50,247 nucleotides of DNA. Source: an uncultured Lachnospiraceae bacterium. Its GTDB lineage: Bacteria > Bacillota > Clostridia > Lachnospirales > Lachnospiraceae. The position numbers and the translations under genes were made by a program. Location: positions 1 through 50,247 of the forward strand of contig CACYWQ010000015.1 in assembly GCA_902778165.1 (NCBI GenBank), read 5' to 3'. Positions 1 through 50,247 of the stretch are shown here, piece by piece (positions within the stretch are counted from its first letter, which is position 1; each line of letters opens with the position of its first letter). The notes below the pieces were generated by a model that was given only the letters and a program-made list of their open reading frames with translations, had not been told where the DNA came from and ran no database searches.

Positions 1-1
1 T

Positions 2-676
2 CTTACTGCATGTGGGAATAACAATAGTCAAGTATCGGCTGATGCAACTCAGAATATGCAGATTGAGAGTTCTGTGGAAACAGAAAATACGAATAATACA
101 GAAGAAGCAGAACAGATCGTGACAAATGAATCTGTTTCAGACACAACTGATGAGATAGCGGAAGATACTTCATCAGGAGAGACAGGAAGCACGAATGAAG
201 AAGGTGGCATTCTTGTCGTGTATTTCTCCGCTACCGGAAATACAAAGGGTGTTGCCGAAAAGATCGCAGATATCACAGGTGCAGATCTATATGAGATCAA
301 AGCGGCACAGGAGTATACAGATGCTGATCTGAACTGGAATGATTCAAACAGCCGCTCAACCAGGGAACAGAATGATTTATCCGCAAGGCCTGAGATCGGA
401 AGTGAAGCCGTATCCCTTGACGGTTATACAACCATTTATATCGGTTATCCAATCTGGTGGGGAGAAGAGCCGCGTATCATGGATACATTTGTTGAGAGCT
501 ACAGCTTTGATGGCATTACCATGATCCCTTTCTGCACTTCAGGCAGCAGCGGAATAGGAAGAAGTGGTCAGAACCTTGCAGATAATGCGGGAAGCGGTAC
601 ATGGATCGACGGAAAGCGATTTGGTGCCGGAGCATCGGAGGATCAGATCAGATCCTGGATAGAGGGGTTGCAGTAA
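2..676 (+). CDS. Flavodoxin-domain lipoprotein, 5' end outside window
   Basis: The reading frame is open from the first bases of the window, so the true start lies upstream. The first readable residues are LTACGNNN, a lipobox (L-T-A-C) that would be lipidated at Cys after signal peptidase II cleavage. An acidic Ser/Thr/Glu-rich linker of about 65 residues follows, then a flavodoxin domain with the FMN phosphate loop FSATGNT and the later YPIWWGEEP and CTSGSSGIG loops. I infer a membrane-anchored FMN protein on the outer face of the membrane that carries electrons. An ATG exists at 56, but the lipobox upstream of it in the same frame argues against that as the real start. The partner is unknown; two further flavodoxin-fold genes lie within 3 kb. 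Confidence 0.85.
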   Translation, partial: LTACGNNNSQVSADATQNMQIESSVETENTNNTEEAEQIVTNESVSDTTDEIAEDTSSGETGSTNEEGGILVVYFSATGNTKGVAEKIADITGADLYEIKAAQEYTDADLNWNDSNSRSTREQNDLSARPEIGSEAVSLDGYTTIYIGYPIWWGEEPRIMDTFVESYSFDGITMIPFCTSGSSGIGRSGQNLADNAGSGTWIDGKRFGAGASEDQIRSWIEGLQ

Positions 677-779
677 AGAAGGAATCAGGGCGGATACATG
701 CAGGTGAAACATAACGTCACGATAAAATGAAGGCGGTGTGAACGGAATGCGGATGACTGGACATTTGATGCTCCGAAAA

Positions 780-1676
780 CTAAAGTGGGAAAGCCACTGC
801 ATCTTTGTACAGCTTCTGAAGTGTTTGTATAAATGCAGCAAGACTCTCGCGACTATCCGTTTTGTGGGTGCAGAGAACACAGTGAAAACATTCCCTACTG
901 TCATAAGGGATCCACGCAAATTGTCCGCTGTGGTCGTTTAAGAATCCGGGAGCAAGGCAGATGCCTTTGCCGGATGCAACGTTTACAAGAGTAGAGTCAT
1001 GATCCGGGCTGTTGAAGTAGTCGATTTTGCCTGAGGAGATGAGCTTTTGCTGAACTGATCGCAAAGCATTCGGCGAACCACCGCCTACCATAAGTGTGCG
1101 GCCGTAGATGTCTTCATCCGTGATGATATTTTTTCCGGCCAGCGGGTCATTTTTATCTGCGATAAGATATATTCCGGAATCAAAGAGCTTGTGGACGTTG
1201 ATCCCGGGGATATGCCTGGTCTGTTCGATGAGTGCAAAGAGGACATCGGACTCATCTTTTAAAAAACTTTCCACACCATTATCGTACTGAAACAGAGGAG
1301 TAACCCGGACACCGGGCTGCTCCTTTTCAAATATGCGGATCGCCTCAGGCAGGAAGTATATGGCCTGTCTGACCATCATGGAAACCGTTATATTGTCAGT
1401 ATACCTGACGCTGAAATTCTGTCCCTGTTCTATAGCTCTCTTCATATCTTCGCGCATACCGGAAAGGTACGTTACGAACTGCCCGCCGGCCGGGGTGAGT
1501 GCGGCTCCCTTGCCGTTTCTTTCAAATATCTTAAAGCCGACCTCATCTTCCAGCAGTTTTATCTGATAGGAAAAGGTGGGCTGGCTTACAAATGCGTTCT
1601 CTGCGGCACGGCTGAAGTTAAGTGTACGTGCCAGTTCTATACAATAATCTATCGTTTCATGCAATAATTTTATCAA
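780..1676 (-). CDS. LysR family transcriptional regulator
   Basis: 298 residues, the normal length for the family. The N-terminal winged HTH covers about residues 1-60, with the typical pattern LNFSRAAENAFVSQPTFSYQ followed by LEDEVGFKIFERNGKGAALT. The remainder has the type-2 periplasmic-binding-protein fold effector domain. It is transcribed divergently from the flavodoxin gene at 1726 with only 49 bp between the two starts. For LysR proteins that arrangement usually means the regulator controls the divergent gene and itself from this short region. The ligand cannot be read from the sequence. It is convergent with the flavodoxin lipoprotein gene; I see no clear terminator in the 103 bp between them. 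Confidence 0.9.
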   Translation of the reverse strand: MIKLLHETIDYCIELARTLNFSRAAENAFVSQPTFSYQIKLLEDEVGFKIFERNGKGAALTPAGGQFVTYLSGMREDMKRAIEQGQNFSVRYTDNITVSMMVRQAIYFLPEAIRIFEKEQPGVRVTPLFQYDNGVESFLKDESDVLFALIEQTRHIPGINVHKLFDSGIYLIADKNDPLAGKNIITDEDIYGRTLMVGGGSPNALRSVQQKLISSGKIDYFNSPDHDSTLVNVASGKGICLAPGFLNDHSGQFAWIPYDSRECFHCVLCTHKTDSRESLAAFIQTLQKLYKDAVAFPL

Positions 1677-1725
1677 CGAAGCAAAACATGCAGGAATGAT
1701 AGGACAGAGAACGGAGGATAATACT

Positions 1726-2253
1726 ATGGCTAAAACATTGATCGCATTCTTTTCAAGAGCGGATGAGAACTATTTTGGGGGAGCAATGAGATACGTAAAG
1801 GTTGGAAATACTGAGATCGTAGCAGGGATCATGAAGGAGTTGATCGATGCGGACACATTTAAGATCGAGATGAAGGATCCTTATTCACCGGTGTACATGA
1901 CCTGTATCGATGAAGCGAAGAAAGATAAGCAGAATAATGCAAGACCCGAGCTTACCGGATACTTAGACAGTATCGATGAGTATGACACGATCGTTCTTGG
2001 TTACCCGAACTACTGGGGGACTTTCCCGATGGCAGTCGCAACTTTCCTGGAAAGATATGATTTCACCGGAAAGACCATCCTTCCACTTTGCACCAATGAA
2101 GGAAGCGGAATGGGATCCAGTGAGAGTGATATAAAGAAATGCGCCAAAGGCGCAACAGTGAAGAACGGACTTGCGATCACGGGCTCTAAAGCGGCAGATT
2201 CAACGGATGCGGTAAAAAAATGGTTTGCGGAAAACAGTGTCAGAGAACACTAA
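1726..2253 (+). CDS. Flavodoxin family protein
   Basis: About 175 residues. The start chosen is ATG 1726, because ACGGAGG lies 7-13 bases upstream; an in-frame ATG at 1696 lacks a ribosome site and overlaps the control region. The N-terminus IAFFSRADENYFGG followed by VGNTEIVA is the variant FMN phosphate loop of long-chain flavodoxin-like reductases. YPNYWGTFPMAVATFL and CTNEGSGMG form the isoalloxazine and third binding loops. It is probably a cytoplasmic electron carrier or quinone/disulfide-type reductase. It is divergent from the LysR gene, and a hairpin terminator follows at 2271, so it is likely monocistronic and LysR-controlled. Confidence 0.85.
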   Translation: MAKTLIAFFSRADENYFGGAMRYVKVGNTEIVAGIMKELIDADTFKIEMKDPYSPVYMTCIDEAKKDKQNNARPELTGYLDSIDEYDTIVLGYPNYWGTFPMAVATFLERYDFTGKTILPLCTNEGSGMGSSESDIKKCAKGATVKNGLAITGSKAADSTDAVKKWFAENSVREH

Positions 2254-2270
2254 CAGATTATTAAACCTAT

Positions 2271-2308
2271 AACGGCGGTTATGAGAGAGATCTTGTAACC
2301 GCTGTTTT
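2271..2308 (+). terminator. Intrinsic terminator after the flavodoxin gene
   Basis: AACGGCGGTTA (2271-2281) pairs with TAACCGCTGTT (2296-2306), 11 pairs with one G-U, and the stem is followed by a run of T. It lies 18 bases after the flavodoxin stop and before the TetR promoter, so it separates the two units. Confidence 0.75.
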
Positions 2309-2328
2309 TATGAAATAGCAAAAAAAAC

Positions 2329-2357
2329 TTGACGGCTAATTCGGATTAGCCTATAAT
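2329..2357 (+). promoter_or_regulatory. Sigma-A promoter of the tetR gene
   Basis: TTGACG (2329-2334), exactly 17 bases of spacer, then TATAAT (2352-2357). The consensus match is almost perfect. The spacer is almost wholly occupied by an operator palindrome, so a bound repressor would block RNA polymerase directly. Confidence 0.85.
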
Positions 2358-2377
2358 TTGGCTAATCCGAATTAGCC
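2334..2377. promoter_or_regulatory. Tandem inverted operators for the TetR regulator
   Basis: GGCTAATTCGGATTAGCC at 2334-2351 and GGCTAATCCGAATTAGCC at 2360-2377. Each 18-mer is a dyad (GGCTAAT/ATTAGCC) and the second is the exact reverse complement of the first. They flank the -10 TATAATTT, with centres 26 bp apart. Placement between -35 and start codon, directly ahead of tetR, indicates autoregulation by the TetR protein; that is inference from position and symmetry. Confidence 0.85.
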
Positions 2378-2395
2378 AAACAGGGAGGGTAGTCT

Positions 2396-3013
2396 ATGGA
2401 TACAAGACGAAGGATTCTTGATGAAGCGCTGACGCTTTTTTCGGAAAAAGGTTATGCCAACGTTTTTGTAAACGATATAGCGGAAAAGGTCGGGATCAAA
2501 GCACCTTCATTGTATAAGCATTACAAAAACAAGCAGGCGATCTTTGATGCGATCATCGATGAAATGAATCACAGATTTGAACAACAGGCACATGACTTGA
2601 GCATAAATGGGACCGATCCGACCGCAGACGCTGAAGTGTATAAAAACATGGATGAAGATCATCTGGTCAAACTGGGAACCGATCTTTTTATATATTATCT
2701 TCATGACAGTTATACCAGGCGCGTTCGGAAAATGTTGACGCTTGAACAATTCAAGGACAAAGATCTTGCGAAGATGTATTCTAAACAGTATTTTGACATG
2801 CCGCTGACATATCAGGGGATGCTTCTTGGGTTATTGGTCTCACAGGGATTTCTTATGGCAGATGATGTACCGGTAATGACTCTCCATTTTTATGCTCCCA
2901 TATATATGCTTCTTACGGTTTGCGACAGGCAGCCTGAGAGAGAACAGGAAGCGCTTGGGATTATGGAAAAGCATATCCGGCAGTTTGATAAACTATATGG
3001 GAGGAATTTCTGA
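2396..3013 (+). CDS. TetR/AcrR family transcriptional regulator
   Basis: 205 residues. The N-terminal HTH (about residues 5-50) shows the family pattern ILDEALTLFSEKGYANVFVN, then AEKVGIKAPSLYKHYKNK. The C-terminal helical ligand domain is not assignable to a ligand. The start ATG is preceded by AGGGAGGG. The stop overlaps the next gene by one base (TGATG), so tetR and the FMN reductase-like gene are translationally coupled and probably repressed together at the double operator upstream. An inducer that is a substrate of the flavoprotein is a reasonable guess, not shown. Confidence 0.92.
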   Translation: MDTRRRILDEALTLFSEKGYANVFVNDIAEKVGIKAPSLYKHYKNKQAIFDAIIDEMNHRFEQQAHDLSINGTDPTADAEVYKNMDEDHLVKLGTDLFIYYLHDSYTRRVRKMLTLEQFKDKDLAKMYSKQYFDMPLTYQGMLLGLLVSQGFLMADDVPVMTLHFYAPIYMLLTVCDRQPEREQEALGIMEKHIRQFDKLYGRNF

Positions 3014-3729
3014 TGAAGATAACAGTGATAAATGGTACGGAAAAACAGGGTGTTACCTACAGGCTTAAGGAGATCTTTCTGGATGGACTAAGAGATGAGG
3101 CAGAGATCACGGAGTTTTATCTGCCTAAGGACTGTCCGGGTTTCTGTGTTGGGTGTACGTCCTGCTTTCGTACGTATGAGCATAAGTGCAAGGATGCGGA
3201 ATACGTTCAGAAGATCGAGAAAGCATTGCTCTCGGCGGACCTTCTGGTCTTTACATCCCCTGCATATGTATTTCACACAACAGGCGCCATGAAGGCAATG
3301 CTGGATCACTTTGGATACAGATGGATGCCTCACAGACCTGCGAAGGAAATGTTCGGCAAACGAGCAGTCATAATCACTCAGTGTCTGGGCGCAGGGGGGA
3401 GATCGGCTGCAAAAGATATCAAAGACAGCCTTTCATGGTGGGGTGTCAGCAATATCATGGTATGCAGCTTTAAACTGATGAGCGAGATCGATTGGGAAAA
3501 GATCCCGGAGAAAAAGAGAAGACAGATAACGGCAAAACTGGTAAATACCGTCGCTAAGGTAAAAAGGATAGATTTTTCACGGCCCGCAAAGACGAATCTT
3601 GTAACGAAATGTAAGTTCTATGCTGTAAGGATGTTGCAGACAGGACTTGGAAAAAAAGATCCTGAGTATACTGATTACAGGTACTGGAAGGATAATGGCT
3701 GGATCGACAGGACCAGACCGTGGAAATAA
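3013..3729 (+). CDS. NADPH-dependent FMN reductase-like flavoprotein with Cys motif
   Basis: 238 residues. The N-terminal part has the flavodoxin-like fold of NAD(P)H-dependent FMN reductases (MKITVINGTEKQGVTYRL, later LLVFTSPAYVFHTTGAMKAM). An insertion CPGFCVGCTSCF contains four Cys, a pattern of iron-sulfur flavoproteins or redox-active reductases. The C-terminal 70 residues are basic and not recognised. It overlaps tetR by one base and is therefore in the same operon. The likely role is reduction of a quinone, nitro or other electrophilic compound sensed by TetR; the exact substrate is unknown. I see no terminator in the 104 bp to the hydrolase gene downstream. Confidence 0.8.
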   Translation: MKITVINGTEKQGVTYRLKEIFLDGLRDEAEITEFYLPKDCPGFCVGCTSCFRTYEHKCKDAEYVQKIEKALLSADLLVFTSPAYVFHTTGAMKAMLDHFGYRWMPHRPAKEMFGKRAVIITQCLGAGGRSAAKDIKDSLSWWGVSNIMVCSFKLMSEIDWEKIPEKKRRQITAKLVNTVAKVKRIDFSRPAKTNLVTKCKFYAVRMLQTGLGKKDPEYTDYRYWKDNGWIDRTRPWK

Positions 3730-3833
3730 GAAAAGGAACAGATGGATAAATTATGATAATTACTATCTGATATATACATTTTGGGGATTTGATGCCATTT
3801 TAAGCCGGTTTGTATTTGTAGAGGTACGGAGAC

Positions 3834-4583
3834 ATGATTTTTCAGGAATATGGTACTGAACACAAAGAGACGATCATCTTGCTGCATGGTGGTGGATTGT
3901 CGTGGTGGAACTATCGGGATGCTGCAGAGGTTTTGCAGGATGAGTATCACGTTATCCTTCCGATTCTGGACGGGCACGCAGGAAGTGACCGATCATTTAC
4001 CTCGATTGAAGAAAATGCATCCGAGATCATCGACTTTATCGACAAGAATTTTGGCGGATCGGTTTTGCTGATTGGAGGTCTTTCTCTTGGAGGACAGATT
4101 CTGCTTGAGATGTTGTCACAACGCAGAGATATCTGCACCTTTGCTTTGGTTGAGAGTGCAGCTGTTATTCCATCAAAGCTGACAAATGCGTTGATCGGTC
4201 CGGCATTTGGCAGTAGTTACAGTCTGATCAGAAACAGAGGTTTTGCCAGACTACAGTTTCGGTCTCTGCACATAAAACCGGAACTTTTTGAGGAATACTA
4301 CCGGGATACATGTCAAATAAGCAAGCAGGACATGATTGCCTTTTTAAAAGCCAATACGGCCTATGCGCTGAAGGATTCTTTCTGCGAAACAGCTGCTGAG
4401 GTACATGTTTATGTAGGGGAAAGGGAGACAAGAGAGATTTTGCGTTCAGCAGAGGCTATTTGCAAAATGCTTCCGTCTGTAAAGCTGCATCGCATGAAAG
4501 GTCTCAAACATGGTGAATTCTCAATTAACTATGCTGACAAGTTTGTTGATGCTCTTAAAAGGGTTGTTGGAGGCGATGTATGA
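3834..4583 (+). CDS. Alpha/beta fold hydrolase
   Basis: 249 residues, normal for a single-domain alpha/beta hydrolase. Visible are the oxyanion-hole strand IILLHGGGLSWWNYRD, the nucleophile elbow GLSLGG with catalytic Ser around residue 86, and a C-terminal KHGEFS whose His would complete the triad. The acid is probably in the VYVGERE strand. No signal peptide, so it is cytoplasmic. The substrate is unknown. The next gene follows after 40 bases on the same strand. Confidence 0.85.
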   Translation: MIFQEYGTEHKETIILLHGGGLSWWNYRDAAEVLQDEYHVILPILDGHAGSDRSFTSIEENASEIIDFIDKNFGGSVLLIGGLSLGGQILLEMLSQRRDICTFALVESAAVIPSKLTNALIGPAFGSSYSLIRNRGFARLQFRSLHIKPELFEEYYRDTCQISKQDMIAFLKANTAYALKDSFCETAAEVHVYVGERETREILRSAEAICKMLPSVKLHRMKGLKHGEFSINYADKFVDALKRVVGGDV

Positions 4584-4623
4584 AGAGCTTCCTGGATGTA
4601 TTTGTAAAGGAAGTAATTTGAGT

Positions 4624-5187
4624 ATGAAATCGATTCTTATCAGAGATACGACAAAAAGAAAAATGATTCTATATCATACAAGTGACAGAGAAATAGTATA
4701 TCCGGATATTCATCATGGCAGGAAGAATGCAGATTTTGGTTGGGGATTCTATCTGACGCCTGATAAGGAATTTACTTATCGTTGGGCGAGAGATAATGCT
4801 GTTGTCAATGAATACGAGTTGGATGAGCAAGGACTTGATATGCACATCTTCCATCGGAACGAAGAGTGGTTTGAGTACATATTTAACAATCGCAGGTTAA
4901 AGGACGCTTTGAATTCTGATGTGGTTATCGGACCTATTGCAAATGATACGATTTTTGATACTCTCGGAATCATAACCAGCGGCTTTCTGAAACCGGAAGA
5001 AGCCATGAGACTTCTTTTGATAGGACCGGAGTATAAGCAGGTTGCAATCAAAACGGAGAAGGGAGTTAAGCAACTTCGATTTATCAGATCTGAGAAGATA
5101 GAAAGAATGAACGGAAAAGCGTTGAAAGCAGAGCAGGATGCATTTCAGAAAGCATTTGCAGAGGAATTGCAGAGAATAACAGAATGA
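4624..5187 (+). CDS. DUF3990 protein (ADP-ribosyltransferase-like fold)
   Basis: 187 residues from ATG 4624, which has AAAGGAAG upstream; an in-frame ATG at 4576 would overlap the hydrolase stop. The N-terminal pattern ILYHTS, then PDIHHGRKNADFGWGFYLT and WARDNAVVNEYELD, is the hallmark of the DUF3990 family. That family has been placed in the ADP-ribosyl clan by fold: the H-T-S strand and the G-F-Y-L-T strand match NAD-binding positions. Members are often next to small DUF3791 proteins and suspected to act in toxin-type modules; no DUF3791 neighbour is visible here. Function is unproven. It ends at a perfect hairpin shared with the convergent aldo/keto reductase. Confidence 0.8.
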   Translation: MKSILIRDTTKRKMILYHTSDREIVYPDIHHGRKNADFGWGFYLTPDKEFTYRWARDNAVVNEYELDEQGLDMHIFHRNEEWFEYIFNNRRLKDALNSDVVIGPIANDTIFDTLGIITSGFLKPEEAMRLLLIGPEYKQVAIKTEKGVKQLRFIRSEKIERMNGKALKAEQDAFQKAFAEELQRITE

Positions 5188-5214
5188 AGGAAGGCTTCAC
5201 AGCCTTCCTTCTTC
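5186..5214. terminator. Bidirectional hairpin terminator
   Basis: GAAGGAAGGCT (5186-5196) pairs perfectly with AGCCTTCCTTC (5201-5211) around loop TCAC. It lies between convergent genes (DUF3990 and aldo/keto reductase). The U-tract is modest on both sides, so efficiency is uncertain. Confidence 0.65.
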
Positions 5215-5217
5215 GAA

Positions 5218-6201
5218 TCATACCAAATCGATCTCTTTTAATTCTTCATCGGTAAAATCGATATTATCAAGTGCCTTTATATTCGCAATTATTTGCGAAG
5301 GCTTGGAAGCACCTATAAGAACTGAAGTAATCTCAGGCTGTCTTAACAGCCACGCAAGGGCCATCTCGGGCAGGAGTTGTCCGCGCTTCTTTGCGATATT
5401 ATCAAGCGCTCTGATTTTTGCCGTAGTTGTATCATCAAGCCTTGATTCATTGAGGAATCTGCCGTCAGTCTTAATTCTGCTGTCCTCCGGAATACCGTTA
5501 AGATATTTGCCGGTTAAGAGCCCCTGAGCCATCGGAGAGAAACAGATGATTCCTTTGCCAAGTGCGGCTGAAGTCTCCTTAAGGCCGTTATTTTCAACGG
5601 TTCTGTCCAGGATATTGTAGCAGTTCTGATTGATAATGAAGGGCACATCCATTCGATCCAGAATGGCCGTGGCTTTACTAAGAGTCTTACCGTCGTAGTT
5701 GGACAGACCTACATACAGAGCCTTGCCACTGCGAACGATCTGAGCCAATGCCCCCATAGTTTCTTCAAGAGGGGTCTCGGGATCCATGCGGTGGTGGTAG
5801 AAGATATCGACATAATCAAGACCGAGACGCATAAGTGACTGATCAAGGCTTGCGATCAGATACTTTCTGCTGCCCCAGTTGCCGTAGGGGCCTTCCCACA
5901 TATCATAACCCGCTTTGGTAGAGATGATCATCTCATCACGGTAGGGGCGAAAATGTTCCTTAAGTATCTTGCCGAAATTGCGCTCCGCACTGCCTGCTTC
6001 GGGACCGTAGTTATTTGCCAGATCAAAGTGCGTGATTCCGTTGTCAAAGGCGGTAAAACACATTTGTTCCATATTGGCCGGATCACCGGTATCGCCGAAA
6101 TTGTGCCACAGTCCAAGTGACAGAGCAGGAAGCATAATCCCGCTTCGGCCACACCTGTTATACTTCATATTCTCATATCTTTTGTCAGATGCCAAATACA
6201 T
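5218..6201 (-). CDS. Aldo/keto reductase (YghZ/KCNAB-type)
   Basis: 327 residues. GGAGGG sits just upstream of ATG 6201. A TIM-barrel NADPH reductase with the catalytic tetrad visible: Asp and Tyr in FDLANNYG, Lys in STKAGYDMW, His in IFYHHRMDP. The NADPH-binding end is ITSVLIGASKPSQI. The sequences SNYDGKTL and FSPMAQGLLTGKYLNG match the subgroup of YghZ (L-glyceraldehyde 3-phosphate reductase) and Kv-beta-like proteins. The likely role is detoxification of aldehydes or methylglyoxal-type compounds. It is monocistronic and convergent with the DUF3990 gene. Confidence 0.92.
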   Translation of the reverse strand: MYLASDKRYENMKYNRCGRSGIMLPALSLGLWHNFGDTGDPANMEQMCFTAFDNGITHFDLANNYGPEAGSAERNFGKILKEHFRPYRDEMIISTKAGYDMWEGPYGNWGSRKYLIASLDQSLMRLGLDYVDIFYHHRMDPETPLEETMGALAQIVRSGKALYVGLSNYDGKTLSKATAILDRMDVPFIINQNCYNILDRTVENNGLKETSAALGKGIICFSPMAQGLLTGKYLNGIPEDSRIKTDGRFLNESRLDDTTTAKIRALDNIAKKRGQLLPEMALAWLLRQPEITSVLIGASKPSQIIANIKALDNIDFTDEELKEIDLV

Positions 6202-6363
6202 ATCGTAACCCTCCGATCCGCTTTAATCCATATATTCCATTATTAATAATTTCGAACTGATTATTGTGGAAATGAATATAGCTATTATTCTATCATAAAG
6301 CGACCGTTGACCATAGTTTTTAGAGTTTCTTTACAAAAGAATCTTAAAAAAGCATGGCAAATC

Positions 6364-6372
6364 TGTTAGAAT
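6364..6372 (+). promoter_or_regulatory. Possible extended -10 promoter of the EamA gene
   Basis: TGTTAGAAT (6364-6372) fits an extended -10 (TGN plus TAGAAT). A weak TTAAAA lies 17 bases upstream. The EamA start is 33 bases further on. The 204-bp region 6202-6405 is otherwise AT-rich intergenic DNA between divergent genes. Confidence 0.4.
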
Positions 6373-6405
6373 GAGTTGACTAACTGTACATTCTATTGAG
6401 TAAGT

Positions 6406-7293
6406 ATGAATAAAACAAAAGCAAGCATATTATTAATACTGGTATTTATGGCAAGGGGAACGTCTTTTTTGTTTTCCAAGACACTGATGCATGACCTGAC
6501 TCCAATGAGTATTCTGGCGGTCAGGTTTTTAATGGCCTTTATTATATTGGCCGGCATATTTCATAAGAAACTTATGAAAGCTGATAATAGGTGTATAAGA
6601 CGTGGAATGATGTTAGGATTATTATACTCTGTCTGCATGATATTTGAGATGTATGGCCTCAGACTTGTCGATACGGGAGTGAGTTCATTGATAGAGAATA
6701 TGGCGATAATCCTTGTCCCTCTGTATGCTTCGACCCTGACAAGATCATTGCCTAAAGCTAAGACCATGTTATGTGCCGTTCTGGCAGTTATAGGCGTCGG
6801 ATTTCTCTCATTGGATCAGATCAATAACGGCGGAAGCGGTCTGGGAATGTTACTTATCATCCTTGCTGCAATGACATATGGTGTATGCATAATGTACACG
6901 GATAAAGTAAGCCATGATTCCGATCCTATGACTATAGGGATTATTCAGCTAGGAACTATGGGAATGATTGGTTTAATTGCATCTTTCTTAACAGGCGGTG
7001 TGAGTATGCCGAAGACCGGAGAGCAGTGGGGGATGCTGCTTATATTGGTTCTGTTATGCAGCTGTTTCGGATTTGCGTTCCAACCCCTTGGACAAAAGTA
7101 TCTTAAGGCGGAAAGTGCAGCGGTGCTCACGGTCGTTAATCCGCTTACGGCAAGTATTATGGGCATTCTTATCGCAGGTGAGTCTCTTACAGTTTATAAA
7201 TCTATCGGTTATGTGATTATACTGTCGGTTTTGATCTTCTATAATGTAAATACAGACGGATATATATCCAGAGTATGTGGTAACCACGGATAA
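6406..7293 (+). CDS. EamA/DMT family transporter
   Basis: 295 residues with about ten hydrophobic helices arranged as two EamA repeats. The first repeat starts LVFMARGTSFLFSKTLM and the second begins near residue 145. NPLTASIMGILIAGESLT is the typical end of the second repeat. The family exports metabolites such as amino acids, sugars or purines across the inner membrane; the substrate cannot be told. No strong ribosome site is visible before ATG 6406. It stands alone on the plus strand, divergent from the aldo/keto reductase. Confidence 0.88.
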   Translation: MNKTKASILLILVFMARGTSFLFSKTLMHDLTPMSILAVRFLMAFIILAGIFHKKLMKADNRCIRRGMMLGLLYSVCMIFEMYGLRLVDTGVSSLIENMAIILVPLYASTLTRSLPKAKTMLCAVLAVIGVGFLSLDQINNGGSGLGMLLIILAAMTYGVCIMYTDKVSHDSDPMTIGIIQLGTMGMIGLIASFLTGGVSMPKTGEQWGMLLILVLLCSCFGFAFQPLGQKYLKAESAAVLTVVNPLTASIMGILIAGESLTVYKSIGYVIILSVLIFYNVNTDGYISRVCGNHG

Positions 7294-7397
7294 AACACTC
7301 GCGATTGGTTCCAAAAAGGTACTATATAATTCATCATTTGCTTGTGGTAAGGTTTCTATAAGATACTTGATGGATGTGTATCTGAAAGGAGATTGCC

Positions 7398-7877
7398 ATG
7401 AAGAAAAATATACGACTTGTTTTAATCGGTGAACTGATTCTGTTTGTAGCGGTTTTTTTGTTTGTCATTTTTATGGGCAGCTGGGGGATCTCATCAATTG
7501 CGTGGTTCCTTGATTTGCCTTCACTGTTATTAATCGCGCTGATTTTGATCCCGGGTCTGCTTATTATGGGAGAATGGAAAGATTTTATTAGAGCTTTTTC
7601 TGTTGGAATCAAGCAGTACAGCCTCTTGGAACTGAAGAATATAATTGAGGCAGTTGGGGCTGCACAGAAACTGACTGTATATGGTGCACTGTTTGCAATT
7701 ATTATATCCGGAGTTCTTCTAATGGGAAAACTGGATGATCCATATACTATAGGTCCCAATCTGGCTGTTTGCTTTCTGTCAGGTTTCTATGCCGTTATTA
7801 TAGAGTTTTTCCTTTTGCCGCTAAGATTGAATGCTGAACGTAAAATGAACGAAGAAATGGATTTTGGCGATGAATGA
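7398..7877 (+). CDS. Small MotA/TolQ/ExbB-like membrane protein
   Basis: 159 residues with AAAGGAG before ATG 7398. Four hydrophobic segments: about residues 5-25, 28-52, 88-110 and 115-138. The segment around residues 75-145 (LTVYGALFA, GKLDDPYTIGPNLAVCFLSG, EFFLLPLRLNAERK) follows the conserved MotA/ExbB channel-domain pattern of the third and fourth helices, including the dp..iGp.lA spacing. It is far shorter than MotA and lacks the large cytoplasmic domain. No MotB/ExbD partner is nearby. Its 3' end overlaps an HTH gene by 8 bases, so it probably works with that regulator rather than as a motor stator. Confidence 0.65.
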   Translation: MKKNIRLVLIGELILFVAVFLFVIFMGSWGISSIAWFLDLPSLLLIALILIPGLLIMGEWKDFIRAFSVGIKQYSLLELKNIIEAVGAAQKLTVYGALFAIIISGVLLMGKLDDPYTIGPNLAVCFLSGFYAVIIEFFLLPLRLNAERKMNEEMDFGDE

Positions 7878-8106
7878 GCTTGAGATAACAAAAGAGCGTT
7901 ATCTTAAAGTTGCTCAGAAGTTTGGATTTACAAGGCGCGAATTGGAACTGGGCTTCTTAAAGGTGTCCGGATTCTCAAATCGCAGAATTGCATATATGTT
8001 TGGCATTTCAGAGCAAACAGTTAAGAATCATTTCACACACATATACGAGAAGGCGTGGGTGCCCGGAAGAAATGAGTTTAGGAACCTGTTTGCGGAGGCG
8101 GAATAA
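7870..8106 (+). CDS. Stand-alone LuxR-type HTH regulator
   Basis: 78 residues from ATG 7870; a TTG two codons upstream is also in frame. Almost the whole protein is a LuxR/GerE DNA-binding domain: FTRRELELGFLKVSGFSNRR, then AYMFGISEQTVKNHFTHIYE. There is no receiver or ligand domain. It overlaps the MotA-like membrane protein gene by 8 bases, which gives translational coupling. The arrangement suggests a membrane protein and a soluble HTH acting as one sensory unit. A strong terminator follows at 8141. Confidence 0.85.
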   Translation: MNELEITKERYLKVAQKFGFTRRELELGFLKVSGFSNRRIAYMFGISEQTVKNHFTHIYEKAWVPGRNEFRNLFAEAE

Positions 8107-8140
8107 GATAAGAAAATTCTTAATATGTAATAATATAAAG

Positions 8141-8174
8141 TGTTCCCTGGATATCAAATTCAGGGAACATTTTT
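8141..8174 (+). terminator. Intrinsic terminator after the LuxR-type gene
   Basis: TGTTCCCTG (8141-8149) pairs perfectly with CAGGGAACA (8161-8169), followed by TTTTTA. It closes the two-gene MotA-like/LuxR unit. Confidence 0.85.
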
Positions 8175-8214
8175 ATATCTGAGTCTTGAAAAAACAGGGA
8201 AATAAATGGGATAA

Positions 8215-8242
8215 TTGACAATATATTTCCTCGGGGTATATT
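8215..8242 (+). promoter_or_regulatory. Probable promoter of the copper ATPase gene
   Basis: TTGACA (8215-8220), 16-base spacer, TATATT (8237-8242); copA starts 57 bases later. I looked for CopY (TACAnnTGTA) or CsoR-like operators around it and saw none that I would call. Confidence 0.55.
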
Positions 8243-8298
8243 AAAAAGAGAGAAATTACGGCAATACAGAAGATGATGAAGTGATTTAAGGAGACAGT

Positions 8299-10848
8299 AT
8301 GCAACAATATAAAGTGACAGGAATGAGCTGTGCGGCCTGTCAGGCACGAGTTGAGAAAGCGGTAAGCGCCGTAGACGGTGTTGAAAGCTGCGCGGTCAGC
8401 CTTCTGACAAACTCGATGGGAGTTAACGGAACTGCCCGTCCGGAAGATATAATAGCGGCTGTAAAGGTAGCAGGATACGGAGCTGAAATGAAAAGCGGAA
8501 ATGAAGGCGAAACTTCGCAATCACTAACGGATGATACTCTTATAGATACAGAGACTCCTGCGATGAAGAAAAGGCTATTTGCATCGATTGTGTTTCTGAT
8601 TCCGCTTATGTATGTGTCAATGGGACACATGCTATGGGGTTTTCCGTTGCCGGGGTTTATGAAAGACAATCATGTGGCAATGGGTCTGTATCAGCTCTTA
8701 TTGTCGGGGCTTGTGCTGGTGATCAATCAGAAGTTTTTCATAAGCGGATTTAAAGGACTTATTCACGGAGCACCCAACATGGATACCCTTGTTGCACTCG
8801 GAGCCGGAGCATCCTACGGTTACAGTGTGGTTGCGCTCTTTGCAATGACGGGGGCTGTTCTAAGCGGCAACGAAGAACTGATAATGTACTACATGAATCA
8901 GTTCTATTTTGAGGCGGCAGCAATGATCCTTACCCTTATCACGGTGGGTAAGATGTTAGAAGCAAGGTCTAAGGGTAAAACAACGACTGCTCTTAAAGAA
9001 CTAATGAATCTTTCACCGAAAACTGCGGTGTTACTGCGTAGCGGATCTGAAGTGACCGTTCCAATCAAGGAAGTAAAGGTTGGGGATCTATTCGTTGTAA
9101 GACCCGGGGATAGCATACCTGCAGACGGAATTGTCACGGAAGGTGAAAGCGCTGTTAATGAGTCGGCGCTTACCGGTGAGAGTGTACCTGTAACAAAGTC
9201 AGTGGGAGATACAGTATCGGCCGCAACCATAAATACCTCGGGATATATGGTATGCGAAGCACTAAGGGTCGGCGAAGATACGACTCTGTCGGCGATCATT
9301 AGGATGGTGAGTGATGCCGCAGCAACAAAGGCGCCTATTGCCAAAATTGCCGATAAGGTATCGGGTGTATTTGTGCCTGCCGTAATCTGTATTTCGATTA
9401 TTACTTTTGCTGTGTGGCTTATCACGGGACAAACAGTGGGATATGCAATTGCAAGAGCGGTTTCGGTGCTTGTAATAAGCTGTCCGTGTGCGCTGGGACT
9501 TGCAACGCCTGTAGCCATAATGGTAGGAAACGGAGTGGCAGCCAAGGCAGGAATACTGTTTAAGACTGCAGTCTCTTTGGAACAGGCCGGAAAGACACGA
9601 ATAGTTGCTTTAGATAAAACAGGAACTATCACTACGGGTGAGATGAAGGTTACCGATATCTTCCCTGCAGATGGAATTACGGATAATGAACTTCTTACGG
9701 TGGCATATGCTCTTGAATCCAAGAGTGAACATCCTATCTCCAAGGCGGTTACCGATTATGCAATGGAAGAAAAGATTAATCTTAAAGATACAACGGAATT
9801 TGAAGTTCTTTCGGGAAACGGTCTTAAAGCTAAACTTGATTCGGTAATCGTAAGCGGCGGAAGCTTTGATTATATCAGTGCTGCTTTGGGCGGATTGAGT
9901 GTGGAGATTGAAGATGAAGTAAAACGTCTTGCTATGAAAGGCAAGACTCCGGTCTTATTCTCAAAGAATGATAAACTTCTCGGAATAATCGGAGTATCCG
10001 ATGTTATCAAAGAAGATACGGCTGAGGCAATTGAAGAATTAAAGAGGCTTGGAATCCATACGGTTATGCTTACGGGTGACAATGAGGTGACTGCGCAGGC
10101 AATTGCAGCACAGGCCGGTGTTGATGAAGTTGTTTCTTCTGTTAAGCCGGACGGTAAGGAAGCAGTAATAAGAAACCTTATGGATCATGGCGTTGTGACC
10201 ATGGTGGGAGACGGTATAAATGATGCTCCTGCTCTGACAAGCGCAAGCCTTGGAATTGCAATCGGTGCAGGAACAGATGTTGCAATAGATGCGGCGGATG
10301 TGGTTCTTATGAAGAGCAGCATTAAAGATGTAGCAGCAGCTATCAGGATTTCAAGAAGCACATTAAGGAATATCCATGAGAATCTCTTCTGGGCTTTTTT
10401 CTACAACGTGCTGGGAATTCCGTTGGCAGCAGGTTGTTATATCGCGGCGTTCGGATGGGAATTAAACCCTATGTTCGGAGCGGCAGCCATGGGATTATCA
10501 AGCTTCTGTGTTGTATCCAACGCATTAAGACTTAACTTTATCAAGCCTTATGACAGCAGAAGAGATAAAATGATTAAGAACCCCGTCCTAAAGAATTTGA
10601 TTGAACAGAAAACAATGAATGAAACAATAAAGGAGAACAAAGAAATGAAGATCAAAGTAAACGGAATGATGTGTGAACATTGTGAAATGCATGTAAAGAA
10701 GGCCCTTGAGGCAATTGACGGAGTGGACAGTGCAACGGCATCTCACGAAGAGAACCTTGTTACTATCACCAATTCCAAGGATATTGATGAGGCTGTATTA
10801 GAGGCAGCGATTAAGGAAGCCGGTTACGAATATGCCGGATTGGTATGA
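8299..10848 (+). CDS. copA: Cu+-exporting P1B-type ATPase with N- and C-terminal HMA domains
   Basis: 849 residues. The N-terminal HMA domain has GMSCAACQARV. Then come the transmembrane region with SCPCALGLATP (CPC metal site), actuator loop NESALTGESVP, phosphorylation motif DKTGTIT, nucleotide-binding SEHPISKA and hinge GDGINDAPAL. The last helices carry FYNVLGIPL and MGLSSFCVVSN, the P1B-1 Cu+ signature. A linker is followed by a second HMA domain at residues 783-849 with GMMCEHCEMHVKKA, which resembles a free CopZ chaperone. An internal ribosome site precedes codon 783. The stop overlaps the next start (ATGA). Role: pumping Cu+ out of the cytoplasm, fed by the fused chaperone domain. AAGGAGA precedes the start. 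Confidence 0.95.
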   Translation: MQQYKVTGMSCAACQARVEKAVSAVDGVESCAVSLLTNSMGVNGTARPEDIIAAVKVAGYGAEMKSGNEGETSQSLTDDTLIDTETPAMKKRLFASIVFLIPLMYVSMGHMLWGFPLPGFMKDNHVAMGLYQLLLSGLVLVINQKFFISGFKGLIHGAPNMDTLVALGAGASYGYSVVALFAMTGAVLSGNEELIMYYMNQFYFEAAAMILTLITVGKMLEARSKGKTTTALKELMNLSPKTAVLLRSGSEVTVPIKEVKVGDLFVVRPGDSIPADGIVTEGESAVNESALTGESVPVTKSVGDTVSAATINTSGYMVCEALRVGEDTTLSAIIRMVSDAAATKAPIAKIADKVSGVFVPAVICISIITFAVWLITGQTVGYAIARAVSVLVISCPCALGLATPVAIMVGNGVAAKAGILFKTAVSLEQAGKTRIVALDKTGTITTGEMKVTDIFPADGITDNELLTVAYALESKSEHPISKAVTDYAMEEKINLKDTTEFEVLSGNGLKAKLDSVIVSGGSFDYISAALGGLSVEIEDEVKRLAMKGKTPVLFSKNDKLLGIIGVSDVIKEDTAEAIEELKRLGIHTVMLTGDNEVTAQAIAAQAGVDEVVSSVKPDGKEAVIRNLMDHGVVTMVGDGINDAPALTSASLGIAIGAGTDVAIDAADVVLMKSSIKDVAAAIRISRSTLRNIHENLFWAFFYNVLGIPLAAGCYIAAFGWELNPMFGAAAMGLSSFCVVSNALRLNFIKPYDSRRDKMIKNPVLKNLIEQKTMNETIKENKEMKIKVNGMMCEHCEMHVKKALEAIDGVDSATASHEENLVTITNSKDIDEAVLEAAIKEAGYEYAGLV
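10629..10647 (+). promoter_or_regulatory. Internal ribosome-binding site and ATG within copA
   Basis: AAAGGAG at 10629-10635, nine bases before an in-frame ATG at 10645 that begins MKIKVNGMMCEHCE. Starting there would yield a free 67-residue CopZ-like chaperone from the same mRNA. Start strength and spacing look real; use in the cell is inference. Confidence 0.5.
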
Positions 10849-11990
10849 AGATAGGCGAGTATTTTGAAATACTGAAAACTAAAGACATTATCTGTCTTGG
10901 TAACGGGAAACATTTTAAAAACATTACAGTCCCGTTTTTGGTAAAAAGCGGATTAATCGATAATCTTAAGGGATTTGCCCGGACTGCGGATAAAGAGGCG
11001 ATCAAGGTTTTAAGTCGTTCCTATGATACGTTTACCAAGGAAGAGCTGTCTGAGTTTGATCATAATAAGACTGTTGTTCTGATTGCCGTTACCGGATATG
11101 AGGAGATCCTTAACCAGCTTAGTTCTGATGTGAGATTGGCTGAATTCGAAGCGGTTCCTTCTATATATCTGGAATCTCTTTATGAGGATATGCTTTTATT
11201 ATCGGCCCCCAAACCGCCGATTAATTATCATAAGAATGCCGGACAGATGATTCCTAAGATTATTCATGCAATATGGTTTTCAGGCGACCCTATGCCACAA
11301 CTGTATTTAAGATGTCTTGAGTCATGGAAAAGATATGCCGGCGATTATGAGATCAGAATATGGGATCTTAAGACATATAAACCCGATGATTGCCTGTTCT
11401 TTAAGCAGGCAATAGAGCATAAGAACTGGTCTTTTGCATCAGATTACGCCAGAGCGGATCTGTTATATAAATACGGCGGAATTTATATGGATCTTGATGT
11501 AGAGATGCTTCGCCCCGTAGATAATCTGTTGTATAACGACGCTTATATGAGCTTTGAATCTTTGGAGCGAATCGAGTGCGGTTCGGGAATGGGTGCAAGG
11601 CCCGGACATCCGATCATACGGGAGATATGTGAAAGCTATAAGAGCAGACCATATCTTAAGGATGACGGAACATGGGACAATTCCACATGCCCTGTACGCT
11701 ACACTAAAGTTATAGAGAAGCATGGCCTTAAGAAAGACGGTGGTTTCCAGCATGTTGAGGATATCACTGTCTATCCCTTCGAGGTATTAACAGGCAAAAG
11801 CTTTGATACGGGAATAATCTATAACACTGAATTAAGTTATACAGTGCATCATCACAACGGAAGCTGGATTCCGGAACATACTAAAGTGGCTATGACTAAT
11901 CGGTATGAGAATATTAGGAAGTTTCTTGAATCAAGGGGAATAAACGAAGTTGATGTATATGGTACAAATACAGGTAACGGATACAGCTAA
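10845..11990 (+). CDS. Glycosyltransferase, GT32/OCH1-like (DXD) with N-terminal extension
   Basis: 381 residues. Residues from about 127 on match the capsular/OCH1-type sugar transferase family: IPKIIHAIWFSGDPMP, then SWKRYAGDYEIRIWD, then the nucleotide-sugar and metal-binding block DYARADLLYKYGGIYMDLD with its D-L-D. The first 120 residues are a separate unassigned domain with a GNGK turn near residue 20 that may be a Rossmann-like remnant. No membrane segment. It probably transfers a hexose from a nucleotide sugar to a surface glycan. Its ATG overlaps the copA stop (ATGA), so the two are co-translated although no functional link is obvious. Confidence 0.85.
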   Translation: MKIGEYFEILKTKDIICLGNGKHFKNITVPFLVKSGLIDNLKGFARTADKEAIKVLSRSYDTFTKEELSEFDHNKTVVLIAVTGYEEILNQLSSDVRLAEFEAVPSIYLESLYEDMLLLSAPKPPINYHKNAGQMIPKIIHAIWFSGDPMPQLYLRCLESWKRYAGDYEIRIWDLKTYKPDDCLFFKQAIEHKNWSFASDYARADLLYKYGGIYMDLDVEMLRPVDNLLYNDAYMSFESLERIECGSGMGARPGHPIIREICESYKSRPYLKDDGTWDNSTCPVRYTKVIEKHGLKKDGGFQHVEDITVYPFEVLTGKSFDTGIIYNTELSYTVHHHNGSWIPEHTKVAMTNRYENIRKFLESRGINEVDVYGTNTGNGYS

Positions 11991-12026
11991 AATATGTTAG
12001 TATTAATTGGGAGGTTTGTGATATAA

Positions 12027-12092
12027 ATGCCCTATTCGATAATAAGCATATTTGCATTAATAATTAATCTCATAATGAACCGTGAGGCATAG
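12027..12092 (+). CDS. Possible 21-residue hydrophobic peptide
   Basis: A short frame beginning ATG 12027 and ending TAG 12090-12092, with GGGAGG at 12009-12014 upstream. It encodes a peptide with a continuous hydrophobic run (IISIFALIINLIM). It ends 9 bases before the MBL hydrolase start. It may be a leader peptide or small membrane protein, or chance. The spacing of 12 bases from the ribosome site is long. Confidence 0.2.
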   Translation: MPYSIISIFALIINLIMNREA

Positions 12093-12101
12093 AGGATTGG
12101 A

Positions 12102-12920
12102 ATGGAGACAATAATTACAATCATTGTGGATAATAAGTCGGATAACGGAATGCAGGGTGAATGGGGACTGTCCGTTCTGGTTCAATATGCGGATAAGAAG
12201 ATCCTTCTGGATGCCGGTTCTTCGAAACTTTTTCTTACTAACATGAAGACCCTCGGAATAGATGTGGCGGATATAGATTATGCCGTGCTCAGTCACGCCC
12301 ATTACGACCATGCGAACGGACTACCGGCTTTTTTTAATGTCAATGATAAGGCCAAACTGTATATACAGGAATGTACGGCGTGTGATTGTTATGCCAAGAA
12401 AAAGATATTCAGAAAGTATATCGGAATCCCCCGCAAGATGATCACAAGGTATTCGGACAGAATACATAAGGTGTCCGGAGATTATATGATCACGGACGGA
12501 GTCTGGCTTATACCCCATAAAACAGAGGGGCTTGAACGCATAGGGGCAAGAGAACTCATGTACAGGAAGACGAAAGAAGGGTGGAAACCGGATGATTTTG
12601 CGCATGAGCAGAGCCTTGTTATAGATACCGATAAGGGATTGGTCATACTTAATTCATGCTCACATGGTGGTGCGGCCAATATAATAAACGAGGTGAAATC
12701 AACTTTCCCCGATAAGAATGTCTACGGCCTTATCGGAGGATTCCATCTGTTTAATAAATCGGAAGCAGAGATAAGAGAAGTTGCGTCAAAGATACGTGAC
12801 ACGGGTATAGAATACATCTGCACCGGACACTGTACCAAGGACAGGGCCTATGGGATTCTTAAAGAAGAACTTGGAGATAAAGTAAACCAAATGTCGGTCG
12901 GCTATCGGATTGTGATCTGA
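12102..12920 (+). CDS. MBL-fold metallohydrolase
   Basis: 272 residues. Metal-binding motif SHAHYDHANG (HxHxDH) around residues 65-74. Later ligands are probably in NSCSHGGAANI (His about 189), GGFHLF and CTGHCTKDRA. The architecture matches the subgroup annotated as 7,8-dihydropterin-6-methyl-4-(ribofuranosyl)-aminobenzene-5'-phosphate synthase-like hydrolases, which also carry the conserved CSHGG and IGGFHL blocks. The physiological substrate in bacteria is unclear. GAGGATTGGA precedes the ATG. The next gene starts about 30 bases after its stop. Confidence 0.85.
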   Translation: METIITIIVDNKSDNGMQGEWGLSVLVQYADKKILLDAGSSKLFLTNMKTLGIDVADIDYAVLSHAHYDHANGLPAFFNVNDKAKLYIQECTACDCYAKKKIFRKYIGIPRKMITRYSDRIHKVSGDYMITDGVWLIPHKTEGLERIGARELMYRKTKEGWKPDDFAHEQSLVIDTDKGLVILNSCSHGGAANIINEVKSTFPDKNVYGLIGGFHLFNKSEAEIREVASKIRDTGIEYICTGHCTKDRAYGILKEELGDKVNQMSVGYRIVI

Positions 12921-12953
12921 TACGTCCGACATATTTGTAATGTGAATAATTCT

Positions 12954-13799
12954 ATGAATCTGATAGAGATTAAGGATATAAATGCGCCGGAACTTGATGT
13001 GTTCTCAAGGCTTTCGGAAGTACAGTTATACAGATACAATGAACCGGATATAGGAATATTCCTTGCAGAGAGTGCCAATGTGATCCTGCGCGCGTTAGAG
13101 GCCGGATATGAGCCGCTTTCGATGCTTGTGGAAACAGAGCGTATTGACATAGAAGCACGACCTGTATTTGACATGATAGAGAAGCTCTATGGCAGAGACA
13201 AGCTTGATTCAATTCCCGTATATATCGCCGGCAGTGATACACTGACAGCTCTGACAGGATATGAACTTGTACGTGGATTATGGATGACACTTCGAAGGAA
13301 GCCTGCAATCTCGCTTGAGGAATTCTGCAGCGGAAAAACAAGAATAACTGTCTTATATGATATAGTTAATCCTACGAATGTCGGGGCGATCATCAGATCG
13401 GCGGCGGCACTCGGAATGGATGGAGCAGTCTTAACTTATGCCTCGGTAGATCCTCTTACAAGACGATCATCAAGAGTCAGTATGGGCACAGTATTTCAGA
13501 TTCCATGGACCAAAGTTACCAAGGAAGAATCACAGGGTATTAATCTGATCCGAAGTCTTAATTCATATGGATATAAGACTGTTGCAATGGCACTGACAGA
13601 TGATTCAGTCAGCATAGATAATGATGATATAAGGGCAAATGAGAAGCTTGCAGTGATTCTGGGCACGGAGGGAACCGGATTACCTGAAGAAGTAATTGGG
13701 GCCTGTGATTACCGTGTCATGATTCCGATGTATCATGGCGTAGACTCATTAAACGTTGCGGCCGCGAGTGCCATAAGTTTCTGGGAATTGCTTAAATAA
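12954..13799 (+). CDS. SpoU/TrmH-family RNA 2'-O-methyltransferase
   Basis: About 281 residues from ATG 12954; an in-frame GTG at 12942 is an alternative and neither has a good ribosome site. The C-terminal half has all three SPOUT knot motifs: YDIVNPTNVGAIIRSAAALG (motif 1), VILGTEGTGLPEEV (motif 2) and IPMYHGVDSLNVAAASAISF (motif 3). The N-terminal 100 residues resemble the substrate-binding domain that precedes the catalytic domain in tRNA/rRNA methyltransferases such as TsnR or RlmB. The target nucleotide cannot be assigned from sequence alone. Confidence 0.9.
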   Translation: MNLIEIKDINAPELDVFSRLSEVQLYRYNEPDIGIFLAESANVILRALEAGYEPLSMLVETERIDIEARPVFDMIEKLYGRDKLDSIPVYIAGSDTLTALTGYELVRGLWMTLRRKPAISLEEFCSGKTRITVLYDIVNPTNVGAIIRSAAALGMDGAVLTYASVDPLTRRSSRVSMGTVFQIPWTKVTKEESQGINLIRSLNSYGYKTVAMALTDDSVSIDNDDIRANEKLAVILGTEGTGLPEEVIGACDYRVMIPMYHGVDSLNVAAASAISFWELLK

Positions 13800-13819
13800 A
13801 GATTTGAAAGGGAGAAATA

Positions 13820-15121
13820 ATGGGAATAATATATGTGACCGGTCACAGAAATCCGGATCTTGACAGTGTATGCAGCGCATACGGATATGCGGGACTTATG
13901 AATATGCAGGATGGGGACAATACATATATCCCGGTAAGATGCGGTCATCTGTCGGAAAGTACAAGAAGTATATTGGAACAACTTGATATAGATATTCCAG
14001 AGTATAAAGGCGACATATATCCCAAAGTTAAGGATGTAATGCTAAATACGGAACATCTGATTGATGCAGAGGATCCCTTGACAGCCGTAGCAGCTATATA
14101 TGAGAAGAATAATCCGAGTGCCATACCGGTCTATGATAAGGATGAATTCTACGGACTGCTTACTGTTGATGATATTACGAATTGGACCATGAGAGAGTTG
14201 TCTCAGAGCAGTAAGATAACCAAGATACCCAAGGTGAAAGATATCATGACTCCGCAGGAAGAGGAAGTGACTTCGGAAGAACTGTTTGACGAAGGCAGAT
14301 CCATACTGCAGAAATCAGATAAAAGAGGTCTTGCGGTATATGATGATGACAGATATGTCGGTTTTGTTACAAGAAGATGCTTCCTTAAATCACCCAGAAA
14401 CAATGTTATTCTTGTTGATCACAATGAACCCGGACAGAGTATCCGTGGAATAGAGACTGCCAATATCGTAGGAATAATAGATCATCACAGATTGGATGCA
14501 ATTAAGACCAGTCAGCCGATATTTATCTGTTCCGAACCGCTTGGAAGCACCTGTACGATAGTATATCAGCAGTTTATAAGAAATAATCGTACTCCGGACA
14601 GTGTCATGGCCAAAGTGTTACTTACAGGAATTCTGTCGGATACACTTATATTAAAGAGTCCGACAACAACAGGAGAAGATACGGTTGCGGCACATGTGCT
14701 TGCTTCGATATGCAGAGTGGATCTTGAAGAGTACGGCCTGTCCATGTTCTCAAGAGTCGGAGGACTTAAAGACAGGGAGCCCAGAGCGGCCATATCCGCA
14801 GATTTCAAAACATATTCGGAAAACGGCGTAAAGATCGGAATCGGTCAGTGCGAAGTCACAACGCTGAATGATCTTAATGATTATTCCACCGAATATCTTG
14901 ATGCGCTTAATGAGATCAGAACACTTAAGGGATTGGACTGGGCTGTACTTATGATTACCGATGTGATTCATGAGCACAGTGCACTTATATGTACCGAACA
15001 CAGAGCAAATAAGCATCTTCCATACAGCCCTATTGATAAGAATATATATGATATGCCGAATGTTATGAGCCGTAAGAAGCAGTTGCTTCCGGAAATTATT
15101 CATGCGGTCGGAGATAAATAA
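13820..15121 (+). CDS. ppaC: CBS-domain manganese-dependent inorganic pyrophosphatase (family II)
   Basis: 433 residues. The DHH-family catalytic domain is split by a regulatory insert. N-terminal GHRNPDLDS supplies metal ligands; residues about 70-190 are two CBS repeats (VKDVMLNTE... and VKDIMTPQE...). The catalytic domain resumes with VDHNEPGQS and IIDHHRLDA, and the C-terminal DHHA2 part ends with SRKKQLLPEI, the substrate-binding Arg/Lys-Lys motif. There is no DRTGG domain between the CBS repeats, so it is the shorter class of CBS-PPase. In characterised members adenine nucleotides bind the CBS pair and tune activity. It hydrolyses PPi in the cytoplasm. The ribosome site AGGGAG precedes ATG 13820. 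Confidence 0.93.
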   Translation: MGIIYVTGHRNPDLDSVCSAYGYAGLMNMQDGDNTYIPVRCGHLSESTRSILEQLDIDIPEYKGDIYPKVKDVMLNTEHLIDAEDPLTAVAAIYEKNNPSAIPVYDKDEFYGLLTVDDITNWTMRELSQSSKITKIPKVKDIMTPQEEEVTSEELFDEGRSILQKSDKRGLAVYDDDRYVGFVTRRCFLKSPRNNVILVDHNEPGQSIRGIETANIVGIIDHHRLDAIKTSQPIFICSEPLGSTCTIVYQQFIRNNRTPDSVMAKVLLTGILSDTLILKSPTTTGEDTVAAHVLASICRVDLEEYGLSMFSRVGGLKDREPRAAISADFKTYSENGVKIGIGQCEVTTLNDLNDYSTEYLDALNEIRTLKGLDWAVLMITDVIHEHSALICTEHRANKHLPYSPIDKNIYDMPNVMSRKKQLLPEIIHAVGDK

Positions 15122-15165
15122 TCTGTCTAAGATGCATATTATCATGGCAATAGTCGGGGTATTGT

Positions 15166-16026
15166 ATGTCTGTATGTAATGTCTGTTTCAGGAAATGTGA
15201 TATTAAAGAAGGCGATAGGGGATTCTGCGGAGTAAGAATGTGCGCTGACGGCAGAGTGGTTCCGACAGGATACGGGCGTGTTACTTCACTTGCACTTGAT
15301 CCTATTGAGAAGAAACCGCTTAACAGGTTTATGCCCGGCAGCAGGATTCTTTCAGTGGGATCCTACGGCTGTAATCTAAGATGTCCTTTCTGTCAGAACA
15401 GTGAGATATCGTGGTCTGAACAGGCATACAGATATGAGACGGAAGCAGAAATCCTTACACCCGAAGAACTCACGGATATAGCTGTGTCGGCTAAGACCAA
15501 GGGTAATATCGGATTGGCTTATACTTATAACGAACCCCTTACGGATTATGAATTTGTCCGTGATACGGGACAACTCATACATGAGGCAGGTATGGTAAAT
15601 GTGCTTGTGACTAACGGATGTGCAAGCCTTGAGATATTGCGCGAATTAACACCGGTCATCGATGCCATGAATATAGACCTTAAGGGATTCACAAGGGAAT
15701 ACTATACGGATGTCCTAAAAGGAGATCTTGATATGGTACTTGAATTTATTAAGGAAGCCGTGAAGGTGTGCCATGTTGAACTGACCACCCTTATAGTTCC
15801 GGGATATAATGACAGCGAAGAAGAGGTCAGGAATATAGCGGAGTTTATTGCCGGATTAAAGGATAAGGACGGAAATAAGACAGGTGTTAATATACCGCTT
15901 CATATTTCGCGTTTCTTCCCGCAATATATGATGACTGACAGACCCCCTACGGATGTTGATCACATATATCATCTGAAAGAGGCGGCAAGTGAGAAATTAA
16001 GATACGTATATACGGGAAATTGTTAG
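15166..16026 (+). CDS. amrS: AmmeMemoRadiSam system radical SAM enzyme
   Basis: 286 residues. The radical SAM cluster motif is in SVGSYGCNLRCPFCQNSEIS (C-x3-C-x2-C). The N-terminus carries extra cysteines (CNVCFRKCDIKEGDRGFCG), as in AmrS and pyruvate-formate-lyase-activating-like relatives. GLAYTYNEPLTDYEFV, VNVLVTNGCAS and MNIDLKGFTREYY are further family blocks. Its reaction is not established. Its identity rests on the typical neighbour: the next gene, 45 bases downstream, encodes the Memo/AMMECR1 fusion, which together with this enzyme defines the system. Same strand and spacing imply one operon. Confidence 0.9.
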   Translation: MSVCNVCFRKCDIKEGDRGFCGVRMCADGRVVPTGYGRVTSLALDPIEKKPLNRFMPGSRILSVGSYGCNLRCPFCQNSEISWSEQAYRYETEAEILTPEELTDIAVSAKTKGNIGLAYTYNEPLTDYEFVRDTGQLIHEAGMVNVLVTNGCASLEILRELTPVIDAMNIDLKGFTREYYTDVLKGDLDMVLEFIKEAVKVCHVELTTLIVPGYNDSEEEVRNIAEFIAGLKDKDGNKTGVNIPLHISRFFPQYMMTDRPPTDVDHIYHLKEAASEKLRYVYTGNC

Positions 16027-16071
16027 CCATAAAAATATGATGATGTCGGAGTGAGTCAGAAGGAGGGTTCT

Positions 16072-17466
16072 ATGTCTGTAATAGCCGCATATATGGTGCC
16101 GCATCCGCCGATGATAGTTCCAAATGTGGGACATGGCGATGAGAAGCAGGTTGAATTAACCCAACAGTCTTATGAACGTGTGGCAAGAGAGATTGCGTAC
16201 CTAAGACCTGACACGATTGTCATATCCAGTCCTCATGCCATAATGTACGGGGATTATTTTCATATATCGCCTGGAAGAAGAGCAAGAGGGGATTTCGGAA
16301 GATTCAGAGCTTCGGAAGTAAGTTTTAATGTGGATTATGATACGGAACTTGTAAGCCGTATAGAATATCTTGCAGATACAGAAGATATAGCGGCAGGTAC
16401 TCTTGGAGAGAGGGATGCTTCTCTTGATCACGGAGTGATGGTTCCGATGTATTTTATCAATAAATACTACACGGATTATAAGCTGGTGCGCATCGGTATA
16501 TCGGGTCTTCCGCTCAGTGAACATTACAGGTTGGGTATGGTTATAGCCAAGGCATCCGAAGAGACAGGTAGAAGAGTCGTATATGTTGCAAGCGGAGATT
16601 TGTCACATAAGCTACAGACATACGGGCCTTACGGATTTGCACCCGAAGGACCCGAATATGACAAGAGGATAATGGATGTCTGCAGCAGAGCTGCATTTAA
16701 TGAGTTGTTTGACTTTGATGAGAGCTTCTGTGAGAAAGCGGCTGAGTGTGGGCACAGGTCGTTTGTGATGATGGCGGGTGCTTTGGACGGCAAGTCACTT
16801 AATACCGTCATGCTTTCCCATGAAGATGTTACGGGTGTCGGTTACGGAATCTGTACATTCGAAGTGACAGGCGAAGATAACGGAAGACATTTCCTGACAC
16901 AGTATTTGAACAACAAAAAGGATAGGATTGATTGTGCACGTGAAGCCTCGGATGCATATGTAAGACTTGCCCGTAAATCTCTGGAACACTATATACGTAC
17001 GGGTAAGCAGATTGATTTAAGGGAATGTGCGGACGTTATTACGGATGAAATGATGCATACGGCGGCCGGAGCATTTGTCTCAATACATGAGCACGGAAGG
17101 TTAAGAGGTTGTATCGGAACGATACTTCCCACGGCATCCAATCTTGCCGAGGAGATAATAGGCAATGCCGTGAGTGCAGCAACAAGGGATCCGAGGTTTG
17201 ACCCCATAGAGGAGAAGGAACTTCCGTGGCTTGAGATCAACGTGGATGTATTAAGTGCTCCGGAACCGATTGATTCCGAGGATGAACTTGATCCCAAGAA
17301 ATACGGAGTTATTGTATCAAGCGGTTATAAGAGAGGTCTGCTTCTGCCGGATCTTGCCGGTGTTGATACTATTGATGAACAGGTATCCATTGCACGTAAG
17401 AAGGGCGGCATATCCGAATCTGAGCCGATTACACTTGAAAGATTCACGGTTACAAGACATATTTAA
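16072..17466 (+). CDS. AmmeMemoRadiSam fusion: Memo/LigB-like domain plus AMMECR1 domain
   Basis: About 464 residues from ATG 16072, which has AAGGAGGG upstream; a GTG at 16051 is less likely. Residues 1-270 resemble Memo and class III extradiol dioxygenases, with probable metal or active-site His in [29 protein letters not shown] and [10 protein letters not shown]. Residues about 285-464 form an AMMECR1 domain with the invariant block RLRGCIGT and [10 protein letters not shown]. In many genomes these are two separate proteins; here they are fused. With amrS this makes a conserved module of unknown chemistry, suspected to modify RNA or a small molecule. A strong terminator follows. Confidence 0.9.
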
Positions 17467-17501
17467 TATCTTAGCGGAAGATTATGAATATAAAGATATG
17501 C

Positions 17502-17533
17502 AGGGACTGCCGATACGTGACGGTAGTCCTTTT
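17502..17533 (+). terminator. Intrinsic terminator after the AmmeMemoRadiSam operon
   Basis: GGACTGCCG (17504-17512) pairs with CGGTAGTCC (17521-17529) with one G-U, extended by A-G/T-T pairs at the base and followed by TTTT. Confidence 0.85.
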
Positions 17534-17543
17534 GTGCATAATA

Positions 17544-17552
17544 TGGTACAAT
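17544..17552 (+). promoter_or_regulatory. Extended -10 promoter placed 7 bases before a start codon
   Basis: TGGTACAAT (17544-17552) matches an extended -10 (TGN plus TACAAT). No good -35 is visible. The expected start of transcription is about 17559, next to ATG 17560, and no Shine-Dalgarno is present, so the transcript may be leaderless. Confidence 0.5.
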
Positions 17553-17559
17553 CTTTGAT

Positions 17560-18903
17560 ATGGGTAAGGATAAGAAGACAAAAGAGAATAAATCTAAGAA
17601 TAAGAAGCCAACAAACGGTATTAAGCCTTATTCTGCGGACAGAGTGATTAAATGGGACAGATTAGATAATACGGCTAATTTATTCCCGGCAATTGCAGGC
17701 GAGAATGCAACCAATGTATATCGAATCAGTGTTACTCTGTATGAAGAGATAGACGGAGAGCGACTTCAGAAGGCGCTTGATATTATCCTGCCCAAGATGG
17801 ACGGATTCAATGTAAGACTTCGCAAGGGGTTCTTCTGGTTTTATTTCGAAGAGAACGGCAAGCCCGCTCCGAGAGTGCATAAGGAGCATACTTTCCCCTG
17901 CAGATATATAAGACCCAACAGGAATCACAGTTATCTGTTTAGGGTAACTTATTACGGAAGAAGGATCAATCTTGAGGTCTTCCATGTGCTTACGGACGGC
18001 ATGGGAGGTATCAATTTCTTAAGAGAACTTACATATCAGTACCTTCGCCTTTCCCATGAGCAGCTTGCGGAAGAGGGAGATGCTTTAGGTGAAGAGACAT
18101 CGCTTGATCTCGACGACAGTTTCGTAAGGAATTACAAGAAATTTAAGCCGAGGGGATTTGAGCGTAAACGTGCTTATCTTATCAAGGCAGACAGACTCCC
18201 TGAAGGTGAGTTCGGACTTATGCACGGATATCTGCCCATTAAGGAGACCAAGGAAGCCAGCGTAAGATACGGCGTAACCGTCAATACTTATCTTGTGGCG
18301 AATTTTGCATACAGTGTGTATGTGGCATGTCTTAAGAAGGGAGCGTCGGATAAGCCCATAAGGATAGCTGTTCCGGTTAATCTGCGCCCTTACTATGATT
18401 CCATTACTACCAAGAATTTCTTTATGATGGTGTCTGCGGAATTCCAGCCGGATGATAAGGAATATACATTTGAAGATGTGGTTAAGATAATTGATGCAAG
18501 CTTAAAGAGTCAGATCAATAAGGAGCATCTTGAAGATCTGTTCTCATACGGAGTGGGTAATCAACAGAATATTGCACTTCGCATATTCCCGCTTCCCTTT
18601 AAGATCCTTGCGATGAGATTAGTGTATAATCAGTCGGCCCTTGCCAATACATCGACGGTTACCAACATAGGCAAGATCAGAACCGATGAGAAGTATGAGC
18701 CCTATATTGAGAGGTTCCATGCCAATATAGCGATGTCCAAGGGACAGTATCTTAAAGGAACGATATGTGCATACAGAGATGATTATGTATTCACTTTCAG
18801 TACGATATTTGCCGATACGTCGGTTGAGAGAGTTTTCTTTAAACAACTTAAGGAAGACGGAGTGAATGTAAGTATAGAGACTAACGGAGTGTTCTACAGA
18901 TAA
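17560..18903 (+). CDS. Condensation/alcohol-acetyltransferase-fold acyltransferase
   Basis: 447 residues. The Lys-rich N-terminal 25 residues precede a chloramphenicol-acetyltransferase/condensation-like fold. The catalytic HxxxDG motif is HVLTDGMGG around residues 145-153, and the second-half landmark is IAVPVNLRPYYDSITTKNFF. This resembles alcohol acetyltransferase (AATase) and PapA-type proteins, which move an acyl group from CoA or a carrier to a hydroxyl. There is no carrier domain or other peptide-synthetase part. The stop overlaps the next start (TAATG), so it is coupled to a zinc-ribbon membrane protein. It may acylate a lipid or glycan; inferred only. Confidence 0.8.
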   Translation: MGKDKKTKENKSKNKKPTNGIKPYSADRVIKWDRLDNTANLFPAIAGENATNVYRISVTLYEEIDGERLQKALDIILPKMDGFNVRLRKGFFWFYFEENGKPAPRVHKEHTFPCRYIRPNRNHSYLFRVTYYGRRINLEVFHVLTDGMGGINFLRELTYQYLRLSHEQLAEEGDALGEETSLDLDDSFVRNYKKFKPRGFERKRAYLIKADRLPEGEFGLMHGYLPIKETKEASVRYGVTVNTYLVANFAYSVYVACLKKGASDKPIRIAVPVNLRPYYDSITTKNFFMMVSAEFQPDDKEYTFEDVVKIIDASLKSQINKEHLEDLFSYGVGNQQNIALRIFPLPFKILAMRLVYNQSALANTSTVTNIGKIRTDEKYEPYIERFHANIAMSKGQYLKGTICAYRDDYVFTFSTIFADTSVERVFFKQLKEDGVNVSIETNGVFYR

Positions 18904-19565
18904 TGAGTAAATGTGCCAAATGCGGAATTGAGATATTGGATAATACGGATATGTGTCCGTTATGCCACAGTGTCGTGACAAAGGATGCAGATGTTGTATC
19001 AATGTATCCGAATGCTGAAGGAATAGTAAGACGATTCAGATTCATAGAAAGAATAGTGCTGTTCGCATCCGTGGTGGCGATGGGAGGGCTTATTCTTGCC
19101 AATTTCATCGGCAGGCCTTTTGTGGTGTGGACTGTTATTATAGGGCTCATCCTTGTCTATGCCAATACGTTGCTTAGAATGACGATAACAGGTAAAGTCG
19201 GTTATCAGTCAAAGACCTTGGTTCTTACGTTTCTGGCAGTCGGGATTCTTATAGGAATAGATGCGCTGACCGGGTACAACCGATGGTCGCTTAATGTAGT
19301 GCTCCCCTCGGCTATACTTCTGCTCAGTCTGGTTGTATTTATACTGATATTTGTGAATTTCAGAAATTGGCAGAGTTACATTCCTATGGAAATACTCATG
19401 GTGGTAACTTCGATTGCCTTGATTATTCTCTATCTGGTAGGGATAATCACATATCCCAATATGGTCTATATTACGACGGTAGTGTCTGTATTGCTCTTAA
19501 CGGGAACCGTAATCCTGGGTGGAGACAGAGCCAAGAGGGAATTATACAGACGCTTCCATATCTAG
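18903..19565 (+). CDS. DUF6320-type zinc-ribbon membrane protein
   Basis: 220 residues. The N-terminal zinc ribbon is CAKCGIEILDNTDMCPLCHS (C-x2-C ... C-x2-C). After a basic stretch come about six hydrophobic helices (residues 50-70, 76-92, 104-122, 130-150, 160-180 and 183-203) and a short basic tail. Helix count and zinc ribbon fit the DUF6320 family known mainly from Clostridia. It overlaps the upstream acyltransferase gene by one base, so the pair probably forms a membrane-associated complex in which this protein anchors the acyltransferase. Function is unproven. Confidence 0.75.
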   Translation: MSKCAKCGIEILDNTDMCPLCHSVVTKDADVVSMYPNAEGIVRRFRFIERIVLFASVVAMGGLILANFIGRPFVVWTVIIGLILVYANTLLRMTITGKVGYQSKTLVLTFLAVGILIGIDALTGYNRWSLNVVLPSAILLLSLVVFILIFVNFRNWQSYIPMEILMVVTSIALIILYLVGIITYPNMVYITTVVSVLLLTGTVILGGDRAKRELYRRFHI

Positions 19566-19582
19566 ATTCAGATATGTGCTTA

Positions 19583-20254
19583 TTAATTCTTGAGCCATAA
19601 TCCCACGGTTAAAGAACCGTTATCCGGTGAAGCCGATATCATAAGAGGCTTATTATACGGATTGACGAACTTAAGATCAACTGCGGTACCTGATATCGTT
19701 GCATCCATTCCTGCAGGTATATATGATACGGGCAGTGAATGAGGGTGTCTCTCCAAAGCGGGAACACCGCATGTAAGCATGCATGCATAGAGGGTTGAAG
19801 ATACCTGGCAGATACCTCCGCCTATTCCGGGGACGAATTCCTTATTAACGATTACCGGTGCCGACACATATCCGTTCTCGGGAGTTCTGGGAAGGATTGT
19901 TGTGGTAAATGAGAAGAGATCTCCGGGATTAAGAACAACACCGTTGATTCTGTTGGCAGCAAGAGCAACGTTGGTAGCTCTTGGAATCTTAGCATTATAC
20001 TTGGTGGTATATGTACCTAAGAGTGCGTATCCATTGGCTTCCGGAGAAGCAGCTGCCTGCTTGGCCTGTTCCTCGAGTGCTTGTTGATACAGTAAAAGTG
20101 CCAGCTGATTAAGCTGTTCCTGTGTAAGTTCCGGCGCAGGCTCTTCCGCATGTACATATGCAGGGGAAGCCATTGATAATGTTGCTGCCAGAACCACAGC
20201 ACTGATTATATAAGCTGACACGCGTGTCAATTTCTTAAATACCGAATTCTTCAT
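19583..20254 (-). CDS. Secreted VanW family protein
   Basis: 223 residues. A signal peptide covers residues 1-36 (KKLTRVSAYIISAVVL, then AYVHAEEP at the cleavage region). A short Gln/Glu-rich helical segment follows, then the VanW core: LNPGDLFSFTTTILPRTPENG, GIGGGICQVSSTLY and ERHPHSLPVSYI. VanW domains occur in vancomycin-resistance clusters and in many clostridial cell-wall proteins; their biochemical role is unknown. This is a minimal version without G5 or peptidoglycan-binding domains. It starts 21 bases after the dUTPase stop on the same strand, so they are probably cotranscribed. It is convergent with the zinc-ribbon protein. Confidence 0.88.
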   Translation of the reverse strand: MKNSVFKKLTRVSAYIISAVVLAATLSMASPAYVHAEEPAPELTQEQLNQLALLLYQQALEEQAKQAAASPEANGYALLGTYTTKYNAKIPRATNVALAANRINGVVLNPGDLFSFTTTILPRTPENGYVSAPVIVNKEFVPGIGGGICQVSSTLYACMLTCGVPALERHPHSLPVSYIPAGMDATISGTAVDLKFVNPYNKPLMISASPDNGSLTVGLWLKN

Positions 20255-20275
20255 CTTCTCATAATCTCCTCTGTA

Positions 20276-20710
20276 TTATTGCTTGCCTGTTGAACCGAAT
20301 CCGCCTCTGTCGGCGCCTTCAAGATGATCGACTTCATCGAATTCAATTCTGGGCTGATTCTCCATTATACGGAACTGACATATTCTGTCGTTGACAGAGA
20401 TGTGTGTGTCCCTCACCGCAAGCGCAGGCATAAACCACTGGTCGTTATCCCCGCAATATGAGCAGTCAACAACACCTTGGTGGTTGGTCTGAATGATACC
20501 GAAGTTCTTATATGTGGAACTTCTGGGAACGATATGTGCTTCGTATCCCTGAGGGAGCTTCATGGCAACTCCTAATGGTATAAGTTTCCATTCGCCTTCC
20601 TTAAGATCAATATCTTCAGCTGCTCTTAAATCTATCCAATCGGACTTGCCGTCAATATATGTTAGCTTTTCTATCTTATCGGTAAAATATTTAATCTGAA
20701 TCTTTTCCAT
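20276..20710 (-). CDS. dut: dUTP diphosphatase
   Basis: 144 residues from ATG 20710, which has GGAG seven bases upstream; a longer frame to 20767 lacks a ribosome site and would add 19 residues not typical of the family. Motifs are visible in order: [11 protein letters not shown] (motif 2), [12 protein letters not shown] (motif 3, catalytic Asp and uracil loop) and the mobile C-terminal RGGFGSTG (motif 5, phosphate lid). The length is usual for homotrimeric dUTPase. It hydrolyses dUTP to dUMP and PPi, keeping uracil out of DNA and feeding dTMP synthesis. It is transcribed ahead of the VanW gene. Confidence 0.93.
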
Positions 20711-20886
20711 ATTACACTCCGTGTCGATAATAATACTGTGCGCTTGGTTACTGATATAAAATACCACAGTTTAAACGCTTTTACCATCAATAATTTTGCA
20801 TATGTAATAACGACACAATACCACGATATAATCGCGCATTTGGCACTACATATAGTGGTTGCCTGCGATATCAAAAAAAAGTAGAA

Positions 20887-20914
20887 TTGAATTGTGTGAA
20901 CCAACGAGTATAAT
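20887..20914 (+). promoter_or_regulatory. Probable promoter of the rubredoxin-ptsI-mrp unit
   Basis: TTGAAT (20887-20892), 16-base spacer, TATAAT (20909-20914), followed by GGAGG and ATG 20937. A 14-bp imperfect dyad CACTACATATAGTG lies at 20844-20857, about 30 bases upstream of the -35; its role is unknown. Confidence 0.6.
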
Positions 20915-20936
20915 AGGGCAGGAGGTATAGTTAATT

Positions 20937-21560
20937 ATGGACAATAAAGCAATGTACAAACTTTCATACGGGTTATTTGTTCTGACGACCGTGTCGGGAA
21001 ACAAACAGAGCGGATGTATTATTAATACGGCCATTCAGGCAGCATCCGAACCTAATACAATAAGCATCTGTGTCAATAAGGCGAACTATACCCACGATCT
21101 TATCAAGGAATCGGGTGTATTTACCGTGTCTGTAATTGCGGAGAATGCAAGTTTTAATCTGTTTAAGAGATTTGGATTTGCTTCGGGCAGAGATACGGAC
21201 AAATTTGCAGGATTTACGGGATGCAAGACAGGATCCAACGGGGTTAATTATGTTACTGAAGGAACTAATGCGTTTATCTCGGTTAAGGTAGATAAGACCG
21301 TTGATATGGGATCACATACGATGTTTGCCGGAACGATCACCGATATGGAAGTGCTTTCTGATGTTCCTTCGGCGACTTATGCATATTACTTTGAGAACAT
21401 TAAGCCCAAGCCGGAAGCTGTAGCAACTACGCCGGACGGACAGACCGTATGGCGTTGTAAGATATGCGGATATGAATATGTGGGAGAGGAACTCCCGGAT
21501 GATTTCATATGCCCTATCTGTAAGCACGGTGCCGTGGATTTTGAGAAAGTGGTAAAATAA
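20937..21560 (+). CDS. hrb: Flavin reductase-rubredoxin fusion (high-molecular-weight rubredoxin)
   Basis: 207 residues with AGGAGGT upstream. Residues 1-155 are a flavin reductase-like FMN-binding domain (LSYGLFVLTTVSG, then NTAIQAASEPNTISICVNK). Residues 165-207 are a rubredoxin: WRCKICGYEYVGEELPDDF, then CPICKHG (two C-x2-C knuckles for one iron). The same fusion is known as Hrb in acetogens, where it reduces a partner flavodiiron protein for O2 or NO removal. No flavodiiron protein is in this window. The stop overlaps the ptsI start by one base. Confidence 0.9.
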   Translation: MDNKAMYKLSYGLFVLTTVSGNKQSGCIINTAIQAASEPNTISICVNKANYTHDLIKESGVFTVSVIAENASFNLFKRFGFASGRDTDKFAGFTGCKTGSNGVNYVTEGTNAFISVKVDKTVDMGSHTMFAGTITDMEVLSDVPSATYAYYFENIKPKPEAVATTPDGQTVWRCKICGYEYVGEELPDDFICPICKHGAVDFEKVVK

Positions 21561-23167
21561 TGCAGGGCAAGGCAGTATCTGAAGGCATAGCCATCGGCGT
21601 ATTAACTATATATCGTAAATATAAGCTGAATACGGAAAGAGCGAAATTTCAGGGCAGTGTTGAGGAGATAAGCAGGTTTGCTGTTGCCAGAAATAAGGCA
21701 AGAAACGAACTGGAGAATCTTCGTATCAAAGCATCGGGAGAGAAGAATGAGACCAATGTGGCACTGCTTTCATCTTATCTGGTTATGTTGGATGATCCTG
21801 CATTTGTTGATGCGGTTGAGAGACGTATCAGGGAGAGACATATCCCGGCGGAAGATGCGATAATAAGCGCCAGAGACAGAATATATTCGCTGTTTGACAG
21901 CATGGATGATGAGTACATGCAGGCAAGAGCCGAAGATATTCAGGATATAAGCGACAGAGTATTAAGCAATCTGACGGATGCAAGCGGAGTTTATGAAGAA
22001 TTCGGGAATGAATCCATACTTCTTGCGGACGATTTGACTCCGAGTGATACAATGCAACTTGATAAAGACAAGATTCTTGCATTTGTCACAAGAAGAGGTT
22101 CAGGATTGTCGCACACGGCTATTATAGCCCGTTCGATGAATATACCTGCCATAGTCGCACTGGATTTTCCGAAGGACTGTGAAGGTAAGCTTGCCATAGT
22201 CGATGCTTACTCGGGTGAACTTATTATAGATCCTTCTCCGGAAGTGTTGGAGGAGTACAGACGTAAGAAATCTGAGACACAGAGACGCTTCGAGGAATTG
22301 GATGAGCTTAAGTCCTTGCCAAGCGTGACGATGGATGGTAAGCATATCGGATTATATGCCAATGTGGGAAGCGTTGATGATGTTAAGAAAGCCATGGAAC
22401 TCGGCGCCGAGGGCATAGGTCTTTTCAGAACGGAACTTTTCTATCTGGATAGGAATGATTATCCTACGGAAGATGAACAGTATGAGGCATATGTTGAAGC
22501 GGTCAAGGCACTTGACGGCAAGGAACTTGTTATAAGAACAATTGATATAGGCGCGGATAAACAGGAAGCTTACATGCAGATGAAGCATGAGGACAATCCG
22601 GCCATGGGAATGAGAGCTGTAAGATATTGTCTGGGTCATAAGGATGTATTTCGCACTCAGTTAAGAGCAATATACAGGGCTTCGGTTCACGGAGAGATAT
22701 CCATATTGATTCCCATGATAATATCAATAGAAGAGATATGGCAGATACGTTCCATAATAAATGAAGTCAAAGTGGATCTTGACAGAGAAGGTGTAGAATA
22801 TAAGGAGTGTCGATTCGGAGTGATGATAGAGACTCCGGCAGCTGCGATGATATCGGATCTGTTAGCGAAGGAAGTGGATTTCTTCTCTATAGGAACCAAT
22901 GACTTAACACAGTATACTCTGGCTGTTGACAGACAGAACACAGAACTTGATTTCATATGTGATTATCATCATCAGGCTATACTCAGATTCCTTCAGATGA
23001 TCATCAATAACGGTCATGAGGGCGGTTGCAGAGTATGTGTATGCGGAGAGTTGGCTGCAGATACTTCTTTTACCGGTGAACTGTTAAGGATGGGAATAGA
23101 TGAGCTCTCGGTAGCCCCCGGAAGTCTGTTAAGAGTTAAGCAGGCCATAAGAGGCACCGCAATATAG
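21560..23167 (+). CDS. ptsI: PTS enzyme I (phosphoenolpyruvate-protein phosphotransferase)
   Basis: 535 residues, slightly shorter than the usual 570. An N-terminal HPr-binding helical domain is followed by the phosphohistidine domain with GSGLSHTAIIARSMNIPA (His about 185). The C-terminal PEP-binding TIM barrel carries GIGLFRTELFYLDR, NPAMGMRAVRYCL, FGVMIETPAA, SIGTNDLTQYTLAVDR and the catalytic Cys in CVCGELAAD. It transfers phosphate from PEP to HPr. There is no ptsH beside it; instead it is locked between the Hrb gene (overlapping ATG) and an antiporter operon 30 bases downstream. HPr must be encoded elsewhere if this enzyme I is the general one. Confidence 0.95.
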   Translation: MQGKAVSEGIAIGVLTIYRKYKLNTERAKFQGSVEEISRFAVARNKARNELENLRIKASGEKNETNVALLSSYLVMLDDPAFVDAVERRIRERHIPAEDAIISARDRIYSLFDSMDDEYMQARAEDIQDISDRVLSNLTDASGVYEEFGNESILLADDLTPSDTMQLDKDKILAFVTRRGSGLSHTAIIARSMNIPAIVALDFPKDCEGKLAIVDAYSGELIIDPSPEVLEEYRRKKSETQRRFEELDELKSLPSVTMDGKHIGLYANVGSVDDVKKAMELGAEGIGLFRTELFYLDRNDYPTEDEQYEAYVEAVKALDGKELVIRTIDIGADKQEAYMQMKHEDNPAMGMRAVRYCLGHKDVFRTQLRAIYRASVHGEISILIPMIISIEEIWQIRSIINEVKVDLDREGVEYKECRFGVMIETPAAAMISDLLAKEVDFFSIGTNDLTQYTLAVDRQNTELDFICDYHHQAILRFLQMIINNGHEGGCRVCVCGELAADTSFTGELLRMGIDELSVAPGSLLRVKQAIRGTAI

Positions 23168-23197
23168 GTTAATTGCAGATACAGGAAGTATAATAAA

Positions 23198-23722
23198 ATG
23201 TTTCTTTTTACTTTGTTTGTATGGATCATATTTAACGGAAGACTGACCGTGGAGATTATGGTATTCGGACTGATAATCTCTGCGGTTATGTATTGGTTTA
23301 TATGTAAATTCCTTGACTATTCATGGAAGATTGATCTGTTTGCCATATTTAACATAGGATTGTTTGTTAAGTATTTCGGCGTACTCATAGCTGAGATTGT
23401 TAAGGCTAATTTCTCGGTTGTAGGCATGGTCATGAGTTCAAGGTATGATATTGAGCCTGTTATCGTAAGTTTTACGACTGATTTTAAGACAGAGTCGGCC
23501 ATGATAATGTTAGCTAACAGTATAACGCTTACGCCCGGAACGATAACGGTGTCTGCGGAGAATAACAGATTTACGGTACACTGTCTTGATAAGAGCCTTG
23601 CAGTAGGTCTTAACGATTCGGTGTTTGTTGATATGCTTCACAGATTCGAGGATAAGTGGGAAGCCAGATACGGCGGGTTTGAAGGAATCAGACTTGCAGA
23701 TAAGCAGATAACTAAGAATTAA
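23198..23722 (+). CDS. mrpE: Mrp/Mnh antiporter subunit E
   Basis: 174 residues with AGGAAG nine bases before ATG 23198. The N-terminal part has three hydrophobic helices; the rest is a small cytoplasmic domain with LANSITLTPGTITVS, the family signature. MrpE is needed for full assembly and activity of the multi-subunit Na+(or K+)/H+ antiporter in the cytoplasmic membrane. First gene of a ten-gene antiporter run; 30 bases after ptsI with no promoter or terminator visible between. Confidence 0.9.
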   Translation: MFLFTLFVWIIFNGRLTVEIMVFGLIISAVMYWFICKFLDYSWKIDLFAIFNIGLFVKYFGVLIAEIVKANFSVVGMVMSSRYDIEPVIVSFTTDFKTESAMIMLANSITLTPGTITVSAENNRFTVHCLDKSLAVGLNDSVFVDMLHRFEDKWEARYGGFEGIRLADKQITKN

Positions 23723-23745
23723 GAGAGGATAGGCACAGACCGGTT

Positions 23746-24063
23746 ATGGTTATAGACAGTGTATACAAAATAATATATATAAGCCTGATTATAGCGTTGG
23801 CTATAGCGCTGTTTGCCTGTCTTATCAGGGCTATTAAAGGACCCAGGATCGCAGACAGAATCGTTGCTGTCAATATGATGGGTACGATGGTCATGGTTAT
23901 AATGACAGCGATGTCACTTATGCTTAAAGAAGACTACTTGGTGGATATATCGCTTATATATGCCATGATCAGTTTCATTGCGGTGGTTGTAATCACCAAA
24001 GTATATATAGGTATATATGAGCAGAGACGTGCTGCCAAGAAGCGTAAGGAGGGCGAAGAATAA
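23746..24063 (+). CDS. mrpF: Mrp/Mnh antiporter subunit F
   Basis: 105 residues, three transmembrane helices. The family signature is RAIKGPRIADRIVAVNMMGT after the first helix. The C-terminus is short and highly basic then acidic. The stop overlaps the mrpG start (TAATG), so the two are translationally coupled. Confidence 0.9.
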   Translation: MVIDSVYKIIYISLIIALAIALFACLIRAIKGPRIADRIVAVNMMGTMVMVIMTAMSLMLKEDYLVDISLIYAMISFIAVVVITKVYIGIYEQRRAAKKRKEGEE

Positions 24064-24398
24064 TGCTTGAATGGTTAAGACTTATAGTCGGAACAGCTTT
24101 CTTGATTGCCGGATTTATAATATTCGTTGTTGAAGTATACGGTGTATTCCACCTGAAGTACGTCCTTAATCGTATGCAGGCGGCAGCCATGGGAGATACT
24201 CTGGGAATAAGTTTATCCCTTGTCGGACTTATGATATTCTCGGGACTTAACATGACAACGCTTAAGATTGCTTTGATCATTGCATTCCTGTGGTTCTCAT
24301 CGCCGGTGGCATCTCATCTTCTTGCTAAGCTTGAATACTCCACCAACGAGGATATCAAAGAACATGCGAAGATATATGAGGATATAGAGAAGTTATGA
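24063..24398 (+). CDS. mrpG: Mrp/Mnh antiporter subunit G
   Basis: 111 residues with three hydrophobic helices. The MrpG/MnhG pattern is visible as GVFHLKYVLNRMQAAAMGDT followed by LGISLSLVGLMIF, and then SSPVASHLLAKLE in the last helix. A membrane subunit of the small-subunit bundle (E-F-G). It overlaps both neighbours by one to four bases. Confidence 0.9.
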   Translation: MLEWLRLIVGTAFLIAGFIIFVVEVYGVFHLKYVLNRMQAAAMGDTLGISLSLVGLMIFSGLNMTTLKIALIIAFLWFSSPVASHLLAKLEYSTNEDIKEHAKIYEDIEKL

Positions 24399-24706
24399 CG
24401 ACATTACAGATTATTCTATTAATATTCTTATTGGTATGTGCCATAAGCGTAAGTGTCACCAAGGACCTGCTTAATGCGATACTGATATATATGTCATTCT
24501 CATTAATAATGTCTATTATTTGGGTTACACTTCAGTCCCCGGATCTGGCCATAACCGAGGCTGCGGTCGGCGCGGGTGTTACGAGTGTACTCTTTTTTGT
24601 TACCCTTAAGAAGATTCATGCCATAAATATCGAGAAGGGTACGAAAGAATTATCAGATACGGATATCAATACCGAAGCAGAGGACGGATTGGATGAGCAG
24701 GCGTAA
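24395..24706 (+). CDS. DUF4040/MbhD-like antiporter subunit (MrpA C-terminal part)
   Basis: 103 residues, three helices. The block SPDLAITEAAVGAGVTSVLFF is the diagnostic sequence of MbhD/DUF4040, which in fused MrpA proteins lies just after the NuoL-like region. Here it is a separate gene, as in Mbh-type hydrogenase and Mrp clusters of archaea. The start overlaps the mrpG stop (ATGA), and its 3' end overlaps the next gene by 14 bases. The acidic C-terminal tail (residues 80-103) is soluble. Confidence 0.85.
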   Translation: MTTLQIILLIFLLVCAISVSVTKDLLNAILIYMSFSLIMSIIWVTLQSPDLAITEAAVGAGVTSVLFFVTLKKIHAINIEKGTKELSDTDINTEAEDGLDEQA

Positions 24707-25667
24707 GACAGACGAAGAATACAGCAAAACAAGGGCATATAAGTTCTTCAGATGGCTAAAAGGACAGACGGATTATACTCCGGATGAGACCGTTATGGAT
24801 ATGGACCTTATGATTCCCATAAGTGATGCCACGGATACGGTCGAGCGAATGAAGGACAGACAGCTTAATATTGACAGCGTATATGATGAGAACTCCAACA
24901 AGATGCTTAGATTCTTTGCGGTGTTATATAGGGTTGTTGCAGTCATGTTCTGTATAGTTCTGGCGGCACTGCTTGTGTACAACGTTTCGTATTTGCCGCC
25001 TGTAGGTGATCCTGACAGACCGACATCCAATGAAGTTCCGGCAAGATATATAGAGAAGGGAATAGAAGAGACCGGAGCCGTTAATATCGTAACGGGAATG
25101 ATCTTGGATTACAGAGCGTTTGATACATTCGGTGAATCCAATGTTCTGTTTGTGGCAACGATCACGGTACTTGTTTTGCTTAGACTTAATAAGAAAAATG
25201 AGAGGAATTCAGAATCAGATGATGCCGCAGACGATCATATATATGAGCCGGGCGATGATCTGATATTGCAGACCGTTGCTAAGTTCTTAGTTCCGATCAT
25301 TATGGTGTTCGGAATATATGTAATTCTGAACGGACATTTATCTCCGGGCGGAGGATTCTCCGGGGGTGCCATAATAGGTGCGGGACTTATCCTGTATCTT
25401 AATGCCTTCGGATTTGAGAAGACAGAGAGGTTTTTCACCGAGAAGACTTATAAGTGGATCAGCTTCTTTGCACTTACGACATATTGTTTGTGCAAGGCTT
25501 ATTCATTCTTCTGCGGTGCGAATCATTTGGACAGTCACATTCCGCTTGGAACACCGGGAGCGATATTATCAAGCGGTTTGATATTGATACTTAATATATG
25601 CGTGGGATTGGTGGTTGCCTGCACCATGTATACATTCTATGTAATGTTCAGAAAAGGAGATTTCTAG
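24693..25667 (+). CDS. mrpB: MbhE-MrpB fusion antiporter subunit
   Basis: 324 residues. A charged N-terminal cytoplasmic segment of about 70 residues is not typical. Residues 70-165 carry an MbhE-like part with two helices and the marker DYRAFDTFGESNVLFVA. Residues about 185-324 are MnhB, with NGHLSPGGGFSGGAIIGAGL and LGTPGAILSSGLILILNI. MbhE plus MnhB fused in one chain corresponds to the end of MrpA joined to MrpB. It overlaps the DUF4040 gene by 14 bases and the mrpC start by one. Confidence 0.88.
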   Translation: MSRRKTDEEYSKTRAYKFFRWLKGQTDYTPDETVMDMDLMIPISDATDTVERMKDRQLNIDSVYDENSNKMLRFFAVLYRVVAVMFCIVLAALLVYNVSYLPPVGDPDRPTSNEVPARYIEKGIEETGAVNIVTGMILDYRAFDTFGESNVLFVATITVLVLLRLNKKNERNSESDDAADDHIYEPGDDLILQTVAKFLVPIIMVFGIYVILNGHLSPGGGFSGGAIIGAGLILYLNAFGFEKTERFFTEKTYKWISFFALTTYCLCKAYSFFCGANHLDSHIPLGTPGAILSSGLILILNICVGLVVACTMYTFYVMFRKGDF

Positions 25668-26041
25668 TGGGACCTTATCTTACAGCCAATTATGCGGAAG
25701 CAACGGCGATGATCATGTTCACAATAGGATTCGCCAATCTTCTGTTACAGAAGAATCTGATTAAGAAGATAATCGGACTTAATATAATGGATTCGTCCGT
25801 ATACTTATTCCTTGCTCTTAAGGGCTATATAACTGGAAGGACGGTTCCTATTGTTGTTGACGGAGTGACAAGTACGGAAGCATATATCAATCCGATTCCG
25901 GCAGGACTCGTGCTTACAGGTATCGTTGTTTCGGTATCTGTTTCAGCTCTTATGCTCTCACTTACAATCAGGTTATACAGAAGATATCAGACTCTTAACT
26001 TGGATGAGATATCAATGCGCCTTAAGAAGGAGGGATTGTGA
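25667..26041 (+). CDS. mrpC: Mrp/Mnh antiporter subunit C (NuoK-like), GTG start
   Basis: 124 residues from GTG 25667. The start is fixed by AAAGGAG at 25653-25659, seven bases before, and by overlap with the mrpB stop (TAGTG). Three helices of the NuoK/MrpC fold: ANYAEATAMIMFTIGFANLL, KIIGLNIMDSSVYLFLALKG and PIPAGLVLTGIVVSVSVSAL. The loop of family members with a conserved D-P-.-P-QALVLT is here NPIPAGLVLT. The stop overlaps the mrpD start. Confidence 0.88.
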   Translation: MGPYLTANYAEATAMIMFTIGFANLLLQKNLIKKIIGLNIMDSSVYLFLALKGYITGRTVPIVVDGVTSTEAYINPIPAGLVLTGIVVSVSVSALMLSLTIRLYRRYQTLNLDEISMRLKKEGL

Positions 26042-27534
26042 TGGAGATGGTTCGCAACATTCCTTTCTTCTCCATAATGCTTGCAATGTTCTCCGGACCG
26101 GTATGTTCGGTTCTTCCGGGCAAGGTTGCCAGAAAGGTCAATGCTGCTGTCATAACAGTAGTCATGATCATGTCGGCTGTATTGTTAAGATATCTGGTTA
26201 TAAACGGCGAGAGTTTTGTATATATGATGGGTCATTTCCCCGCACCCTGGGGTAATGAGATAAGAGCAGGCGTGTTAGAAGCGGGTATGGCCATGTTCTT
26301 CTGCATCATAATGCTTCTGTCTGTGTCCGGAGGAATCAAGAAGTTATATGATGAGGTAGTTGAGAGTAAACATAATCTTTATTATGTACTGGTTGGACTG
26401 ATGTTAAGTTCGCTTCTTGCGCTCGTATATACCAACGATCTGTTTACGGCATATGTATTTGTCGAGATCAATACGATATCAGCCTGCGGACTTATAATGA
26501 TAAGAGAAAACGGAAGAACGATTGAGGCTGCAGTCAGATATATGATCATGAGCCTTATAGGTTCGGCCATGATACTTCTGGGTATATGTGTGCTCTATGA
26601 TATTACGGGTCATTTGCTTATGAGTAATATCAAGGAGTCCGTTGAAGTGCTTGTATCCGGTGGAAGATATCCCGAACCGCTTCTGTGCGTTGTTGCGCTT
26701 ATGAGTGTGGGTCTTGCGATTAAATGTGCGCTCTTCCCGTTCCATGCATGGCTTCCCGATGCATACGGATATTCCACGGTTTCAAGTGCGGCGATATTAT
26801 CAAGCCTTGTTTCAAAGGGATATATCTTCTTACTGATCAAAATAATATACAGAGTGATCGGATTTGACATATACAGAAACAGCGGAGTTATAGATGTGCT
26901 GTTTATCTTCGGTCTGGCCGGAATGATATTCGGATCTGTTAGTGCGATCAGAGAGAATGATATCCGAAGAATGATAGCTTATTCATCCGTGGCACAGATC
27001 GGATATATCTTCATGGGAATAGGAATGGGAACACAGTTCGGTATGGTTGCGGCGATATTCCATATGTTGTCCCACGCATCAACCAAATCGCTTTTGTTTA
27101 TTTCTGCCATAGGTCTTACGGATGTATCGGACGGAAGCAGGAAGTTCGGACCGCTTACCGGCAGCGGATATCGTAACAGAATAGCCGGAATCGCATTTGC
27201 GGTAGGAGCGCTTTCAATGGTAGGTGTCCCGTTATTCTCAGGATTTATAAGCAAGCTTCTGTTTGCTGAAGCGGCCGTTAATCTGACCGGAAGAATGCTT
27301 CCCGTACTTATTGTACTGGGTATAAGTACAATACTTAATGCTATATATTTCATGAAGACGGTTATAAGAATATATACCCCTGTGGATGATTCACCTTATC
27401 CACACGTACATATGAGACAGGTGCCTCTGTATGCAGCGGTATTGGTCGTGTTTGTGATACTTAATGTAACTCTTGGAGTAATGTCAGATTTTATTACGGG
27501 ATTAATCAGTACGGGACTTGAGATGTTCTCATAG
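26041..27534 (+). CDS. mrpD: Mrp antiporter subunit D (NuoN/M-like proton channel)
   Basis: 497 residues from ATG 26041; AAGGAGGG ends six bases upstream, and a GTG at 26038 is possible but too close. About fourteen helices. Key ion-path residues are present: Glu in TAYVFVEINTISACG, Lys in GLAIKCALFPFHAWLPDAYG and the second Lys in SSLVSKGYIFLLIK. SYSSVAQIGYIFMGIG-type block appears as AYSSVAQIGYIFMG. First of four such subunits in a row. Expected to conduct protons in exchange for Na+ or K+. Confidence 0.92.
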   Translation: MEMVRNIPFFSIMLAMFSGPVCSVLPGKVARKVNAAVITVVMIMSAVLLRYLVINGESFVYMMGHFPAPWGNEIRAGVLEAGMAMFFCIIMLLSVSGGIKKLYDEVVESKHNLYYVLVGLMLSSLLALVYTNDLFTAYVFVEINTISACGLIMIRENGRTIEAAVRYMIMSLIGSAMILLGICVLYDITGHLLMSNIKESVEVLVSGGRYPEPLLCVVALMSVGLAIKCALFPFHAWLPDAYGYSTVSSAAILSSLVSKGYIFLLIKIIYRVIGFDIYRNSGVIDVLFIFGLAGMIFGSVSAIRENDIRRMIAYSSVAQIGYIFMGIGMGTQFGMVAAIFHMLSHASTKSLLFISAIGLTDVSDGSRKFGPLTGSGYRNRIAGIAFAVGALSMVGVPLFSGFISKLLFAEAAVNLTGRMLPVLIVLGISTILNAIYFMKTVIRIYTPVDDSPYPHVHMRQVPLYAAVLVVFVILNVTLGVMSDFITGLISTGLEMFS

Positions 27535-27549
27535 TCTAAGCTTAACAAT

Positions 27550-28848
27550 ATGAATGCATTAACTTATTTGCCTGTTGAACTTAATATGGATCCTTTGGGT
27601 GCGATATTTGCCGTACTGACTCTGATAATCTTTATCGGATCGGGTGTGTTCGGCATCGACTACATGAAGGATACGAAGCATAAGAAAGGATATTATATAT
27701 TCTATTTCCTTGCGTTTGGTTCAGAACTAATGTTGTGCGCCGCATCGAATATGATCACATTCTATCTGTTCTATGAGTTGTTGACGCTTCTGTCGGTTCC
27801 CCTCGTTATCCATGACAGGACCAAAGAGGCCAAGATGGCGGCACTTAAATATCTGTTCTATTCGATGTTCGGAGCATACGGCGCTTTATTTGGTATATAT
27901 AACGTTGCCAAATATGCGGACACATTAAGATTTATACCCGGAGGAAGCATCCCCGATCAGGCGTGGTCATCTGATGGCAGAATTCTGCTTATAACGGCTA
28001 TGGCTTTCATTGTGGGATTTGGTGTGAAAGCCGGTATGTGGCCCATGCACGGATGGTTGCCAAGTGCTCATCCCGTGGCTCCTTCTCCGGCATCTTCCGT
28101 ACTGAGTGCATGCATAGTTAAGGCAGGAGTGCTTGGAATAATCAGAAGCTTGTGGTATGTGATGGGCACCGATCATCTTAAAGATACTTCGGTTCAGAGT
28201 GCATTTATGATACTTGCTCTTATTACGGTATTGATGGGCTCGGCTCTTGCATATGCGGAACCTGTACTTAAGAAGAGGCTTGCATATTCAACAATCAGTC
28301 AGTTGTCATATATTCTGTTTGGTCTTGCGGTGGCAATAAGTGATAGGAGCGCGATGGAAGGTGCGATTCTGCATGTATATGCACATGGATTCATTAAGGC
28401 GGCATTATTCCTTACGGCAGGGGCGATAATACATCACACCGGAGTTACCAAAGTAGAGGATATGCGAGGAATAGGACTTAAGATGCCGTTTACGATGACA
28501 TGCTATACCATTGTGTCGCTTGGACTTATCGGAATACCACCTACGGGCGGATTTGCGTCGAAATGGTATCTTGCGATTGCAGCACTTAAATCGGACATAC
28601 CGGTATTCGGATATTTAGGACCGGTGATTCTTCTAATCAGCGCACTGCTTACGGCAGGATATCTGTTAAGGCTCTCGGTGATTGCATTCTTCCCCGGTGC
28701 CGAATACAGACAGGCGCACCCCGATATTAAGAAAGCTGAACCGGGACTTCTTATGACAATACCGATAGCGACCTTTGCGCTTCTGTCGGTTCTGATCGGA
28801 TTGTTCCCTGATGCGCTTATTGGTCTGATAAGGATGATATTTGTATAG
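27550..28848 (+). CDS. MrpD/NuoM-like antiporter subunit, second copy
   Basis: 432 residues, shorter than the usual 490. Conserved residues kept: Glu in FYLFYELLTLLSVPLV, Lys in VGFGVKAGMWPMHGWLPSAH and Lys in SACIVKAGVLGIIRS. The block RLAYSTISQLSYILFGL precedes the later broken helix with HGFIKAALFLTAGAI. The second helix of the D-family is probably trimmed. It lies 15 bases after mrpD. The ribosome site is weak, so translation may rely on coupling. Confidence 0.88.
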   Translation: MNALTYLPVELNMDPLGAIFAVLTLIIFIGSGVFGIDYMKDTKHKKGYYIFYFLAFGSELMLCAASNMITFYLFYELLTLLSVPLVIHDRTKEAKMAALKYLFYSMFGAYGALFGIYNVAKYADTLRFIPGGSIPDQAWSSDGRILLITAMAFIVGFGVKAGMWPMHGWLPSAHPVAPSPASSVLSACIVKAGVLGIIRSLWYVMGTDHLKDTSVQSAFMILALITVLMGSALAYAEPVLKKRLAYSTISQLSYILFGLAVAISDRSAMEGAILHVYAHGFIKAALFLTAGAIIHHTGVTKVEDMRGIGLKMPFTMTCYTIVSLGLIGIPPTGGFASKWYLAIAALKSDIPVFGYLGPVILLISALLTAGYLLRLSVIAFFPGAEYRQAHPDIKKAEPGLLMTIPIATFALLSVLIGLFPDALIGLIRMIFV

Positions 28849-28878
28849 ATTTGGCAATCTATCTGAGGTTAACATAAC

Positions 28879-30342
28879 ATGATTCTGGCAGCAGTAATAC
28901 TTCCTCTTATAGCCGGGGCATCGATTCCCTTGATTAAGTGGAAGAACAAATTGCATATGCATGTATATGACATGATCGCGGTATTAATTACAACGGCTAT
29001 TGTGTGGTATATGATCATTACTCCGGGGGCTGAAGCACTTACGCTTGTTACATTCCCGGGAGATCTGTCCATTGCATTCAGACTTGACAGCCTGAGTATG
29101 GTATTTGCCGGCATGATCTCGTTATTATGGCCGCTTGCCACACTGTATTCTTATGAATACCTTATGCATGATAATCATCAGAACATATTCTTTATGTTCT
29201 ACACGATGACATATGGTGTAACACTTGGTATAGCGATGGCAGCCAATATTCTGACGATGTATTTCTTCTATGAGCTGCTTACGATAGTGACGGTACCTCT
29301 GGTAATGCATACTCTTACCCGTAAAGCGATACTTGCAAGCCGTAAATATATGTATTATTCACTTGGTGGAGCTGCATTTGCCTTCTTAGGAATGATATTC
29401 ATCATAAGTTACGGAAGTACGATTGAATTTAAATTAGGCGGCGTGCTTGATATGGCAAGAGTGGGCAGCAGGACTAATGTGCTTCTGCTTATATATGTAT
29501 TCGCTTTCATGGGATTCGGTGTTAAGGCTGCGGTATGTCCGTTTAACTCATGGCTTCCTGACGCCGGTGTTGCTCCGACTCCTGTTACGGCACTTCTTCA
29601 CGCGGTTGCGGTTGTTAAGTCCGGTGCATTTGCAATAATCAGACTTACATTCTATCTGTTCGGAGCGGATTTTATAAGGGGAACATGGGCCCAGTATGTG
29701 ACTATGTCCGTGGTGATCATAACGATACTCTATGGTTCGGCCAGAGCCGTTAAGGAGACACACATCAAAAGAAGGCTGGCATATTCGACCATCAGTAATC
29801 TCTCTTATATTCTCTTCGGTGTAACGTTACTTACGCCTTATGGAATGGTTGCGGCACTTATACATATGGTTATGCATGCGATTATCAAGATATCCGCATT
29901 CTTCTGTGCTGGAGCAGTAATAGAGAGAAGCAAGCGAGAATATGTATATGAACTTGACGGTTTGGGATATAACATGCCTCAGGTGTTCGGTTTATTTACT
30001 CTCAGTTCACTGGCGCTTATGGGTGTTCCGGGACTCGGAGGATTTATAAGCAAGTGGAATCTTGCACTTGCCGCGATTGATACAGGTAGGCCACTGGCTT
30101 ATGCGGGTGTTGCAGCGCTGCTTGTATCGGCCCTTCTTACGGCCATATACATGCTTACGGTAGTGGCAAGAGCGTTCTTCCCCAAAGGAGATTATGACAT
30201 ACGTGTCAATACAGGTATCAGCGATCCGGGACCACGTATGTTGATACCTCTGTACATATTTGCGATTGCGATGATAGTGTTTGGAATCAACAGCACATAT
30301 CTGATCGATTATTTGATGAGTATTGTCAGCGGTATCGCATAG
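28879..30342 (+). CDS. MrpD/NuoM-like antiporter subunit, third copy
   Basis: 487 residues. Glu in MYFFYELLTIVTVPLV, Lys in MGFGVKAAVCPFNSWLPDAG and Lys in AVAVVKSGAFAIIR are kept. KRRLAYSTISNLSYILFGVT and VMHAIIKISAFFCAGAVIE mark the later half. It resembles the preceding copy more than mrpD (shared ELLT..VPLV block), suggesting tandem duplication within the operon. It begins 30 bases after the previous stop. Confidence 0.88.
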   Translation: MILAAVILPLIAGASIPLIKWKNKLHMHVYDMIAVLITTAIVWYMIITPGAEALTLVTFPGDLSIAFRLDSLSMVFAGMISLLWPLATLYSYEYLMHDNHQNIFFMFYTMTYGVTLGIAMAANILTMYFFYELLTIVTVPLVMHTLTRKAILASRKYMYYSLGGAAFAFLGMIFIISYGSTIEFKLGGVLDMARVGSRTNVLLLIYVFAFMGFGVKAAVCPFNSWLPDAGVAPTPVTALLHAVAVVKSGAFAIIRLTFYLFGADFIRGTWAQYVTMSVVIITILYGSARAVKETHIKRRLAYSTISNLSYILFGVTLLTPYGMVAALIHMVMHAIIKISAFFCAGAVIERSKREYVYELDGLGYNMPQVFGLFTLSSLALMGVPGLGGFISKWNLALAAIDTGRPLAYAGVAALLVSALLTAIYMLTVVARAFFPKGDYDIRVNTGISDPGPRMLIPLYIFAIAMIVFGINSTYLIDYLMSIVSGIA

Positions 30343-30360
30343 AAGCGTTTGGAGTTAATT

Positions 30361-32319
30361 ATGGCGATAGCTTTTTGTTTGGACAATTTCAGATTGATAT
30401 ATGCAGGAATAGCTACATTCATGTGGATAGTAAGCATCATACTCTCTGCAGAGTATATGCAACACTATGAACGTAAAGTAAGATACTATTTCTTTACGGC
30501 ATTGACATATGTCGGTACGATCGGAGTATTACTGTCGGCGGATTTCTATACCCTGTTTATTTTCTTTGAGATAATGTCCCTTGCATCGTATGCATGGGTG
30601 GCGTTTGATGAGCGTAAGGAATCACTTCGCGCAGCGGAGACTTATCTGGCTGTATCCGTAATCGGCGGTCTGGTCATGCTTATGGGAATATTCCTTCTGT
30701 ATGATGTTATGACCGATATGGAGGTTATGACGGATACCTTACGATTCGACAGACTAAGATATCTCTATGATACCTTGAGGCTTACGGGGGATGAGAAGGC
30801 TGCCCGTGAGGTATGGGCTGCAGGAATATGCATGTTGATAGGTTTCGGAGCCAAGGCCGGAGCATTCCCTATCCATATTTGGCTGCCTAAGGCACATCCT
30901 GTTGCACCGGCACCGGCATCCGCATTATTGTCAGGTATGCTTACCAAAACAGGAATCCTAGGCATACTGATGCTGTCAAGATATGTATTTACTCCCGTCT
31001 TCTCGGGATATTCATACTGGCCGATACTCATAATGATAATCGGCGTAATAACAATGGCACTCGGAGCGATTCTTGCTTTGTTCTCGGTTAATATCAAGAG
31101 GACTCTTGCATGTTCTTCGGTATCCCAGATCGGATTCATATTAACCGGTATAGGTATAAGCGATATCGCTATGGATGATATTGCATTAAGCGGAAGCCTG
31201 CTTCATATGGTGGGACATTCGGTATTTAAACTGATACTGTTTAGTGTAGCCGGCGTGATATTTATGAATATACATGAACTTGATCTTAATAAGATCAGGG
31301 GATTCGGAAGAAGAAAGCCTTTGCTTGCCGCGATTTTCGGTATGGGAGCCCTGGGTATAGCAGGTATTCCGGGATTTAACGGTTATGTAAGTAAGACACT
31401 TATACATGAGGGTATAGTCAAACTTAAACAAATGCTTGCTTTTACTGAGAGTGAAGGTGGACAGGCATTGCTTTCCTTTGACATGATCAATGCCGTGGAA
31501 TGGATATTCTTAATAAGCGGAGGATGTACGCTTGCATATATGCTTAAGATATATATGTGTGTATTCATTGAGAAGAATGTCGATTCGGATTTGCAGGAGT
31601 CATATGATGAGCGTAAGCATTATATGAGTCTGCCTGTAGCGGCGGCTCTTACGATATCGGCACTTATCCCGCCGGTTCTGGGACTGAGTGCACCTAAGAG
31701 TATGAACGGTATTGTCACTTTGTGTGCCGATGCACTTAAGATCAATATCAGTTCCGAATATGTGCTTCATAATTACTTCACATGGGAATGTTTAAAGGGC
31801 GGATTAACATCTGTGGCAATAGGCATAATAATCTATGTGGGCATCATAAGAACGGGCATGATGAATGATGATAAGAGCGAGTATAAGGACTACTGGCCTA
31901 AGTGGATGGATCTGGAGAACGTGATTTACAGACCGATCATTCAATATGCGATTCCGTTTGTTCTTACGGTAGTGTGCAGATTCTTAGATAAGTTGATTGA
32001 CGGATCCGTATACAAGTTAAGAAAGACCTTGTTTAAGGATGACAAGGAACAGGAAGAACTTGCCGAAGGTAACAGGCTGACATATATGCTGGGTGTTGCG
32101 GCAGGTAAGATCAACAGGACAAGGCGTAAGATGCTCAAGGCAAGGGGTAAGAAAGTCGGACCTCCGGTTAATTACGTGCACAAATATGCCATGGATTATG
32201 AACGATACCGAGAGAGCAGGACCGTTATTTTCAGAAGTATGTCCTTTGGTCTGATGCTGTTCTGTTTGGGCCTTGTGACAGTCGTGGCATACATTTTGGT
32301 TACCAGATGGTGGCATTGA
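30361..32319 (+). CDS. NuoL/MrpA-like large antiporter subunit, fourth copy
   Basis: 652 residues from ATG 30361 with TGGAG upstream. Glu in LFIFFEIMSLASYAWVA, Lys in IGFGAKAGAFPIHIWLPKAH and Lys in GMLTKTGILGILML are present. After the normal channel domain (to about residue 470) there is a 180-residue extension: one helix near 490, a loop with DYWPKWMDLENVIYRPI, a helix, a basic amphipathic stretch (residues about 555-620) and a final helix. This resembles the lateral arm of NuoL/MbhH-type proteins. Probably the N-terminal MrpA equivalent, placed last. It closes the operon. Confidence 0.87.
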   Translation: MAIAFCLDNFRLIYAGIATFMWIVSIILSAEYMQHYERKVRYYFFTALTYVGTIGVLLSADFYTLFIFFEIMSLASYAWVAFDERKESLRAAETYLAVSVIGGLVMLMGIFLLYDVMTDMEVMTDTLRFDRLRYLYDTLRLTGDEKAAREVWAAGICMLIGFGAKAGAFPIHIWLPKAHPVAPAPASALLSGMLTKTGILGILMLSRYVFTPVFSGYSYWPILIMIIGVITMALGAILALFSVNIKRTLACSSVSQIGFILTGIGISDIAMDDIALSGSLLHMVGHSVFKLILFSVAGVIFMNIHELDLNKIRGFGRRKPLLAAIFGMGALGIAGIPGFNGYVSKTLIHEGIVKLKQMLAFTESEGGQALLSFDMINAVEWIFLISGGCTLAYMLKIYMCVFIEKNVDSDLQESYDERKHYMSLPVAAALTISALIPPVLGLSAPKSMNGIVTLCADALKINISSEYVLHNYFTWECLKGGLTSVAIGIIIYVGIIRTGMMNDDKSEYKDYWPKWMDLENVIYRPIIQYAIPFVLTVVCRFLDKLIDGSVYKLRKTLFKDDKEQEELAEGNRLTYMLGVAAGKINRTRRKMLKARGKKVGPPVNYVHKYAMDYERYRESRTVIFRSMSFGLMLFCLGLVTVVAYILVTRWWH

Positions 32320-32360
32320 TTGATTTGCGGTGAACGGATGTCTTAGTGTTCGCCACGGAC

Positions 32361-32390
32361 GGTGGTACTTAAATACTACCATGTTGTTGT
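32361..32390 (+). terminator. Weak terminator after the antiporter operon
   Basis: GGTGGTA (32361-32367) pairs with TACTACC (32374-32380) around CTTAAA, followed by T-rich ATGTTGTTGT. The U-tract is interrupted, so some read-through into the kinase operon is possible. Confidence 0.45.
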
Positions 32391-32415
32391 AAAAAACAGC
32401 GATTTTTGCTATAAT
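32387..32415 (+). promoter_or_regulatory. Promoter of the signalling gene cluster
   Basis: TTGTAA (32387-32392), 17-base spacer, TATAAT (32410-32415) with an extended TGC just before it. The leader of about 75 bases contains a ten-pair hairpin at 32451-32475 just before the kinase ribosome site. Confidence 0.65.
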
Positions 32416-32450
32416 TATGCTGAGTTTACGAGTTGAACCCGCATGTGGTT

Positions 32451-32475
32451 AGAGGAAGGCAATAAGCTTTCCTCT
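32451..32475 (+). promoter_or_regulatory. Leader hairpin before the first kinase gene
   Basis: AGAGGAAGGC (32451-32460) pairs with GCTTTCCTCT (32466-32475) around loop AATAA, with one G-U pair. It sits between the promoter at 32410 and the start codon at 32499, and is followed by GTTTGTC. It could be an attenuator, RNA stabiliser or regulator-binding element. Confidence 0.45.
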
Positions 32476-32498
32476 GTTTGTCATAGAATGAGGTGTAT

Positions 32499-33929
32499 AT
32501 GAGGCAATTGCTGGATAACAAATCATACCTTCGTAAGATGGCGGACAATCTGTTCGAATTCATAATCGTATTTGCGGATGACGGCGATGTAACTTTCTCC
32601 AATGAGGAAGCTTACAATGTTCTTATGTACAACAATATGGATGATGTCAAGATCACCGATATTTTTCCCACGCTGTTTACAATAGAGAACGGCAAATGTG
32701 TGTGCCGTGAAAATATGGACGGAAGAATGATCTCCGTCAATGCATACAGAAGCAATAATACGTGTTTTGAATCAGAGATAAGAATTCTTGCGGACACAGA
32801 GACTAATAACAGGTTCACGATTGTCGGAAGAGACATATCCGGAAGAGAGAGGATGCTTCGTGAACTCAAGCTTGCCAAGGATAACGGTCAGACACTGGAT
32901 AAGGTCAAGGATGAATTCGTGGCCAATGTTACCCATGAGCTTCGTACTCCCGTTAACGGAATCTTAGGTAACATCAGGGAATTGATGGGCAAGGAGCTCG
33001 ATTCGAATAAGCTCTACACCATGGAGATGATAGAGAAGAGCTGCTCAGATATGAATGCTCTTATTAATAACATTCTGGATTTCTCCAAACTTCAGGCAGG
33101 AAAATTTGAAATTGAGGAGAGGGAGTTCTCTCTTCACGCGATGATAGATTATGTCAGAAGCAACCACATGAATAAGATTCATGAGAAGGGGCTTGATTTC
33201 TTTGTGACTATTTCGCCGGATATTCCGGATAAACTTATCGGTGACGAACTGCGTATTGAGCAGGTGCTTAATAACCTCTTATCCAACGCCACCAAGTTTA
33301 CTACAGTCGGCAAGATTATGCTTGAGGTGGTAACAACCGCAAGAGCGGGAGATAAGATTGAGCTCTTCTTTATGGTTATGGATACCGGTATCGGTATCTC
33401 GGATAAAGACAGGGATAAGTTGTTTAAGGATTTCTCCCAGGTGGATGCATCGATATCAAGGAAGTACGGCGGAACGGGTCTCGGACTTAATATAAGCAAG
33501 AAGCTGGTCAACTTGATGGATGGTGATATCTCGGTTGACAGTATGCCGGGTAAAGGTTCTAATTTTAATTTCTCTTTATGGCTAAGAGTTCCCAAAGAAG
33601 GCGAGAACACATTTGTGGAGGACTTCAAAGTAGATACCGGAGCAATAGCCGACAGACAAATGGAGAGTATAGAGGCAGAACAGACATCCGCATACGGTTC
33701 GCAGGAGAACAGAGAAGAGATTGAGAAGCGAATTATGAAACTTACTCTGTGCGTGGAGATGGATACATGGGAGAAAGCGGAGATGTTTGCCGAGGCTGTT
33801 AAGCAGCTTACGATAGGTGCTCCCAAAGATGTAACGACGGCAGCCTTAAGACTTAAAATGGCAGTTCAGAAAGAGAATAAGGAGAAGACTATAGAAGCAA
33901 TGGAAGCGTTTAAACTTCTGTTGGGGTAA
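32499..33929 (+). CDS. Soluble PAS-domain sensor histidine kinase
   Basis: 476 residues from ATG 32499. No membrane helix. Residues about 10-115 form a PAS-like sensor (FEFIIVFADDGDVTFSNEEA). HisKA with phosphoacceptor His146 in FVANVTHELRTPVNGILGNI. The ATP-binding domain has LNNLLSNATKFTT (N box), DTGIGISDKD (G1) and GGTGLGLNISKKL (G2). No receiver domain. The last 70 residues (TWEKAEMFAEAVKQL ... LRLKMAVQKENKEKTIEAME) are a helical tail not part of the kinase core. First gene of a six-gene signalling run; the next gene encodes a receiver 17 bases on, the probable partner. Confidence 0.92.
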   Translation: MRQLLDNKSYLRKMADNLFEFIIVFADDGDVTFSNEEAYNVLMYNNMDDVKITDIFPTLFTIENGKCVCRENMDGRMISVNAYRSNNTCFESEIRILADTETNNRFTIVGRDISGRERMLRELKLAKDNGQTLDKVKDEFVANVTHELRTPVNGILGNIRELMGKELDSNKLYTMEMIEKSCSDMNALINNILDFSKLQAGKFEIEEREFSLHAMIDYVRSNHMNKIHEKGLDFFVTISPDIPDKLIGDELRIEQVLNNLLSNATKFTTVGKIMLEVVTTARAGDKIELFFMVMDTGIGISDKDRDKLFKDFSQVDASISRKYGGTGLGLNISKKLVNLMDGDISVDSMPGKGSNFNFSLWLRVPKEGENTFVEDFKVDTGAIADRQMESIEAEQTSAYGSQENREEIEKRIMKLTLCVEMDTWEKAEMFAEAVKQLTIGAPKDVTTAALRLKMAVQKENKEKTIEAMEAFKLLLG

Positions 33930-33946
33930 TACTTTAAGGAGGATAT

Positions 33947-35023
33947 ATGGCAGAGAGCAGTGCTAACGCCGGATATAAGGGGCAGGTTCTTATAATTGAC
34001 GATGTGGAAGTCAATCGATTCGTGCTGCGTAATATCATATCGGAGATGGGATACCAGCCCATATTGGCCGAGAACGGAGTACAGGGACTTAAGATTCTGC
34101 AGAAGTGCAATCCGGAACTTATATTATTGGACATCTCAATGCCTGAGATGGGTGGATACGAATTCGCCAATATAGTCAAATCCAATGTGGATACAAGAGA
34201 GATTCCGATCGTGTTTATCTCGGCATATGATGAGGTTGATGATATAGTCAGAGGCTTTGAGATAGGCGGAGAGGATTATATCACCAAACCGTTTATCCCG
34301 GAGGTGGTTAAGGCCAGAGCCGGTGTTCATCTTAAGTTCCATGAGACCAAACGGGATCTGATGGACACCAACAGAAGACTTCAGACAATGGTTAATACAC
34401 AGCTTCGTCAGATAGAAGAAGAGAAGAAGGGCGTCTTATATGCCCTTGCCAATCTGGCAAGACGTAATTCGATGTATGAGGATGCGTTCATAGAGAGGCT
34501 TAGATATAACTGTCGACTTATTGCACAGGCTATGCAACTGGCCGGTATATATGAAGATGTTGTAACGGACACATTCATCAACACCATCGAGATTGCGGCT
34601 CCGCTATGTGATATAGGTAATGTTGCCGTACCTAAGGAGATATTACAGAAGAAGGATGTTCTTACTCCGAGTGAGAGGGAGAGAATGCAGACCCATACTA
34701 CGGTGGGTGCCAGAATACTTAATGATGTGGCTCTTTCAAGTGAGTATACAGATTTCGTTCAGATGGCAGCGGATATAGCCAATTACCATCATGAGAACTG
34801 GGACGGCAGCGGATATCCGGCGGGCAAGAAAGGGGATGACATTCCGTTATCGGCACAGATTGTTGCGGTTGGCAATGTGTACTGTGCCTTGACCGCTGAC
34901 AGAGTATACAGAGTGTCATACACCAAGGAGGAAGCGCTTAGGATAATCGGCGCGGATGCGGGAGAGAAATTCAATCCGCAGATATACAACGTTTATCGCA
35001 AGATATCTAAGCAGTTGAAATAG
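33947..35023 (+). CDS. Response regulator with degenerate HD-GYP domain
   Basis: 358 residues with AAGGAGGA upstream. The receiver has Asp62 in LILLDISMPEMGGYE and Lys in YITKPF. A coiled linker (residues 135-160) leads to an HD-GYP-like domain. That domain keeps HHENWDGSGYPAG and the His of QTHTTVGARIL, but the HD pair reads CD (LCDIGNVAVP, Cys221), the first metal His is not seen (RLRYNCRLIA), and the late Asp is Asn (VAVGNVYCAL). Several metal ligands needed for c-di-GMP hydrolysis are therefore missing. It may bind c-di-GMP or a partner instead of cleaving it. It lies 17 bases after the kinase. Confidence 0.9.
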   Translation: MAESSANAGYKGQVLIIDDVEVNRFVLRNIISEMGYQPILAENGVQGLKILQKCNPELILLDISMPEMGGYEFANIVKSNVDTREIPIVFISAYDEVDDIVRGFEIGGEDYITKPFIPEVVKARAGVHLKFHETKRDLMDTNRRLQTMVNTQLRQIEEEKKGVLYALANLARRNSMYEDAFIERLRYNCRLIAQAMQLAGIYEDVVTDTFINTIEIAAPLCDIGNVAVPKEILQKKDVLTPSERERMQTHTTVGARILNDVALSSEYTDFVQMAADIANYHHENWDGSGYPAGKKGDDIPLSAQIVAVGNVYCALTADRVYRVSYTKEEALRIIGADAGEKFNPQIYNVYRKISKQLK

Positions 35024-35072
35024 ATTATCGGAGTAAGAGGAAGTAGGCAATAGCGTAAAATGGAGGAGAACT

Positions 35073-35468
35073 ATGAGGATTCTATTGGCTGAGGATGATT
35101 TTGTAACAAGGAAATTCATGATGAACTTCCTGTCAAAGTACGGCGACTGTGACGTGACGGTTGACGGTATGGAGGCAGTTGATGCATTCATGATGGCTAT
35201 GGAGGAAGATGATCCTTATGATCTTGTATGCCTGGATATAATGATGCCCGTCATGGACGGATATCAGGCGCTTATCGGCATACGTAACATCGAGAAGGAG
35301 AAGGGCATACCTCAGGAGAAGGCGGTTAAGGTAATCATGGCCACAGCCCTTAATGAAGAGAAGAATGTCAAGATGGCGTTTGATCTGGGTTGTACTATTT
35401 ATTCCGGCAAGCCCATCAATCAGGACAGATTTGAACAGGCACTTAAGAAACTCGGCCTGATTGAATAG
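35073..35468 (+). CDS. Single-domain CheY-like response regulator
   Basis: 131 residues with GGAGGAG upstream. The only domain is a receiver: acidic pocket AEDDF near the start, phospho-acceptor Asp55 in VCLDIMMPVMDGY, Thr in VIMATALN and Lys in YSGKPIN. It lacks an output domain, like CheY, so it could act by binding a protein (flagellar switch, kinase) or pass phosphate on to an Hpt domain. It lies between the HD-GYP regulator and the CheA-like kinase. Confidence 0.92.
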   Translation: MRILLAEDDFVTRKFMMNFLSKYGDCDVTVDGMEAVDAFMMAMEEDDPYDLVCLDIMMPVMDGYQALIGIRNIEKEKGIPQEKAVKVIMATALNEEKNVKMAFDLGCTIYSGKPINQDRFEQALKKLGLIE

Positions 35469-35481
35469 TTCGTTGCATTGC

Positions 35482-35500
35482 CTGCGGTGGCATACCGCAG
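35482..35500 (+). promoter_or_regulatory. Small intercistronic hairpin
   Basis: CTGCGGT (35482-35488) pairs with ACCGCAG (35494-35500) around GGCAT, between the CheY-like and CheA-like genes. No U-tract, so more likely an RNA-processing or translation element than a terminator. Confidence 0.4.
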
Positions 35501-35515
35501 TATGAGGTGACACTA

Positions 35516-37258
35516 ATGTCATTAGAGTTAAACAGAGATGATATGTTGGACACATATGTGCTTGAGACCACCCAGATATTGGATGACTTGCAGGCACTAG
35601 TGCTCAAATGCAAAGATGAATCCGGATTCTCGGAGGATGCAGTTGCCGTGATATTCAGGTATATGCATACTCTAAAGGGATCTGCAGGATTCATGATGTT
35701 TGAACAGCTCAACCTGCTCACACACAAGACGGAAGATATATTTTATTACATAAGAGAGCATAAACCGGCCAAGATCGATCAGGCATATCTGGTTGAGCTT
35801 GTGCTTAAAGTGTCTGATTTTATCCAGGGAGAATTGGATAGATTATCAGACGGTAAGATGGCTGATTCGGATGCCACTGCCCTAATAGAGGAGCAGGATG
35901 CTTTCTTAAGAAAAATTATGAGTGACAATTCCGACAAGACTGAGGATGATGCAGATCCGAAACAGTCCGGAACTTCGGGCGATGCATCCGGAGATTCACT
36001 TAATGCCTCTTCCGGTATAGGTGGAGATACACGTATATATATCGCACCCAAGGATACTAAGGCCAATCATTATTTCCAGATATATATCGTGTATAACAAA
36101 GATACCAAGATGGCCAATGTGCATGCATATAAGGTAGTGCATCTGTTAAGAGGAGTAGCTGATGATATCAAGTATACTCCCGAGAATATCCTTACATCCG
36201 AAGCCAGTGGCGCGGAGATTTTGGAGAAAGGCTTTAAAATACTTCTTCGTACAAGCGGTTCTAAGAGTAAACTTACCAAACTGGTATCCGAGGGCTATGA
36301 GACAGAGACTATTGAGATAACCGAGATAGATGCAGCCAGATTTGAGGCGGGATTTAAACTCTTCGGAGTGGATGCGCCGGTGGCTGCCAAGATAACCAAG
36401 AAAGATGAAGATTTTGCCCCCGGAGATTTCGTTGTACACAGCGGCGCGCCGGGCAAGGGTAAATTCTTAGCCAAAGACAGAGAAGCCAAGAAAGATAAGG
36501 GCACACATATCAATGTTGAGGCTTCGGATATGGATCGACTCGCCGATCTTATAATTAAGTTGATCAAGGCCCAGAGCAAACTTATCGAGGATAAAGAGGT
36601 AAGAGAAGCAGGCCTTGAACTTGCGGCCTTTGACAGAAATGCCGATAAGATTAAGGTCATCACATCCGAGATACAGAACCTTGTAACTACGATGAGAATG
36701 GTGTCATTTACGAATATTTTCCTTCGTATGAACAGAGTGATATTCGAAGCATCAAGAAAACTTGGCAAGGATATAGAATGCGTTATTATCGGTGATGATG
36801 TCAAGGCAGACCGCGGCATCATAGAACATATATCGGATCCGCTTATGCATATGGTTCGTAACTGTGCAGATCACGGAATAGAAGAGGCCAATGAGAGAAT
36901 GCTTAAGGGCAAGCCGATGAAAGGCAGAATCACCCTTAAGGCGGAGATAGAAGATGATGAACTGCTTGTTTCGGTAAGTGATGACGGAGCCGGACTTAAC
37001 AGGGATAAGATTCTTAAGAAGGCTCATGAGAAGAATCTGATTCCGGGTGATAAGTCGGATTCGGAATACACCGATGATGAAGTTTGGAAGTTCATTACGC
37101 TTCCGGGATTCTCAACCAATGCCGAAGTGACTGAGTTCTCCGGCAGAGGTGTCGGAATGGATGTTGTGGTAAGCGCCGTAGAGACCATAGGCGGCAGCTT
37201 AAGCATTGAGAGCAAGAAGGATCAGGGCAGCACTATGACCATGAAGTTTAAGCTCTGA
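35516..37258 (+). CDS. CheA-like histidine kinase lacking the CheW-type domain
   Basis: 580 residues from ATG 35516 (GAGGTG upstream). The N-terminal Hpt has His51 in RYMHTLKGSAGFMMFEQL. Residues about 175-270 are a CheA P2-like or ferredoxin-like module (FQIYIVYNKDTKMANVHAYK). The dimerisation helices carry TTMRMVSFTNIFLRMNR (CheA has RMVPI..). The ATPase domain has MVRNCADHGIE, DDGAGLN and FSGRGVGMDVV. The chain stops right after the ATPase domain (STMTMKFKL), so the P5 domain that docks CheA to CheW and receptors is absent. It is therefore unlikely to be the chemotaxis kinase of classic arrays. Confidence 0.9.
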   Translation: MSLELNRDDMLDTYVLETTQILDDLQALVLKCKDESGFSEDAVAVIFRYMHTLKGSAGFMMFEQLNLLTHKTEDIFYYIREHKPAKIDQAYLVELVLKVSDFIQGELDRLSDGKMADSDATALIEEQDAFLRKIMSDNSDKTEDDADPKQSGTSGDASGDSLNASSGIGGDTRIYIAPKDTKANHYFQIYIVYNKDTKMANVHAYKVVHLLRGVADDIKYTPENILTSEASGAEILEKGFKILLRTSGSKSKLTKLVSEGYETETIEITEIDAARFEAGFKLFGVDAPVAAKITKKDEDFAPGDFVVHSGAPGKGKFLAKDREAKKDKGTHINVEASDMDRLADLIIKLIKAQSKLIEDKEVREAGLELAAFDRNADKIKVITSEIQNLVTTMRMVSFTNIFLRMNRVIFEASRKLGKDIECVIIGDDVKADRGIIEHISDPLMHMVRNCADHGIEEANERMLKGKPMKGRITLKAEIEDDELLVSVSDDGAGLNRDKILKKAHEKNLIPGDKSDSEYTDDEVWKFITLPGFSTNAEVTEFSGRGVGMDVVVSAVETIGGSLSIESKKDQGSTMTMKFKL

Positions 37259-37278
37259 TTGATTAATAAGAGGCATGT

Positions 37279-39702
37279 ATGGATAACAGGGATTACGATC
37301 TTATCAGAAGAAGAAAGATAGAGAATATTGTCTTAGCCGTATATACACTGTATGCCGTGTGTGTAAGTCTGATGACGTATGACAGCACACAGAGATGGAT
37401 AATCATTGTCATTGAGGCGTTGCTTGTAGTGGTATGGATGAGTCATCTGACCGACTTTAGAGATTACAGATTCAGGGCCGGATTGTGTGCATTTGCATCT
37501 GAATTCTGTGTGTTCTTATATTGCATATTCGTTAACAATGACGTTGAGCCTTTGATATCCGTTATAGGTCTGACTATCATCATAGGCTTATACGAGTTGC
37601 CCAAACTTCTGATTTTTCCCTGTGTTACGTCCACACTGTTGTTGCTCCATCATATATTTATAAGCAAGACAGTTCCAATGAGTACAATGGATGAGGCCTT
37701 CAGAAGCATACTTGAGATAGCGGCTATATATATTACAATTCTTGTTGTGGATTTCCTGCTTAAGGAAGAGGCGGCCAGCAGAGTCAGACTTTTAGATTCA
37801 ATCGAAGAACTTAAGGCAGCTGAGAAGAGTAAAGATGACTTCATGGCCAATGTATCGCATGAACTTCGAACTCCTATCAATACTATCTGCGGCATGAGTG
37901 AGATAGCACTCGGTGAAGCTAAGTCTGAGATAGTAAGAGAGAATCTTGAGGATATCAAGAATGCAGGCAGGAATCTTCTGTCTGTTGTCAGCGATATACT
38001 GGACTATTCGGAACTAAACAGCGGTAAGTTTGCCCTTGATGAGGAGAATTATTCTTTGTCATCAACCATTAACGATGTGATCAATATGAGCATCGGCAAG
38101 ATCGGAAGCAAGAATATAGAATTGATCGTTAATTGCGATCCGACAATACCCGGAATATTAATCGGTGATGAGGCTAAGCTTAAGAGAGTGATGGTCAACT
38201 TAATTGAGAACGCCATTAAGTATACGGATGAAGGATATGTAATAGTTGATATAAGCAGAAGAAACGAAGAATACGGTATTAACCTCTGCGTTAAGATTAA
38301 AGATACCGGAATAGGTATGAAGCCGGAGAATCTTAACAAGATATTCTCTGATTTCACGCAGTTAAGCAGTGGAAGAGACCGCAAAGAAGGCGGCATAGGA
38401 CTTGGCCTTACGATTTCAAGGGCCATAGTGGAACTCATGGGTGGCTTCTTAACAATAGATTCTAAGTACGGAACCGGTACACAGATTCAGTTTACAGTAC
38501 CCCAGAAGGTAGAAGATGCCACGCCTATCGGCAATATCGACAGCAGACTCTCATCTGTGGGAATTGAGGCTGTGGATGATGAGAAGTACGGTGACAGTGC
38601 TGTAAGAGTAACCGGAAGAGTCAAGAGTGATAAGCCGGTCGGCCAGATGATTATGCCGAGGGCTCATGTGATGATAGTCGATGACAGCTTCATGAATCTT
38701 AAGGTTATAGAGGGTCTTCTTAAGCCCTACAGGATAAGAGTGACAACTGCATTAAGCGGAAGAGAGGCACTTGAGAAACTGGTAAGCAGAGATTATGATT
38801 TCATCTTCATGGATCATATGATGCCTGAGATGGACGGAGTGGAATGTCTTAATAAGATAAGATCAAGGGATATTCCGTATTATAAGAACGTCCCTGTTAT
38901 TGCACTTACGGCCAACGCGGTTGCAGGGGCCAAGGAGAAATTTATCGAGCTGGGATTCACGGATTTCATAGCCAAGCCTGTTGAGCTAAGCAGCCTTGAG
39001 AAAATGCTTAAGAAGTATATTCCCAAGGAGAAGATCAGTTATGCCGAAGAGATTGAGGAAGTTGCAAATAATGAGGTTGCAGCGGGCGATCTTGTGATAG
39101 GCGATCTCAATGTCAAGAAGGGATTGTTATATTGCGGTTCGGTAGAGAACTACAAGAATGTGCTTAACGTACATGCAACCAACGGTCCTGACAATATAGA
39201 CAAGATAAGAAGACTGTTTGAGGAGAAGAATATTACCGATTACACGATATATATCCATGCGCTTAAGAGCTCTATGGCAAGTATCGGAGCCGAGACGTTA
39301 TCCGAGATGGCCAAAGATATGGAACAGGCCGGTAAGGACGGTAATTTACCTTATATAGAAGCTCATCATGAGATGCTAATGGCAGAGTACGAGAGAATCA
39401 TAGCCATGTTGCTTGCTCAGAACTCTATGCAGATGGAGATAAGCGATATGTACATGGAAGCTGACAGCGTGCCTATTACTGATGAGAAGTTCGAAGAATA
39501 CATTGCTGCATTCGAAGAGGCGGCTTATACATTCATATCGGCCAATATGCTTCGCATAGTCGATGAACTGAGGGAATACAGCTTCAACGGTCATCCTCTT
39601 GCTCCTCAGCTTATAGCCATCAGGAGAAAAATAGAGATGTCTGACTATATGTCGGCTTTGGATGCGCTTAAGGGCCTGAGAGATCGTTATCGAAACAGAT
39701 AA
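37279..39702 (+). CDS. Membrane hybrid histidine kinase with REC and Hpt domains
   Basis: 807 residues. Five to six hydrophobic helices in residues 15-160 form a membrane sensor with no large external loop. HisKA has His194 in FMANVSHELRTPINTICGM; the ATPase domain has NLIENAIKYTDEG, DTGIGMKPEN and GIGLGLTISRAI. The receiver has Asp512 in FIFMDHMMPEMDG and Lys in FIAKPVEL. Hpt has His660 in IYIHALKSSMASIGAE. The last 75 residues are a helical tail resembling that of the first kinase in the cluster. The domain order HK-REC-Hpt is that of a complete internal phosphorelay whose Hpt can pass phosphate to a separate receiver such as the CheY-like protein. Confidence 0.93.
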   Translation: MDNRDYDLIRRRKIENIVLAVYTLYAVCVSLMTYDSTQRWIIIVIEALLVVVWMSHLTDFRDYRFRAGLCAFASEFCVFLYCIFVNNDVEPLISVIGLTIIIGLYELPKLLIFPCVTSTLLLLHHIFISKTVPMSTMDEAFRSILEIAAIYITILVVDFLLKEEAASRVRLLDSIEELKAAEKSKDDFMANVSHELRTPINTICGMSEIALGEAKSEIVRENLEDIKNAGRNLLSVVSDILDYSELNSGKFALDEENYSLSSTINDVINMSIGKIGSKNIELIVNCDPTIPGILIGDEAKLKRVMVNLIENAIKYTDEGYVIVDISRRNEEYGINLCVKIKDTGIGMKPENLNKIFSDFTQLSSGRDRKEGGIGLGLTISRAIVELMGGFLTIDSKYGTGTQIQFTVPQKVEDATPIGNIDSRLSSVGIEAVDDEKYGDSAVRVTGRVKSDKPVGQMIMPRAHVMIVDDSFMNLKVIEGLLKPYRIRVTTALSGREALEKLVSRDYDFIFMDHMMPEMDGVECLNKIRSRDIPYYKNVPVIALTANAVAGAKEKFIELGFTDFIAKPVELSSLEKMLKKYIPKEKISYAEEIEEVANNEVAAGDLVIGDLNVKKGLLYCGSVENYKNVLNVHATNGPDNIDKIRRLFEEKNITDYTIYIHALKSSMASIGAETLSEMAKDMEQAGKDGNLPYIEAHHEMLMAEYERIIAMLLAQNSMQMEISDMYMEADSVPITDEKFEEYIAAFEEAAYTFISANMLRIVDELREYSFNGHPLAPQLIAIRRKIEMSDYMSALDALKGLRDRYRNR

Positions 39703-39739
39703 ATATATTGAATAATCGGATCACCGAAATGAGGTTTGC

Positions 39740-42451
39740 ATGGTAGATAAGATTAGAAACTTCATGAGCAGCGACAACGGAAATATCAGAGAGAAACTCT
39801 TTGTGATCATCTGTATAGAATCCGTGGTAGCATCGATAATGTCGTTGATTGAGTGCCTGGCTGTCAGGGCAGGCTGGCCTATCTATGGCGCAATCACGAT
39901 ATTTATCGCAATAATTATATGGGCCGTAATAAGCATAGTCAACGGCGGCGACCAGGAAATGCCGATACTTGCCGTTACAATATGGATGTGTATGATAGTA
40001 TTCCCGCTTGTGTTCTTTACATGCGGCGGTGTACACAGCGGCTCCAACGGTTGGCTGGCACTCGGTATTATATACGTGTTTATGGTATATCGAGGCAGAC
40101 CGCTTAAGATTCTTGCAACTCTGATTATTTCTATAGATATAGCATGCTATGTGGCTGCATATAATTTCCCTTCTCTTGTAACTCCTCTTGCAAGTGAACT
40201 GTCGGTTTATATGGATTCGGCACTGGGAATGTTGGCTGTTGGAATAACGGCAGGATTTATATTCTCATTCAGAAGGAAAGGCTATGGACGAGAGAGCGCC
40301 ATGGCTATCAAACAGCGAAATGAACTTGACAGATTAAATGCTTCAAGGGAACGCTTCTATGCCAATTTCTCTCATGAGATACGTAATCCCATCAATTCTA
40401 TCGTAGGGCTTAACGAACTTAATATACGTCAGATACAGGATCCTGAGATAATGAAGAATTCTCAGGCTATCGGTCGTTCGGGCAGACTGTTATTAAGTAT
40501 TGTTAACGATATTATGGACTTGTCTCAGATTGCGGGAGACAGAATGGTGATTACTCCTGCGCCTTATGACGTCCAGTCAGCTATTGCATCCCTGATAGAA
40601 CTTATAGGCCAGAGGGCCAAGGATAAGGGGCTTGAACTTAAACTTGAAGTAGATCCCGCTCTTCCCAAGATATTGGTCGGTGATCAGAGACGAATCACTC
40701 AGGTACTTCTTAACCTGCTTACCAATGCCGTTAAGTATACGGACAAAGGTTATGTCAAGATGTCCATAGTAAGCAATAAAGAAGGAAATGATACTGTAAG
40801 ATTAAGAATAAGTGTATCCGACACCGGTATAGGTATTGAGAAGGAGAATCTTGCGCATTTATTTGATACATACAGCCAGTTTGACAGAGTTGCCAACAGC
40901 GGAATAGAGGGCAACGGATTGGGATTGCCCATAGCTTATGAATTCACGAGACTTATGGGCGGTGATATCAAGGTGGACAGTGTATACGGTGAGGGCTCAA
41001 CATTTACCGTAGAATTCAATCAGAAATACATAGGTAATGATCTTATAGAAGGCACCACATATGAACAGATATCGGAAACCGGAGCTAAGCAGAGTGAATA
41101 TGTACGCAGTTTCGAAGCAAGTAAAGCCAGGATATTGGTTGTAGATGATGATGCCCAGAACAGAAGCATAATAAAGGGCCTGCTTAAAGATACCAAGGTG
41201 GAAATTGCAGAGGCGGGCAGCGGTGAAGAGGCATTAAAGCTTACCGCGGAGAATGAGTACCACGTAATACTTGTGGATTATATGATGCCCGGCATGAGCG
41301 GTACGGAGCTGCTTGATGAGATAAGAGAACAATCCGGAGGCTTATGCAGAAAGAGCAGAATAATAGCTCTTACAGGTGCGATCCTTGACAGAAGGGAGCA
41401 TAACAAGGCGTTATATGAATTCGACCTTATCTTAACTAAGCCGGTTGAATATACCGTACTTGAGAATGCAATAGCGGATAATATTCCTGAGGAACTTATA
41501 GAATACAGGGTCGGACATTCTGAAGAAACGACCGGTATATCCATACCCATGGTTGCACCTAAACGTAAGCGAAGGATACGTATTACGACCGATTCGTCAT
41601 GCGATCTGCCAAGGAGTGTTCTTGATGAGCATGATATCGGACTTATGAATCTGTATATCAGAACCAAGAAAGGCAGATATAAAGATATAGAAGAAATAGA
41701 CAGTTTGGACCTTATGGGACAGTTAACGGAGAGCCGAAGCGACCTTATCCAAGACGGTGCAACCGTTAATGAATATCAGAGATTCTTCAGAAACGAGCTT
41801 GAGACTTCCGAAGAGATTATCCATCTCTCATTCAGTTCCAAGATCGGTAATTGTTATAACCATGCATCAGAAGCAGCGGAAGCGTTCTCGCATGTCAGAG
41901 TAATAGACAGTTGTCTTGTGTCGGCAGGATTGGGATTGCTTGCAATAATATCAACCGAATTTGTCGACAGAGGATTAAGTGCGGATGAGATATGTGCCAA
42001 TATCGATAAGATTAAGCAGCATATTGATTTCAGCTTTGTTCTGCCTTCGGCAGGTTTGGCGTCTAAGAACAAACTTATGAGTAAGAGACGTGCAAGGGTA
42101 TATGATTCGCTTAATATTCATCCGGCAGCACATATATCTCACGGAGCAATTAAGCAGATAAGAGCGTATAAGGGTGAAATGAAGCAGATTATCAAGCACC
42201 ATATCAAGATGACTATGCTTCTAAGCGGACGTATGGATAACAGAGTGCCCGTTATATTAACACATGCCGGACTTACACCCGGGGCACAGGATCAGATGTT
42301 GCGTGAGATGCGTGAGAATCTTCCTGAGAAGTCAATTATGTTAACCAGAGCCTCGGTTACAACGGCAAGTTATACGGGAATAGGTGCAGTCGGAGTAGCT
42401 TATCTTCATCATACTCCGTTACTTAATCCGAGTATTCCGATTAAGCCATAA
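39740..42451 (+). CDS. Membrane hybrid histidine kinase fused to a DegV domain
   Basis: 903 residues. Five to six helices (residues about 18-180), HisKA with His212 in FYANFSHEIRNPINSIVGLN, and an ATPase domain with NLLTNAVKYTDKG, DTGIGIEKEN and GNGLGLPIAYEF. The receiver has Asp513 in VILVDYMMPGMSG. Then, from about residue 611 to the end, a full-length DegV domain: IRITTDSSCDLPRSVL, IIHLSFSSKIGNCYNHA, VRVIDSCLVSAGLGLLAI, LTHAGLTPGAQDQML and TGIGAVGVAY. DegV/FakB proteins bind a fatty acid. Several usual ligand contacts are changed (DGATV for TSQPS, SKRRARV in place of the GGR loop, YTGIG for HTGPG). It probably senses a lipid or uses the DegV fold as an output; inference. Confidence 0.9.
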   Translation: MVDKIRNFMSSDNGNIREKLFVIICIESVVASIMSLIECLAVRAGWPIYGAITIFIAIIIWAVISIVNGGDQEMPILAVTIWMCMIVFPLVFFTCGGVHSGSNGWLALGIIYVFMVYRGRPLKILATLIISIDIACYVAAYNFPSLVTPLASELSVYMDSALGMLAVGITAGFIFSFRRKGYGRESAMAIKQRNELDRLNASRERFYANFSHEIRNPINSIVGLNELNIRQIQDPEIMKNSQAIGRSGRLLLSIVNDIMDLSQIAGDRMVITPAPYDVQSAIASLIELIGQRAKDKGLELKLEVDPALPKILVGDQRRITQVLLNLLTNAVKYTDKGYVKMSIVSNKEGNDTVRLRISVSDTGIGIEKENLAHLFDTYSQFDRVANSGIEGNGLGLPIAYEFTRLMGGDIKVDSVYGEGSTFTVEFNQKYIGNDLIEGTTYEQISETGAKQSEYVRSFEASKARILVVDDDAQNRSIIKGLLKDTKVEIAEAGSGEEALKLTAENEYHVILVDYMMPGMSGTELLDEIREQSGGLCRKSRIIALTGAILDRREHNKALYEFDLILTKPVEYTVLENAIADNIPEELIEYRVGHSEETTGISIPMVAPKRKRRIRITTDSSCDLPRSVLDEHDIGLMNLYIRTKKGRYKDIEEIDSLDLMGQLTESRSDLIQDGATVNEYQRFFRNELETSEEIIHLSFSSKIGNCYNHASEAAEAFSHVRVIDSCLVSAGLGLLAIISTEFVDRGLSADEICANIDKIKQHIDFSFVLPSAGLASKNKLMSKRRARVYDSLNIHPAAHISHGAIKQIRAYKGEMKQIIKHHIKMTMLLSGRMDNRVPVILTHAGLTPGAQDQMLREMRENLPEKSIMLTRASVTTASYTGIGAVGVAYLHHTPLLNPSIPIKP

Positions 42452-42494
42452 ATACGGACAGACAATAAATCTTTAAATATTTTTGTATTTGCTA

Positions 42495-42521
42495 TAAAGA
42501 TTTGTGTGAATCATCCGATAA
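42495..42521 (+). promoter_or_regulatory. Sigma-28 (FliA/SigD) promoter of the flgM operon
   Basis: TAAA (42495-42498), 16-base spacer, CCGATAA (42515-42521), matching the motility sigma consensus TAAA-N15-GCCGATAA closely. A 9-bp inverted repeat AAATCTTTA (42467-42475)/TAAAGATTT (42495-42503) overlaps the -35; it may be the terminator of the kinase cluster or chance in AT-rich DNA. Confidence 0.8.
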
Positions 42522-42543
42522 ACAATATGAAACCAAAAGTTTA

Positions 42544-42559
42544 TCCCAAGGAGGTGGGA
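42544..42559 (+). promoter_or_regulatory. flgM ribosome site in a hairpin loop (candidate CsrA site)
   Basis: TCCC (42544-42547) pairs with GGGA (42556-42559), exposing AAGGAGGT as the loop, just before ATG 42564. A GGA in a short hairpin loop over the ribosome site is the standard CsrA target layout. Confidence 0.45.
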
Positions 42560-42563
42560 CATT

Positions 42564-42836
42564 ATGCGTATAGAAGCATATACTCAGGTACAGCAGCTCT
42601 ATAAGAGCAGTCAGCCTAAGCAGGTTAAGAAGGAGACTAAGTCAAGCTTCTCTGACCAGCTTCAGATATCAAGCGCAGGCAAAGATATTCAGGCAGCTAA
42701 ACAGGCAGTTGCAGGAGCTGACGACGTGCGTATGGATCTCGTTAATTCTATCAAGGAGAGAATTGACAACGGCACCTACAATGTAGATGCAGGCAGCTTC
42801 GCAGCTAAGTTATACGAGAGATATAACGCATTCTAA
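42564..42836 (+). CDS. flgM: Anti-sigma-28 factor FlgM
   Basis: 90 residues. The C-terminal half has the FlgM pattern: DDVRMDLVNSIKERIDNGTY, then NVDAGSFAAKLYER. The N-terminal half is Lys/Ser/Gln-rich and probably disordered, as usual. It binds sigma-28 in the cytoplasm until the hook-basal body is finished. The presence of a sigma-28 promoter just upstream gives the classic negative feedback. flgN follows after 11 bases. Confidence 0.9.
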   Translation: MRIEAYTQVQQLYKSSQPKQVKKETKSSFSDQLQISSAGKDIQAAKQAVAGADDVRMDLVNSIKERIDNGTYNVDAGSFAAKLYERYNAF

Positions 42837-42847
42837 GGAGGTTACCG

Positions 42848-43366
42848 GTGGCCAGTCTGATGGAAGCACTTATCGACAATCTTGAGAAAGAGAACGAAGC
42901 CTATAGCAGGCTCCTTAAGTTGTCCATGGATAAGACCCCGGTTATTATCAGCTCAGATCTGGACGCTCTGGCTAAGATCACGGATGATGAACAGTCAGTC
43001 GTTAATGAGATCAACGCTCTTGACCGTAAGCGTCAGGAGAATATGAATGACATAGCAAACGTTATTAACAAGGATGTTAATAGTTTGAAAGTGGTTGACC
43101 TTATCGATATGCTTAAGGGAAGACCAGGAGAACAGAATAGGTTGGCAGATGTATATGATAAGCTGCGTGACACGCTCTCACAGATGAAGAGAGTCAATGA
43201 ACAGAACAGACAGCTTATTGAGAGCTCACTTGAAATGGTGCAGTTTGACATGAATGTTCTGCAGGCCTACAGAGCCGCTCCCGAGACGGCCAATTATACG
43301 TCCGGTGCATACAGTGCAGGAACATATATGGGTGTGGATAAGGGGGCGTTCGACGCGAAACAATGA
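42848..43366 (+). CDS. flgN: Flagellar export chaperone FlgN, GTG start
   Basis: 172 residues from GTG 42848, fixed by AAGGAGGT at 42835-42842. An almost entirely helical protein with heptad-like repeats (LIDNLEKENEAYSRLLKLSM; LDALAKITDDEQSVVNEIN). Size, helix content and position between flgM and flgK fit FlgN, the chaperone that brings FlgK and FlgL to the export gate. The C-terminal 30 residues are Gly/Ala/Tyr-rich and flexible. Confidence 0.88.
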   Translation: MASLMEALIDNLEKENEAYSRLLKLSMDKTPVIISSDLDALAKITDDEQSVVNEINALDRKRQENMNDIANVINKDVNSLKVVDLIDMLKGRPGEQNRLADVYDKLRDTLSQMKRVNEQNRQLIESSLEMVQFDMNVLQAYRAAPETANYTSGAYSAGTYMGVDKGAFDAKQ

Positions 43367-43395
43367 CATCCGGCAGTTAATAGCGAGGTAAGCGT

Positions 43396-45162
43396 ATGCC
43401 ATTAATGGGAAGCCTTTACATAGGCGTGTCAGGTCTCCAGACCAGCCAGAATGCACTCAATACAACTGCACATAATATATCTAACACCGACACCAAGGGT
43501 TATGTACGTCAGCAGATACTCCAGAGTACTGCGGCATATAACACCATCAAGACAGATTACCACGCTGTATCTAATCAGCAGATAGGATTAGGTGTCGTTT
43601 ATTCCAAGACAAGACAGGTACGTGACGTTTTCTTAGACGCCACTTATAGACGTGAGTCCGGCAGAAGCTCATTCTACGAGGTATCGGCAGATGCACTCGG
43701 TGAGATTGAGAATCTGTTAGATGAGATGAACGGTGAGACTTTCCAGGAGTCTATTCAGGATCTGTGGACATCTGTTCAGGAGATGGCCAAGGATCCCAGC
43801 AGTGCCGTTACTCAGGGACTCTTCATAGAGAGATGCTCGGAGTTCTTAGCAAGAAGCCAGTCGGTATATCAGGGCTTATGTGATTATCAGTTAAGCTTAA
43901 ATGAGACAGTTAAGAAGAATACCAATCGCATCAATGATATAGCCGAACAGATTAAGGTTCTTAATGATGAGATCAGAATGATAGAGATCTCCAACACGAA
44001 AGAATTCGGTATATCCTTTGAGAGAGCCAATGACTTAAGAGATACACGTAATGCTCTAATAGACGAACTCTCAACCTACGGTAATATCTCTTATGAAGAA
44101 GATGTTGACTGTACGGTATGGATTCAGTTTGAGGGAGAGGATTTAGTCAGACGTGAAGTTGCTTATTCTCTCGGATTATATGAAGATCCCAAGACAGGTT
44201 TCTATACTCCTTTCTGGGAGAAGAACGCCAAGGCAACTATAGATCCTCAGACAGGTGAGAGAAGATATTCGGCTGAAGAAGTAGAGAAAGCCAAGGTATA
44301 TGACCTTAACAGAGTTATTTCTTCGGATCTTAATACGGATATCGGTGCACTTAAGTCGGCACTTCTTGCAAGAGGAGATCACAAGTCGGATTATACCGAT
44401 CTTATGGAAGACAGATATGATTACGAAATATCTCAGTCGGTATGTATGAACGTAATGGCTGAGTTTGATCAACTGGTACACGGTATAGCAACATCGGTCA
44501 ACGATGTAATAGCCAAAGCCGCATACGAAGCCAAACAGATTAATCCGTCAAGTACATATCTTATGGACACCGATGGTAATCCCATACAGGTATTTAAGAA
44601 GATTGCATCTGACGGTTACAGTGCTACGACAACACCTCCGACTTGGAATGCTCTAACGGGGCAGGCAAGTAACTTTAACCCGGAATTAGTCGGCACATAT
44701 GATCCCATAACGGGCGAAGTAACAGGATATCAGGTTGAGTCATTATATACGACAACCAATATGCAGATAAATGTGGATCTGTTAAGACAGCCGACCAAGC
44801 TTGGATTTGTCAAGATAGACGGCCAGGTAGATTTCGTCACGATGGAGAGCCTTAAGTCGGCGTTTGAAGCAGAAGAGATGACACTTAATCCCAATGTTAA
44901 GAAGAAATCTTCCTTCGTTGACTATTACGGAGATCTGGTAAGCCAGGTAGCCAATTCGGGTTCGGTATACAAGAGTATCATCGACAGTCAGGAGAAGACG
45001 GTAATGGCTACATCCAATGCAAGGGAGCAGGTTATCGGAGTATCTCAGGATGAAGAGATGACATTCATGATTAAGTTCCAGAATGCATACAATGCATCTT
45101 CAAGATATATAAATGTAGTAGACGATATGCTTGAGCATATAATCAACACCTTAGCGGTATAA
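43396..45162 (+). CDS. flgK: Flagellar hook-associated protein FlgK (first copy)
   Basis: 588 residues. The N-terminal D0/D1 helix has SLYIGVSGLQTSQNALNTTA and NISNTDTKGYVRQQ, the rod/hook family signature. The C-terminal D0 helix ends KFQNAYNASSRYINVVDDML. The middle is a variable domain with a Tyr/Thr-rich loop. It forms the first hook-filament junction ring. It is the more usual length of the two copies (E. coli FlgK is about 547). Confidence 0.92.
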   Translation: MPLMGSLYIGVSGLQTSQNALNTTAHNISNTDTKGYVRQQILQSTAAYNTIKTDYHAVSNQQIGLGVVYSKTRQVRDVFLDATYRRESGRSSFYEVSADALGEIENLLDEMNGETFQESIQDLWTSVQEMAKDPSSAVTQGLFIERCSEFLARSQSVYQGLCDYQLSLNETVKKNTNRINDIAEQIKVLNDEIRMIEISNTKEFGISFERANDLRDTRNALIDELSTYGNISYEEDVDCTVWIQFEGEDLVRREVAYSLGLYEDPKTGFYTPFWEKNAKATIDPQTGERRYSAEEVEKAKVYDLNRVISSDLNTDIGALKSALLARGDHKSDYTDLMEDRYDYEISQSVCMNVMAEFDQLVHGIATSVNDVIAKAAYEAKQINPSSTYLMDTDGNPIQVFKKIASDGYSATTTPPTWNALTGQASNFNPELVGTYDPITGEVTGYQVESLYTTTNMQINVDLLRQPTKLGFVKIDGQVDFVTMESLKSAFEAEEMTLNPNVKKKSSFVDYYGDLVSQVANSGSVYKSIIDSQEKTVMATSNAREQVIGVSQDEEMTFMIKFQNAYNASSRYINVVDDMLEHIINTLAV

Positions 45163-45174
45163 CAGGAGGGACTT

Positions 45175-47262
45175 ATGCCTTCACAGTTTTTTGGATTAAA
45201 TACAGCATATACCGGTCTGTTAAATGCCAATGCAGGACTTAACACGACCGCCAATAACATATCGAATGCCGAGACAGAAGGTTACAGCCGTCAGGGAATT
45301 CATTCCGAGGCTGCCGAAGCACTCAGGGTATTTACGACTTACGGATGTGCGGGGGCAGGTGTTGAGACTCTCTCTATAGAGCGTATCCATGATGAATTCT
45401 ATGATAATAAGTATTGGGCAAATAATAATAAGACCGGCCAGTACGAGATGAAGGATTACTATATGAAGCAGATAGAGGATTACTTCAGAGATGATTCCAC
45501 TATCGAAGGCTTCACAACCACCTTCAACAAGATGATGACAGCTCTGGCAGAGGTTAAGAAGAACCCGGCCAATATATCTACCAAGGCACAGTTTGTGGGA
45601 TTTGCGGACAATCTCTGTGAGTACTTTAACTCAATGTCTTCCTCTATGGAACAGGTTCAGAAGGATGTTAACTCAGAGATTAAGCTTAAGGTGGATGAGA
45701 TTAATTCAATAGCAAGCGAACTTGCTACCATCAATAAACAGATCAATGTTATAGAGATCGGCGGCGGTACAGCCAATGAACTCAGAGATAAGAGAACATT
45801 ACTTGTCGATCAGTTATCTTCTATAGTAAGTCTTGAAGCCAAGGAATATCCCATAGTGGATACCAACGATCCCGATCGTAAGACCGGTGGCAACATGTAT
45901 ATAGTTAAGATAGCCGGCGGACAGACACTGGTGGATACCGATCAGTACAATACTCTTGAATGTGTGGCACGTACCACTTCAGAGAAGGTTAATCAGTCGG
46001 ATATAGACGGTTTGTATGATGTGTATTGGATATCAACAGCCAACCATCAGATATATGAGAAGATCTGTAAGGAAGGTCTTAAGGATGATCCTGATTTCAA
46101 ACTGGAATGGAACGATTTCGTTAAGTTCGGATATACAACGGACAAGGCCAAATACGATCCCTGTTCAGAGTTTAATCTCTATAATGCAAGTTTAGGCGGA
46201 CAGCTTGAAGGCCTTATTCAGATGAGAGACGGTAATAACTCCGAGAATTTCACCGGTAAGATTGCCAAGATTGATTCTGCTACATCCAATAATGCTGCCG
46301 GTCAGACAATAAGGCAGATTAGAATTGAAGTCGATAAGGATTATCTTAAGGATATCAATAAACTTACATTATCCGATACGGGCGGAGTAATAACCTTAGC
46401 CAATCAGAAGTTCTACTATGATGATTGGAAGTTCGAATATGATGCAACGAATAATAAGTATTACTATACGATGAGCATCAATGAGAGCAAGAGCAGAGCA
46501 GTCGTTCCTGGACAGTTCACCGGTAAGGAAGCGGATGTGGGAATGCCGATCAAGTATCAGGGCGTTCCGTATTATCAGCAGCAGCTTAATGAATGGTGCA
46601 GAATATTTGCAGCAGCCTTTAATGACATTCTCTTAGACGGATATACATCTGAAGGTGACGGCGGTGTAGAGATGTTCGTAGCCAATAAGGCATCAGAAGA
46701 CAGTCAGTATCTGTTCAGAGAGGCTAAATACGGTAAGTACATCAAGGATGAGAACGGCAATCCCATTACTACAGATGCTAACGGTAACCCAACCAATGTT
46801 TCGACTGACGGAAGTTATACCGTAGAGATGAGACAGGACAGTTACTATTGGATGACAGCCAAGAATATGGACATCCTTAAGGCAATCGTCGATGATCCCG
46901 GCAAGATGGCAACCAAGTCAGATAAGGCAGCAGGAAGCGATGAATATAATATCGCCGGCAGATTAATAGATATGACCATGAATAAGAATGTAGCCAACTA
47001 CAGAGGCGCAGCTACGCAGGAATTCTTAACATGTGTATTATCGGATGTTGCACTTAATGCCAAGAACGCAACAACGTTCTACAACAACTACAATAATATA
47101 GGCAAGAACATCGACAATCAGCGAATATCCATTTCGGGCGTTGATAATGATGACGAAGCAGTGAATTTGATCAAGTATCAGAATGCATATACATTAGCAT
47201 CCAAGATGATACAGACACTTACGGAAGTATATGACAGATTGATCCTTCAGACAGGCGTTTAA
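45175..47262 (+). CDS. Flagellar hook-associated protein FlgK (second, longer copy)
   Basis: 695 residues with AGGAGGG upstream. N-terminal GLNTAYTGLLNANAGLNTTA and NISNAETEGYSRQG, C-terminal LIKYQNAYTLASKMIQTLTE, so both D0/D1 ends of FlgK are intact. The middle domain is about 100 residues longer than that of the first copy and contains a calcium-loop-like DENGNPITTDANGNPTN. The two copies differ strongly outside the ends. The second may form an alternative or additional junction ring; which copy is HAP1 proper is not decidable here. Confidence 0.88.
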   Translation: MPSQFFGLNTAYTGLLNANAGLNTTANNISNAETEGYSRQGIHSEAAEALRVFTTYGCAGAGVETLSIERIHDEFYDNKYWANNNKTGQYEMKDYYMKQIEDYFRDDSTIEGFTTTFNKMMTALAEVKKNPANISTKAQFVGFADNLCEYFNSMSSSMEQVQKDVNSEIKLKVDEINSIASELATINKQINVIEIGGGTANELRDKRTLLVDQLSSIVSLEAKEYPIVDTNDPDRKTGGNMYIVKIAGGQTLVDTDQYNTLECVARTTSEKVNQSDIDGLYDVYWISTANHQIYEKICKEGLKDDPDFKLEWNDFVKFGYTTDKAKYDPCSEFNLYNASLGGQLEGLIQMRDGNNSENFTGKIAKIDSATSNNAAGQTIRQIRIEVDKDYLKDINKLTLSDTGGVITLANQKFYYDDWKFEYDATNNKYYYTMSINESKSRAVVPGQFTGKEADVGMPIKYQGVPYYQQQLNEWCRIFAAAFNDILLDGYTSEGDGGVEMFVANKASEDSQYLFREAKYGKYIKDENGNPITTDANGNPTNVSTDGSYTVEMRQDSYYWMTAKNMDILKAIVDDPGKMATKSDKAAGSDEYNIAGRLIDMTMNKNVANYRGAATQEFLTCVLSDVALNAKNATTFYNNYNNIGKNIDNQRISISGVDNDDEAVNLIKYQNAYTLASKMIQTLTEVYDRLILQTGV

Positions 47263-47277
47263 TAGTGAGGTACAATA

Positions 47278-49017
47278 ATGAGAGTTACCACTAAGGTTAT
47301 ACAGGGCAATTCAATAGCCAATATCAATACCAACAAGGTATTGCAGGATAAACTTAACAATCAGATGGCTACAGAGAAGAAGATCGTTCGCCCCTCGGAT
47401 GATCCGGTTGTTGCCATAAGATCATTAAGACTTCGTACAAATGTCAGCCAGGTCACACAGTATTATGAGAAGAATGTGGCTGATGCCGAGAGCTGGATGA
47501 AGGTTACTGAAGATTCACTGACTACGGTATCAAGCGTTATCACGGATATGATCGAGCAGTGCACCAAGGGTTCTTCCGAGAAACTTACTGCGACTGACCG
47601 CGACACTATCTTAGATGCGCTCAAGGCTCTTCGCGATGAAGTCTATGCCACAGGTAATGCCGACTATGCAGGCAGATCTGTATTTACCGGATACAGAACA
47701 GAGACAACCGTTAAATTCACGGCTGCCGAGACAAGACCTTATCAAATCACAGAGCAGATCAACAATAATGTGTTAGATACGGTGAAGTATGTTAATTCCG
47801 GTTACTTAAACGGTATCAATGATGCCAATTACAGTTCAGGGCAGTTCGTAGATCCAGCTACGGGCTTAAATAAAAACTATGTTAATGCGGTGGAACAGGA
47901 TATCAAGGAGCAGGAAATATACCGTATCAGACTTGCATATGACAATGTAGACAAAGATACTGCGCCTACGATCAAGTTATATGATCCTTCGATAATAACT
48001 AGCAACCCAAATGCCAGTGTTGCAGATCAATATACTGCTACAGTTCTTAATGTTACTCCCAGTATTGTATCGGAAACAGCTGCAAAGAATCCATATCAGA
48101 TGATGGCTGACTTTGATGCATCTGTTCAGGCAGTTTTGGATGCAGGCGGTAAGGTAAATGAAAACGGCTCTCTTGAGGATCAGGGTGGCAATCCCGTAAC
48201 TAACCCTGCAAGTGCTTATAGTGCTATTTTGATTCCTGAGACCGGAGAATTGCTCATAAGTAAGTCTCTGTATGAGAGGATGATGAAGCTTAAGGATGAT
48301 GTGACTACACCTACTAAGGATGAGTCACAAATCCAGATTACATATAATAAGTCCACATGGAAGAAGGATGATCTTAAGCCTGAGCATTACTTCGCTTGCA
48401 CCGATATGTCAGATTCTGATCCTAACAATCATATCAAGTACAATACCGATTACTTAAGCGGAATAGTTGAGAAGCAGGCTATAGAGTATGATGTCGGACT
48501 TAATCAGTCTATTCGTATCAATACTACTGCTGATGAAGTCTTCACGCATGCAATCGGAAGAGACGTTGATGATCTGGTTAATTCAATGCAGGCAGTTATA
48601 GATATGGATGCAACTGTTGAGCGTCTTAAGAAGATAAGAGAAGGACTTAAACAGGATGCTTCTTATCAGACTAATTATGATATTCTTACCAACCAGATAG
48701 ATGCGGCAGAGAAGTCTCTTACATATCTTAAGGAGAAGAACCAGAAGTTATTCGAAGGAAGCATCACCAAGATGCAGAACCATCTTAATAAGGTCAATGA
48801 AGCTACTACCAACTGCGGTACAAGAGAGAAGAAACTTGATCTTATCAAGAACAGACTTATGAGTCAGAAGACCAATTTCGAAACTCTTGAGTCAGAGAAT
48901 GAGAATGTTGAGATCACTGATGTGGCACTTCAACTTAAGGGAGCTGAACTGACATATCAGGCAGCCTTAATGAGTACCAGTAAGATACTGCAGACATCGC
49001 TTATGCAGTACATCTAA
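47278..49017 (+). CDS. flgL: Flagellar hook-associated protein FlgL, enlarged
   Basis: 579 residues, nearly twice the roughly 300-320 of FlgL in Bacillus or E. coli. The N-terminal flagellin-like helix has NKVLQDKLNNQMATEKKIVR and SDDPVVAIRSLRLRTNVSQV. The C-terminal helix has VEITDVALQLKGAELTYQAA. Residues about 130-400 are an inserted variable domain, presumably surface-exposed. It forms the junction between FlgK and the filament. Located last in the flgM-N-K-K-L run; 133 bases separate it from fliW. Confidence 0.9.
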   Translation: MRVTTKVIQGNSIANINTNKVLQDKLNNQMATEKKIVRPSDDPVVAIRSLRLRTNVSQVTQYYEKNVADAESWMKVTEDSLTTVSSVITDMIEQCTKGSSEKLTATDRDTILDALKALRDEVYATGNADYAGRSVFTGYRTETTVKFTAAETRPYQITEQINNNVLDTVKYVNSGYLNGINDANYSSGQFVDPATGLNKNYVNAVEQDIKEQEIYRIRLAYDNVDKDTAPTIKLYDPSIITSNPNASVADQYTATVLNVTPSIVSETAAKNPYQMMADFDASVQAVLDAGGKVNENGSLEDQGGNPVTNPASAYSAILIPETGELLISKSLYERMMKLKDDVTTPTKDESQIQITYNKSTWKKDDLKPEHYFACTDMSDSDPNNHIKYNTDYLSGIVEKQAIEYDVGLNQSIRINTTADEVFTHAIGRDVDDLVNSMQAVIDMDATVERLKKIREGLKQDASYQTNYDILTNQIDAAEKSLTYLKEKNQKLFEGSITKMQNHLNKVNEATTNCGTREKKLDLIKNRLMSQKTNFETLESENENVEITDVALQLKGAELTYQAALMSTSKILQTSLMQYI

Positions 49018-49150
49018 GGAGTACGTATATAGGGCAAATATTGTTAACACCTGTGCGAAAGTATGTGATATACTTAAACATATAATGAATATGCTCCAAA
49101 TCGCATAAATACGGGCATACATTATGAACAAGATTAAATGGAGGTAAGCA

Positions 49151-49600
49151 ATGAAGGTTACTACAAGAGTATTCGGTGAGATTGACATCGATGATGACAA
49201 GATCATACATTTTCAGGGCGGTATTGTCGGATTTCCGGATTTGACCGATTTCGCTCTGGTACATGATGCAGAGAAGGAGGGTGAGACTCCGGTTCGCTGG
49301 ATGCAGTCTCTTCAGGAGCCCAATTTCGCTATGCCTGTTATGGATCCCCTGGCAGTATGTCCTGATTACAACCCTGTTGTTGAGGATGAACTGCTTAAGC
49401 CCATCGGAGAGCTTAATCCTGAGTCGGTATTGGTGCTTGTAACACTTACAGTTCCTAAGGATATCAAGCAGATGAGCGTTAATCTTCAGGCTCCTTTCGT
49501 TATCAATGCAGACGAGAGGAAGGCTTGTCAGATAATAGTGGATTCAGATAAGTATCCTGTACGTTTCCCCATATATGATATTATTAAGAAGGAGGACTAA
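49151..49600 (+). CDS. fliW: Flagellar assembly factor FliW
   Basis: 149 residues with TGGAGGT upstream. Family blocks: FGEIDIDDDKIIHFQGGIVG, FPDLTDFALVHD, then PVMDPLAVCPDYNP and LVLVTLTVPKD. FliW binds flagellin or CsrA; when free of flagellin it sequesters CsrA and thereby lifts translational repression. It is two bases from csrA, so the antagonists are made together. The 133 bases upstream (49018-49150) hold no convincing promoter that I can name. Confidence 0.95.
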   Translation: MKVTTRVFGEIDIDDDKIIHFQGGIVGFPDLTDFALVHDAEKEGETPVRWMQSLQEPNFAMPVMDPLAVCPDYNPVVEDELLKPIGELNPESVLVLVTLTVPKDIKQMSVNLQAPFVINADERKACQIIVDSDKYPVRFPIYDIIKKED

Positions 49601-49602
49601 GC

Positions 49603-49821
49603 ATGCTCGCATTATCACGTAAGAAGAATGAAGCCCTCGTTATTAATAATAATATTGAGGTGACTGTGCTTGAAATTAAGGGAGATCAGGTGAAGATCGG
49701 TATTACCGCACCCAAGGAGATCCCGGTATATCGTAAGGAAGTATACTTACAGATCCAGAAGGAGAACGAGGAGGCTATGAGTTCTGCCAATCTCACGGCT
49801 CTGTCTGATCTGTTTAAGTAA
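49603..49821 (+). CDS. csrA: Carbon storage regulator CsrA
   Basis: 72 residues with AAGGAGGA upstream. The full CsrA fold is seen: MLALSRKKNEALVINNNIEV, VLEIKGDQVKIGITAPKEIP, then VYRKEVYLQIQKEN. It contains the RNA-contact Arg (L-S-R) and the strand-5 VYR. It dimerises and binds GGA in hairpin loops, blocking translation. The C-terminal extension of about 15 residues is typical of FliW-regulated CsrA. Candidate targets lie next door: flgM and flaG leaders. Confidence 0.95.
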   Translation: MLALSRKKNEALVINNNIEVTVLEIKGDQVKIGITAPKEIPVYRKEVYLQIQKENEEAMSSANLTALSDLFK

Positions 49822-49866
49822 GAATAAGTCAGAATACTTTTTTTCAAAAATAATTACAAAAACTAT

Positions 49867-49893
49867 TAATTTTTGTGAACAACATTCCGATAT
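49867..49893 (+). promoter_or_regulatory. Probable sigma-28 promoter of flaG
   Basis: TAAT (49867-49870), 15-base spacer, TCCGATAT (49886-49893), one mismatch from the -35 and one from the -10 of the motility consensus. The start codon is about 140 bases downstream, leaving a long structured leader. Confidence 0.55.
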
Positions 49894-49961
49894 AAAGGTT
49901 AGCAGGATTACTATGTACTGTTAACCTTTGTTCGCATATATCGGAAAAGTCGCGAATTTCC
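49874..49961 (+). promoter_or_regulatory. Structured region in the flaG leader
   Basis: Nested inverted repeats: outer CCGATAT (49887-49893)/ATATCGG (49938-49944), inner AAAGGTTAGCAG (49894-49905)/CTGTTAACCTTT (49918-49929, one G-U). Alternative pairings compete: TGTGAAC (49874-49880)/GTTCGCA (49930-49936, one G-U) and GGAAA (49943-49947)/TTTCC (49957-49961). No U-tract follows the main stem, so this may be a leader RNA switch rather than a csrA terminator. Confidence 0.5.
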
Positions 49962-50008
49962 AATATATACGAGCACATATACAGACGGTATATAGAGAGT
50001 ATTGATAC

Positions 50009-50033
50009 AATGATCGCAAGGAGGTGAATCATT
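50009..50033 (+). promoter_or_regulatory. flaG ribosome site in a hairpin loop (candidate CsrA site)
   Basis: AATGAT (50009-50014) pairs perfectly with ATCATT (50028-50033), placing CGCAAGGAGGTGA in the loop, directly against ATG 50034. The GGA is in the loop, as in known CsrA targets. Confidence 0.55.
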
Positions 50034-50247
50034 ATGGCAATAGAGCCTATCGGAACAATGACAGCAATGCAGGTACAGACGACAGTCAAGGTGCAGCCCG
50101 TAGATACTTCGCAGAACTCACAGAACACGGATGTTGTATCGGAGTCTTCTGCAACTCCTAAACTTGATGACAACACAGCAATAGTTGCCAAGACACAGGA
50201 GGAGAGTAACAAGGATTACAACGGACAGTCTCAGAGTGAGATCATAA
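50034..50247 (+). CDS. flaG: FlaG-like protein, 3' end outside window
   Basis: 71 complete codons to the window edge without a stop. The readable part is polar and Gln/Thr/Ser-rich (AMQVQTTVKVQPVDTSQNSQ), the low-complexity start expected of FlaG; the conserved FlaG core would lie beyond the edge. Identification rests mainly on position, since flaG commonly follows csrA and precedes fliD in clostridial flagellar clusters, and on its sigma-28-like promoter. It could be another late flagellar protein. Confidence 0.55.
   Translation, partial: MAIEPIGTMTAMQVQTTVKVQPVDTSQNSQNTDVVSESSATPKLDDNTAIVAKTQEESNKDYNGQSQSEII

Follow-up and report, generated by a model that had tools for sequence, protein, structure and literature searches.

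Proteins of the FakB/DegV type (PF02645), among them S. aureus FakB1 and the T. thermophilus DegV protein 2dt8, are the closest described relatives of the domain that is the subject of this report. Two of their arginines matter for the fatty acid kinase FakA. According to the available parts of two papers, Arg205 serves FakA binding and is completely conserved in FakBs (PMC8892158), and Arg173 is needed for Fak catalysis (PMC9136124). A tie between fatty acids and a histidine kinase is described for SaeS of S. aureus. In the part of that paper available to us, fatty acids act on the kinase, FA kinase does not phosphorylate SaeS, and several possible mechanisms are listed by which a kinase could sense free fatty acids (PMC5539427). 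A pair of cooperating hybrid kinases is described, again in a source available in part, for Pseudomonas aeruginosa, where LadS, a hybrid HK-REC kinase without an Hpt, uses the Hpt of the HK-REC-Hpt kinase GacS (PMC4866733).

The HK-REC-DegV protein described here shares with the FakB/DegV proteins the same whole fold (TM 0.86-0.87) and the same Pfam and NCBIfam families, but its domain is covalently tethered to a kinase and a receiver, and the equivalents of Arg205, Arg173 and His270 (FakB1 numbering) are mostly lost. As with SaeS and FA kinase, fatty acid metabolism would be tied to a histidine kinase, here through a putative ligand; in the available account of SaeS the kinase on which free fatty acids act is a separate protein, whereas here the FakB-fold domain lies within the kinase itself. 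The locus is like LadS/GacS in pairing an HK-REC protein without Hpt with an HK-REC-Hpt protein, one Hpt to the pair. Compared with what the available part of the LadS/GacS paper describes, the genes here are adjacent and often overlap (54/90 pairs), some lineages have the Hpt on the DegV kinase, one of the two kinases bears a DegV domain, and the phosphate flow that was shown there is deduced here from the genes. Like the earlier note on this DNA, we found no described system of the HK-REC-DegV type among the matches listed in the literature searched.

The HK-REC-DegV gene and its distribution

The window (the whole stretch of DNA that was analysed, 50,247 nucleotides) carries the gene as a single open frame with 0 internal stops. 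Its parts are as follows.

39740..42451, + strand: HK-REC-DegV gene, 903 aa (ORF; Pfam)
39740..40309, + strand: membrane segment at the N-terminus, up to about residue 190, with several hydrophobic stretches and no Pfam family (sequence, conservation)
40346..40531, + strand: HisKA, residues 203-264, with the phospho-acceptor His212 at 40373-40375 (Pfam)
40679..41020, + strand: HATPase_c, residues 314-427 (Pfam)
41132..41473, + strand: receiver (Response_reg), residues 465-578, with the phospho-acceptor Asp513 at 41276-41278 (Pfam)
41474..41575, + strand: linker between receiver and DegV, of low model confidence
41576..42406, + strand: DegV (FakB-fold) domain, residues 613-889 (Pfam, AlphaFold2 model, Foldseek, alignment)

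The ORF, Pfam and residue checks agree with the earlier note, which had read one frame with a membrane segment, HisKA (His212), ATPase and receiver (Asp513). Its further claim, that DegV runs from first to last strand, stands as to a complete domain, although the match ends at residue 889 and 14 residues follow. This match covers profile positions 2-278 of 280 (PF02645, E 5.1e-36, 124.9 bits against a cut-off of 27), and TIGR00762 of NCBIfam is matched at 131.8 against a cut-off of 99.7. The HisKA histidine, the N, G1 and G2 boxes and the receiver Asp and Lys are intact in 99/99 fused proteins, with one Thr to Ser change in 1 of them, and from these residues we infer that HK-REC-DegV is a catalytically competent hybrid kinase. 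Conservation reaches 0.61 in the DegV domain, compared with 0.33 in the membrane segment, the least conserved region of the fused proteins. Three pairs had a dS below 1, and in these the dN/dS of the DegV domain was 0.03-0.08 by the Nei-Gojobori method, silent sites being saturated in most pairs; one pair with a dS of 1.76 gave 0.165. Judged by these ratios, the domain is under purifying selection.

Among 299 surveyed genomes of one family, DegV is matched within a frame of 700 aa or longer in 46, and 44 of these 46 show the order HK-REC-DegV. The architecture that the earlier note had proposed to look for across the family is thus frequent among commensals of gut and rumen (44/299). Isolates that carry it include Lachnospiraceae bacterium NC2004 (L156) and Ruminococcaceae bacterium AB4001 (L198). 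The spacing between the receiver and DegV matches is 29-43 aa in 101 fused genes; 2 of the 103 sources (L150 and L196, the latter also on a second look) gave no gene with both REC and DegV. In the counts given here, named records and other genomes may overlap. The window genome itself holds two further copies, which are absent from the earlier note. Nothing was found to speak for an assembly chimera or a missed stop between receiver and DegV, which has next to no probability given the constant order and spacing, the 44 genomes of the survey and the extra copies in the same genome. Because the same architecture is found in so many genomes, this explanation can be excluded in practice, and the earlier note's reservation about a missed stop falls away.

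The fused DegV domains form one clade in the tree, set apart from 15 of the 18 free-standing DegVs. In both basal cases the unfused DegV of this clade follows an HK-REC-Hpt gene, and DegV is also found in the operon as a protein of its own. There are variants as well, and neither these nor the unfused forms had been mentioned in the earlier note. L247 has a rearranged architecture with DegV at the N-terminus. In L249 and L252 the DegV domain is kept beside a kinase without a HisKA or receiver match, an arrangement that fits a regulatory DegV and not a strict relay.

Fold and residues of the DegV domain

The AlphaFold2 model of the isolated DegV domain (pLDDT 90.2, pTM 0.89) has the two-domain DegV fold, as the earlier note had expected of a comparison with FakB, and its full-length Foldseek matches include FakB1 (5uto, TM 0.86) and T. 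thermophilus DegV (2dt8, TM 0.87). No confident fixed docking of DegV on the receiver was seen in the model (pTM 0.66, linker pLDDT below 50). A fixed dock on REC is not supported by these values, and the best reading of the model is a DegV domain flexibly tethered behind the receiver.

The comparison of residues set 72 free rows against 49 of the 123 fused ones, which had been picked for their general resemblance to the window's DegV domain or to its alignment. The 80 loci that had been found by a peptide pattern with Asn at the His270 position were left out for that reason. Some of the free rows are the best Pfam scorers, which tilts this set toward canonical DegVs, and others are those nearest to the fused type. 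Rows L052, L150, L193, L137, L139, L101 and L105 were dropped from the DegV alignment.

At the positions of FakB1 Ser95, Arg173, Arg205 and His270 the window protein has Gly, Leu, Lys and Tyr, the last being Tyr878. The histidine is present in 0/49 fused domains and in 67/72 free-standing DegVs, and in 42/49 of the fused ones it is replaced by Asn. Arg205 is Arg in 6/49 fused and 66/72 free DegVs, Arg173 in 17/49 and 70/72, and Ser95 is Ser in 16/49 and 70/72, the other residues of the fused domains at this site being varied. Thr62 is Thr or Ser in 30/49 fused and 72/72 free domains, with Gln in the window, where the alignment is unsure at that site. The Ser171 position, which with Ser95, His270 and Thr62 belongs to the carboxylate network of FakB, is Gly in 65/72 of the free DegVs themselves and hence does not discriminate. 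Fused domains are hydrophobic at positions 809 and 811, where free DegVs have Lys and Arg. The fold-core residues are kept in the fused domains and Asn at the His270 position is almost fixed.

The altered ligand contacts pointed out in the earlier note are thus real, but the changes are not confined to the ligand; by residue position they also touch FakA docking and catalysis. Membership in the class of functional FakBs, merely fused to a kinase, is rejected by the counts at Arg205, Arg173, Ser95 and His270. Since the docking and catalytic arginines and His270 are mostly lost, the fused DegV is unlikely to be a substrate carrier for FakA, and the role that the earlier note gives for DegV/FakB proteins in general, to present fatty acids to FakA, is unlikely to apply to it. 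The fused domain has probably lost this role.

These counts bear on the possibility that DegV is the output, with receiver phosphorylation driving the uptake or release of fatty acids so that the kinase would control lipid traffic to FakA/PlsX. DegV does occupy the place of an output domain after the receiver, and the window genome encodes a Dak2 protein of the FakA type as well as six free-standing DegVs, one of them from a gene close to that of Dak2. The losses of Arg205 and Arg173, the other architectures, with DegV at the N-terminus or beside a kinase without a HisKA match, and the model without confident docking on the receiver all speak against it, and we consider it improbable.

What the domain could bind is a separate question. 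The residues that hold the carboxylate are mostly changed (His270 and Ser95 in particular), which makes an acyl ligand for the fused DegV doubtful. Instead of a plain fatty acid, the domain could sense some other small molecule in a re-cut pocket, for example a lysolipid, an acyl conjugate or a ligand of polar nature. The Asn in place of His270 and the varied residues at Ser95 point to a changed recognition of the head group within a preserved fold, and we see this as possible, if on the doubtful side.

The partner kinase and the single Hpt domain

The gene directly upstream encodes a second hybrid kinase, which was absent from the earlier note, as was the distribution of Hpt domains described below.

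37279..39702, + strand: partner gene HK-REC-Hpt, 807 aa, with the Hpt at residues 635-705 (39181-39393); ends 37 bases before the HK-REC-DegV gene

Directly upstream of the fused gene lies a complete HK-REC-Hpt gene in 85/101 cases, and in 8 more the upstream gene is cut by an end; in 3/101 the neighbour lies on the opposite strand and has neither HK nor REC. In a later check set the HK-REC-Hpt gene was likewise directly upstream of the fused gene in 4/4. In every scored pair the Hpt is confined to one of the two proteins, the partner in 93/93 (87/87 in the main set, 2/2 for L248 and L250, and 4/4 in the later check set) and the DegV protein in 12/12. In the main scoring 11 of 99 proteins were excluded, having no single neighbouring partner. 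Also outside these counts are L236 and L244, with a C-terminal Hpt and no upstream gene in view; L246, whose partner is split into an HK gene and a REC-Hpt gene; L251, with its HK-REC-Hpt two genes upstream; L247, which is cut by the end of its contig and is preceded by an HK-REC gene that lacks an Hpt; and L249 and L252, which have no partner. Relocation of the Hpt between the kinases amounts to two changes on the DegV tree. This one-Hpt rule has persisted across rearrangements that look independent and offers a natural experiment in the division of a phosphorelay between hybrid kinases. That DegV might be a phosphotransfer domain taking the place of the Hpt is an idea prompted by the title of a paper on EDD domains, to which the available part of PMC9136124 refers. 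This is not supported, because His270 is absent from all 49 fused domains and a true Hpt is present in every scored pair.

Distances between DegV domains correlate with those between the partner kinases (r 0.94, 87 pairs), partly by shared descent. Such co-evolution of the pair would also fit a DegV fold that has lost its ligand and instead serves as a scaffold, by dimerisation or docking, to keep the two kinases or a receiver together. The loss of most carboxylate residues, the hydrophobic residues at 809 and 811 and the occurrence of DegV as a separate protein in the operon are consistent with this. The kept fold core and the near-fixed Asn seem to be more than a scaffold would need, and we regard this explanation as rather unlikely.

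We favor a two-kinase phosphorelay of the LadS/GacS type in which a repurposed FakB-like domain would act as the sensor of a cytosolic ligand, most likely one of the acyl type, and give this reading a probability of about one half. HK-REC-DegV would be an active membrane hybrid kinase, passing phosphate from His212 to Asp513 and, having no Hpt of its own, would work with the hybrid kinase encoded just upstream, whose Hpt would be common to both. The phosphate would run from H1 of the DegV kinase to D1 of its receiver, then to the Hpt of the partner and on to output receivers, for example the stand-alone REC and the REC-HD-GYP protein from the cluster described below. Tethered flexibly after the receiver and no longer serving FakA, the DegV domain would sense a cytosolic ligand and favor or hinder the phosphotransfer. 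The mutual control of phosphorylation and lipid binding that the earlier note suggested is a hypothesis. The near-constant adjacency to a second signalling gene suggests an unrecognised way in which a signal from inside the cell, possibly a fatty one, is coupled to cell behaviour. Fatty acid sensing by kinases would then become testable on one purified protein with a built-in FakB-fold domain.

Surrounding genes and a candidate output

The pair belongs to a signalling cluster, which begins upstream with the following genes.

32493..33929, + strand: histidine kinase with a sub-threshold PAS match (profile match), start of the cluster
33947..35023, + strand: REC with an HD domain (Pfam HD_5) that we take to be of the HD-GYP type; predicted c-di-GMP phosphodiesterase and candidate output
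35073..35468, + strand: stand-alone receiver, candidate phospho-acceptor (Pfam)
35507..37258, + strand: CheA-like gene with Hpt, P2 and HATPase (Pfam)

Neither these genes nor the flagellar genes downstream were part of the earlier note. A homologue of the CheA-like gene is found in 14/20 contexts compared. No CheW-like domain was matched in the window's CheA-like gene (the L077 homologue has one), and CheW and MCP were likewise missing from the cluster's six genes in the window, so that it does not look like a classical chemotaxis CheA system. Within five genes of the fused gene, a CheW-type gene occurs in 9/101 loci and an MCP-type gene in 10/101, as named from representatives. One more comparison comes from R. 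centenum, a member of another phylum. Its CheA3/CheS3 are likewise hybrid kinases in a che-like cluster, and no DegV domain is named there in the available part of the paper (PMC3868531).

The likely output would be motility or surface behaviour. Late flagellar genes lie directly downstream of the HK-REC-DegV gene.

42564..49017, + strand: flgM, a gene in the place of flgN, two FlgK-like genes and flgL

The second of these genes, presumably flgN from its place between flgM and the FlgK-like genes, has no NCBIfam match. Flagellar genes follow in 8/8 orthologous loci of the window's genus and in 0/12 elsewhere, which rejects flagellar regulation as a general role. flgK is present in 39/46 genomes with long DegV frames compared with 111/253 without, as raw counts that ignore kinship and the larger signalling repertoire of motile cells. 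The link to motility and c-di-GMP is thus one of gene association. We put forward only tentatively that, in a single event among gut and rumen Clostridia, the FakB fold was taken up into a two-kinase phosphorelay to sense acyl lipids. The one Hpt of this relay could lie on either kinase, and through the relay the state of free fatty acids or membrane lipids would set motility and c-di-GMP output. If true, this would be the first DegV-domain receptor and a new class of input for histidine kinases.

Between the fused gene and flgM there is one further feature.

42495..42521, + strand: candidate flagellar sigma-D-like promoter, TAAA-N16-CCGATAA, ahead of flgM

It is the one match in the window, where 0.13 were expected, to what we take to be the sigma-D-like consensus, and as a promoter it is only suggestive.

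A kinase, a receiver and a DegV domain in one frame

The earlier note had proposed that a histidine kinase, a receiver and a complete DegV domain share one frame, and this holds, as a single ORF encodes HisKA, HATPase_c, Response_reg and DegV in that order.

39740-42451, + strand: HK-REC-DegV gene, single ORF, 903 aa
residues 203-264 of its protein: HisKA (Pfam)
residues 314-427: HATPase_c (Pfam)
residues 465-578: Response_reg (Pfam)
residues 613-889: DegV (Pfam, E 5.1e-36)

No Pfam family covers the first ~190 residues, which include several hydrophobic stretches. On inspection the catalytic motifs are all intact (the phospho-acceptors His212 and Asp513, the N, G1 and G2 boxes and the Lys of the receiver). 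Modelled together with 34 relatives, the DegV domain reaches pLDDT 90.2 and pTM 0.89 and aligns lengthwise with solved structures, at TM 0.86 for FakB1 (5uto) and 0.87 for the T. thermophilus protein (2dt8), which bears out the two-domain DegV fold. The REC-DegV unit, modelled together with 55 relatives, gives two firm domains (pLDDT 88.5, pTM 0.66) without a confident docking of DegV on REC; residues 131-147 of the model, within the linker, fall below pLDDT 50, and the natural reading would be a flexible leash.

The window genome (2.35 Mb) has 9 DegV matches, of which three lie in long frames: the window gene and its paralogues L010 (890-aa HK-REC-DegV) and L009 (1148-aa HK-REC-DegV-Hpt). Of 299 family genomes searched by profile, 60 matched at E <= 1e-62, and 46 of these have a frame of >=700 aa. 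The order HK, REC, DegV was found by domain check in 44 of the 46, including one genome (G215) where the kinase start is missing. The long frame of genome G274 has DegV at its N-terminus, and that of G138 has a kinase without a HisKA or receiver match. An artefact is ruled out by the paralogues together with the recurrence across the family.

Among the matches listed for 391 genomes of the class, frames of >=700 aa occur in the window's family and in 3 genomes of a second family, f58, whose domains have as nearest named kin (~67-86% identical) those of Ruminococcaceae, Clostridiales and other Clostridia. At phylum level (398 genomes, E <= 1e-72) frames of this length are confined to the window's family. 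A scan of one genome per species (84,980 species) returned at least 545 stretches encoding a relative, and the best 80 of these are labelled as Clostridia, many as coming from rumen. Among the papers listed by searches of the open PMC library, none concerned a fusion of DegV to a histidine kinase.

Origin and divergence of the fused DegV domains

A tree built from 121 DegV domains places the 49 fused ones and three free-standing ones in one clade (SH-aLRT 100). A second tree, of 65 domains, supports this signalling clade at 100/100 and shows a single switch between signalling-type and free DegV when the three free-standing members are taken as signalling-type. Judged from these trees, the fused domains have one origin. 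Two of the free-standing members, L031 and L068, branch at the base of the clade, and their genes have an HK-REC-Hpt gene directly upstream and a receiver gene downstream. In the remaining case, L050, the DegV gene and the end of an HK-REC gene overlap, which makes it a split form.

Three variants also have their DegV domains inside the clade. L247 encodes an N-terminal DegV, a membrane-like stretch, HK and REC. L249:7290-9878 and L252:7451-10063 carry DegV after a kinase that has HATPase but lacks HisKA and receiver matches and is likely a pseudokinase, and neither has an HK-REC-Hpt neighbour within two upstream genes. These variants are consistent with DegV as a modular regulatory domain. 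The L247 gene (5431-8304), with the same parts in inverted order, leaves the contig end. Outside the signalling set, L105 (G366:C44:64831-65655) has DegV in a 580-aa frame with ~300 residues before it.

The contact residues of FakB had been described as altered, and we compared them in the 49 fused domains and 72 free-standing DegVs at the functional FakB1 positions given in PMC8892158 and PMC9136124. To map these to alignment columns we used the motifs of L004, whose DegV is free-standing and lies ~3.4 kb from the Dak2 (FakA-type) gene of the window genome. The alteration was confirmed: Ser95 is kept in 16/49 fused versus 70/72 free domains, Arg173 in 17/49 versus 70/72, Arg205 in 6/49 versus 66/72, and His270 in 0/49 versus 67/72. 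Fused domains keep none (n=22), one (n=15) or at most two (n=12) of these four, all of which are present in 64/72 free DegVs. The Thr62 position counts against a loss of FakB residues, as it is still Thr/Ser in 30/49 fused versus 72/72 free domains. By its residues, the fused DegV domain is unlikely to act as a FakB. This change is not decay, because the His270 position is Asn in 42/49 fused domains, near-constant positions exist in the fused set only (e.g. Gly645 in 48/49), and DegV dN/dS is 0.03-0.08 in the three pairs with dS <1.

The partner kinase and a possible shared relay

We compared the catalytic residues of 99 proteins longer than 800 aa. Save one Thr to Ser change, there is no variation in the phospho-His, in the N, G1 and G2 boxes or in the Asp residues and Lys of the receiver, and by this measure the kinases of the fusion proteins are intact. 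Averaged over positions, the commonest residue has a frequency of 0.33 in the membrane segment, 0.61 in DegV and 0.70 in REC.

We surveyed neighbours in 103 sources (the window, L009, L010 and two locus sets of 20 and 80), of which 101 gave 103 genes with REC and DegV, 101 of them including HK. Upstream of these 101 fused genes lies a complete HK-REC-Hpt gene in 85, an end-cut one in 5 and a cut REC-Hpt end in 3. The remaining 8 comprise three with an opposite-strand neighbour, two (L137, L139) whose own kinase part is split off, and L009, L163 and L179, which follow HK-REC, Hpt plus REC, and REC, respectively. Among 90 pairs the median spacing is -4 bases, with overlap in 54. For DegV and the partner kinase, pairwise distances show a correlation of 0.94 (87 pairs; top of 1000 shuffles 0.20), although much of this is shared descent.

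A longer form of the DegV protein (~250 aa extra) bears an Hpt at its C-terminus, and its neighbour is an HK-REC that ends just past the receiver, without Hpt, in 12/12 loci with the upstream gene in view. DegV proteins without Hpt have a partner with Hpt in 87/87 scored pairs, as well as at L248, L250 and 4/4 loci fetched as a check. On the 65-domain tree the C-terminal Hpt requires two changes, since L234 lies outside the main group (placement support 90/90, not starred). If two changes hold, two separate Hpt moves with the same outcome would favour a single relay shared by the pair.

LadS is an HK-REC that lacks an Hpt and passes phosphate via the GacS Hpt (PMC4866733). The DegV kinase and its partner divide their parts alike, though the flow here is one that we infer; because of this division the most economical reading is that phosphate would pass from H1 and D1 of the DegV kinase to the partner Hpt and on to output receivers. 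The DegV domain would in turn adjust kinase, phosphatase or transfer rates in response to a cytosolic ligand. Inhibition of SaeS by free fatty acids, for which PMC5539427 lists several possible mechanisms, makes an acyl ligand attractive; its chemistry is uncertain because the carboxylate residues are mostly lost. In the partner kinases of L009 (4216-6264) and L010 (2244-4859), ~150 residues without a Pfam match, perhaps a degenerate receiver, lie between HATPase and receiver.

Genomic surroundings

In the window the pair closes a cluster of HK, REC-HD-GYP, REC, CheA-like and HK-REC-Hpt genes, and a CheA-like gene is present in 14/20 fetched contexts. Within the DNA in view, flagellar genes lie downstream in all 8 orthologous loci from the window's genus and in 0/12 others. 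A putative sigma-D-like promoter (1 match in the window versus 0.13 expected) would belong to the flgM group itself. Genomes with long DegV frames carry flgK in 39/46 cases versus 111/253 without (odds ratio 7.1, p 2.5e-7, uncorrected for kinship). At L010 a gene for a GGDEF/HD receiver protein is upstream of the pair. In 12/101 loci the fusion has a PilT-type gene (type IV pilus retraction ATPase) close behind it, one of the 12 having been tested against NCBIfam, and by our ORF calls this gene is directly downstream of the fused gene in 11 of them.

PilT-type gene loci: L132, L135, L142, L144, L147, L148, L162, L164, L167, L174, L175, L178

These surroundings point, by association only, to motility, surface behaviour or c-di-GMP.

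The CheA-like protein (window 35507-37258, 583 aa) has Hpt, P2 and HATPase, and no CheW-like domain was found in it. Its 717-aa homologue at L077 has that domain and CheW- and MCP-type neighbours, and because of this difference the window protein appears no longer to belong to the chemoreceptor array. Two tandem FlgK-like genes precede flgL at window 43396-47262. Two genes before the HK-REC-DegV-Hpt gene of L009, a 1052-aa protein (1024-4182) joins 4Fe-4S and iron-only-hydrogenase domains to HK-REC-Hpt, and is possibly a redox or hydrogen sensor kinase.
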